IMG/VR virus record: IMGVR_UViG_3300029319_000035
Location: 29,259-62,669 of that record
Direction: 5' to 3' (one strand)
DNA: 33,411 nucleotides
Source of the DNA: a virus
In this document: piece by piece, positions 1 through 33,411 of the stretch
Layout: each line of letters begins with the position of its first letter
Numbering within the stretch: the stretch's first letter is position 1
The notes under the pieces: model-generated
Databases searched by the model: none
What the model saw: the letters and a program-made list of their open reading frames with translations, nothing else
What the model was told of the DNA's origin: nothing
Translations under genes and position numbers: made by a program

Positions 1-3000
1 CTGATGGATAATTGCTGGCCAGTTTTCATCAGGAAGCTCAATACCTTTCTCTGCTAAGGATTGTCTTAGTCCTTTGAATCTTTCCATAATAGCATCTTGA
101 TAGACCTGATCAATGGTTCTGCCATCAAGAGTCTTGCCCCTTGTTCCTGCCTCACTGAATTTAGATATATTTGTTCTAATCTTCTTATTCTTCTTGGCGT
201 CTACAGTCGGAGCTTGACCATCCGGATCTAGTCCTATAAGAGCACGAATTTCTTGAGCATCCGCCGTTACCATTGCACCAAACCCAAGTTGCATAGACAA
301 AAACGGAGCTTTTACTTCGCCAATACCACGTAAAGTTCTGGCAGCACTATGAACATCTTTTGCAAATAAAGAATCGTATTCAACTCCGCCAGTATACTTT
401 TTACCTAAGATGTTCATTCTGTCAGTGGTCTGAATAATGTCATACGCTAGCTGATAAAAATCAATGTCTTTAAACTGAACCTTTTCTAGTTTTGCAGCCT
501 CAAGCAACTTTTCTTTTTGTTTTTTCAAGGTAGCTACCTTGCTGTTCTCAAAGTCTATTTGCTTTAATATGTTCTCTATTACCTTGTCGTTAGCTTTCTT
601 TTCTTGCGCGTTTTGCAAATCACGTTCTAGGTCCTCAAGTACACTTTCTCTTGCTTCTATTTCACTTGTCAGATCTTCACGCTTTTTTTGTTTAGCTTCG
701 GTTAACTCTAAATCTATATTAGCATTTCTGTCCCAATACATTCTTAAGTTGTTAGAACGGGTCGGGTGGGCAGCCCGAATGTTGTACAGATCCTCAAGAG
801 GGGCAAAAGGTTCTATTGGAAAATTTTTCCTTAGTCTCCTCACTTTTGTATCATCCCCTTTGGGTGGATGCTTGTAAAAAACCTCTATAGTCTCTTCTCC
901 TGGTAGGGCGTCTATTTTAGCTTCCTCAAGAGCCTTTAGCTTCTCACCCCACAGGAACTTTCGATCGCTTGGAGAACTAACCAATAACCCCAAACGCTCT
1001 GCATCTTCTTTTTTAATTTTTTTCTTGTAAGGTATCGTGGATCTGTCAAGTTGAACTTTTATTAAGTGACACAGCTGCTCAAAGCGTTCTAGAAACGCTT
1101 GGCCCTTTGGAGTGACAAACCACGCTCCTGCCATATCCTCCATTCGCACAGTTCCTTTGGCATCAATAAAGCCAAAGTTTACACCAGTCTCTGCACTGAT
1201 CGTTTGACCAAGCACAGCGTTTAAAGAATCTAGTTGGTTACGTTCCGTTAAAGTTTTTTGCAATTGCTCCAGTGGAAGCTCAGCAGCCTGTTGAGACATT
1301 ACCGATGTAAAGTAAGCAACCAACGTGTCTCTATAAGACAACTTGCCTTCTTTAAATTTGCTAAGGTTTATAGATACATTATCTGTTATTTGCTGTATGA
1401 AATCCGGAATACCTTCAAGGTTATCCAGACCGAGCATTTTCTCATAATGCTCTACTCCAGCAAATGTATAATCTCGAACATTTTTACTTCGATACGCTCT
1501 GCGCAGCTTTGAGCGTATTTGTTCTTCAGCTTTTAGTATGACTCTGGCCGACTCTTCTCCGACGATGCTGGCGAGCTTGGACGCCTCACGTCTCTTTTTG
1601 TCAGTCTTTCCAGTAGTAACTTTAAAATCGTCTTGTTTGAATTGGTAGTCAAGATTAAGAGATCCTGTTCTTGTTCCTTCTCGTTTTGTGACATACGTCC
1701 CCTCAGTGTTTTCAAATTTATGTTCTTGTATTGTAACGTCTAGACCAGTGGCTCTCAACTCTTCGGCCAAAGCATCCTGATATCGCTCTACCAAGGAAGA
1801 GCCAATGTCTACTCCTTCAGTTACGTCTTCTGGCATATCATCAATAACTTTATTCAAGAAGTCATTCATTGTAGCTGATTCTGTTGTAGTCAAAGAATCG
1901 AAGTCCTTTTCCAAAACCCTGGTCAGCTCAAAAAAGTTTGCGTCAGGGTTCGTTACCTCTCCAGAGATAGAAATCTTCTTTGTTGGAGTAGCTAAGATCA
2001 ATGACTTTGCACCACTTTTTCGGAGCAAATCTATTTCGGACAAAGAAGCAAACTGACCATCCGCGTGATTGATAACTAACGTAGAACCCTCTAGGTATGG
2101 TTCTTTTGTGGACAGTTCTATTGTTCTGGAAGCTAAATCTTGCTTCTTACGGGCAATTACCAATCGCCGTATCTTACCTTCTGGTGTATGTATAACCAAG
2201 TGATAAACAGGCTCTTGGTGTAAAATCTTAATGGTTTCATCAATAGACTTTACTATTGGCATAACACCAACAAAGTCTGTTTCATTTGTATCAACCAATC
2301 GTTCGCTTTTAATCTGATCGATAGCTTCTTGCTTGGATGCTCCCGAAAATTTCCCAGTGCGACGTGTAGTTCTCTTTCCATTTTTATAATCAGCTATTCG
2401 CCAAACATCATTTTTATCTTGGTAGATTACTACATCTTCAGCAAAATAATTTGGTCGGTACATTCCGCCTGGTATGTCATCATTGTTTGATACAACAGAA
2501 CTTGCTTCTTCGGCAGAAACTGAACGTCTCATTAATGCAGTATTTTGCGCCTTGTATTCTGTGGTAGCGTCTGCCGCAACATTACCCCTGTAAATCGCTT
2601 CAAAAGTCTCCCCTCTTTCCGTTTTTGCAAACAGTGGAACTTGTCTAGGTGGAACAGCATCATACATTTCATTGTTAATTTCAATTCTAATAGAAGCACC
2701 ATCCACTTTACCAGTAGATGAAAATGACCGTGCTAAAGACATAAGCGTGTCTTTGGCGTCAGGACTTCTTAATAGGTTAAAATGAACAGCATTTCTTCCA
2801 TCCTTGGTAGCCTCAAACACAATGTTTCGAATTTCAATGTCATTCAAACCATCATCACCAACAATAAACAACTCATTGTCTCTGACATCTACAGAAAACG
2901 AAGACTCTATTGTTTCAGTCTCACTTTGCCGAATGAAGGAGTAGTTCTGAGTAATAGGAGTTTTATCCAAGTACGCTTGAATTTGCTCTGAAAGTTCCTC

Positions 3001-6000
3001 AGGCATTGTTCCTTCGTTAATGCGTTCTTGAACTTCTTGCCTGGTAAAGCCAGCAAAATCATCTTCATAAATTGTAGATATCTGCAGTTTGTTTTGCTCG
3101 AGCTTTTGATTCAGTTCATAAGCACCTGCATTTTCAGAAACGCCAATCCACTTCTTTACACTTGAACCCTGTTGTGATGGCTCATCCGATTCTAACAAAC
3201 TTTCAACATCAAGTCCCAAGGAAGACAACTTAGGGTTTTGATTGAGAGGAATAACAGGCAAGCCTATTTCAATCATTCTATTGCGAACGTTGTCTGTTAT
3301 TTTGATAGCACTGTAAGGAACACCATTCGGGTCTTCGATAAGTACTTCCTGAAAAGAAATGCCAGCTTGCTTTAACTCAGACCTAATCTTGCTACCATAA
3401 GCTAAGTTGTCAGCTTGATAAGCAATAAAATCTGGACGCTCGTCACTCAGAAGAAGCTCACGAAGAGCAAGTCTTGCATCACCAAACAAGTTGTTCAGTT
3501 CCTTGGGTGGATTTTTTGCTAGTCTCTCTTGCTCGTGCTTTATCTTCTGCTTAATCAAAGCCTCTTTCTTTTTCCTTAGCTTTGTGTCCCTTATCAGTTT
3601 AACAAAACGTAATTCAAGATACAGGTTTGATATGTTAGATGCTACGTCCGATGAAGGGGTGTTTACAGCATCCAAGAACATTATTGAGTTATCTCCAAAC
3701 TCAGCACTTCGTAAAAGCAAATGAGAGTTACCTCGTTCCATTATGACTTCATTTTCACTTCTGCCTCTGAAGAAAATACTTTCAATTGTTACAGATGGTC
3801 TTTCCGTAACCAAGTTAATACTAGCCTTCCTAAGTTCCTCAGAAGCTTTGGCCCACCTAGGGTTTGTGGATAAGTCCTCTTCCCTTAGTATGCTCTCGTA
3901 AAACTTTTCATCTGTAATTCTAATGTCTTCTATCGAAGCCTCAATGCGCTCGGTTGACTCTCTTATGGCCTTGTTTGCTTCATTTCTTTTGCTTCGAATA
4001 ATCTGATCTATTTTGGTAATGGTAAATTGGCTTTTTACTTCTTCATATCCCTTTGCGTCTATTTCCTCAGAGAGTGACTTCACATCAAAAATGTTACTTT
4101 GTTTTCCAAAGTATTTTTTAAGTTGCTCGTTGCTTGTTGCTCTTTGTATCTCTACTGCGTAGCTTTGGCTGCTTCGACCTCGAATGTCTTCTAGAAGTTT
4201 TTTTGCTTTATTGATAATGTTGGCTTGATCATAAAGGCCTTCAGCTATCTCTGGAGTATCTAGTCTTTGCTGAGACAAACTAGGGTGAATTGGTAAATTT
4301 ACCGCAGTATCAACATAAGACGCCCTACCAAGTTTTCCCGCCTTGGCATTGTTTGTTTTTTCAGTAACCTTCAAATGCTCTTGATAAGACTGCATCACTG
4401 GTTTGCTTATCACACGTGATTTGTTTTTCTTTGCTTTACTGCGGCTCTTGGACAGTTCTCTATCTCTAACATCTCTACTGCTGAAGTTGTCAAAGTATCT
4501 GTTGAGATTGTAATTGAAATCTTTTTTCCTGACTTCAATCTCAGCTGGATTCTTTTTGAGCTGATAAAAAACATCATCAACTTCCCATTTGTATCGAGAG
4601 AATCCTTCTTTCATTTTTTCCATTATAAGTATCTTAGAAACACGAAGCCTTATGTCAGCGTGTTCTTCTAAGGATAGCTTATGAGGCTCTGCAAGGTGTA
4701 TTTCTCCAATCTCTATTGAGCCACCTACCTTTCTGTAAAACACGTGAGCATACTTGTCCTTATAAGATATAAGAGCCTTGTCGTATTGATCCATCTTTTT
4801 GGAAGGAGCATTGTAATTCACATCTGAAACAACTTCCAAGGTAGAGTTATCAACAAATGTGTAGTCCTCTGCATCTTTGATATATCTTACAATCTCGTCA
4901 ATCTTATTACCTGGGAGTTCTGACAGATTTAAAAAGTCAAACAAACCCAATGATTTTAAATAGGCTTCTTCTCTAAATAATAATGTCTTGTCGAAGTAAT
5001 CAAGCAAATCAGGCAGGCTGACATTCTCTTCCAAATCATTCTTGAAGGAGCTAATTTCTGATAAGACGCCTTCTGATTCTAATCTATCTATTCGTAGCCT
5101 TTCAAAAAACTTAACAGGATCTTTTCCTCTTACTACTGCAGATACTGTCAAGACAGCCATCTGAAAATCAACACTGTCGATATCGTTTCCAATTTTCGAA
5201 GACACTGCTGCCAAGGCTCTATGTGCTCTTTGGTATCCGTTTGTCTTCTTTAAATCAATGTACAGACCAATTAAACCTGGCAACCCTTCAGGACCTTTTT
5301 CTCCTTTTTGTTTTGCTCGATCCTCTAGCTTTTTGGATATGTTTTTTACCAAGACTTCATTACCTGTAATCAAAGCATCAGCTAAGGTTTGAACTGTTCT
5401 TTTGTTGGCAGCAGTCATATTCTGTACAGCCAGTGCTGCATCCGTTCTACTTTCACCAAACCGATTATAAATAATGTCAATCATATCAGATCGTTCAATC
5501 ATAACTTTATTCTTGCTTGGCTTCATACCTTGAACTATGGTGTTATCACCATTCTTGTTCGCGATATGACTGTAAACGTACCCTTGGTGAGATAACAATC
5601 TTGCTACTCCCCCTTCCGATCGATAATAACTGTCCAGTATTCTAGCTTGTTTATTAAGAGGAATTAAGTCGTGAATGTGCATATATGCTCTGGAAGTAGC
5701 AGGATTAAATGCACCAGCACCCAAAAATGCCCCCTCAATACCTCCAATCAAATAGCCTGTTAACGCTGACGCTGTAGTTTCCAGAGCACCTCGAGCAACA
5801 TATTGTCCCGGTCGATCTTTGTAGTATTGATCCTGTCTAATTTTTTGTACGGCCTGTTCGTAAAGTTCTTGATTTCTAACTGGTATTTGCCCTGTAGGAT
5901 CTTTTGGGGTGGTCATTTCAATAAATAACCCACCAGCAAGAGGGCTAACTCCTTCATACAAAGAAGCACCAACAAACTGCTTTACAGTTTGAGCTGTACT

Positions 6001-9000
6001 GGTGCTCGGAAGAGCGCGGGCTGTTTGCGCACCAAACATAACACCCTTCGTTAGTGTAGAAGGGTAAGAAAGGAAAACGCCTTCGTGATCCATCATAACG
6101 GCCTGAGCAAAACCTAAGTCTGTAGCTGCGCTATATAAAGGTCCTGATGTAGCCCCCAGTCCCACTACCAACTGTTGCTGACCTACCATAAAATCGCTGT
6201 CTTGATAAGTTAAGCCATCTACGATTCTTTCCTGCCAACTAAGTTCTAAGTTTCTTGTCGGAGTAAAATACTCCGGAATATACTTTTCATAGTGTGCTTC
6301 TAGTCCAGCAATACCACCTATAGGAACAGGAGCGTCTGGGAGCAATAAAGCTAAACCAGGACCTGCCATAGGGGTTAAACCAACAAAGTCTCTTAGGTTT
6401 ATTGCTCCAGACAAAGCAAATGGAACGTGGTCCAAAGCGTTTGTTCCTGCAAGAGCAAGTTCTCTACCAAAAAATTTATCAGCTGACTCTAAGTAAGGAA
6501 GCGAAGTCTCATATTGGCCTGGAAAGTTTTCTTTAATATATTCTTTGGTCCATTCCATAAGCTGATTGTAAGATATCTTTGGCTTGACATCAAACATCCC
6601 TTCCGCGTCTGTCTCCACTAACAACAACTCATAATTAGCTTCTATGTGGTCAAGTAGGTCTTCGCCGATAACTGGGTTTTCAAAAAACCAAGCCATCGGA
6701 TGCAGAGGCTGGCCTTCAAAATCTTCATCGCCGACTGCTTCTAAGCCGCCTGCTTGATTTTTCAACTCTTCATATCTACGCGCCCATTCAACATTCCAGC
6801 TGTTCCATCCTCCCCCTAAAACATCAGCGACAGTTGGCCCTAACACAAGTTCTTCTGGCAAAACCAAACCATATATATCATCTAAACTTAAGGCGAATGG
6901 CATTTCAGCAATACCGGCTTCAGCAACGGCAGACCCCTGCTCAAACAAAAACATTCCAAGACCAGACTCTTTGGATATAGTTCCAGCCTGAACGTCTACA
7001 GATGTGTTTCTTAAGGCGTAGTCCACCCCTTCATTAAACGTGCTGGTAAATGTTTGAAGTTGTGCTCCAGCTTCTAACTGTCTGCTGTAAGCAAGCAAGT
7101 CATCCCATTTAACTCTATTCTGCTCAACCGCGTCTTTTACAGTGGCAAATGGTCCTAAGCTATCGCCGCCAAAAAATGACTGTAAAGCCTGTGGTAAATC
7201 TCTTATGGGTACTTCAGCAAAGCTAGCCTCTAATAACTCGTCTTCACTGTTCATCATTGTGATTTGCCGCGCTACAGGAGTAGCAGCCATACCCAATGGA
7301 TTTTCACCATACTCGTATACGTCTTTCAAGGTCTGATCGGATTGTCGTAACTGCTGCTTTACTTTGGATATGTTATTTGTGTCTTCAAAAAAGATTTGTA
7401 AAACAGCCTCTTCTTTATTGGCATCGGATAAATTTAAATAATACCCTTGTGTCGCTATATTAACAAGACTTTTGATAAAAGGGTCGTCCGCCACGTATGT
7501 TTTCTTAGGATCGTATTCTTTGTAATACAAGTCCCAAAAGCCCGTAACAAACACTTCCCAGTTGATATCTTCCATTTGTATGGTTTCATACGTTCCATTG
7601 TTAACATTCTGAAGTATTTCAGAAGCCAACTCTTCTTCCTTGGATTCTAAGTCTTCTAAAGCATTTTCAAAAGCAAAGTCAGGAGTAATTATATCAAACC
7701 CTCTAACCTCTAGACCAGAAATAATACCTAAAACATCAAACCCAAGAGGAGCTCCTCGTCGATTTTCAAGCTCCAGATATACTTGTGTTAATGTATCTCG
7801 TTCTCTGATTACTTTATCGAGCTGTTCTTTTATTTGCTGCTTTGTCTCTGGGTCTTCTTCTTCGTTAAACCTTTTCGTCAAGGTAATAGCATTGTCCGAA
7901 GCATTATCTGCTTGAACTCGCGCCACGTTTATTTCCTTGTCTGCAGCACCACCAAAAATTTGTGTTGAACCAACAGTTATAAGATCATCAGCACCTTCAG
8001 AAACTTTCTGAAACATACCTCTTTCATCTGGCCCAAACGCTGCAGTTAAGTAATCTTTCCACTCTTCGTGGTTTTGTTGGTAGTCAAACTGAATTTCCTT
8101 TTCTAATTCCCTTGCAAAAAGTTTATTTGGGTCATCCTCGCTACCAACAGAAGGTAACAGGACGTCAAGATTGGCAAGCTTACTAAATACTATGAAATCC
8201 TCTCTTCTGATACCAGCCCCTCCTTGAGGTTTATCTGCAGCCTTAGAAAATTCCAGTAATGGCACATAGCGTTCAGGCATCGACCAACCTGTTTCCCAGC
8301 TATCCTTCTCAAGTGTTGGGGTAAGTCTTTTTGCATCCTCAATTTTCGCATCAAAAATTTCTTGAGTTACTTGTACAAAAGACGCGTAGTCTGTGATGCC
8401 TAGTTCTTGAGCAAGCCTTTTTACCGCTTGCTCGTCACGAGTTCTTGGGTATTCAGTGTAAACGCTGAAGACCTCTTCGAAGTTTTGTTTGAATGTAAGT
8501 GACCCATCTTGAGTTCGTTCATCCATACCACTGGCCATACCAGTAATAAACCGTTGCCATTTTAAAAGCTGTTCTTGGTTTTCTCTAAGAAGCTGAATGC
8601 GCTCAGGCTCTGTTTGAGCATAATAATTTTCTGCTTCCTTGGATTTGCTTGGATCGGCAATACCAAGAGAAACAAGGTCTGCTCTTTGGGTTTCTTTTGA
8701 ACGCTCTACATAATCTTCATAGTAGTCATCAAGGCCACTGGGAACACCATACGCAGCTATGAATAAAGCGTTTAGCTCAGAATCGGCTGCTTTCGCTTCT
8801 TGACGAAATTGTTTATTAACTCGCGCAAGAATTTTATCGCGATCGGCCGGAGTTCTAGAATAAAAATCACCCACTTCCTCTACGGCTCTGTTCAAAACAA
8901 TTTCATCAATCTGATCTTTTGCATTCAAGTATCTAGTTATCGCAGAATCTTTTCCGGTAAAGTCTGCTACTTTATCAGCTGGCAACCGACTTACAATTGG

Positions 9001-9732
9001 ATCAGCAGGGTTCAAAGGTGTAAGTTTATTTTGCTGCGCCCATAAGTTAAAAGTATTCACCGTGTTGATAAAGCTATCTAAGTCTTCTGATGTTTCCAAA
9101 CCCTTCCCGAAATCTTTTATATCTATGCTTTCTTTAACCTCTCTTCCAATAATTTCCTTAATGTTGGATTTTTGATTTTGAATGTTGTTGATATGGGTCA
9201 AGTAGTATGACTTGTATGTTGAAAAAGTTAAGTTCCGTAAAGCACCTATTTGTTCGTCATTAAAACGACTCTTATCAAAATTATCAAAGGTTTTTTGAGC
9301 CTCTGCCATTGCAAAATCTGTCACTTCTTTAAGAAGCGCGTCTGTGTCCAAAAAAACTTCTTGTGGCGTAATTTTTCTAGGCTTTGCCACTTCCACTGCT
9401 GATGGCTCTGCCACTTCCACTGTTGATTTTATATAAGCTTCTCTAACTTTCTCTTGGTCTTTCTTAAACTGCTCTTCGCTTATTAACACCTCTGGAAGTT
9501 CAACCTTAGGCTTTGCGTAATCCATTACTATGTTAATGTAACGCTGTGCCGCTGGTGTAGGATTTTCTCCAAGAATCTTTTGTTCATCAAGAACTTGTTT
9601 CCAGCTGTCCATATTAAGAGGAAGGCCTTGTTGTAAAATCTTCTTGTGGACCGACAAGTAAATTTTACGGTCAACTCCTTCTTCATGTATAAATTTATTC
9701 AGTTCTTCAAAGAGTTCTTGGTCGGTGGCCAT
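1..9732 (-). CDS. Giant virion-associated polyvalent protein (C-terminus outside the window)
   Basis: An uninterrupted frame of 3,244 codons runs from the ATG at 9732 to the left edge with no stop, so the protein is larger still. The start has AGGTAA just upstream, overlapping the stop of the preceding gene. Most of the protein is charged and helical. Gly/Ala-rich hydrophobic stretches lie near residues 1105-1144, 1177-1213 and 1319-1342. Residues about 1985-2165 resemble an ADP-ribosyltransferase-like module (FFRGRS, then ITDNVRNRM...GLP). A coiled coil lies near 3010-3085. Residues 3134-3142 (LRGIGEVKA) with Asp3158 look like a helix-hairpin-helix glycosylase core. I read only one cysteine (Cys2888). 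Known parallels are the giant ejected or polyvalent proteins of podoviruses; assignment as an ejected multi-enzyme protein is inference. I saw no T7/N4-type RNA polymerase motifs. The frame is certain, the function is not. Confidence 0.85.
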   Translation of the reverse strand, partial: MATDQELFEELNKFIHEEGVDRKIYLSVHKKILQQGLPLNMDSWKQVLDEQKILGENPTPAAQRYINIVMDYAKPKVELPEVLISEEQFKKDQEKVREAYIKSTVEVAEPSAVEVAKPRKITPQEVFLDTDALLKEVTDFAMAEAQKTFDNFDKSRFNDEQIGALRNLTFSTYKSYYLTHINNIQNQKSNIKEIIGREVKESIDIKDFGKGLETSEDLDSFINTVNTFNLWAQQNKLTPLNPADPIVSRLPADKVADFTGKDSAITRYLNAKDQIDEIVLNRAVEEVGDFYSRTPADRDKILARVNKQFRQEAKAADSELNALFIAAYGVPSGLDDYYEDYVERSKETQRADLVSLGIADPSKSKEAENYYAQTEPERIQLLRENQEQLLKWQRFITGMASGMDERTQDGSLTFKQNFEEVFSVYTEYPRTRDEQAVKRLAQELGITDYASFVQVTQEIFDAKIEDAKRLTPTLEKDSWETGWSMPERYVPLLEFSKAADKPQGGAGIRREDFIVFSKLANLDVLLPSVGSEDDPNKLFARELEKEIQFDYQQNHEEWKDYLTAAFGPDERGMFQKVSEGADDLITVGSTQIFGGAADKEINVARVQADNASDNAITLTKRFNEEEDPETKQQIKEQLDKVIRERDTLTQVYLELENRRGAPLGFDVLGIISGLEVRGFDIITPDFAFENALEDLESKEEELASEILQNVNNGTYETIQMEDINWEVFVTGFWDLYYKEYDPKKTYVADDPFIKSLVNIATQGYYLNLSDANKEEAVLQIFFEDTNNISKVKQQLRQSDQTLKDVYEYGENPLGMAATPVARQITMMNSEDELLEASFAEVPIRDLPQALQSFFGGDSLGPFATVKDAVEQNRVKWDDLLAYSRQLEAGAQLQTFTSTFNEGVDYALRNTSVDVQAGTISKESGLGMFLFEQGSAVAEAGIAEMPFALSLDDIYGLVLPEELVLGPTVADVLGGGWNSWNVEWARRYEELKNQAGGLEAVGDEDFEGQPLHPMAWFFENPVIGEDLLDHIEANYELLLVETDAEGMFDVKPKISYNQLMEWTKEYIKENFPGQYETSLPYLESADKFFGRELALAGTNALDHVPFALSGAINLRDFVGLTPMAGPGLALLLPDAPVPIGGIAGLEAHYEKYIPEYFTPTRNLELSWQERIVDGLTYQDSDFMVGQQQLVVGLGATSGPLYSAATDLGFAQAVMMDHEGVFLSYPSTLTKGVMFGAQTARALPSTSTAQTVKQFVGASLYEGVSPLAGGLFIEMTTPKDPTGQIPVRNQELYEQAVQKIRQDQYYKDRPGQYVARGALETTASALTGYLIGGIEGAFLGAGAFNPATSRAYMHIHDLIPLNKQARILDSYYRSEGGVARLLSHQGYVYSHIANKNGDNTIVQGMKPSKNKVMIERSDMIDIIYNRFGESRTDAALAVQNMTAANKRTVQTLADALITGNEVLVKNISKKLEDRAKQKGEKGPEGLPGLIGLYIDLKKTNGYQRAHRALAAVSSKIGNDIDSVDFQMAVLTVSAVVRGKDPVKFFERLRIDRLESEGVLSEISSFKNDLEENVSLPDLLDYFDKTLLFREEAYLKSLGLFDFLNLSELPGNKIDEIVRYIKDAEDYTFVDNSTLEVVSDVNYNAPSKKMDQYDKALISYKDKYAHVFYRKVGGSIEIGEIHLAEPHKLSLEEHADIRLRVSKILIMEKMKEGFSRYKWEVDDVFYQLKKNPAEIEVRKKDFNYNLNRYFDNFSSRDVRDRELSKSRSKAKKNKSRVISKPVMQSYQEHLKVTEKTNNAKAGKLGRASYVDTAVNLPIHPSLSQQRLDTPEIAEGLYDQANIINKAKKLLEDIRGRSSQSYAVEIQRATSNEQLKKYFGKQSNIFDVKSLSEEIDAKGYEEVKSQFTITKIDQIIRSKRNEANKAIRESTERIEASIEDIRITDEKFYESILREEDLSTNPRWAKASEELRKASINLVTERPSVTIESIFFRGRSENEVIMERGNSHLLLRSAEFGDNSIMFLDAVNTPSSDVASNISNLYLELRFVKLIRDTKLRKKKEALIKQKIKHEQERLAKNPPKELNNLFGDARLALRELLLSDERPDFIAYQADNLAYGSKIRSELKQAGISFQEVLIEDPNGVPYSAIKITDNVRNRMIEIGLPVIPLNQNPKLSSLGLDVESLLESDEPSQQGSSVKKWIGVSENAGAYELNQKLEQNKLQISTIYEDDFAGFTRQEVQERINEGTMPEELSEQIQAYLDKTPITQNYSFIRQSETETIESSFSVDVRDNELFIVGDDGLNDIEIRNIVFEATKDGRNAVHFNLLRSPDAKDTLMSLARSFSSTGKVDGASIRIEINNEMYDAVPPRQVPLFAKTERGETFEAIYRGNVAADATTEYKAQNTALMRRSVSAEEASSVVSNNDDIPGGMYRPNYFAEDVVIYQDKNDVWRIADYKNGKRTTRRTGKFSGASKQEAIDQIKSERLVDTNETDFVGVMPIVKSIDETIKILHQEPVYHLVIHTPEGKIRRLVIARKKQDLASRTIELSTKEPYLEGSTLVINHADGQFASLSEIDLLRKSGAKSLILATPTKKISISGEVTNPDANFFELTRVLEKDFDSLTTTESATMNDFLNKVIDDMPEDVTEGVDIGSSLVERYQDALAEELRATGLDVTIQEHKFENTEGTYVTKREGTRTGSLNLDYQFKQDDFKVTTGKTDKKRREASKLASIVGEESARVILKAEEQIRSKLRRAYRSKNVRDYTFAGVEHYEKMLGLDNLEGIPDFIQQITDNVSINLSKFKEGKLSYRDTLVAYFTSVMSQQAAELPLEQLQKTLTERNQLDSLNAVLGQTISAETGVNFGFIDAKGTVRMEDMAGAWFVTPKGQAFLERFEQLCHLIKVQLDRSTIPYKKKIKKEDAERLGLLVSSPSDRKFLWGEKLKALEEAKIDALPGEETIEVFYKHPPKGDDTKVRRLRKNFPIEPFAPLEDLYNIRAAHPTRSNNLRMYWDRNANIDLELTEAKQKKREDLTSEIEARESVLEDLERDLQNAQEKKANDKVIENILKQIDFENSKVATLKKQKEKLLEAAKLEKVQFKDIDFYQLAYDIIQTTDRMNILGKKYTGGVEYDSLFAKDVHSAARTLRGIGEVKAPFLSMQLGFGAMVTADAQEIRALIGLDPDGQAPTVDAKKNKKIRTNISKFSEAGTRGKTLDGRTIDQVYQDAIMERFKGLRQSLAEKGIELPDENWPAIIHQ

Positions 9733-9734
9733 AC

Positions 9735-10169
9735 TTACCTCATTAATTCAATTATGATCATCTTATCATCCTGATCATCATATGGCATCATCATATGTTC
9801 CCTTTCCAGTACATCGTTCATTTTGTCTCTTGTCTTTGTGGCCTTGTGATTTCCTATGGGCATCATTTCTTGGGCAGATTCCAAGACAAATGATTCAACA
9901 TCAGCTCGAGGAGGATTGAATACCACACCCTCGTCAATAACCTCAACTGTTCCATCAGCAAGAGGATCACCCGTGTGTAGCTTCACTTCTTCTCCAGTCT
10001 CTCTGTCGTGAACGTGAGCACACAGACCATTTTCAATCTCGTGTATTTTGGTCACCAAGAATCGATCGGTAAGATATCTGCGGTAGTGCTTAGACTCTTC
10101 CGTGGAAGACATATCATCTATGATCGCTTGGTCTAGATCAACCATTTTATCTGATGGACACGTATTCAT
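9735..10169 (-). CDS. Hypothetical acidic protein, 144 aa, upstream of the giant gene
   Basis: Not recognised. The ATG at 10169 is preceded by a good ribosome binding site (TAGGAGA, about 6 nt away), and the stop lies 2 nt before the giant gene, so the two are probably co-translated. The middle (residues about 30-80) looks like a small beta-rich domain, with RFLVTKIHEIENG, a VHDRETGEEV turn and DGTVEVIDEG. The C-terminal part is rich in Met and acidic residues (MMMPYDDQDD). Unlike the large proteins on either side it contains two cysteines (CPSDK near the N-terminus and GLCAHVH). A chaperone or assembly helper for the giant protein, or a minor virion component, would fit its position, but nothing in the sequence proves either. 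Confidence 0.75.
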   Translation of the reverse strand: MNTCPSDKMVDLDQAIIDDMSSTEESKHYRRYLTDRFLVTKIHEIENGLCAHVHDRETGEEVKLHTGDPLADGTVEVIDEGVVFNPPRADVESFVLESAQEMMPIGNHKATKTRDKMNDVLEREHMMMPYDDQDDKMIIIELMR

Positions 10170-10188
10170 TATTTCTCCTAAGGATTTT

Positions 10189-12186
10189 TTATTTTGATAA
10201 CTGAGCTTCTATAATGTTATATCTGTTGAAATCTCTCATTTGATCAACAATCTGTTCTGTTCCATCAGGAGCGACCAATCTAAACTGAGGCCTACCATTT
10301 TCCCCAATTGTAATGTAAACCTCAAAGTCATTTAACATCATCACAGGCTCACCAGTTTTTAATTGTTTTTCATAGGCAGATTTTATTTTAGTATTGGCAA
10401 TTAATTTTTTTCCTTCTGGCATCGCATCAAGTATGTCTGCGTCAACAGGACTGACAGGAATTTCTTCAGTTGTACCTAGTCCACTTGTTGTAATTGGAAG
10501 GCCACCACCACCTGCCATTTCTGCTCGTCTGTCTTCAACCTCTCGAGCCATATTACTGTAATATGCACTAAGAACTGGCATAGACATTTTATTTACCATT
10601 GCTTGTATTTGTTCTGAGCTAAATTCAGGATTCCCGCGCTTTTCGTTCAGCCATAGAATCTCTCCAATGAGGGCCATTCTGTCGCTCGTTGTAACTTCTG
10701 GCTCTTTCTCCTCTTTGTCTTTTTTTCCAGAGAAAACGCCACGTATTCGGTCCATTACAGGAGGGCGCATTGATTCATCAACAACTCTTCCCTGATCGTC
10801 ATAGAATCCTTCTAGTGGATCTCTTTTAAATCTACCGCGAATTAGTGGGTCTAGATTTTCTACTGGAGGAGGTTCTTCGGGCTTTTCGGTTGGGATAAAA
10901 TCAATCTCTGCCGGCGCAAACTCAAAGTCAAAGTCATCCTCTAGTTCGTCTGTATCTTTCCTCTTAGGTATTTCAATCTCTGGACGACGCATTTCAATCT
11001 CTGGACGAGGTATTTCAATCTCTGGACGACGCATTTCAATCTCTGGACGACGCATTTCAATCTCTGGACGACGCATTTCAATCCCTGGACGAGGTATCAT
11101 ACCTGCTATATCAAGATCGATGTCTCGGCTTCTCTCAATGGGTTCTCTACGCTGTATAGCCCCTGCTTGTTGAAATGGAGAGCCTAATCTTAAGTTGCGT
11201 ATACCTAACTCCGCAAGACCTCCATAGATGTCTGAGGTGTCTCCAGAAAGAGCTTTCTCCAGCTGCTCTGACAAACCAATCTTCTGCATTTCCAAAGCAT
11301 CTATTTGGTCTTGTATTTGCTTATTCTTTGCTTCTGCTGCTTGACGTTGTTTCGCTCTATTTATTTCTGCTTTTTTTCTTGCTGCGTCAAAAGACGTATC
11401 AATAAATACTCCTGTCCCAGAAGAGCCTTCAAATTTTTTTTCAGCCTTATCTTTTGTCTCTTTTTTAATTTCTTCATAGGCAACGAAGCTTGGATCGTCT
11501 AACCTCCTTGAAGCAGATTCAGGATTTAGACCATACACACCTTTGAAAGCATCATAGAATTTTTCGAAATCTATATCCGACATTTCTTCTACATCACTAA
11601 AAGTGGTAACCTTGTCGTATCCTTCTTCGCTTGGAACACCATACAAGCTTTTCATTGCCGTTTTCAGTTTTTCTTCCCTTGCTGCTGGGTCTGGAAAAGC
11701 GTCTCTAAGCGTAGTTTGTAACCCTTTGGCATCTATGACGTCTCTAAAAGCTCCTATCCCGGTAGTATCAGCAATTTGTTTAGCGATGTCTTCAATGTTG
11801 CTTACTGCAAAAGCATCGTCCATAGCATCGTCTATTTTTTTCTTGCTAACAATTAATGCTTTTGTGGCTGCTTTTTCCTTACTAGATGCAACTCTGTCTG
11901 CGGCTCGTTTATCTGTAGCCGCACTCATTTTATATCGAGTAGTTTCATCTGCAATAACTTTTTCAATGTCGTATTCAGATTCTTTCTGCCTTTCCAACTT
12001 GTCTATTCGAGCTTGGATATCAGATCTCATCTTGGTTAATGTTTTTGGAGGTAAGCCAGCAAGACGCTCAAGCAACTGTTGGTTCATTGCAAAGCGTCGA
12101 TTGGTAAAAGAACTCAGGGTGTTAATGAATACAGATCCAGCAACGTACGGTTCAGTCGGGTCAAAAAATGCTTGTGTAACAGCCAT
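10189..12186 (-). CDS. Probable internal virion protein with heptad-repeat linker, 665 aa
   Basis: No family is recognised. The first ~300 residues are strongly helical and charged, with coiled-coil candidates around 45-60 (LERLAGLPPKTLTKMRSDIQ region) and 265-310 (AEINRAKQRQAAEAKNKQIQ region). A low-complexity linker follows at about 360-410: near-identical copies of a seven-residue unit (M/I)(R/P)RPEIE, encoded by a 21-bp tandem repeat, then an acidic stretch (DELEDDFDFEF) and a Pro-rich segment. A folded C-terminal domain (about 500-665) contains FEVYITIGENGRPQFRLVAP. The protein has no cysteine. It sits between two other cysteine-free proteins and the giant gene; internal/ejected virion protein is inferred from position and composition. 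Confidence 0.75.
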   Translation of the reverse strand: MAVTQAFFDPTEPYVAGSVFINTLSSFTNRRFAMNQQLLERLAGLPPKTLTKMRSDIQARIDKLERQKESEYDIEKVIADETTRYKMSAATDKRAADRVASSKEKAATKALIVSKKKIDDAMDDAFAVSNIEDIAKQIADTTGIGAFRDVIDAKGLQTTLRDAFPDPAAREEKLKTAMKSLYGVPSEEGYDKVTTFSDVEEMSDIDFEKFYDAFKGVYGLNPESASRRLDDPSFVAYEEIKKETKDKAEKKFEGSSGTGVFIDTSFDAARKKAEINRAKQRQAAEAKNKQIQDQIDALEMQKIGLSEQLEKALSGDTSDIYGGLAELGIRNLRLGSPFQQAGAIQRREPIERSRDIDLDIAGMIPRPGIEMRRPEIEMRRPEIEMRRPEIEIPRPEIEMRRPEIEIPKRKDTDELEDDFDFEFAPAEIDFIPTEKPEEPPPVENLDPLIRGRFKRDPLEGFYDDQGRVVDESMRPPVMDRIRGVFSGKKDKEEKEPEVTTSDRMALIGEILWLNEKRGNPEFSSEQIQAMVNKMSMPVLSAYYSNMAREVEDRRAEMAGGGGLPITTSGLGTTEEIPVSPVDADILDAMPEGKKLIANTKIKSAYEKQLKTGEPVMMLNDFEVYITIGENGRPQFRLVAPDGTEQIVDQMRDFNRYNIIEAQLSK
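10970..11095 (-). repeat. 21-bp in-frame tandem repeat, six units
   Basis: Six consecutive 21-bp units begin at 10970, 10991, 11012, 11033, 11054 and 11075. The core is atttcaatctctggacga on the plus strand, with gc or gt variation at the junction and one t-to-c change in the leftmost-encoded unit. The unit is a multiple of three, so it stays in frame and encodes repeats of (M/I)(R/P)RPEIE in the 665-aa protein. The array should be prone to copy-number change by slippage. Confidence 0.95.
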
Positions 12187-12189
12187 TGT

Positions 12190-13464
12190 CTACTTCCTTA
12201 ATTTCGCAATAAATTCATCACTGGCATTTGGTATACCTATATCTTTCAAAATCTCTCTTATCTTAGCATCATCCATTCGTGGAGCGAACCGTAACTGTCT
12301 CATTGCTTTTGTCGCTTCTTTCTCTTCCAATAGCTTACCTTGTTTTGCTGCTTCTGCGTACAAAGCATCAACTGTCTCTGTTTTTGGTTCGATTGCTCCT
12401 GCTGCAGCCACATCTCCAAAGATTGAGCCAAGTGCTCCTGCAAAGCTAGATACAGCCGCCCTCTTTTGCTTCTGTCTTTGACCTTTGTAAGCAATCATCT
12501 GTTCCATACGTCTGAGGTTTTGATCGGCTTTAGCTAAATCAGCCTGCGCCAATGTCATTCCGGATTGTCTACCCACTTCTGCAATCGTTTGTTGTTCAGC
12601 TCGTCTACTTCTCTCTAAGTCTGCAGCAGACAACTCGCCTCCCATAGCGGCTTCACCTGCTTCTCTTCTCATTCTTTCTTCCCTGGCCATTCCTCTTACG
12701 GGGGCCATTTGAGCCTGTACAAGCAGTTTCTTTTCTTCAGCAGACAACCCCATTTCATCATCTGCTTGCATCTTTCGAAGTCGAGCAAGTTCTTCATCTA
12801 CATACTTCTCATCTTCGCCTTTTAACCTTTCAAATGCTCCTAACTGAACAGCCAAGTCCAGTCCTCCAAGAATTGCTGCTGGTCCAAGTTTAAGTGCTTG
12901 ATCTCTACGCTGTGCCTTTCTTCGCTCTGCAATAAGGGCTTCTTTTTCCTCTTGTCTGTTGCCTATCCTTGCAATTGCCTGTTTTTCCTCGAGAGTAAGT
13001 GGTGGAACTAACTGTGCCACCGAAGGTGTTATGTACTCTGGAGGTGGCTTTCCAATAGGAGAACCTTCTTCTCTTGTTGACAACAAAGGATTTAGAGAGG
13101 GATCTCTTAATCTTGTTTGGTAGGTCAATAAGTTTTCTAAAACTTTAGAGTATGTGTCATCTGCATCAGTGGGGGAAAATGTCTTCTCTACTGTGGTACT
13201 TCCAAACCCTGGAATTGTAGTTATTGTGCCATCATCATTAACTTTAAACTTGTTTCCTGCGTCATCTTGTACAATGCCATCAGCACTGTAAGCAAGCAAT
13301 TGCTTCCATTTGTCTTCGCCTGTTGGTAAAGGAGCTGTCCCTGAGGTTATTTCTCTAATCCTACGCTTCTCTTCTTCAGTCAACGTATGACCTTTAGATT
13401 CAAGATCCGCAACAGGGTCATATGTCCCCTCTGAGAATTTAGTTGTGTCTCCATATATAGCCAT
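12190..13464 (-). CDS. Probable internal virion protein, helical, 424 aa
   Basis: No family is recognised. The N-terminal ~150 residues are mixed and polar and hold a short beta-rich stretch (GNKFKVNDDGTITTIPGFG). From about residue 165 the protein is highly helical and charged (EEKEALIAERRKAQRRDQAL and onwards), with one hydrophobic helix (LKLGPAAILGGLDLAVQLGA). A second Gly/Ala-rich hydrophobic stretch lies near 345-365 (AVSSFAGALGSIFGDVAAAG). Charged coiled coils with amphipathic Gly/Ala segments are typical of podoviral internal core/ejection proteins (T7 gp15-gp16 type organisation), which is the basis for the inferred role. There is no cysteine. It lies 3 nt from the next gene and 2 nt from the previous one, so it belongs to one translation unit with them. 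Confidence 0.75.
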   Translation of the reverse strand: MAIYGDTTKFSEGTYDPVADLESKGHTLTEEEKRRIREITSGTAPLPTGEDKWKQLLAYSADGIVQDDAGNKFKVNDDGTITTIPGFGSTTVEKTFSPTDADDTYSKVLENLLTYQTRLRDPSLNPLLSTREEGSPIGKPPPEYITPSVAQLVPPLTLEEKQAIARIGNRQEEKEALIAERRKAQRRDQALKLGPAAILGGLDLAVQLGAFERLKGEDEKYVDEELARLRKMQADDEMGLSAEEKKLLVQAQMAPVRGMAREERMRREAGEAAMGGELSAADLERSRRAEQQTIAEVGRQSGMTLAQADLAKADQNLRRMEQMIAYKGQRQKQKRAAVSSFAGALGSIFGDVAAAGAIEPKTETVDALYAEAAKQGKLLEEKEATKAMRQLRFAPRMDDAKIREILKDIGIPNASDEFIAKLRK

Positions 13465-13466
13465 CG

Positions 13467-13979
13467 TTACGCCACTCCATATCCGTACATTTTATTCATT
13501 GCTGCATCATACTGAGACACGCCGCCGCCTCCCATCATAGATACAATGTCGCTATCAGTATCCGCTTCTACAATTGGTGCTAAGTCAGGACCTCTCTTCC
13601 CTCCTTCTTTCGCTCTTTTGGAAGCTCGTAATGCGTCCCTCTGAGCTTGCTTGGCAAGCTTCTCTTTGTCTTTACTCAACCGGAAAGCACTTTGTAATTG
13701 CTTGAACTCTGCCATATCTTGTCTTGATTGACCAAGCATACCACCAACCAATCCTATTGCACCACCAACAAATGCTCCTACTGCGCCAAGTCCTACATCT
13801 TTACCCATCTTATAACCCTGAGCAGCCCCTTGAGCAGCACCACGGCCTCCAGCCAAAAGAGTGTCCTTTATATCTGTTGTATCCGACAATGTAGGAGCAT
13901 CCTTGTCTAGATACCCTGCTGACTTAGCACTGTCGTATCTCTCTTGGGCTTTTTTGTTGTCATATGATGTCAATGCCAT
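13467..13979 (-). CDS. Glycine-zipper protein, probable membrane-inserting virion protein, 170 aa
   Basis: Residues about 44-82 form a long glycine-zipper stretch (GRGAAQGAAQGYKMGKDVG followed by GAVGAFVGGAIGLVGGMLG), with small residues every three to four positions and a hydrophobic core long enough to span a membrane. A very basic, Lys/Arg/Ala-rich helix follows (LSKDKEKLAKQAQRDALRAS), then a short tail with GGGG. There is no signal peptide and no cysteine. Glycine-zipper segments pack helices in membranes and are found in phage ejection proteins. A role in forming or sealing a channel across the host envelope during DNA entry is inferred. It is the first gene of the cysteine-depleted block that ends with the giant gene. 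Confidence 0.75.
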   Translation of the reverse strand: MALTSYDNKKAQERYDSAKSAGYLDKDAPTLSDTTDIKDTLLAGGRGAAQGAAQGYKMGKDVGLGAVGAFVGGAIGLVGGMLGQSRQDMAEFKQLQSAFRLSKDKEKLAKQAQRDALRASKRAKEGGKRGPDLAPIVEADTDSDIVSMMGGGGVSQYDAAMNKMYGYGVA

Positions 13980-13986
13980 CTTTCAC

Positions 13987-14718
13987 CTACCTGTAAATTA
14001 CTTCAATGTGCATATTGCGTTCACGAACCATTACTTGATAAAAATTATACGGACCTGGACCTGGAGATGAAGGTACATCTGGTGCAGCCTTAACCCGAAC
14101 ACTAACATTATTCATACCTCGATTCAATGTAATCATAGCCGATATAGAATGGTTCTTGAAAGCAAAACCATCAAAATTCCAATACAGGTATCGTTCTGTA
14201 CCACTTACTTTTGTATCGTTTACATATAAAGCAAACGTAGCTGCCAAAACATCATTGTGTTCTACCTTGTCACGAGTTAAACCAGCCGTAGGAGTATTGT
14301 CGTCTAAACCAGAGTTTCTGTTTCCACTTACCGCTTCTTTTTCCAAACAAAAGAAACACGAGTTCACGATAGCTACACAAGTCTCGCCTTCATCTTGGTT
14401 GAGGTCTGCATATATGGTTGCGCTCAGACCAGGGATCGGAACATAGCCCTGTGAAATGTCATTTGTAATAACAAACGTATACAAGTTGTTACTAACCTGT
14501 CTGGTGTGCAAATCACTGCTTACAAGCAATGTTCTTGGCGAAGGAGCACCATAGAACTCCGGACGAACAATCTTGCGCTCCTTGCACCATTTTAAGCTTG
14601 TATCAAAGTCTGTAGAATCAATACCACCATTGATAAAGTCTTCTAGTTTCTGGAATATGGAATTGACCGCACTAGCTGTCAACGTTCCCGCTGTTAATGT
14701 AGGTATTGAAATAGGCAT
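13987..14718 (-). CDS. Tail appendage/fibre-like protein 3, 243 aa
   Basis: Third of three consecutive tail-appendage-like genes of similar size. It starts with a short beta/helix module (IPTLTAGTLTASAVNSIFQK) resembling the first 45-50 residues of the next two proteins, which probably attaches it to the tail or to a partner. The rest is beta-rich, with alternating hydrophobic residues, as in a jelly-roll or Ig-like sandwich (YLYWNFDGFAFKNHSISAMI; final strands YNFYQVMVRERNMHIEVIYR). It contains several cysteines (ETCVAIVNSCFFC). Its ATG shares one base with the upstream stop (TAATG), so translation is coupled. Tail fibre, spike or capsid-surface appendage is inferred from fold style and position after the tail tube genes. 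Confidence 0.65.
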   Translation of the reverse strand: MPISIPTLTAGTLTASAVNSIFQKLEDFINGGIDSTDFDTSLKWCKERKIVRPEFYGAPSPRTLLVSSDLHTRQVSNNLYTFVITNDISQGYVPIPGLSATIYADLNQDEGETCVAIVNSCFFCLEKEAVSGNRNSGLDDNTPTAGLTRDKVEHNDVLAATFALYVNDTKVSGTERYLYWNFDGFAFKNHSISAMITLNRGMNNVSVRVKAAPDVPSSPGPGPYNFYQVMVRERNMHIEVIYR

Positions 14719-15416
14719 TATCTTTTAATCACTCTGGCTAACATTTGCACTGAATCGACTATAGCAAAAGCATTGGATGCAGTTCCGTTCGCTTCTATTA
14801 CTTTCCCCTGTAACGCGACAGCAACATTGTGAGTACCTAAGTTGAAATCTGATGGACGAATGGCTGCAACAATTGTACAGCTATAACGAGTCCGAGCGTG
14901 ATGTTGTGAACCTGTACTGCCTATTGCTATAAAATTATTGAACCTTCTTTCTGTGCCCTCAACGTAATTTAATACAACCCCTGCACCTACATCATCCCAC
15001 AACAACCGGAAATGAACTTCTTGTCCACCTCTACCGTGTGAAGCTATGCTAGAGGTCGTTACGTTTGTTCTGAAACTAAACGAACAATTAACCAGTATCC
15101 ACTCATAATCTTCACAGGTTATTGCAGCTGTTCGTCCCACCATTATTGGATGACCCGACGTGTCATTCTGAACAGTGGTGAATAGGTTACTGGTAATTGT
15201 GTGATCTGTATCCGAAGAATACAAATACACACCCTCTGTTTTAAAAACTTTCTGAACAGAACTAGAGTCTAAGTTTCTTCTGTCGATTCCCTCGTCTCGA
15301 ATGTTATCAGCATTGATTGCGGTTGGGACAGCATTTACCTCGTTGATAAATGTATTCAATGTATCAACCGTTATCTCATCACCAATCTTTATCGATGGTA
15401 TTGTAATAAAAGCCAT
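14718..15416 (-). CDS. Tail appendage/fibre-like protein 2, 232 aa
   Basis: The N-terminal module (KIGDEITVDTLNTFINEVNA, then INADNIRDEGIDRRNL) has the helix plus 'N-x-x-x-x-G-I-D' turn common at the start of small phage tail-fibre and fibre-adaptor proteins. A beta-rich C-terminal domain follows from about residue 60, with strands such as AAITCEDYEWILVNCSFSF and HNVAVALQGKVIEANGTAS. The upstream and downstream genes have the same plan, suggesting duplication followed by divergence. The stop overlaps the next ATG by one base. No enzymatic motif is visible. An appendage built of related subunits is an inference. Confidence 0.65.
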   Translation of the reverse strand: MAFITIPSIKIGDEITVDTLNTFINEVNAVPTAINADNIRDEGIDRRNLDSSSVQKVFKTEGVYLYSSDTDHTITSNLFTTVQNDTSGHPIMVGRTAAITCEDYEWILVNCSFSFRTNVTTSSIASHGRGGQEVHFRLLWDDVGAGVVLNYVEGTERRFNNFIAIGSTGSQHHARTRYSCTIVAAIRPSDFNLGTHNVAVALQGKVIEANGTASNAFAIVDSVQMLARVIKR

Positions 15417-15418
15417 TG

Positions 15419-16072
15419 CTACCTCTTCTTTGCCTGAACAACAAGATTACGATCTTTAATTGTATAAAAGAAAGCTTCACTCTCTTCTATCTTACCTAAG
15501 TTGTTTCTAAATATCTTTGCTTCCACAGACACCTTTATTTGCCCTGCAACCGCCTGCAAAGCACCAGTCATATAAGTGCTCTGTGATTGACGCATAAAAG
15601 GGTAGCTGAAAGTCTTACAAACATCCTCTCCTTGGATGCGTAAACGAAAGTCTGCAAAGTGTTCCTGAACCTCGTGGTAATCATTCATATCAAAAAAGTA
15701 GTTTCCCCAGTTGGTGCTTACTCCAGATTCATAACTATCCAAAACAGAAGTACTGTCAATTTCCCAAATAAAATAACAACCAAAATGAGCCACCACTACA
15801 CAGTCAACAGGCACGTCCAAAGTCATCGACATTACCTCAACAAACTGAACACCCTTGTCTTTCATCTCAAAATCTGTAAGAGACGCTTGTGTTTCAATAT
15901 CATTAAAGGTTTCGTAGTCTATTAAATTAGAACCGATTCCCTTTTCCGGAAGGTTCTCTCTGTCCAGATTGCCGTTGATCTCGTGAGCCAACGTTTGCAT
16001 ATTTTGTCGAATCCTGGTTGGCTCTACAACCTCACCAGTTCTAACCTCAAATTTTTTGTACTTGAATCCCAT
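15419..16072 (-). CDS. Tail appendage/fibre-like protein 1, 217 aa
   Basis: First of three similar-sized proteins after the large tail protein. The start (KFEVRTGEVVEPTRIRQNMQ, then INGNLDRENLPEKGI) matches the N-terminal plan of the next protein: a helix, an Asn-rich turn and a Gly-Ile motif. A beta-sandwich-like domain follows (SMTLDVPVDCVVVAHFGCYF; GALQAVAGQIKVSVEAKIF) and the protein ends with a strand and a basic tail (RNLVVQAKKR), as the next one also does (MLARVIKR). The ATG shares its last base with the stop of the 717-aa tail gene (TAATG). A structural tail component is likely; the exact place in the tail is unknown. Confidence 0.65.
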   Translation of the reverse strand: MGFKYKKFEVRTGEVVEPTRIRQNMQTLAHEINGNLDRENLPEKGIGSNLIDYETFNDIETQASLTDFEMKDKGVQFVEVMSMTLDVPVDCVVVAHFGCYFIWEIDSTSVLDSYESGVSTNWGNYFFDMNDYHEVQEHFADFRLRIQGEDVCKTFSYPFMRQSQSTYMTGALQAVAGQIKVSVEAKIFRNNLGKIEESEAFFYTIKDRNLVVQAKKR

Positions 16073-18225
16073 TATCTTGTCAGACTCCCACCAAACTTAT
16101 CTGTCAGATTGATAACATCTCTACTGCCACCAATACGTCCTTCCAAGTTATATGATACAATCTCCATCTCATCAGAGCAAGTAAATCTCAGCTTCAGCTC
16201 GTTGATTGGCCCTTTTTGCATTGTGGAAAAGTCCATACGAACAATTACTGGGCGGTGCTCTTTGTAAACCACACCTGCGTTTGTAGATACACTTCCATAC
16301 AAAGGAAAGAGATTGTCTTCCAACGCTCTCTTCTGTGTACCACTTGCTGTGGTAGCTACGGTAGCTGGCTCTCTGTTTGTAAACACAGACAGGTTCAATG
16401 TGTTTCCATAGCCAACTACTCTGGCCTGTACTCTAGCAGGGGAGAAATTCTCGTACACAGAATTGAAAGGTATGTTGACTGTCTCATATACAGACTCAAC
16501 AGCTCCCAACTCTCCTTTTTGATTGGTGCTACCATAGACATAAATCCCCCTAGCACCAGTCGGGAAACTTGGGCCTACAGACAATAAATACCCCCTGTGG
16601 TCTTGCACCTCAATCATACCAGCTGTTTCCATTTTATCGTAAATAGACCAAGCCCCAATCTCGTACGAGAATTTCAAAATTGTATCAGGTACTCTTTTGT
16701 CATCGAGACAAACTGAAAGCCAATACTCTCGATCTCGATGATATACTACAGAGCGAAAACGCTCTGCAAACTCAAAGTTTACTCTGTTAAAAATGTCTCT
16801 GAGGCCCTGACTAAGCTTTACAAATTTTGTTTGAGAGGACGACGCGGCCAATGTTCCATCCAGAACATAAACACCATCGTGAGCCAAAAACACTAGCCCT
16901 ACACCAGGGACTTCTTTAACGGTGGCTGCTGAGATACAACCTATGTCTGTTGTTAGTGTTTGACCGAAGAATCCACTTACAGGATCTCCCTTGATTAAAT
17001 AAATACCACGCTGCTTAAACACAACCAAAGAATCACGTGTCGGATACAAACCTGTTATCAAAGAGGTTTGCTTGTCACTAAAACTGAAAACATTATCCGG
17101 AGGAAACACCTCTGGATTTAATGGTCTGCTGTACCTGATATCAGATGTCATATCGTCAGCAACAAACATTGTATTTTTATACACAGCAATGTGTGTTGAG
17201 TTTTTTGGGAAATCTCCAAAATCACTAGGCAAAGACAACGAGCCTACATCAAAGTCAGATGCTCCATCAACATATATGGTGGTCACGTTGTCCTGTATTT
17301 CATCCACAAAGTAAAACTCTTTTCCAAATAAGCTTTCCTTGGGGAGAGTTACAACACTTGAACCCTCAATGAAATTAATCATATTCAGTGTTCTGTAAAT
17401 ACGTCGAGCCACTGTTCCTATTGGTCCTGTTGGAATGTTTACAGCTACAAACTGCTGATACTCTCCTTGACCTAGCCCTGACTCTCCTGGTCCTGTTGTA
17501 TCAAATGAAATCTTTGTAGACTCTGGTGACATCTGACTTTCTTGGCCGCGTTCATTAACAAAAGTAACCACATATTTAAAAGCGTTGTCCGAGTTTTCAT
17601 AGCCAACTCCAGAAACAAACGTCTCGCGTATTTCGGTTTTCTCTGTAACATATGCCGTTGGGCTATTTGGTTTTCCAGTAAATCCAGCCCGTGTACACTT
17701 CTTGCCATCAAATACCAAAGGAGCATCCTGGCCATTGACCATATACAGGTTAGAGCCGTACATAGCAAAATCTGTGTGGCTCACTTCTTCGCTTTGGGTT
17801 GCCTTTCTGAACTTGGTTGTACCATCAAAAGCATTGCCATCTGCATATTGTATTATTGTGCGTGGATTGCTCGGTGCTTTTGACCCGTTGAAATGTAGTA
17901 TTCGGCCTGCTCGGTCTTCGTAGATTATCCACTGCAAAGAATTTCCGTGCTGACAAAACCAGTAAATAGAATTGGGCACAGACTCACTGTCGTAAATGTT
18001 GACCGTGTTACCAGTCAACGCAGTTACAGTTCGATCACCAATTGTTAGAGTTGTAGTCTCTTCATAATCAGATACAATCCGCCTGTATCCTTGGCTCGTT
18101 CTCCAAGAATCCTGATCGCTCCAAGTCATATTCTCGATGGTAAAAGCTTGGTTCGGTCTAGTATCCCAACGCTGGTCTATTCCCCGAAGAGGAGATACAA
18201 TAAATTTAGCTGTTTTTATGCTCAT
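16072..18225 (-). CDS. Large beta-rich tail protein (nozzle / tail tubular protein B-like), 717 aa
   Basis: A large beta-rich protein that opens with the style of podoviral nozzle/stabilisation proteins: FIVSPLRGIDQRWDTRPNQA then IENMTWSDQDSWRTSQGYRR. Many strand-turn-strand units follow, as expected for a beta-propeller, including YPTRDSLVVFKQRGIYLIKG, VPGVGLVFLAHDGVYVLDG and FSYEIGAWSIYDKMETAGMI. A C-terminal beta domain includes FSPARVQARVVGYGNTLNLS. Proteins of this kind (T7 gp12, P22 gp10 and many marine podovirus homologues) form the lower tail tube. It overlaps the adaptor gene by 4 nt (ATGA), and adaptor and nozzle are classically adjacent. The structural role is confident; equivalence to a specific phage protein is inferred. 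Confidence 0.8.
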   Translation of the reverse strand: MSIKTAKFIVSPLRGIDQRWDTRPNQAFTIENMTWSDQDSWRTSQGYRRIVSDYEETTTLTIGDRTVTALTGNTVNIYDSESVPNSIYWFCQHGNSLQWIIYEDRAGRILHFNGSKAPSNPRTIIQYADGNAFDGTTKFRKATQSEEVSHTDFAMYGSNLYMVNGQDAPLVFDGKKCTRAGFTGKPNSPTAYVTEKTEIRETFVSGVGYENSDNAFKYVVTFVNERGQESQMSPESTKISFDTTGPGESGLGQGEYQQFVAVNIPTGPIGTVARRIYRTLNMINFIEGSSVVTLPKESLFGKEFYFVDEIQDNVTTIYVDGASDFDVGSLSLPSDFGDFPKNSTHIAVYKNTMFVADDMTSDIRYSRPLNPEVFPPDNVFSFSDKQTSLITGLYPTRDSLVVFKQRGIYLIKGDPVSGFFGQTLTTDIGCISAATVKEVPGVGLVFLAHDGVYVLDGTLAASSSQTKFVKLSQGLRDIFNRVNFEFAERFRSVVYHRDREYWLSVCLDDKRVPDTILKFSYEIGAWSIYDKMETAGMIEVQDHRGYLLSVGPSFPTGARGIYVYGSTNQKGELGAVESVYETVNIPFNSVYENFSPARVQARVVGYGNTLNLSVFTNREPATVATTASGTQKRALEDNLFPLYGSVSTNAGVVYKEHRPVIVRMDFSTMQKGPINELKLRFTCSDEMEIVSYNLEGRIGGSRDVINLTDKFGGSLTR

Positions 18226-19577
18226 GAGATTGTCGGTGTTCCATATCTGTTTATATTACGACTGCTTTTATCAAACCTTCCAAAACGTTTCTTCTCAACA
18301 TCTCGAGCTAGATAGCGTCGTCTCATTTGCATCTTAAGCTGTTCTGCTCTTCTTTCAAACAATTGAGACTGAACGGTGTCTTGCATCTGTAAAAACATAT
18401 CCTGAAGAGTTAAATACACCAACACCATATGATACTGGCGTGGTAATACTGGAGCATCGTTGTCAGCTACCAAGTCTTTTGGTCTACAATGATATCGCAG
18501 ATGAATGTTCCTGTCATCAGCTGGAGTGTAGTAGAATCTTATGTATTGTCTCGGACCAGGATCTGTCCAACGCAAAACATCTGTAGAACTGCTGAACCGA
18601 AACAAAGCAGTATTCTTATACTGAAAAGTTGCTTTGGGGTGTAGCTGCTCATCATCAAACACTTTGGTTATGCTGTCTACTGTACCAACCAGCATCCACT
18701 TTCCATCGTTGGTTACATCTCGACGATAAATGAGCTTATCCATTCCACTGTCAATTGGTTTTACTGATGAAGCCGTTGCATAAAAACCTGTGTCATCCAT
18801 ATTGGCCAGCTGAACAAAAGAATTTGCCCCGGTTGGAATTGTAACTTGAACTGGTAGAGATGGAGGAGATTCACGTCCTTCTCTGTATATGGTGTACATA
18901 TACTCGTACGTTACACCCTGCTCTAGCATATTGTTTGTGGCACTACTTAGCGTTGCTGTTGTAGCTGTTGGCTTCAGAAGTGGTGGGTCATCAATGATAT
19001 GCTCATCTTCAACAACAATACTAGGCTCTCCAGTGTTGTCTGCATCCAAGTAAGCATACTCTTCACGGCTTCTACTGATGAAGTTTAGCTTACCACGGTC
19101 GTCGTTTCGATCAATGTAACAGAGAACTTCTACACAATCTTCCGGCAGAACAAAACGTTGGAAGGTTATCTTCCAATTATATACAGATGAGCCATCCGCA
19201 GTTCCATCCCAGTCGTCACTGATATAAAATGTTCTTGGGTCTTCTACTCGGATTATGCGAAACTCTGTACCTGTAGTTGTGTTGGTTAACGTCTGCCCTT
19301 CCATTTCTATGGTTGCATTAAAGGCAACAGTTGTCGTGACTTTCCTAGCATTTGTGGCACTGGTAACTTGTATACCTATGCTGTCTGTTGAAGAACCATC
19401 TACTTGTTTCCTCAGCGTAATCTCTCTTTCTTTCTGCAGAAAAAGCCAATGAGCTGAGTCACACAACTCTTGGTATCGATCGTTCATCCGCCTTACAACA
19501 GAATCTCTGTACTGCTGCAAGTCCGGTGAATAATCCATCTGATCAAATATGCGTTGTCTTATCTCAGATACATTCAT
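18222..19577 (-). CDS. Head-to-tail adaptor / upper tail protein, 451 aa
   Basis: The N-terminal helical region (MNVSEIRQRIFDQMDYSPDL, then YRDSVVRRMNDRYQELCDSA) is typical of adaptor proteins that dock on the portal. Beta-rich parts follow, including a fibronectin-like section (VTYEYMYTIYREGRESPPSL), and the C-terminus is helical and basic (LFERRAEQLKMQMRRRYLAR). I chose the ATG at 19577 because GGAG lies about 6 nt upstream. The frame could be extended by four codons to a TTG at 19589, but that would remove the binding site. It follows directly after the intrinsic terminator, overlaps the nozzle-like gene by 4 nt, and so heads the tail operon. A T7 gp11-like or P22 gp4-like role is inferred. 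Confidence 0.75.
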   Translation of the reverse strand: MNVSEIRQRIFDQMDYSPDLQQYRDSVVRRMNDRYQELCDSAHWLFLQKEREITLRKQVDGSSTDSIGIQVTSATNARKVTTTVAFNATIEMEGQTLTNTTTGTEFRIIRVEDPRTFYISDDWDGTADGSSVYNWKITFQRFVLPEDCVEVLCYIDRNDDRGKLNFISRSREEYAYLDADNTGEPSIVVEDEHIIDDPPLLKPTATTATLSSATNNMLEQGVTYEYMYTIYREGRESPPSLPVQVTIPTGANSFVQLANMDDTGFYATASSVKPIDSGMDKLIYRRDVTNDGKWMLVGTVDSITKVFDDEQLHPKATFQYKNTALFRFSSSTDVLRWTDPGPRQYIRFYYTPADDRNIHLRYHCRPKDLVADNDAPVLPRQYHMVLVYLTLQDMFLQMQDTVQSQLFERRAEQLKMQMRRRYLARDVEKKRFGRFDKSSRNINRYGTPTIS

Positions 19578-19591
19578 CGGGCACTCCAATT

Positions 19592-19617
19592 AAAAAAGGG
19601 GATGGCAAGCCACCCCC
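19592..19617 (-). terminator. Intrinsic terminator after the capsid genes
   Basis: Read on the minus strand, GGGGGTGGC and GCCATCCCC pair and are followed directly by six T. The stem is about 8 bp with a CUUG tetraloop and one G-U wobble. On the plus strand the same position would be an A-C mismatch and there is no T run, so the terminator acts on minus-strand transcription. It lies between the capsid accessory gene and the tail adaptor gene, where a late transcript is often attenuated after the highly expressed capsid genes. Confidence 0.9.
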
Positions 19618-19649
19618 TCCATTTATTACAGATATGGAATCTAGATAGA

Positions 19650-20147
19650 TTACAGATTCATCGGGTTTATGAGATAAACTGATGAAGAGGCTGTATCATC
19701 CGCTGCTTTTTTAACACAAACAGCAACTGGTAGTGCATCACCACCAGAGCCAAAAGCAGCGTCTGTAGTGTATATATCAAGTAAACCAGCGTCACTACTA
19801 GATGTTAAAAAGTCACCATCAGTAACTGCACTTTCATCTACTTTTGCAAAAGTACACATACCTTGTACTTGCACCAGTCCTACTTCTCCCGAAGCAATTG
19901 CTTCTACTGCAACACCAATACCTTGAGCGTTCAGGGCATCACCTGTATCACAGATTTTAACGTGATTACCATAACCATTCGTAGGTTCGGTAGCGGCAAA
20001 ATCCAAAGCTACAAGATCACCTTTTGAAATAGCTTCAGAAGCGTAAAATCTTCTAATCTGCTTTGGTGAAGCTAGGTTAACTGATTCACCACCAGCACCA
20101 TCTTTACGTGTTCCGATTCCATCGACTTTTAATGGGATTGTACTCAT
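19650..20147 (-). CDS. Capsid accessory/decoration-like protein, 165 aa
   Basis: A small beta-rich protein immediately downstream of the major capsid gene. The pattern ISKGDLVALD, GIGVAVEAIASGEVGLVQVQ, then DFLTSSSDAGLL is the barrel-like layout seen in small capsid-stabilising proteins of many phages (similar in style to DUF2190-type proteins). The initiator region has a good TTAGGAGA site. An intrinsic terminator begins 33 nt past the stop. A role on the capsid surface is inferred from position and layout; a minor structural protein is the alternative. Confidence 0.65.
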   Translation of the reverse strand: MSTIPLKVDGIGTRKDGAGGESVNLASPKQIRRFYASEAISKGDLVALDFAATEPTNGYGNHVKICDTGDALNAQGIGVAVEAIASGEVGLVQVQGMCTFAKVDESAVTDGDFLTSSSDAGLLDIYTTDAAFGSGGDALPVAVCVKKAADDTASSSVYLINPMNL

Positions 20148-20172
20148 TTTCTTATTCTCCTAAGATATACGA

Positions 20173-21228
20173 TTAAAAGGTTTCAGCGTCGCCGATTACA
20201 GCAGAGCTTGCGAATGATTCTGCCCAGAGTTGACCTCTAACAAGAACCTCAGATACGCGTACTTGGTAACCGTTTGATACTGGTGCAAAATCTGACATTG
20301 AGAAGTATCCATCACGGATAACTTTGGACCAACAGAAGTAGATTGCATTCAAGTCAATCAATACCATACTGTGTCGGATACCAGAAGTTGTGTAATCACC
20401 AAGGTGAGTACTAACGTGAGCAGGAACACCACTGATAAGTAGGTTCATATTTGCTCCATCTAGAGTATCGTTTCCATCCATAACCATATATCTTTCATTT
20501 GCTTGAATGGTGCGCTTGTAGTTCTCAAGAGCTTTTTCAGAGCAGATAATGGTAAGTCCATTCATATCATCAAGAGCACGAGCTTTGGCTTTGATAATTG
20601 TTCGGTAAATCCCAGTCAACCCAGAAGTGTTGAAACTAGAACCAACGTCAAAGAATTGATTGTTTGCACCTGGTAGAGCAGCAAAAGTAGCCTTACTGAA
20701 ACCACCGATAACATTGTTTTGTGAACCAGGAGCTACAGCTTCCAAGAAACCATCAGCAATGTCAGTTCCTTGTAGTGAATAAAAATCATCATACTGAGAT
20801 ACGCCACCAACAAGCATATGCTTTTCGAAATCACGCTTGGCTTTGCTCATTACGGCTTTCGCACGACGAGAGGCCAATTCGATTGTCTGAAGGTCACCAC
20901 CATTCAGGTCTTCTTCTACAGCACTGATACCAATAGGATAGCTAACTTCTGCTGGAGTTAGTACCATTGGAGTCAACACTCCGGAAAAACTAAGGTTCAT
21001 TTGTTCGTAACCTGTCTGTCGTTTCGTTGGACTAGAGTGATTTCCAGTCTGGAAACTTCCTACCCACTTGTGACCACTACCCTTCGAAGGTTGTCCTTCT
21101 CCGTGAACACGAGCGTGTTCGGCCAAAAATGGAGTAACGACGTGACGAAGGTCGCGAGCTTCTTTGGCCGCCTCAATTGAGGTTGCGCTTAAGAGTTCAT
21201 TATCAACGGTTAAAGTTGTAGTCGCCAT
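20173..21228 (-). CDS. Major capsid protein, HK97-fold type, 351 aa
   Basis: Length and layout fit an HK97-fold major capsid protein: a polar N-arm, an E-loop-like segment (KWVGSFQTGNHSSPTKRQTG), a long spine helix (LQTIELASRRAKAVMSKAKR, then DFEKHML), and a beta-rich core with the P-domain/A-domain alternation (LTGIYRTIIKAKARALDDMN; SMVLIDLNAIYFCWSKVIRD). It follows the scaffold gene and precedes the accessory gene, the classical order. A strong binding site (GCAGGAG) lies about 8 nt before the ATG. No N-terminal protease domain is visible. I see no fused delta domain, consistent with the separate scaffold gene upstream. Confidence 0.85.
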   Translation of the reverse strand: MATTTLTVDNELLSATSIEAAKEARDLRHVVTPFLAEHARVHGEGQPSKGSGHKWVGSFQTGNHSSPTKRQTGYEQMNLSFSGVLTPMVLTPAEVSYPIGISAVEEDLNGGDLQTIELASRRAKAVMSKAKRDFEKHMLVGGVSQYDDFYSLQGTDIADGFLEAVAPGSQNNVIGGFSKATFAALPGANNQFFDVGSSFNTSGLTGIYRTIIKAKARALDDMNGLTIICSEKALENYKRTIQANERYMVMDGNDTLDGANMNLLISGVPAHVSTHLGDYTTSGIRHSMVLIDLNAIYFCWSKVIRDGYFSMSDFAPVSNGYQVRVSEVLVRGQLWAESFASSAVIGDAETF

Positions 21229-21248
21229 TTTCTTGCTCCTGCTAAAGT

Positions 21249-22226
21249 TTATCTACGAGTTTTCTGTTGCGTTCGTAATTTCTGAAGCGCAGCAGGGTTG
21301 TCTCGTAAATATAATATACGAGCCGTATTGCCTCTGCTCCCCTTGTAACCTTTTTCCATTACCCATTTTGGCACAGGGTCACCACCATCATTACTAGAAG
21401 ACACAGTACTCCGAGCAACTTGACGTGCGCTTTTTGAGCGTTTTAACCGATCTTTTGCTGTTTGCTTCTCTTGTTCAGCTAACATTCTGTTGCGCTCAAC
21501 TAAAGCATAGGCGTCTTCCAAGGATATCGAAGCACCTGAATCTCGACGAGATTGCATCAAGTCCCGAACCTCAGTTTTGAATGCCTTCTCTTGCATCATT
21601 GGATGGCCAGCAACAAAGTCTTGATACTTTGCCATCTGTTGAGCACGAGTTGCACTTTCCTGGATTGGTTTCTGGAACTCTCGCATTGCTTCAGCTACAC
21701 CCTTTCGTATTCGCTGCTCAATACCTTCTTGACTCAGAGGGTCTTTCATTTCCTCTTCTGGAGTATCTGCGTTCTTCAAAAACTCTTGAAACTTAGGATC
21801 TAATAAAACCTGATTCAACTGAGCACGATTCCGAATAACTACTCGGTTCTGTTCCTTCAGTTCCTCAAACTTCTTATCTAGTTCAGCGTCTCGAGCTTTC
21901 TGCTTCTCTTCTACTTCACGAACTCTTTGTCGCTCTGCAGCTACCAAATGCTTGAACAAACCTTTTACAGAGTCTGGTAGGTTCTGCACACTTTTTGGGT
22001 CAAGGTTGTCCAATAAAGCTTCACTGGGTTGCTCTGGGATCTCTCCCAAAGCATCCAGTAATGCCTCTAACCGAGATGGATCAGTCTCAACAACAGGCTC
22101 TTCTGTTGTTTCAACCGGTGCTTCAGTCTCTTCAACGACAGGGGTTTCAGCTGTCTCTACGACAGGGGTTTCTGGGGTTTCAGCTACTACCTCTTCTGAG
22201 GTGGCAGGGATTTCGACTTCGTTCAT
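21249..22226 (-). CDS. Scaffolding protein, 325 aa
   Basis: An acidic and highly helical protein directly before the capsid gene, as scaffolds usually are. Residues 1-50 are a low-complexity acidic region built from repeated TPVVE-type units. Residues about 90-140 form a long charged coiled coil (AAERQRVREVEEKQKARDAE). The C-terminal third is basic (TAKDRLKRSKSARQVARSTV) and ends in KTRR; a basic helical tail is the part of scaffolds that binds the capsid protein. No cysteine is present. The start has AGAGGT upstream. The family name is inferred from composition and position. Confidence 0.75.
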   Translation of the reverse strand: MNEVEIPATSEEVVAETPETPVVETAETPVVEETEAPVETTEEPVVETDPSRLEALLDALGEIPEQPSEALLDNLDPKSVQNLPDSVKGLFKHLVAAERQRVREVEEKQKARDAELDKKFEELKEQNRVVIRNRAQLNQVLLDPKFQEFLKNADTPEEEMKDPLSQEGIEQRIRKGVAEAMREFQKPIQESATRAQQMAKYQDFVAGHPMMQEKAFKTEVRDLMQSRRDSGASISLEDAYALVERNRMLAEQEKQTAKDRLKRSKSARQVARSTVSSSNDGGDPVPKWVMEKGYKGSRGNTARILYLRDNPAALQKLRTQQKTRR

Positions 22227-22234
22227 TTTTACCT

Positions 22235-22807
22235 CTACATCATATTCATAATTTCTTCGTCTTCAGGAGACACATCATCAGGCATTCTGCCAGTCTCCAT
22301 TTCGGCTTCAGACATTGCTGCCTCGTCCTCTTCTGGAGCTTCCTCTGGTCCTGCTTTCAATGCTTCCATCAGCTTTTTGTCTTTACCCATTCGCTTGAAG
22401 TTTGCAGCACCTTTAGCAAGGGCCGTATCAGATATCAAGTCTTCTGGGTTCATCACATACTTTTCATATCCACCAAGCTGGGAAATGAATCCCATAATCA
22501 CAGCAAAAGGTACATAGACCTCAGCAGGTAGAGGAGCATCTAGTTTCTTCTCTCCCTCTGGTGGATTATATTCTGCAGCCTGCATAGACTCATCTACACT
22601 TCCAACAAAAGAGTTCATAGCATCTGCAAACTTATCGATAGCTTTATATGTATAAGGCTTCTCTGGTTGAGGTGCTGTGGCAGCAATTTGCTCAATCTGC
22701 GCTCTCTGTTGTTCTTCTTGAGCCATCATAACATCTTCAGGACTCGCTTGTCCCTCTGGTGGCATACCTTGTTGTTGTTGCATCATTTCTTCTTGTTCTG
22801 GATTCAT
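22235..22807 (-). CDS. Acidic structural-region protein, 190 aa
   Basis: Not recognised. The N-terminus is Gln/Met-rich (EQEEMMQQQQGMPPEGQ). A helical middle contains KAIDKFADAMNSFVGSVDES and VYVPFAVIMGFISQLGGYEK. The C-terminal ~45 residues are strongly acidic with many Met (EEAPEEDEAAMSEAEMETGR). It starts next to the stop of the zinc-ribbon gene and ends 8 nt before the scaffold gene. An assembly co-factor, second scaffold component or minor head protein would fit; it has no enzyme motif. Confidence 0.65.
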   Translation of the reverse strand: MNPEQEEMMQQQQGMPPEGQASPEDVMMAQEEQQRAQIEQIAATAPQPEKPYTYKAIDKFADAMNSFVGSVDESMQAAEYNPPEGEKKLDAPLPAEVYVPFAVIMGFISQLGGYEKYVMNPEDLISDTALAKGAANFKRMGKDKKLMEALKAGPEEAPEEDEAAMSEAEMETGRMPDDVSPEDEEIMNMM

Positions 22808-23290
22808 TTACTTGTCCTCATTAAATGGGTCTACACCGGGTGCATTTTGTTGCCGATGATTAAATTCGGGTTTCCACCCTTGATCTTTTAACTTTCTGTA
22901 TTCAGCATAAGCCGGATGATTATCCATTTTATGCTGCACATCTTCTACAATTTTATCTTCTTCTTGGTGCTTCTGCTGTAAATTACTCATTTCGGTTGAG
23001 TAATCTATATCACCATCAATAGGCACTACGCCTCTCTCTTTTGCTTTGCTTAGTCGGTCTTTCTTGGATGTTACCATACATCCTAACCCGCGATCAAAAT
23101 ATGGGAATCTCTCACTGAACCTATCTATGTTAGGAACAGAGAGAAGTATGTCGAAATCGAGGGAGTCACACCTTTCACAAGGGTCAAAAGTATCCATCAA
23201 TAATTCGTCACCCTTAATGAACCCATAGGTCTTTCCTTCGTATCCGCATCTGTTGCATCTATAATGTCTGCTCGTTAAAAATTCACTCAC
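22808..23290 (-). CDS. Zinc-ribbon protein of the head gene cluster, 160 aa
   Basis: The N-terminus holds two CxxC pairs, Cys12-Cys15 (CNRC) and Cys38-Cys41 (CERC), spaced like an FmdB-type zinc ribbon, so a structural zinc site is likely. A conserved-looking segment (RFPYFDRGLGCMVTSKKDR) follows, then a basic helix (LSKAKERGVVP) and a charged C-terminal helix. Small zinc-ribbon proteins between portal and scaffold occur in many phages with no established function; binding of nucleic acid or of the portal are both possible. Its start overlaps the portal stop by 8 nt. Confidence 0.75.
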   Translation of the reverse strand: MSEFLTSRHYRCNRCGYEGKTYGFIKGDELLMDTFDPCERCDSLDFDILLSVPNIDRFSERFPYFDRGLGCMVTSKKDRLSKAKERGVVPIDGDIDYSTEMSNLQQKHQEEDKIVEDVQHKMDNHPAYAEYRKLKDQGWKPEFNHRQQNAPGVDPFNEDK

Positions 23291-25583
23291 CCTGTCCTCC
23301 CGATACAGCCTCTAACAACATCTGTACAGCCTGTGATTGCTGCTCAGGTGGTAGCTGCTTTGCTCTCTCTATTAATTGTTGTGCCTCTGGATTGTCTGCA
23401 AAAATCTGAGACAACGCCTCTAAGGCTTGATCAGGAGGCATTTGACTTATCTGTTGCACAACCTGTTCTATATCAGCCTGTCCCTGAGCTGGCGGAGCAG
23501 CCTCTGGCGGAGCGTCTGCTTGTTGTACTCCTGGTTGCTCGGGTTGCTCGGGTTGCTCTTCCTGAGCCTGAGCAGCCTGTCCCTGAATGTAATCATACGA
23601 AAGGTTGTTGGGGAACTCGAATTGCTCGTGGATGGTTTTATACATCTCAACTGCCAGTATTGACATTGTGCCCTGTGCTTCTTGCGCAACTTGTAAAAGC
23701 GACAGCATCCGGTCGGATAACTGCAAGATGTTATTCCGCATTTCCATCTGAGACAATGGAGAACGACCAGCTTCTGAAAATCCAATCTCAAAGTCACTGT
23801 CTATATCCTCCGGTAAAATTTCAATTAACTCACCTTCATTGTCAAGAAGCATCAATTTCATTTCAGTTCGCTTCTTCTCAGACTCTTCTCGACCAGGTTC
23901 TACTTCTGAAGCAAGGTCTATAATAGATGAATCATCTTCATCCAAGTCCTCATCTTCATCACCAATCTCTTCTATTTTTTCAGGCTTCTCGTGTGTCCAG
24001 CCTTCCTCTCCAAGAGCTATGTGCTCCTCTTCGGTTTCAGCTTTTCTCTCTTCACCTGTCTCTGGATGGTACATCATATGAGGCTTGAAGTCTTCTTCCT
24101 CTATACCCTGGTCTTCTCTCTTCTCTTGTAATTGTTCATTACCTAATTCAAAACCATCTTCATCTAGATCTTGCTCTGCTCCTTCAGAGTCTCCAACGTC
24201 ATACAAAGACGCTGTATACGCAGCCAAACACCTCTTGATTATATTTACCAAGAACAAGTCTCTTTGCTCTGCGTGTCGACCAAACTCACTCTGAGTATGC
24301 CCCTCAATTGCCATTACTTCACTGGCTGTAGCTTTGGTAACTTGACCTAACGCTGCTGGAGATATCGTTGTCCCACGGTCAAAATCACTTTCCGCCATAT
24401 TCATAGAGTTCAATATGTTGGAAGATGTCGGACCGTGAAGTATAGGTACAACTACATTCCCAAGGTTTCCTGCATACTGCTCGTCTACTTCAATAATTGA
24501 GCCATCTTCACCTGATCGAAGATCGTTCATTGCATCGGCATCTAATGCCCCTTTCGGGGTTACATAAACACGAGCATCCCTTCTGGCTGACTGAGCCAGG
24601 TAAGAACGCATTGTGTTCAGCTCCTTCTGCTGTGGTAAAAGCTGCTCTGCATATGCAATACCTCTGTAAGGATACTCAGGCTCGTGCTCAAATATAAGAG
24701 GTACAATATGAGGAAGAGGCTTACCATTTCCATCTACCAATGGTAACGGCCCCATAAATACAGGTAGTAAATCTCCATCGTATCCATCTACTACATATAT
24801 CTCGAGTCGTCCCTTGTACTTCGTACCATCTATATCATAAAAGTCATCTGTCAGATTACAGAACTCTAGTACCCTGACAAACGCCGACGAGTCATCTGTA
24901 GCAACTCCATCCTTAATACTCGCTCTCTTCGAAGTTGCCATATAATTGCCAAGATAATCATCGCGAGAAGTCCCTCCCACGTCCTCATCAAGACCATATT
25001 TGTCGATGACCTCTTGCCTAGGCTGGTAGCTAACGTGACCAACAAAACGAGCATCATCCCAATCGTGAATGTCGCTATCCAAAACCATTTCCCAATAAGG
25101 GAACACACGCATCCAAACACGATTTAAACCCTCCTCTACGGGGTCGTAGCCTACTTTTGCTCCTGCCCCCTTATACAATAGTGCTTGACGAGAGGCAGCT
25201 AACACTCGCTCCCTCATAACTGGTTGATTGAGCCAATCATTTACAAGCATCTCTGCTTTTTTTGTATCCCCTCTTGTATAAGGAGACTGACCAACAACTA
25301 CTTTTATTCGACGTGGATACAGGTTAGACAGGTATCCTGATAATGCTGGCTTCAATCTGTTTACTTCTACTTGGTCTAGTCTACCCATTTCATAGGCTGC
25401 ATTTAGGTCCTCTTGGCCCTCGATGTAACGCCAGAACCTTGTTGTATAGCTAGCTTTTGCTAAGGCCATATAAGGCTGCTCATCGTCCATTCTTGAATCG
25501 TGCGCTCTTAGATGCTCCATTACCACCTTCGGGGGTAAGACATCATCCTTGAAATCGTATCCTTTTACTTGATCTATATTCAT
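23283..25583 (-). CDS. Portal protein, 766 aa
   Basis: It forms the ring through which DNA is packaged and ejected. Visible features are the N-terminal helical part (YTTRFWRYIEGQEDLNAAYE), the wing/clip-like section (VWMRVFPYWEMVLDSDIHDW), and the core stretch PLVDGNGKPLPHIVPLIFEH, EPEYPYRGIAYAEQLLPQQK and TTISPAALGQVTKATASEVM that is typical of the portals of large podoviruses. An acidic insertion follows (about 490-590, including GDEDEDLDEDD), and the C-terminus is a Gln/Pro/Glu-rich tail. The length is within the upper range for podoviral portals. It overlaps TerL by 4 nt (ATGA), and GAGGAT serves as binding site. Identification is confident from motifs plus TerL-portal-scaffold-capsid order. 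Confidence 0.85.
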   Translation of the reverse strand: MNIDQVKGYDFKDDVLPPKVVMEHLRAHDSRMDDEQPYMALAKASYTTRFWRYIEGQEDLNAAYEMGRLDQVEVNRLKPALSGYLSNLYPRRIKVVVGQSPYTRGDTKKAEMLVNDWLNQPVMRERVLAASRQALLYKGAGAKVGYDPVEEGLNRVWMRVFPYWEMVLDSDIHDWDDARFVGHVSYQPRQEVIDKYGLDEDVGGTSRDDYLGNYMATSKRASIKDGVATDDSSAFVRVLEFCNLTDDFYDIDGTKYKGRLEIYVVDGYDGDLLPVFMGPLPLVDGNGKPLPHIVPLIFEHEPEYPYRGIAYAEQLLPQQKELNTMRSYLAQSARRDARVYVTPKGALDADAMNDLRSGEDGSIIEVDEQYAGNLGNVVVPILHGPTSSNILNSMNMAESDFDRGTTISPAALGQVTKATASEVMAIEGHTQSEFGRHAEQRDLFLVNIIKRCLAAYTASLYDVGDSEGAEQDLDEDGFELGNEQLQEKREDQGIEEEDFKPHMMYHPETGEERKAETEEEHIALGEEGWTHEKPEKIEEIGDEDEDLDEDDSSIIDLASEVEPGREESEKKRTEMKLMLLDNEGELIEILPEDIDSDFEIGFSEAGRSPLSQMEMRNNILQLSDRMLSLLQVAQEAQGTMSILAVEMYKTIHEQFEFPNNLSYDYIQGQAAQAQEEQPEQPEQPGVQQADAPPEAAPPAQGQADIEQVVQQISQMPPDQALEALSQIFADNPEAQQLIERAKQLPPEQQSQAVQMLLEAVSGGQGE

Positions 25584-27157
25584 CGTATCCTCATTTTTAT
25601 TCGGTCCATAGGATTCCTCTTCTCATGTCGAAGACGAGGCTGTCGCTTTTCTTTACCACTAAACCCTGGTAGGCGTCTACAAGCCCACACCGCCAATACA
25701 AAAGCATCAGCGTGGTCATCGTGATAACCATCCTGCCCCTCTATTCTACCTCTCTCTTCCCGAACGTGCATTAATTCTTGAATTGTTTGGTGGTCATTTA
25801 GTTCCAACCCATCGCTGTTCACCATCTGTCGGGCAAAAGAATAAGCGAGCTCTTTGTTCCCTTTGTGGGTTACCCAATCTTTACCCTTTCCATCCTTCCA
25901 AACAGGAGTCGATTCTCGATACATTGCCTTGATAACTACTCTTCCTGCACCACCTGTATTCGCCTCACACAAAACTCTCGCCCGATTGTAATACCTAGAC
26001 AGGTTGTTTAACTCTTCCGCAAACCTCGCTTCACCACCTTGGTTACAAGCGAACACTGCACACTGCTCACCATACTCATTGATCACACAGGCAACAGCAT
26101 AATCTCCACCTGTACACCAACTCGGATCACAACCAATCACATACTCTACACCAAGTTCAGGCTCTCTATATACCCTCAGTTCACTATTCTCGCTTGGAGG
26201 AAGCTCCTGTAATCGATTGTTTAAATAGTCAGAATCAAACCAACACCCTTCCAGAACAAGAAAACCATCTTCTATCGTTAAAGGAAACTCCCGACGAAAC
26301 TTGCGCTCGCCCATACCCTCTACACCATAAATCATCTCGTGACGCCAATACAACTGTTCCCAGTCCAAACCAAACTTCTGTCCCAACTGATGTTCTTCCT
26401 CATCAGGCTCCCAGGCTTTTGGAGGTGTCAATCTGTACGTCCGATGGTCACTCCAACGACTAAACAAAAACTTGATACTCTTGTTCCCTGTTCTCTCCGC
26501 TTCCTGAGCAATCAATACCCTCTCGTGATAAAAGTTTCCTGGTCCGTTCGGAGTACTTACAATTATAATCTTGCTGTCTGCTCCACCGTGCAACGTCGAT
26601 CTAATACCTGACCACACCTCTTCTGGATGAGGCCAGAACGCCAACTCTTCAGCTATAAACCTTTGGTATGTCCAACCACGACCGTGTGTATCTCCACGTG
26701 CTGTCATATGATCGATCAACGCATCAGTCCTCTCACTCATCAAAGTCTTGTCATTCTGATTTAACTTGAACGGATTGGCCTGCTTTAACTGCTTCGGCAA
26801 ATGATGGTAATACGTACAAAACTTCTTGAAAATACTCTTCGTGGTTTTGTTATGGTCAGCTACACATATCGTCCGCAACGGCTTCTGAGCTGTAAACGTT
26901 GCCCAGAATGTATGTGCACAATTGGCTGTTGATATACCTATCTGACGAGGCTTCAACACAACAACGGTCTTCACTTCCGGATCATCAAGAGCCTGTATTA
27001 AAGCTACCTGCTCTGTGAATGGCTTTGTGAAATAAGACAAATTTGCATCCGCATCCTCAAAGCGTAGCCTTGGGATAAACTGCTTAGAGTCTGCAAAGAT
27101 ATCGCTTAGTTCCACTCTTGTGTCCAACCATTGTTTTCTTCTGAACTTGCAAACCAT
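25580..27157 (-). CDS. terL: Terminase large subunit (packaging ATPase and nuclease)
   Basis: It powers DNA packaging and cuts concatemers. The ATPase part shows a variant Walker A (KPRQIGIST, residues 69-77), a Walker B (RFIAEELAFW) with the catalytic Glu, and a coupling motif (IIIVSTPNG). The C-terminal RNase H-like nuclease shows its three acidic positions: YVIGCDPSW, LCEANTGGAG and HDDHADAFVLAVW. Length is normal for the family. The ATG at 27157 overlaps the preceding gene by 52 nt and lacks a strong binding site. A GTG at 27115 would cut the overlap to about 10 nt, so the start is less certain than the gene. Confidence 0.93.
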   Translation of the reverse strand: MVCKFRRKQWLDTRVELSDIFADSKQFIPRLRFEDADANLSYFTKPFTEQVALIQALDDPEVKTVVVLKPRQIGISTANCAHTFWATFTAQKPLRTICVADHNKTTKSIFKKFCTYYHHLPKQLKQANPFKLNQNDKTLMSERTDALIDHMTARGDTHGRGWTYQRFIAEELAFWPHPEEVWSGIRSTLHGGADSKIIIVSTPNGPGNFYHERVLIAQEAERTGNKSIKFLFSRWSDHRTYRLTPPKAWEPDEEEHQLGQKFGLDWEQLYWRHEMIYGVEGMGERKFRREFPLTIEDGFLVLEGCWFDSDYLNNRLQELPPSENSELRVYREPELGVEYVIGCDPSWCTGGDYAVACVINEYGEQCAVFACNQGGEARFAEELNNLSRYYNRARVLCEANTGGAGRVVIKAMYRESTPVWKDGKGKDWVTHKGNKELAYSFARQMVNSDGLELNDHQTIQELMHVREERGRIEGQDGYHDDHADAFVLAVWACRRLPGFSGKEKRQPRLRHEKRNPMDRIKMRIR

Positions 27158-27501
27158 TCGTCCATAGACTTGTCACTAATGTTCTGAGCATCCTTCGCAT
27201 TGCTTACCATCTGGATAACCATCTTGGTTGCTGCCATATCTCCCTCTAACAAACCACGCATCAAAGACCGATTGGCCTCAAACTCAAGTGCTCGTAAGTC
27301 AGAAATGGTCACACCACCGTGCTCCGGAAACAACTCTGTCCACCAGTCCATAAAACCATCGGTGCTTTCCCATAGTTTCCACTTCTGTACAGTCAAAGCT
27401 GGTATCTTTCTACACCACTCTCCAATCAAACAAATACCAGAATCGTAAAGACTTCTCGCCTTTCTACGAATCTCTACCTGTTCTTCACTTGCACAAAACA
27501 T
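27106..27501 (-). CDS. Probable terminase small subunit, 131 aa
   Basis: A small mostly helical protein directly before TerL with a strong AAGGAG binding site. It opens with a helix (EEQVEIRRKARSLYDSGICL) followed by LIGEWCRKIPALTVQKWKLW, which could be a helix-turn-helix able to bind the packaging site. The C-terminal part (FEANRSLMRGLLEGDMAATK) resembles the oligomerisation helices of small terminases. Position is the strongest argument; sequence alone does not prove the family. Confidence 0.65.
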   Translation of the reverse strand: MFCASEEQVEIRRKARSLYDSGICLIGEWCRKIPALTVQKWKLWESTDGFMDWWTELFPEHGGVTISDLRALEFEANRSLMRGLLEGDMAATKMVIQMVSNAKDAQNISDKSMDEWFASSEENNGWTQEWN

Positions 27502-27503
27502 AA

Positions 27504-27689
27504 CTACTCCTTTTTTAAGATTACACCGAAGTCGTTTATGCGGCCCTCGTTCAAAGCCCTGCGTGTCCTCAACTCAATCTGCTCCTCTGTTTGACGCATA
27601 TGAACAGGGCGTCGTTCATTCAATCGACGCTCACGCTCTCTCGCCTTGTGGAGACGTATTAAATCTTGGGCACTGCTTTTTCGAGCCAT
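27504..27689 (-). CDS. Small basic protein, 61 aa
   Basis: A short, very Arg-rich helical protein (RLHKARERERRLNERRPVHM; TRRALNEGRINDFGVILKKE). Its ATG shares one base with the stop of the preceding gene (TAATG), and it ends 2 nt before the next gene, so it is embedded in a coupled series and is probably real despite its size. Binding to nucleic acid or to the neighbouring terminase proteins is possible. No family is recognised. Confidence 0.6.
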   Translation of the reverse strand: MARKSSAQDLIRLHKARERERRLNERRPVHMRQTEEQIELRTRRALNEGRINDFGVILKKE

Positions 27690-28486
27690 TATTTACCACG
27701 CTTCTTCGGTTTTGGGTTCTCATCAACTATAGCACTATTCCGAGCGGTCTGTAGCTCAGTGATAAGACCTGCCATCATATCTTGCATTGTTGTCATTTGC
27801 TCTCGCATTTCTAACAAAGACGCGTCCTGCTGGGCAATCTTCTCTTGTTGAACCTTCATTGTCTCTTTGTACTTCTCTATGTCTGGATCTACTACAGACT
27901 GTACCTGCTTTGCTCCCTGATTCTCAAGCAACTCTTTCAACATCTTAGGCGTTAAAGAAGTCTCTCCACCAGCTTTCACTCGACCCATATCATATTGTAA
28001 ATCTCCTGCCCCATTGATGTCCACAAACTCCATTCCAATAACCAGGTACTGTATGTCTTCAGCTATATCTATGGTCTGTATACGACCATCTTGGTCCTTG
28101 CCTACAGTCTGATTTCGGTGTGTCTCTACTGTCTCAATCTTCTGCTCGTAATTCAACAACTCCCACTTCCCATTCGGCTGTACACTGGATCGGGTGTCAA
28201 TACACCACTCGAGCATCGACTCCATCATAAATACAAATGTCGGTGTATCTACTCTACCAAGAAGATTTTGTAGACGAAACTGCTGCACATAACTCCAGGT
28301 TCTGTTTCCTTTGACGTTGGTCTTAGGCTCTTTGGTCACGTGATGCTTCATTACATTGTCAATCATCTTCTTCATATACGTAAGATCCAAGATCTTTGAG
28401 TTGACCTTCTCTGCATCCTTCTTTACTGGCTCTACATATGTGCCCAGTCGTCGGCTTTGCTTCCGGTGGTTGTTAATAATCCCCAT
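27689..28486 (-). CDS. Hypothetical protein with C-terminal coiled coil, 265 aa
   Basis: Not recognised. The N-terminus is basic. The middle (about 55-170) is mixed alpha/beta and includes TFVFMMESMLEWCIDTRSSV and IQYLVIGMEFVDINGAGDLQ. Residues about 205-250 form a coiled coil (YKETMKVQQEKIAQQDASLL, then MREQMTTMQDMMAGLITELQ), and the end is basic (KPKKRGK). The binding site CAGGAGA lies 6 nt before the ATG. It overlaps the regulator gene by 14 nt and couples to the small basic gene, which places it between a Cro-like regulator and the terminase genes. Confidence 0.65.
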   Translation of the reverse strand: MGIINNHRKQSRRLGTYVEPVKKDAEKVNSKILDLTYMKKMIDNVMKHHVTKEPKTNVKGNRTWSYVQQFRLQNLLGRVDTPTFVFMMESMLEWCIDTRSSVQPNGKWELLNYEQKIETVETHRNQTVGKDQDGRIQTIDIAEDIQYLVIGMEFVDINGAGDLQYDMGRVKAGGETSLTPKMLKELLENQGAKQVQSVVDPDIEKYKETMKVQQEKIAQQDASLLEMREQMTTMQDMMAGLITELQTARNSAIVDENPKPKKRGK

Positions 28487-28952
28487 TGTTTCTCCTGATT
28501 TTTTCTAGTTGTTCTTTGTAAGCATCCAATCTTGCACTGCGCTCCTTTATCCGCTTACGTTGTTCTTGCTTCTTCTTTAATAGGTGTTCTTTCTCTTTGT
28601 CTAATTTTTGCTGCTCGGCTCTATCTGCATTCCGACGCTCTTCAAGCTCATCTGCTATCTCTCTGGCCAATGACCTGCGCAGGTTACTACGTATATTTGT
28701 TCGACGCTTATCTCCACCTTTCGCTAATAATTCAAAGATTTCAATCCTTATTCGCTGGGCATCTCGAATTAACTCACCCAAATCTGCGTCCGACAGCTGT
28801 AAATAATCAGCCCAAGCAATCAACGCTGGGAAATCTGGCACTTTTCGCTTCGCTCCCTTCGCAAACCAATGACTACTTGCTGATTTTCCGTATCCAGCTA
28901 CCTCTGTAGCTTCCTCTTTATCGAGTATTTTTAGGATTTTATCTAACGTCAT
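28473..28952 (-). CDS. Cro/CI-like HTH regulator with coiled-coil tail, 159 aa
   Basis: Residues about 5-60 look like a Cro-type helix-turn-helix: LDKEEATEVAGYGKSASSHW is the turn region, and RKVPDFPALIAWADYLQL matches the third-to-fifth helix layout of Cro/CI families. From about 60 on, the protein is a long charged helix (RRTNIRSNLRRSLAREIADE; LDKEKEHLLKKKQEQRKRIK) that may drive oligomerisation. No ribosome binding site precedes the ATG. A minus-strand promoter candidate puts +1 at the A of this ATG, suggesting a leaderless mRNA as for lambda cI from PRM. It is transcribed away from the plus-strand operon, so autoregulation and repression of that operon are likely inferences. Confidence 0.75.
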   Translation of the reverse strand: MTLDKILKILDKEEATEVAGYGKSASSHWFAKGAKRKVPDFPALIAWADYLQLSDADLGELIRDAQRIRIEIFELLAKGGDKRRTNIRSNLRRSLAREIADELEERRNADRAEQQKLDKEKEHLLKKKQEQRKRIKERSARLDAYKEQLEKIRRNNGDY

Positions 28953-28958
28953 ATCAAA

Positions 28959-28987
28959 AGAGTATTGACAAACAAAGTAAATGTCAA
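28959..28987 (-). promoter_or_regulatory. Minus-strand promoter candidate for the regulator and late genes
   Basis: On the minus strand, TTGACA (28987-28982) is followed by a 17-nt spacer and TACTCT (28964-28959). The -35 is perfect. The -10 matches only the three most conserved positions (T, A, final T). The expected start is 28952, the A of the regulator ATG. It overlaps the plus-strand promoter almost entirely. Confidence 0.55.
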
Positions 28988-28990
28988 TAC
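28962..28990. promoter_or_regulatory. Inverted repeat, probable operator, centred in the divergent promoters
   Basis: GTATTGACA (28962-28970) and TGTCAATAC (28982-28990) are perfect 9-bp inverted arms separated by 11 nt. Each arm contains one of the two -35 boxes. It is a likely site for the adjacent Cro-like regulator, but part of the symmetry could simply reflect the mirrored promoters. Confidence 0.65.
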
Positions 28991-28993
28991 CAT
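28965..28993 (+). promoter_or_regulatory. Plus-strand promoter candidate for the recombination operon
   Basis: TTGACA (28965-28970), a 17-nt spacer and TACCAT (28988-28993) form a sigma70-like promoter. The expected start near 29000 gives a 27-nt leader that carries GGAG before the ATG at 29027. Its -35 lies opposite the -10 region of the minus-strand promoter, so both cannot be occupied at once. Confidence 0.55.
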
Positions 28994-28997
28994 TGTA

Positions 28998-29011
28998 TTG
29001 TATCTATACAA
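28998..29011. promoter_or_regulatory. Second inverted repeat at the start of the plus-strand transcript
   Basis: TTGTAT (28998-29003) and ATACAA (29006-29011) form perfect 6-bp arms around a 2-nt centre, covering the predicted +1 of the plus-strand transcript and ending just before its GGAG. This is a classic operator position for blocking that promoter. Confidence 0.55.
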
Positions 29012-29026
29012 CACTTGGAGTAATCT

Positions 29027-29728
29027 ATGAAATTCAATATAATTAATGCCGGAAAACAAACCAAAACTACTAAACTTAAATGCCTCATCTATGGCGACTC
29101 CGGCGCAGGTAAAAGCTTCTTAGCTGCTACATCACCAAAACCACTGATCTTGCTCACAGAACCAAACGGACAAGCATCAATTATGCACTCAAACCCAAAT
29201 GCTGACCTCATTCACATCACAAATACAAGAGAACTTGGAGATATACTCAAGTCACTTACAGATGAACCACAACAATGGGCAAAATATGACACCCTTGTCA
29301 TTGATTCACTCACAGAAGTACAAAGACTGTGTAAAGATGACCTCACAAATAAAGGTAGAACTCAAATGAAACTCCAAGACTGGGGCAAACTCGCAGACTT
29401 TATGAGAAGATTTATACGTGCCCTTAGACAAATTCCAAAAAATATTGTATGCTTGGCTCTCTTGGAAACGCAATTCGAAGAAAGTACCGGACAAAGACAC
29501 CTAAGACCAGCATTCGAAGGTAAAAAAACCTCCGGTGAAATCGCCCAGTTCTTTAACTTTGTAGGATTTCTATACGCCGCACAGAATAAAGAGGAAAAAA
29601 GAACATCTCGATACCTGATGCTCGAAGGAAACGAACGAGTACTCTGCAAACCTACATACCCACTTACCGGAGTCGTCAAAGACCCCAACATTAAACAACT
29701 CTTCCAAAAGATTACAGGCCAAAAATAA
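29027..29728 (+). CDS. Sak4-like RecA-fold P-loop ATPase, probable phage recombinase, 233 aa
   Basis: The N-terminal half shows a Walker A (GDSGAGKS, residues 23-30) within LKCLIYGDSGAGKSFLAAT and a Walker B (YDTLVIDS, Asp93). A typical mid-region follows (MKLQDWGKLADFMRRFIRAL, then PKNIVCLALLETQ). Layout and length fit the AAA_24/Sak4 family, RecA-like proteins that support single-strand annealing and recombination in phages. GGAG lies 6 nt before the ATG. It shares a TAATG overlap with the nuclease gene downstream; a recombinase paired with a RecB/Cas4-like exonuclease is a known phage combination. A role in recombination-dependent replication or repair is inferred. Confidence 0.8.
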   Translation: MKFNIINAGKQTKTTKLKCLIYGDSGAGKSFLAATSPKPLILLTEPNGQASIMHSNPNADLIHITNTRELGDILKSLTDEPQQWAKYDTLVIDSLTEVQRLCKDDLTNKGRTQMKLQDWGKLADFMRRFIRALRQIPKNIVCLALLETQFEESTGQRHLRPAFEGKKTSGEIAQFFNFVGFLYAAQNKEEKRTSRYLMLEGNERVLCKPTYPLTGVVKDPNIKQLFQKITGQK

Positions 29729-30858
29729 TGCTCGCTTACCACCCAACTACCATATCTATGCACTATAACCACTGCCCACACGCTGTTACCCTGTGGAAAA
29801 TGAAAATGCCATACGACAGATCTGTCTTCCATACCGGAGTTATAGCCCACGCTATACTCGAGGAGATTGGCAAAAACCCACAAGAAGAACCTCGCGTTAT
29901 TGCAGATAAGGTCGTTGAAAAGTATTGCTCATCAGGACGCTCCTATGATGGAAACCCTGAACCACCTGCGCCTTTTAAAGATGCCATTGAGGGGGCGAGC
30001 CTCGCCCTCGATTGGCATAGCAGATATCCCGTGCCAAATGGACCGCATATCTACCACGAACACCCCTTCGCCTTTGACCAAGACTGGAATGAAGTCGGAT
30101 ACTACGATACTACAGCTCGCTTCAGAACTCTCCTAGATGTCGTCGAAATACACGACACAGATAACACAAGAACAGCAATCATCAGAGACTACAAGACTTC
30201 TTGGGTAGCTACCGCAGATGAACTCGATTCATTTCAACGAAGATGCCAAGCCGTTGTCGTATGGCTCGTATATCAACCAGACATCATTGTACTCGAAATC
30301 AGTAACCTGAGACTCAAATGGAACTTCCGAAGAGAACTCATCGTCAACGAAGAAGCAAATACACTGCAAAAATGGATGGACGAAATTACACTCGCCATCA
30401 AAACACTCGACAACGAACTCAAACCTAACCCGGGTATCGGCTGTATCAACTGCCCATACTCACCAAAATGCGACCACTTCGATAAAATGTACAAAGCCGA
30501 CGATGTTATGAAACGCTATATCGCTGCTAAAGAAGTCGTCAGCAAACTTGAACCACAAATCAGAAAAGCTGCCAAGAACCAACCACCTAAAGCTATGAGC
30601 CTCGGAAAAGTAGGCTATGCCAAGAAAGAACGGAAGAAAGTTCTACCAACCGCTCAAGCTACACTCGTTCAAAAATGGAAGGAACAAGATGGAACTGTTG
30701 ACGAACTCTTCCAACAACTTGACCTAGGTGTAAGAACTATCGAGAAAATCGCTCGTATCGTCACCAACAACAAGAAAGACCGTGAGGAACTTATCAGCAA
30801 ACTCACACGTACCGAACAGTACAGCTCGTTTGGTATTCACAAGGACAAAAAGAAGTAA
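29728..30858 (+). CDS. PD-(D/E)XK nuclease of RecB/Cas4 type with four-cysteine cluster, 376 aa
   Basis: The nuclease core shows GVIAHAILE (residues 37-45, the RecB-type G-x3-H-x2-l-E motif), Asp137, and Asp154-x-Lys156 (RDYKTS), with Gln174 after it. Cys16 near the N-terminus and Cys239, Cys242 and Cys248 near the end of the core (GIGCINCPYSPKC) give the C-x(n)-C-x2-C-x5-C pattern of the 4Fe-4S nucleases AddB and Cas4. A basic helical C-terminal part of about 125 residues follows. It overlaps both neighbours by one base. It probably resects DNA ends for the upstream Sak4-like protein. Confident as a PD-(D/E)XK enzyme; the Fe-S cluster is inferred. Confidence 0.85.
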   Translation: MLAYHPTTISMHYNHCPHAVTLWKMKMPYDRSVFHTGVIAHAILEEIGKNPQEEPRVIADKVVEKYCSSGRSYDGNPEPPAPFKDAIEGASLALDWHSRYPVPNGPHIYHEHPFAFDQDWNEVGYYDTTARFRTLLDVVEIHDTDNTRTAIIRDYKTSWVATADELDSFQRRCQAVVVWLVYQPDIIVLEISNLRLKWNFRRELIVNEEANTLQKWMDEITLAIKTLDNELKPNPGIGCINCPYSPKCDHFDKMYKADDVMKRYIAAKEVVSKLEPQIRKAAKNQPPKAMSLGKVGYAKKERKKVLPTAQATLVQKWKEQDGTVDELFQQLDLGVRTIEKIARIVTNNKKDREELISKLTRTEQYSSFGIHKDKKK

Positions 30859-31526
30859 TGCAACTCAACCTATTTGAAGAAAAACCACAATCGTTTCAAT
30901 ACCCTACCACTGAACCGCCACAAACCTACGAGGTTATCTACTGTGACCCTCCTTGGGACTACGATGGACGCTCCTTTCTCAACGGTAAAGCACACGAAAC
31001 TGGCTCGGCTTCAGACCACTACCCAACGATGAAACCAAACGAACTATGCGAAATGAACGTCAAACACATCGCAAGTAACAATTGTATCTGCTATATGTGG
31101 ACTACTGGACCTCAACTCGATATATCCATAGACGTCCTCAAAGCTTGGGGATTTAAATTCAAAACAATCGCGTTCGTCTGGAACAAGGCAATCACAAACC
31201 CCGGCTTCTACACTATGTCTTCCTGCGAAATCTGTATCGTCGGAACAAGAGGCGCAATCCCAAAACCAAGAGGCACTAGAAATGAAAAACAATACTTCTG
31301 CCAACAAAGAACAAAACACTCCAGAAAACCAAAAGAGTTCATCAAACGCATCTCAAGAATGCACCCCACTCAAAACAGAATCGAACTCTTCTCAAGACAA
31401 GCTCACCCCGAATGGTACTGTTGGGGACACGACGCAACAGGAAACGGTTCTGTGGTCATCCCCAGGCTCGAAGACAAAAATATACCTGATCACATTGCCA
31501 AAGTAATGTGGCCCATACCATTCTAG
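30858..31526 (+). CDS. MT-A70 family DNA adenine-N6 methyltransferase, 222 aa
   Basis: The catalytic DPPW motif (residues 30-33, in YEVIYCDPPWDYDGRS) is followed by family features: a region choosing the target base (NNCICYMWTTGPQLDISIDV), FKTIAFVWNK, and a late RISRMHPTQNRIELFSRQAH with WYCWGHDATG. The small size and layout match phage MT-A70 methyltransferases, which use S-adenosylmethionine to make N6-methyladenine. No restriction enzyme lies nearby, so protection of phage DNA from host nucleases or marking of replication/packaging sites is more likely than a restriction-modification pair. The target sequence cannot be read. The ATG overlaps the upstream stop (TAATG). Confidence 0.9.
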   Translation: MQLNLFEEKPQSFQYPTTEPPQTYEVIYCDPPWDYDGRSFLNGKAHETGSASDHYPTMKPNELCEMNVKHIASNNCICYMWTTGPQLDISIDVLKAWGFKFKTIAFVWNKAITNPGFYTMSSCEICIVGTRGAIPKPRGTRNEKQYFCQQRTKHSRKPKEFIKRISRMHPTQNRIELFSRQAHPEWYCWGHDATGNGSVVIPRLEDKNIPDHIAKVMWPIPF

Positions 31527-31534
31527 AGATTACT

Positions 31535-31765
31535 ATGAAACCAAAAACATTCGGAGCTTGGCTTAAAGCTAAACTCAAAGATAACAAAATACTGCAACGT
31601 GAAATGGCAAAACAAATTTGTGTTAGCCCAAATACACTTACCTCCTGGACGACCAATGCACGTGAACCCAGTATCCGAAACTTTAAATGGATATGTAAGT
31701 TCATCGCCATTATAGAAGATAAGCCAGAAGCTGAAATAATCAACGAAGCACTACGCTTCTTCTAA
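31535..31765 (+). CDS. Small Cro-type HTH protein, 76 aa
   Basis: A compact helix-turn-helix protein: LQREMAKQICVSPNTLTSWT (residues 20-39) is a good Cro/CI-type motif, with REPSIRNFKWIC as the following helix. I chose the ATG at 31535, 8 nt after the methyltransferase stop and preceded by AGAG. A GTG at 31508 would extend it nine codons into the methyltransferase gene. It is the last gene of the plus-strand cluster and its stop overlaps the stop of the convergent minus-strand gene. A DNA-binding regulator of the early genes is likely. Confidence 0.75.
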   Translation: MKPKTFGAWLKAKLKDNKILQREMAKQICVSPNTLTSWTTNAREPSIRNFKWICKFIAIIEDKPEAEIINEALRFF

Positions 31766-32022
31766 GCTTCTCCATACGGATCAGGTGGCTCTTCATCATT
31801 CTCCAGTAAGGCCTTCTCCATCTTCATTATGTACTCCTCGTACAAAGACAACAGTTGCTCTGTCGTCCAGTTGAAACGAAACTTGTAGATGCACAAGATG
31901 AATGTCAATGCGTGGGCTACATCTATCGGTGTTGCCCCATCCTCTACCTCTTTGCCTATCACCTCTAACACTGAGGTAAGAACTTTTTTACACGCTGCTG
32001 AGTCGTTTATTTCGGGGGCCAT
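31762..32022 (-). CDS. Hypothetical small helical protein, 86 aa
   Basis: Not recognised. It is mainly helical (ACKKVLTSVLEVIGKEVEDG; TTEQLLSLYEEYIMKMEKAL) with an acidic, Pro-rich end (ENDEEPPDPYGEA). It starts inside the last 16 bases of the upstream gene and ends convergently with the plus-strand HTH gene, the two stop codons overlapping. Its coupling to the upstream DNA-binding protein suggests shared expression, nothing more. Confidence 0.6.
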   Translation of the reverse strand: MAPEINDSAACKKVLTSVLEVIGKEVEDGATPIDVAHALTFILCIYKFRFNWTTEQLLSLYEEYIMKMEKALLENDEEPPDPYGEA

Positions 32023-32342
32023 ATCTTGTCATACCTCTTTGCCCACTTATATGAGCATCTTTGAACAGCCGCTATTGTCTGCCCATAGTTCTTGGCTATC
32101 GCCATCCAAGTCATTCCGTGTTGACGTGCCTTGTAAATACACGCACCCTTGCTCGCCTTTCGCAACGGCCAAGGTAAACCACTGTTCTCAGCATAACTCT
32201 TTGCTGCCCTCAATGCACTCTGAGAATTACAATACCCTATCTGAGTAGCTACTATACTCCAGCTACAACGATACTGCTTCCTGTAATTGTATGCTTTCTG
32301 TCCACGTGTCATTTCAATAATCTGTCCAAGGCCATATCTCAT
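32007..32342 (-). CDS. Tandem homeodomain-like DNA-binding protein, 111 aa
   Basis: Two similar tri-helical units are visible. The first is about residues 15-56 (YNYRKQYRCSWSIVATQIGY, then ALRAAKSYAENSGLPWP). The second is about 68-108 (CIYKARQHGMTWMAIAKNYG, then AVQRCSYKWAKRY). Each has the W-x-x-[IV]-A-x-x-x-[GY] turn and a basic recognition helix seen in homeodomain-like/Myb-type folds. The ATG at 32342 has GGAAG upstream; an ATG at 32312, just after the exonuclease stop, is an alternative start. It probably binds specific DNA as a two-domain unit. Confidence 0.65.
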   Translation of the reverse strand: MRYGLGQIIEMTRGQKAYNYRKQYRCSWSIVATQIGYCNSQSALRAAKSYAENSGLPWPLRKASKGACIYKARQHGMTWMAIAKNYGQTIAAVQRCSYKWAKRYDKIWPPK

Positions 32343-33045
32343 TTGTCTTCCCTTTCCTGCGTAACCAATCTCTTAACCCTCTCTCCTGTTGTATCGCTGC
32401 AGACTTTTGCCAACCCCAAAAATCCCGAACCGTTGGAAATCTACCATACCTCTCTGTAGCTTCCTTCAGTAATACCTCAATCAGAGATGCCGTTGCAAGA
32501 GCATCTGCACTGGCTGTATGAGCATCGTTTAACTCTAAGCCACGTCTATCACAAACAGCACTCAGCCTGTGGCTACCTCCTCCTCTTAAATGGTCGTCTA
32601 GTGCTCTGGCCATTATCAATCCACAAATACCAAAGAAGTGGAAACCAAACTCTCCTCTGGATGAAGCTGTTGGATACCATCTCCCTGAACGACGATACTC
32701 ACAGTTCAGTATCGTCCAATCAAACGATAAGTTGTACGCTGCTAGGACACGTCCACGTAAATGCTTCTGTAACTCTGGCCATACTTCCTCAAAGGTAAAA
32801 CAACCCTGCACATCTCGGTCATATATGCCGTGTACATTGCTTGCTCCTTCTGGTATCGGTATGCCAGGATTTATTCTACAGCTATACGCCTCTCTGGGAT
32901 TACCCTTTCCAAGCTCAAGGTGTACAATAGACAGCTCCACAATACGACACTCCTGTGGGTTGACACCTGTTGTCTCAAAGTCAAACACCGCTACAGGTAA
33001 CCCAAATAAAGGCTGTTCAGCATATTCGATTGCGTGATATCTCAT
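32314..33045 (-). CDS. DnaQ-like DEDDh 3'-5' exonuclease, 243 aa
   Basis: All three exonuclease motifs are present: Exo I with Asp22 and Glu24 (VFDFETTG), Exo II with Asp109 (AYNLSFDWTIL), and Exo III with His176 and Asp181 (HTASADALATA), giving a complete DEDDh active site. VHGIYDRDVQ is the usual inter-motif segment of the epsilon/RNase T group. The C-terminal ~50 residues are a basic extra module rich in Trp and Arg. It probably removes nucleotides from DNA or RNA 3' ends in replication, repair or host DNA degradation; no DNA polymerase gene is in view to pair it with. It overlaps its neighbours on both sides by about 29 nt. Confidence 0.85.
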   Translation of the reverse strand: MRYHAIEYAEQPLFGLPVAVFDFETTGVNPQECRIVELSIVHLELGKGNPREAYSCRINPGIPIPEGASNVHGIYDRDVQGCFTFEEVWPELQKHLRGRVLAAYNLSFDWTILNCEYRRSGRWYPTASSRGEFGFHFFGICGLIMARALDDHLRGGGSHRLSAVCDRRGLELNDAHTASADALATASLIEVLLKEATERYGRFPTVRDFWGWQKSAAIQQERGLRDWLRRKGKTNEIWPWTDY

Positions 33046-33361
33046 TCAGTGCTCCCTGCAATAAGTATTTCTCAAATATGTAAATGTTCCCAGAAGAGGT
33101 CCACACCAAAGCATACTCTGGCCAACCCTGCTCTACCAAGTAGTCTAACATCTTCCGCCAGAAAAGAGGCTTCTGTCTCTTCTGAAGACTCTTCACTATT
33201 TCTGACCTTGGACGCTTGTGTATTCTGTCTAGAGGTATTGTCTTCTGGCTGAGTGTTCTGTGTCTGGGTACGTTCGCTACTGCCCACCTCCAGAACGCCT
33301 GTGCATTCTGGTGGTAGCTATAGGTGATGTGTACGTCTATGTGGTCGTAGTACATTCGCAT
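33017..33361 (-). CDS. Hypothetical protein near the window edge, about 114 aa
   Basis: Not recognised. I take the ATG at 33361 (MRMYYDHIDVHITYSYHQN) as the likeliest start. The frame stays open to the right edge, a TTG at 33397 is possible, and the gene could also begin outside the window. Basic helical stretches (RRKT-like region HKRPRSEIVKSLQKRQKPLF) and Trp-rich segments (AFWRWAVANV) are visible, ending in a short beta part (EYALVWTSSGNIYIFEKYLL). It overlaps the exonuclease gene by 29 nt. Its likely role is tied to that gene's operon, but no function can be assigned. Confidence 0.5.
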   Translation of the reverse strand: MRMYYDHIDVHITYSYHQNAQAFWRWAVANVPRHRTLSQKTIPLDRIHKRPRSEIVKSLQKRQKPLFWRKMLDYLVEQGWPEYALVWTSSGNIYIFEKYLLQGALNEISRNRIC

Positions 33362-33411
33362 TGATATACGAATACCATACGTATCTTGACATTGCAAGAT
33401 AAACTTTTGAT

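Follow-up and report, generated by a model that had tools for sequence, protein, structure and literature searches.

Near-absence of cysteine from a predicted set of ejected proteins in an SU10-like short-tailed phage and its uncultured relatives

The ejection proteins of T7 and P22 are established (reviewed in PMC8954989), gp20 to gp24 of SU10 were found experimentally to be lost upon genome release (PMC9509320), and gp71 to gp73 of the N4-like phage DEV are ejection proteins (PMC10925440). That the N4 virion RNA polymerase (vRNAP) lacks cysteine was noted, and explained by its passage, by Kazmierczak 2002, as relayed in PMC2784036 and PMC3915230; for N4-type vRNAPs the absence has been tied to injection and to passage through the tail or periplasm (PMC3715699). 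Large, cysteine-free, helical internal proteins from the short-tailed virions of StenR_269 and the Zobellviridae have been proposed to be injected (PMC10747016). The survey of polyvalent proteins by Iyer et al. 2017 reports a zincin-like domain in N4 vRNAP and makes no mention of cysteine (PMC5512222). No general cysteine rule for ejection proteins was found in the literature searched, a body that leaves most subscription papers outside. What appears to be new here is how widely the pattern holds, the figures put to it, and another cysteine-free cargo protein, encoded near the terminase genes.

The window analyzed here is a stretch of 33,411 nucleotides, bases 29259 to 62669 of a 62,669-base virus record (IMGVR_UViG_3300029319_000035), whose relevant features are given in Table 1. 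Its base 1 adjoins a 10-N scaffold gap (record 29249 to 29258) that lies inside the gene of a giant protein. Beyond the gap the same frame stays open for another 2,003 aa and closes with a stop at record 23235. Because the two parts share a frame and ungapped giants of relatives reach 5,092 and 5,371 aa, we read them as one gene encoding about 5,251 aa in all (record 23235 to 38990), a figure that depends on the true length of the gap; the 3,244-aa length is a product of the window border.

On the late strand, the adaptor and nozzle genes are followed by ejection-type genes arranged from small through middle to large, with the appendage genes as the upstream border of the cysteine-free block. 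Relatives having the block in place keep the succession nozzle, appendages, small, middle, large, giant. The locus shares with SU10 (Kuravirus) an adaptor matching profile PF24175 above its cut-off, a weak SU10-type portal (PF23899, below cut-off at 26.3 versus 30 bits), the placement of ejection genes after tail genes, and a glycine-zipper motif common to gp22 and the 170-aa family; all five SU10 ejection proteins (gp20 to gp24) lack cysteine. The locus differs in that the largest SU10 ejection protein has 1,473 aa and in that the 424-aa, 665-aa and giant proteins have no detectable homology there. As in N4-like phages (Schitoviridae; gp50 with gp51 and gp52, or DEV gp71 to gp73), a cysteine-free giant bearing an HExxH domain is encoded with two smaller cysteine-free proteins; gp50 is ejected with the DNA in those phages, as we would predict for the giant. 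Unlike gp50, however, the window's giant has no detected polymerase and is half again as long, and the window differs from N4-like phages in its SU10-like portal and adaptor and in its four cysteine-free genes plus a cysteine-containing insert. T7 (gp14, gp15 and gp16) and P22 (gp7, gp20 and gp16) likewise encode small, middle and large proteins of near-zero cysteine content after the nozzle, and T7 gp16 has a transglycosylase homologous to that in the cysteine-free fourth protein of one relative, but each of these sets has three proteins, none longer than 1,318 aa, and lacks giant cargo. Polyvalent proteins (PMC5512222) are also very long, modular and encoded beside virion genes, and relatives share their ART-PolyVal, LysM, HExxH and ParB/DdrB-like modules, whereas in the window's giant the HExxH motif is the only recognized catalytic module. 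The modules of relatives' giants thus fit the polyvalent-protein pattern; for the window's giant a catalytic role is no more than a possibility.

Table 1. Locations of the features discussed, in window positions or, where marked L, in the loci of relatives
Feature	Location	Strand	Cysteines	Remarks
Giant protein (residues 1 to 3,244 of about 5,251)	1..9732	(-)		Continues beyond window
144-aa protein	9735..10169	(-)	2	
665-aa protein	10189..12186	(-)	0	Fourth-gene type
424-aa protein	12190..13464	(-)	0	
170-aa protein	13467..13979	(-)	0	
Three paralogous appendage proteins (243, 232, 217 aa)	13987..16072	(-)	4, 3, 3	
Nozzle protein	16072..18225	(-)	5	
Adaptor, SU10 type (PF24175)	18222..19589	(-)	4-5	
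Scaffold-like 325-aa protein	21249..22226	(-)	0	By position, no ejection candidate
190-aa protein	22235..22807	(-)	0	Between portal and scaffold
160-aa protein	22808-23290			Between portal and 190-aa gene
Second large protein, example	L113:633-7331:-	(-)		
Second large protein, example	L143:13491-19520:-	(-)		
Second large protein, example	L110:4629-11345:+	(+)		
Second large protein, example	L126:6378-11759:+	(+)		

Cysteine counts in the genome and its relatives

The original prediction held that the 170-aa, 424-aa, 665-aa and giant proteins, being depleted in cysteine, leave the particle together. Our recount agreed with the claimed absence of cysteine from the first three and confirmed its presence in the 144-aa, appendage, nozzle and adaptor proteins. 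The single cysteine (residue 2888) claimed for the giant was also found within the 3,244 window residues, but the protein does not end there; in its full length, cysteine occurs at residues 2888 and 4701 only (2 in about 5,247). Overlooked had been the scaffold-like 325-aa and 190-aa proteins of the virion module, which are cysteine-free as well. The four block proteins together contain 2 cysteines in 6,510 aa, with 51 in 6,198 aa (0.82%) in the other structural proteins of the genome and 186 in 13,409 aa (1.39%) in all remaining proteins together, so that 54 to 90 would be expected (naive binomial P, about 1e-20 to 1e-36). Nearly all of this single-genome signal comes from the giant (P about 1e-16), followed by the 665-aa (P = 0.004), 424-aa (P = 0.03) and 170-aa (P = 0.25) proteins; taken one by one, only the first two are clear outliers, and the last is uninformative alone. 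Since the 170-aa and 424-aa proteins are too short for power singly, power was taken from relatives. At the opposite extreme, the 160-aa protein has CxxC pairs, resembles a zinc ribbon, and belongs to a family with 5% cysteine (144 in 2,883).

A terminase (TerL) scan yielded 54 related loci. The second half of the giant had a homologue in 20 of the 35 records searched; these 20 were analyzed in full and, with the window's own, gave a set of 21 giants from uncultured phages, 2,313 to 5,371 aa in length and mostly 17 to 27% identical to the window's giant half (closest relative, 32%). The 21 giants contain 8 cysteines in 69,624 to 69,632 residues, and 15 of them contain none. A second scan brought another 18 giant frames, possibly including duplicates of a single virus, with 10 cysteines in 44,391 residues. 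Among all giants counted, we saw no homologue with ordinary cysteine content. The shorter members of the block behaved alike, with 0 cysteines in 3,065 aa for the 170-aa family (20 genomes), 1 in 4,660 aa for the 424-aa family (11 genomes) and 0 in 16,553 aa for the fourth-gene types at the 665-aa position (n = 18). The scaffold family (0 in 6,392 aa; n = 20) and the 190-aa family (1 in 4,408 aa; n = 21) were equally depleted. Cysteine content was 0.80% in the nozzle family (127 in 15,910 aa; n = 20), 0.63% in the adaptor family, 0.97 to 1.41% in the appendage families, 0.43% in the coat family and 0.30% in the portal family. Searches further afield gave little: the coat protein and the giant's second half had no tblastn match in 50,697 phage records, a single-protein pattern scan using the giant had no match, and bacterial genomes scanned with its C-terminal alignment held no relative; the nozzle search matched HMO-2011-like, Pseudoalteromonas and Paenibacillus phages, weakly.

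For the composition-matched expectation that had been proposed as a check, we used a Poisson regression with the remaining 19 amino acids as predictors, trained on about 1,000 background proteins. It predicted 568 to 625 cysteines in the giants, of which 8 were observed, and composition as sole cause is rejected. We give no exact P value because the background is overdispersed (Pearson 2.7), and a bootstrap of concatenated background proteins was set aside, its pool having included the cysteine-free block, scaffold and second-cargo genes. Cysteine alone collapses in the giants (log2, -6.9; about 115-fold); the next most reduced residues, His (log2, -0.84) and Trp (-0.76), are both down less than twofold, and Phe and Tyr are ordinary. 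A block of genes might also lose TGT and TGC by chance or mutation, through biased codon use or because a DNA motif is avoided; we found nothing in favor of this. In the coding frame of the giants these codons (TGY) have a frequency of 0.11 per 1000, compared with 13.6 in the background, but outside that frame the triplets stay at background level (28.8 versus 28.2 in frame +1 and 50.6 versus 49.1 in frame +2). The loss is confined to the coding frame and therefore reflects selection on the protein; a DNA-level cause is refuted by this frame test, and we give it practically no credence.

Ejected proteins of known phages and the specificity of the mark

In phages of known biology, ejected proteins were likewise depleted. 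Cysteine counts were 1 in 2,360 aa for T7 gp7.3, gp14, gp15 and gp16, 0 in 4,294 aa for N4 gp50 to gp52 (vRNAP alone, 0 in 3,500), 0 in 1,309 aa for P22 gp7, gp20 and gp16, and 0 in 2,956 aa for SU10 gp20 to gp24, giving 1 in 10,919 aa for the known or inferred ejected proteins of the four phages, in which we class T7 gp7.3 and N4 gp51 and gp52 as ejected by analogy or on general background. The other virion proteins of T7, N4, P22 and SU10 have about 0.7% cysteine. Predicted ejected proteins of HMO-2011 (gp22 to gp24) contain 0 in 1,794 aa, and gp45 to gp47, gp49 and gp50 of crAss001 contain 7 in 7,478 aa.

Judged from sequence, the 170-aa, 424-aa, 665-aa and giant proteins are very probably the ejection proteins and cargo of an SU10-like short-tailed phage, purged of cysteine at the protein level. 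Their presence in the virion, their exit, their individual roles and the selective cause are what we infer from these comparisons. That the four travel together gains from depletion across 21 divergent genomes, from its restriction to cysteine and to the coding frame, and from its occurrence in the ejected proteins of T7, N4, P22 and SU10; the mark by itself proved nonspecific, since the scaffold and 190-aa families are cysteine-free too. Alternatively, the block may consist of internal head proteins of an elongated, helical and charged sort that, like scaffolds, generally lack cysteine, and ejection would then not be the reason. Besides those two families, which judged by position are not ejected, the scaffolds of T7 and P22, lambda gpV, the N4 coat and some tail fibers of 600 to 970 aa are cysteine-free. 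However, the portal and coat, inside or on the head, retain 0.3 to 0.4% cysteine, and the giants, at 2 to 5 kaa and with ordinary Phe and Tyr and enzyme-like domains, fall far below the regression on 19 amino acids; we regard this explanation as unlikely.

The 144-aa protein had been predicted to stay behind. Its family is limited to the four closest genomes, with 2, 1, 0 and 1 cysteines, or 4 in 562 aa (0.71%), an ordinary virion level (P about 3e-7 at the cysteine-free rate and 0.68 at the virion rate). The prediction is thus favored by a virion-like rate but has only four homologues to draw on, one of them without cysteine, and the protein is likely non-ejected, as predicted from these 4 cysteines. 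Relatives have a small gene inserted between their second and fourth cysteine-free genes that comes in two unrelated kinds, one containing cysteine (14 in 1,134 aa; six genomes) and one cysteine-free (1 in 1,437 aa; eight genomes). Finding cysteine is informative, whereas finding none in a short protein is not. On this basis, the cysteine-containing insert and the 144-aa protein are probably non-ejected, and at a guess they could have an accessory or chaperone role. Which kind of insert is present differs by genome (L124:16181-16735:- and L127:9334-9867:+ versus L116:522-1094:- and L146:14940-15491:-).

Predicted roles of the block proteins, the giants and a second cargo protein

The four proteins would be packed inside the filled head and would exit by way of the portal, the adaptor and the nozzle, either before the DNA or together with it. 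The 170-aa family has a glycine-zipper, membrane-like segment whose motif resembles the C termini of SU10 gp22 and P22 gp7; by analogy, the 170-aa protein may be the membrane-inserting piece. Profile comparison of this family with T7 gp14 and N4 gp52 revealed no similarity. The 424-aa protein is a candidate conduit piece, again by analogy; its family had no similarity to SU10 gp21 and gp23 in profile comparison, and neither it nor the 665-aa protein had homology to known ejection proteins. No peptidoglycan hydrolase domain was recognized in the 665-aa protein of the window. Among relatives, one genome has an M23 peptidase in its fourth protein and a different genome has an SLT transglycosylase there, the latter aligning to T7 gp16 (E = 2e-7), and the second protein of that SLT-bearing genome aligns to SU10 gp23 (E = 2e-5); with such relatives, the 665-aa type may be the wall-crossing piece. 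Mid-chain, the 665-aa protein has a tandem peptide repeat (RPEIEMRRPEIE...).

By analogy, the giant would be a polyvalent protein of several domains that is sent towards the cytoplasm. Its conserved C-terminal core spans residues about 4010 to 5020. A domain at residues about 3270 to 3594 (L003:13197-14171, left of the window) is present in all 21 giants, and its HExxH motif is intact in 9 of them, the window's included. In the other 12 of 21 the motif is lost while the surrounding sequence is still recognizable, hinting at a structural role kept after catalysis was lost. Some relatives' giants add ART-PolyVal or LysM, and in the window's giant no catalytic module other than the HExxH motif was recognized. 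Sequence searches of the PDB with the giant gave nothing usable. AlphaFold2 modeled the C-terminal core poorly (pLDDT, 47) and the HExxH domain fairly (pLDDT, 67; core, 85 to 93); Foldseek with the latter matched no solved structure significantly; its viral matches were weak, and one of these was named a polyvalent-associated protein.

Could the giant be an N4-type vRNAP, with cysteine absence as a family trait of the enzyme? Gene place and size are alike, both proteins are cysteine-free, and the giants of some relatives carry a different HExxH domain that matches the vRNAP profile phrog_2206. That match, however, spans only about positions 2012 to 2250, an HExxH region past the polymerase domain; the window's giant has no match of this type, and an N4 vRNAP query matched no giant. 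No giant scanned had a profile or phmmer match to a T7-like single-subunit polymerase domain. With matches confined to the HExxH region, membership was rejected, and we consider such an origin very improbable. The StenR_269 and Zobellviridae proteins differ from the giants in having been called vRNAPs on size and cysteine absence (PMC10747016); giants without a detectable polymerase bear the same marks, so these two properties are not enough to call one.

In seven relatives whose giants are short (2.4 to 2.6 kaa), a further large protein of 1.4 to 2.2 kaa (longest, 2,238 aa) is encoded away from the block, near the terminase genes and on the late strand (Table 1), with 2 cysteines in 12,535 aa across the seven. 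It bears an ART-PolyVal module, a ParB/DdrB-like one or the HExxH region of vRNAP type, and parts of its sequence have homologues among the interior modules of long giants (G029, G033, G026 and G030; E values to 2e-98). Modules of one kind thus lack cysteine whether they sit inside a giant or in a protein of their own encoded at another site, which is what a mark tied to delivery, rather than to the place of the gene, would predict. This phage family encodes some very long proteins whose modules shift between the giant and a separate protein.

Tail type and the cause of cysteine loss

In the proposed mechanism, chains would most likely leave in an extended state and regain their fold beyond the reducing cytoplasm. 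Accidental disulfides or adducts on thiols would block delivery there, and cysteine would be purged for this reason. The cause originally suggested was unfolding through the portal and tail. If threading were enough, cargo delivered through contractile tails would be expected to be cysteine-free as well, which it is not. T4 Alt and P1 DarB are injected proteins, and we presume the same of the phiKZ vRNAP subunits gp178 and gp180. Cysteine counts are 3 in 682 aa for Alt, 9 in 2,255 for DarB, 5 in 1,451 for gp178 and 2 in 490 for gp180 (0.3 to 0.44% each; together 19 in 4,878, about 0.4%), in a comparison that spans three lineages only. Contractile-tail cargo is therefore cysteine-poor at most mildly, and, as these proteins leave via a tube yet keep cysteine, threading is not the whole cause.

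What, then, strips cysteine here while contractile-tail cargo retains it? With ejection itself accepted, the agent could be exposure outside the cytoplasm, to an oxidizing periplasm and Dsb enzymes, during conduit assembly, in place of threading; a periplasmic reason for cysteine absence has been proposed before (PMC3715699). The contrast of 19 cysteines in 4,878 aa of contractile-tail cargo with 1 in 10,919 aa of short-tailed ejected proteins speaks for it, as do tape measures, which reach the envelope and are cysteine-free (lambda gpH, 0 in 853; T4 gp29, 0 in 590). Against it, P1 DarA (1 in 639) and DdrB (2 in 995) are themselves lowish within those three contractile lineages, and gp13 to gp16 of the Paenibacillus phage API480, short-tailed and with a Gram-positive host, contain 0 in 2,359 aa, their ejection being itself inferred. 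In a Gram-positive host neither an outer membrane nor a Dsb periplasm is expected. We place this periplasmic account a little short of an even chance. The API480 block favors a wider cause, exposure plus refolding outside the reducing cytoplasm, which is the one we prefer on the few lineages at hand.

Near-total cysteine exclusion may, more generally, be a signature of proteins that leave the virion and act outside the cytoplasm, driven by extracytoplasmic exposure and not by threading, that lists the ejected proteome, off-operon cargo included, with sequence as the only input. This reading, which we put forward tentatively and as somewhat more doubtful than not, takes in short-tail ejection proteins, giant cargo, tape measures and the second protein beside the terminase. 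Ejection proteins diverge fast, so that homology rarely finds them, and a mark of about 0.01% cysteine over tens of thousands of residues would offer a homology-free listing of the injected proteins of a short-tailed phage.

The 2,237-aa tail-associated endolysin gp181 of phiKZ (L170:24335-31048:+) contains 1 cysteine, unlike the vRNAP subunits of the same phage.

Follow-up and report, generated by a model that had tools for sequence, protein, structure and literature searches.

Overlapping divergent promoters interlocked in an inverted repeat: a probable two-way control region between the recombination and structural genes of a phage

Between two oppositely oriented gene blocks of an uncultured phage lies a perfect inverted repeat, and the question it raises is whether this repeat is an operator, the accompaniment of a single promoter, or two promoters packed into one another. 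The window analyzed here, a stretch of 33,411 nucleotides, corresponds to bases 29259–62669 of a 62,669-bp virus record in which every gene to the left of the element runs leftward for more than 40 kb, including the terminase, portal, and structural genes. Neighboring leftward genes lie at most 84 nt apart or overlap by up to 52 nt, except for one 702-nt gap near the far end. The gene adjoining the element encodes a 159-aa helix-turn-helix (HTH) protein, the presumed regulator (28473–28952, minus strand), and its end is overlapped by a 265-aa gene to which gene calls and family searches assigned no function (27689–28486, minus). Further downstream in the minus direction, family searches identified the terminase large subunit (25580–27157, minus), along with a portal-like protein (23283–25583, minus) whose weak SU10 portal match falls below the curated cut-off. 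A 5251-aa open reading frame occupies positions 1–9732 (minus) and extends past the window; two pieces of it inside the window were searched and gave no Pfam match.

To the right of the element, three genes assigned by family searches run rightward: a Sak4-like ssDNA-annealing ATPase (29027–29728, plus), which is the first gene of the plus operon and is preceded by the Shine-Dalgarno sequence TGGAG (29016–29020, plus), a PD-(D/E)XK exonuclease (29728–30858, plus), and an MT-A70 DNA methyltransferase (30858–31526, plus). This layout agrees with the original prediction, which placed recombination genes on the plus side, here the annealing ATPase and the exonuclease together with the methyltransferase, and a regulator followed by packaging and structural genes on the minus side, where the HTH, terminase, portal, and structural genes succeed one another without long gaps. 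Reference phages offered distant matches at best, limited to Sak4, terminase, and methyltransferase, and no convincing match to the regulator.

The repeat itself spans 28962–28990 and reads GTATTGACA-N11-TGTCAATAC, its left arm (28962–28970) and right arm (28982–28990) being 100% complementary. The inner 8 bp of each arm, TATTGACA on the left and TGTCAATA on the right, consist of TA, the opening two bases of the opposite promoter's −10 hexamer, and TTGACA, the arm's own −35 hexamer. The plus strand accordingly reads TTGACA-N17-TACCAT (−35 at 28965–28970, −10 at 28988–28993), and the minus strand TTGACA-N17-TACTCT (−35 at 28982–28987, −10 at 28959–28964), so that both the predicted combination of TTGACA, a 17-nt spacer, and a TA...T hexamer on each strand and the predicted placement of the −35 boxes in the arms of one inverted repeat can be seen directly in the sequence. 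The plus promoter was recovered by the promoter scan. The minus −10 is weak in this phage, matching the consensus at three of six positions, and the scan, which required at least 4/6 at the −10, did not list it; a strict-site search recovered the minus promoter. Each −35 directly abuts the −10 of the other promoter and lies inside the other's spacer. Given arms of TA plus TTGACA around an N11 loop, the 17-nt spacer is automatic for both promoters, so that “repeat” and “promoter pair” are two names for a single arrangement.

Such an arrangement is far too rare to be a chance repeat, an explanation that we rejected. For a record of 62,669 bp, base composition predicts 0.006 occurrences of TTGACA-N11-TGTCAA and about 3e-6 of the full promoter pair; none of 60 dinucleotide shuffles of the record contained the pair, and the arms are conserved. 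The strict pattern TTGACA-N17-TAnnnT has three exact sites in the whole record, two of which make up the pair at 28962–28990.

The geometry of the pair corrects one part of the original prediction, which had described the promoters as face to face. The plus transcript is predicted to start near 29000, 7 nt past the −10, and the minus transcript near 28952, at the A of the regulator's ATG; these starts, placed from the positions of the hexamers, lie 48 bp apart and outside the promoter pair, with transcription leading away on either side. The promoters are therefore overlapping and divergent, standing back to back. They lie on opposite strands with a −35/−10 distance of 17 nt, within the 16–18 nt of overlapping divergent σ70 promoters, a designation that assumes recognition by the host's main sigma factor. 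The textbook footprint of RNA polymerase extends from −55 to +20. With footprints of this size, and by geometry only, the two predicted footprints overlap by about 63 bp and the core elements overlap such that two polymerases should be unable to bind together; simultaneous occupancy is therefore not expected. Mutual exclusion of the two promoters would follow, in line with the predicted use of one direction at a time, and the element very probably functions as a pair of overlapping divergent promoters.

Comparison with relatives, located in IMG/VR by protein-guided searches, indicates which bases have been kept. Seven lineages (the window, L004, L005, L006, L009, L010, and L056) were compared in an anchored, gap-free alignment. 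Six were recovered by protein and not by the repeat; L056 was recovered through the repeat itself, which makes it non-independent for the arms and independent for the flanking bases. All 16 inner arm bases are invariant in the seven lineages, compared with 1 of 11 loop bases (Fisher p = 1e-6). Within the 10-nt left flank, the sole invariant base is T6 of the minus −10, and the right flank has three invariant bases, among them T6 of the plus −10; both of these thymines lie outside the repeat. The minus −10 reads TAnnnT in all lineages, its T1, A2, and T6 being invariant, and the plus −10 reads TACnAT or TATATT in the relatives. In three related records the element is present as a single copy per record.

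The original prediction had proposed the presence of the repeat in relatives with the same gene order as a check. This expectation is borne out in part: the repeat is kept in all seven lineages whose regulator is at least 54% identical, and L023 and L268, the most diverged relatives, whose regulators are 29% and 36% identical, lack it despite the same gene order. By this comparison, the element belongs to this clade and does not simply accompany the gene order. The Sak4 gene of L056 has been swapped for an unrelated gene (L056:2797–3657) with a weak match to Gp3-like, recombination directionality factor-like proteins, and the promoter element is unchanged.

The presumed regulator was modeled with AlphaFold2 (pLDDT 84) as an N-terminal helical bundle followed by a 73-residue C-terminal helix. 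Residues 1–65 weakly match XRE, HigA, and C-protein folds (best Foldseek E-value 0.05 against the PDB, Z at most 6.1). No Pfam or PHROG family and no Cro or HTH_3 model matched the protein at E≤0.01, and HTH_31 reached E = 0.03, which does not pass this cut-off. The model and these matches suggest that it is probably an XRE-like HTH protein; of the earlier label “Cro-like,” the weak XRE-type fold match of residues 1–65 is retained, and the assignment to Cro finds no family match. Elsewhere in the record, at L044:3837–4085 (record coordinates), an 82-aa HTH_3 (XRE) protein is encoded that might also regulate these promoters.

The start of the regulator gene is itself informative. In six of the seven lineages (the window, L004, L005, L006, L009, and L010), its ATG lies 6–7 nt past the minus −10, and the start lacks a Shine-Dalgarno sequence, which most other genes of the phage possess. 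The simplest reading of these two features is that the regulator mRNA is leaderless, as it probably is in these six lineages. The exception is L056, whose GTG start follows a leader of roughly 40 nt.

A second conserved element, ATTGT-N11-ACAAC (28992–29012, plus), was recognized by lineage comparison and motif search immediately beside the repeat. Its center falls at +2 relative to the plus promoter and at −50 relative to the minus promoter, and it overlaps the plus start. Of the seven lineages, six have it at a constant distance from the repeat and L010 lacks it. The motif occurs exactly twice in the whole record, and its other copy, at record position 10218, lies just downstream of the sole other strict TTGACA-N17-TAnnnT promoter, on the plus strand. 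A structure in the leader of the plus mRNA was considered as the cause of its conservation and rejected, as no stable fold was obtained in three sequences, which makes a DNA site likelier than an RNA site. On sequence grounds, the element is the best candidate for the regulator's putative site, and a protein bound there would block the plus promoter and could help the minus promoter.

Taken as a whole, the locus is best explained as a two-way control region of two overlapping divergent σ70-type promoters, a reading to which we assign a probability of roughly 0.7. The inverted repeat would be a geometric consequence of packing the two promoters together, and host RNA polymerase would occupy the element facing either right or left, never both ways at once. 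In the rightward orientation, it would yield the Sak4/exonuclease/methyltransferase mRNA from about 29000; in the leftward one, the mRNA would begin at the ATG of the 159-aa HTH gene, or directly beside it, and read through into the packaging and structural genes. The structural genes could also possess further late promoters missed by a σ70 scan. The element thus configured probably determines which of the two halves of the viral gene set is transcribed. More speculatively, a regulator, most simply the 159-aa HTH protein, may bind ATTGT-N11-ACAAC, covering the plus start in repression and sitting at −50 of the minus promoter for possible activation, and its binding would turn recombination off and the late genes on.

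What kind of decision this would be is suggested by the gene content. A lysis/lysogeny decision was considered and set aside: no tyrosine or serine recombinase, integrase, or resolvase was found in this record and three relatives, records that may be incomplete, and nothing supports it. An early-to-late choice, or one between recombination on and off, fits the gene content better. We hold as tentative, and on balance doubtful, a broader proposal in which the locus is an early/late switch: the palindrome would be merely two interlocked consensus promoters, and the regulator, translated from a leaderless mRNA, would bind a second dyad over one start and at activating distance from the other, a logic resembling lambda PRM/PR without lysogeny. 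On the same proposal, the palindrome would be a general convergent design, found in phages, as in a RecE/RecT phage described below, and in bacterial divergons of a regulator and its target. There is experimental precedent for a switch built from overlapping divergent promoters (PMC4207663). In E. coli two-way promoters, occlusion changes output only where one direction or both are highly active (PMC12825309), and at low basal activity the two directions need not compete (Warman et al., PMC12825309), so that exclusion alone is no proof of a switch.

The alternatives to be weighed against this reading draw partly on occurrences of the same palindrome outside phages. A genome scan for the full element returned at least 117 stretches. 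Among the 117 matches listed, 62 adjoin both bigR-like (ArsR) and persulfide-dioxygenase-like genes and 16 more adjoin only the latter, the neighbors having been typed by simple peptide signatures, so that both names are a reading of protein sequences and not the result of a family search. The palindrome between such divergent genes, with its reciprocal promoters, occurs in many Burkholderiales (L145–L218 and others), and in the Burkholderiales matches listed, loop positions 2–4 on each side and base 15 are more than 95% constrained (position 3 to C/T).

It is possible, if somewhat unlikely, that the phage repeat is primarily an operator, with the 159-aa HTH protein binding the TATTGACA half-sites and repressing both its own gene and the recombination operon, the promoters being secondary. 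A perfect dyad adjoining an HTH gene invites this view. So does the Burkholderiales case, in which identical arms separate an ArsR-type regulator gene from the divergent gene it probably controls, and in which the inner loop shows the conserved symmetry that an operator would have. An operator, however, should constrain its inner bases, and the phage loop, the would-be inner part, is conserved at a single position; what is conserved is the promoter positions, since every conserved arm base is a promoter base and the conserved bases beyond the arms include T6 of both −10 hexamers. The half-site centers are also 20 bp apart, which is wide for a single HTH dimer, and distant relatives with a related HTH protein lack the repeat. 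Clearly unlikely, in our assessment, is the view that the plus promoter alone matters, with the minus −10 arising incidentally from the palindrome and other promoters serving the regulator and structural genes. The minus −10 is indeed TACTCT or TAGTCT (3/6) in two lineages, and in every lineage the plus −10 is at least as close to the consensus; set against this are the invariant T1, A2, and T6 of the minus hexamer, the last of them outside the repeat, the −10-to-ATG spacing fixed at 6–7 nt in six lineages, and the lack in the record of any further minus-strand site of the form TTGACA-N17-TAnnnT. We consider it highly improbable that the palindrome imitates a Burkholderiales BigR/SqrR-type operator and places the phage under a host sulfur-sensing repressor. 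Its 8-bp arms and 11-bp spacing do equal those found beside bigR-like or persulfide-dioxygenase-like genes in 62–78 of the 117 matches listed, and one loop half of the window, L004, and L006 resembles the Burkholderiales loop. Yet the phages do not keep the marker positions of the Burkholderiales element, namely T−15/A+15 and inner bases 2–4 on both sides, and the lineage loops score from 1.4 to −29 against a Burkholderiales mean of 11.8; we therefore rejected mimicry of the BigR operator.

As a pair of overlapping divergent promoters, the phage element resembles several systems without coinciding with any. In lambda PRM/PR, divergent promoters lie between a regulator and early genes, the regulator mRNA from PRM is leaderless, and a site blocking one promoter stands at activating distance from the other. 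The phage promoters overlap far more tightly, the structural genes lie downstream of the phage regulator, this regulator is not shown to be CI or Cro, and no integrase was found. The Burkholderiales bigR-like divergon shares with the phage the TATTGACA-N11-TGTCAATA core, T6 of both −10 hexamers, and a position between a regulator and a divergent gene. It differs in that symmetry and conservation extend to its loop and −10 hexamers, as is typical of an operator, and in having an ArsR-type regulator where the phage has a probably XRE-like one.

The Pc/Pr promoters of the Bacillus subtilis plasmid pLS20 likewise diverge from a common stretch in which each promoter's −35 falls at its partner's −10. 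One drives a regulator gene and the other a large operon, and a switch through polymerase exclusion and the regulator has been proposed (PMC4207663). A switch of the pLS20 type also involves a regulator that binds around both promoters with opposite effects on them, for which the phage offers ATTGT-N11-ACAAC as a candidate site. In pLS20 the boxes coincide, whereas in the phage they abut, offset by one hexamer, so that the reciprocal coincidence typical of pLS20 is absent; moreover, one pLS20 promoter is far from the consensus and regulator-dependent, while both phage promoters have a perfect −35 (PMC4207663). Unlike Pc/Pr, the phage promoters together form one exact palindrome, and the DNA loop is a further difference, none being known in the phage. 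The bidirectional promoters of Warman et al. are similar in that polymerase binds symmetric DNA in two orientations and fires divergently, singly (PMC12825309, PMC10268837). The phage element is not of that kind, as those promoters share a −10 and start 7–25 bp apart (PMC10268837), in contrast to separate −10s and predicted starts 48 bp apart, and its symmetry comprises the −35 and the first two bases of the −10 instead of a shared −10. The principle of overlapping two-way promoters is already known, and the compact palindromic version is a little-described variant of it. Small, conserved, and easily cloned, the element offers a test case for how the choice of polymerase orientation routes viral transcription, and it suggests an exact −35/−10 interlock as a recurrent design for two-way promoters, different from one in which a −10 is shared.

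In viral contigs, a general enrichment of the N11 palindrome was considered and rejected (32 stretches, compared with 53 for the N14 control). Eight of the 32 represent the family as first found by protein, L056 having been added later, and most of the others fall inside open reading frames. An unrelated 74-kb phage contig (L058:7536–9692) carries the element, with both −10s present, between an 81-aa open reading frame and RecE-like/RecT-like genes. No relatives of this contig were found for a conservation comparison, and the HTH match of the 81-aa frame is weak (E = 0.014), so that the contig is a suggestive further case. The palindrome also occurs in Lachnospiraceae/Clostridium, in the vicinity of sigH-like genes, and in Pseudanabaena, where a 230-aa gene lies downstream of it (L147, L153, L206; L154, L211, L212), in each case with neighbors on the same strand. 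To the left of the window, a second divergent junction (L044:7930–8010, record coordinates) separates primase/helicase genes from rightward genes and contains palindromic AT-rich DNA, including TTGTATGTACAA.
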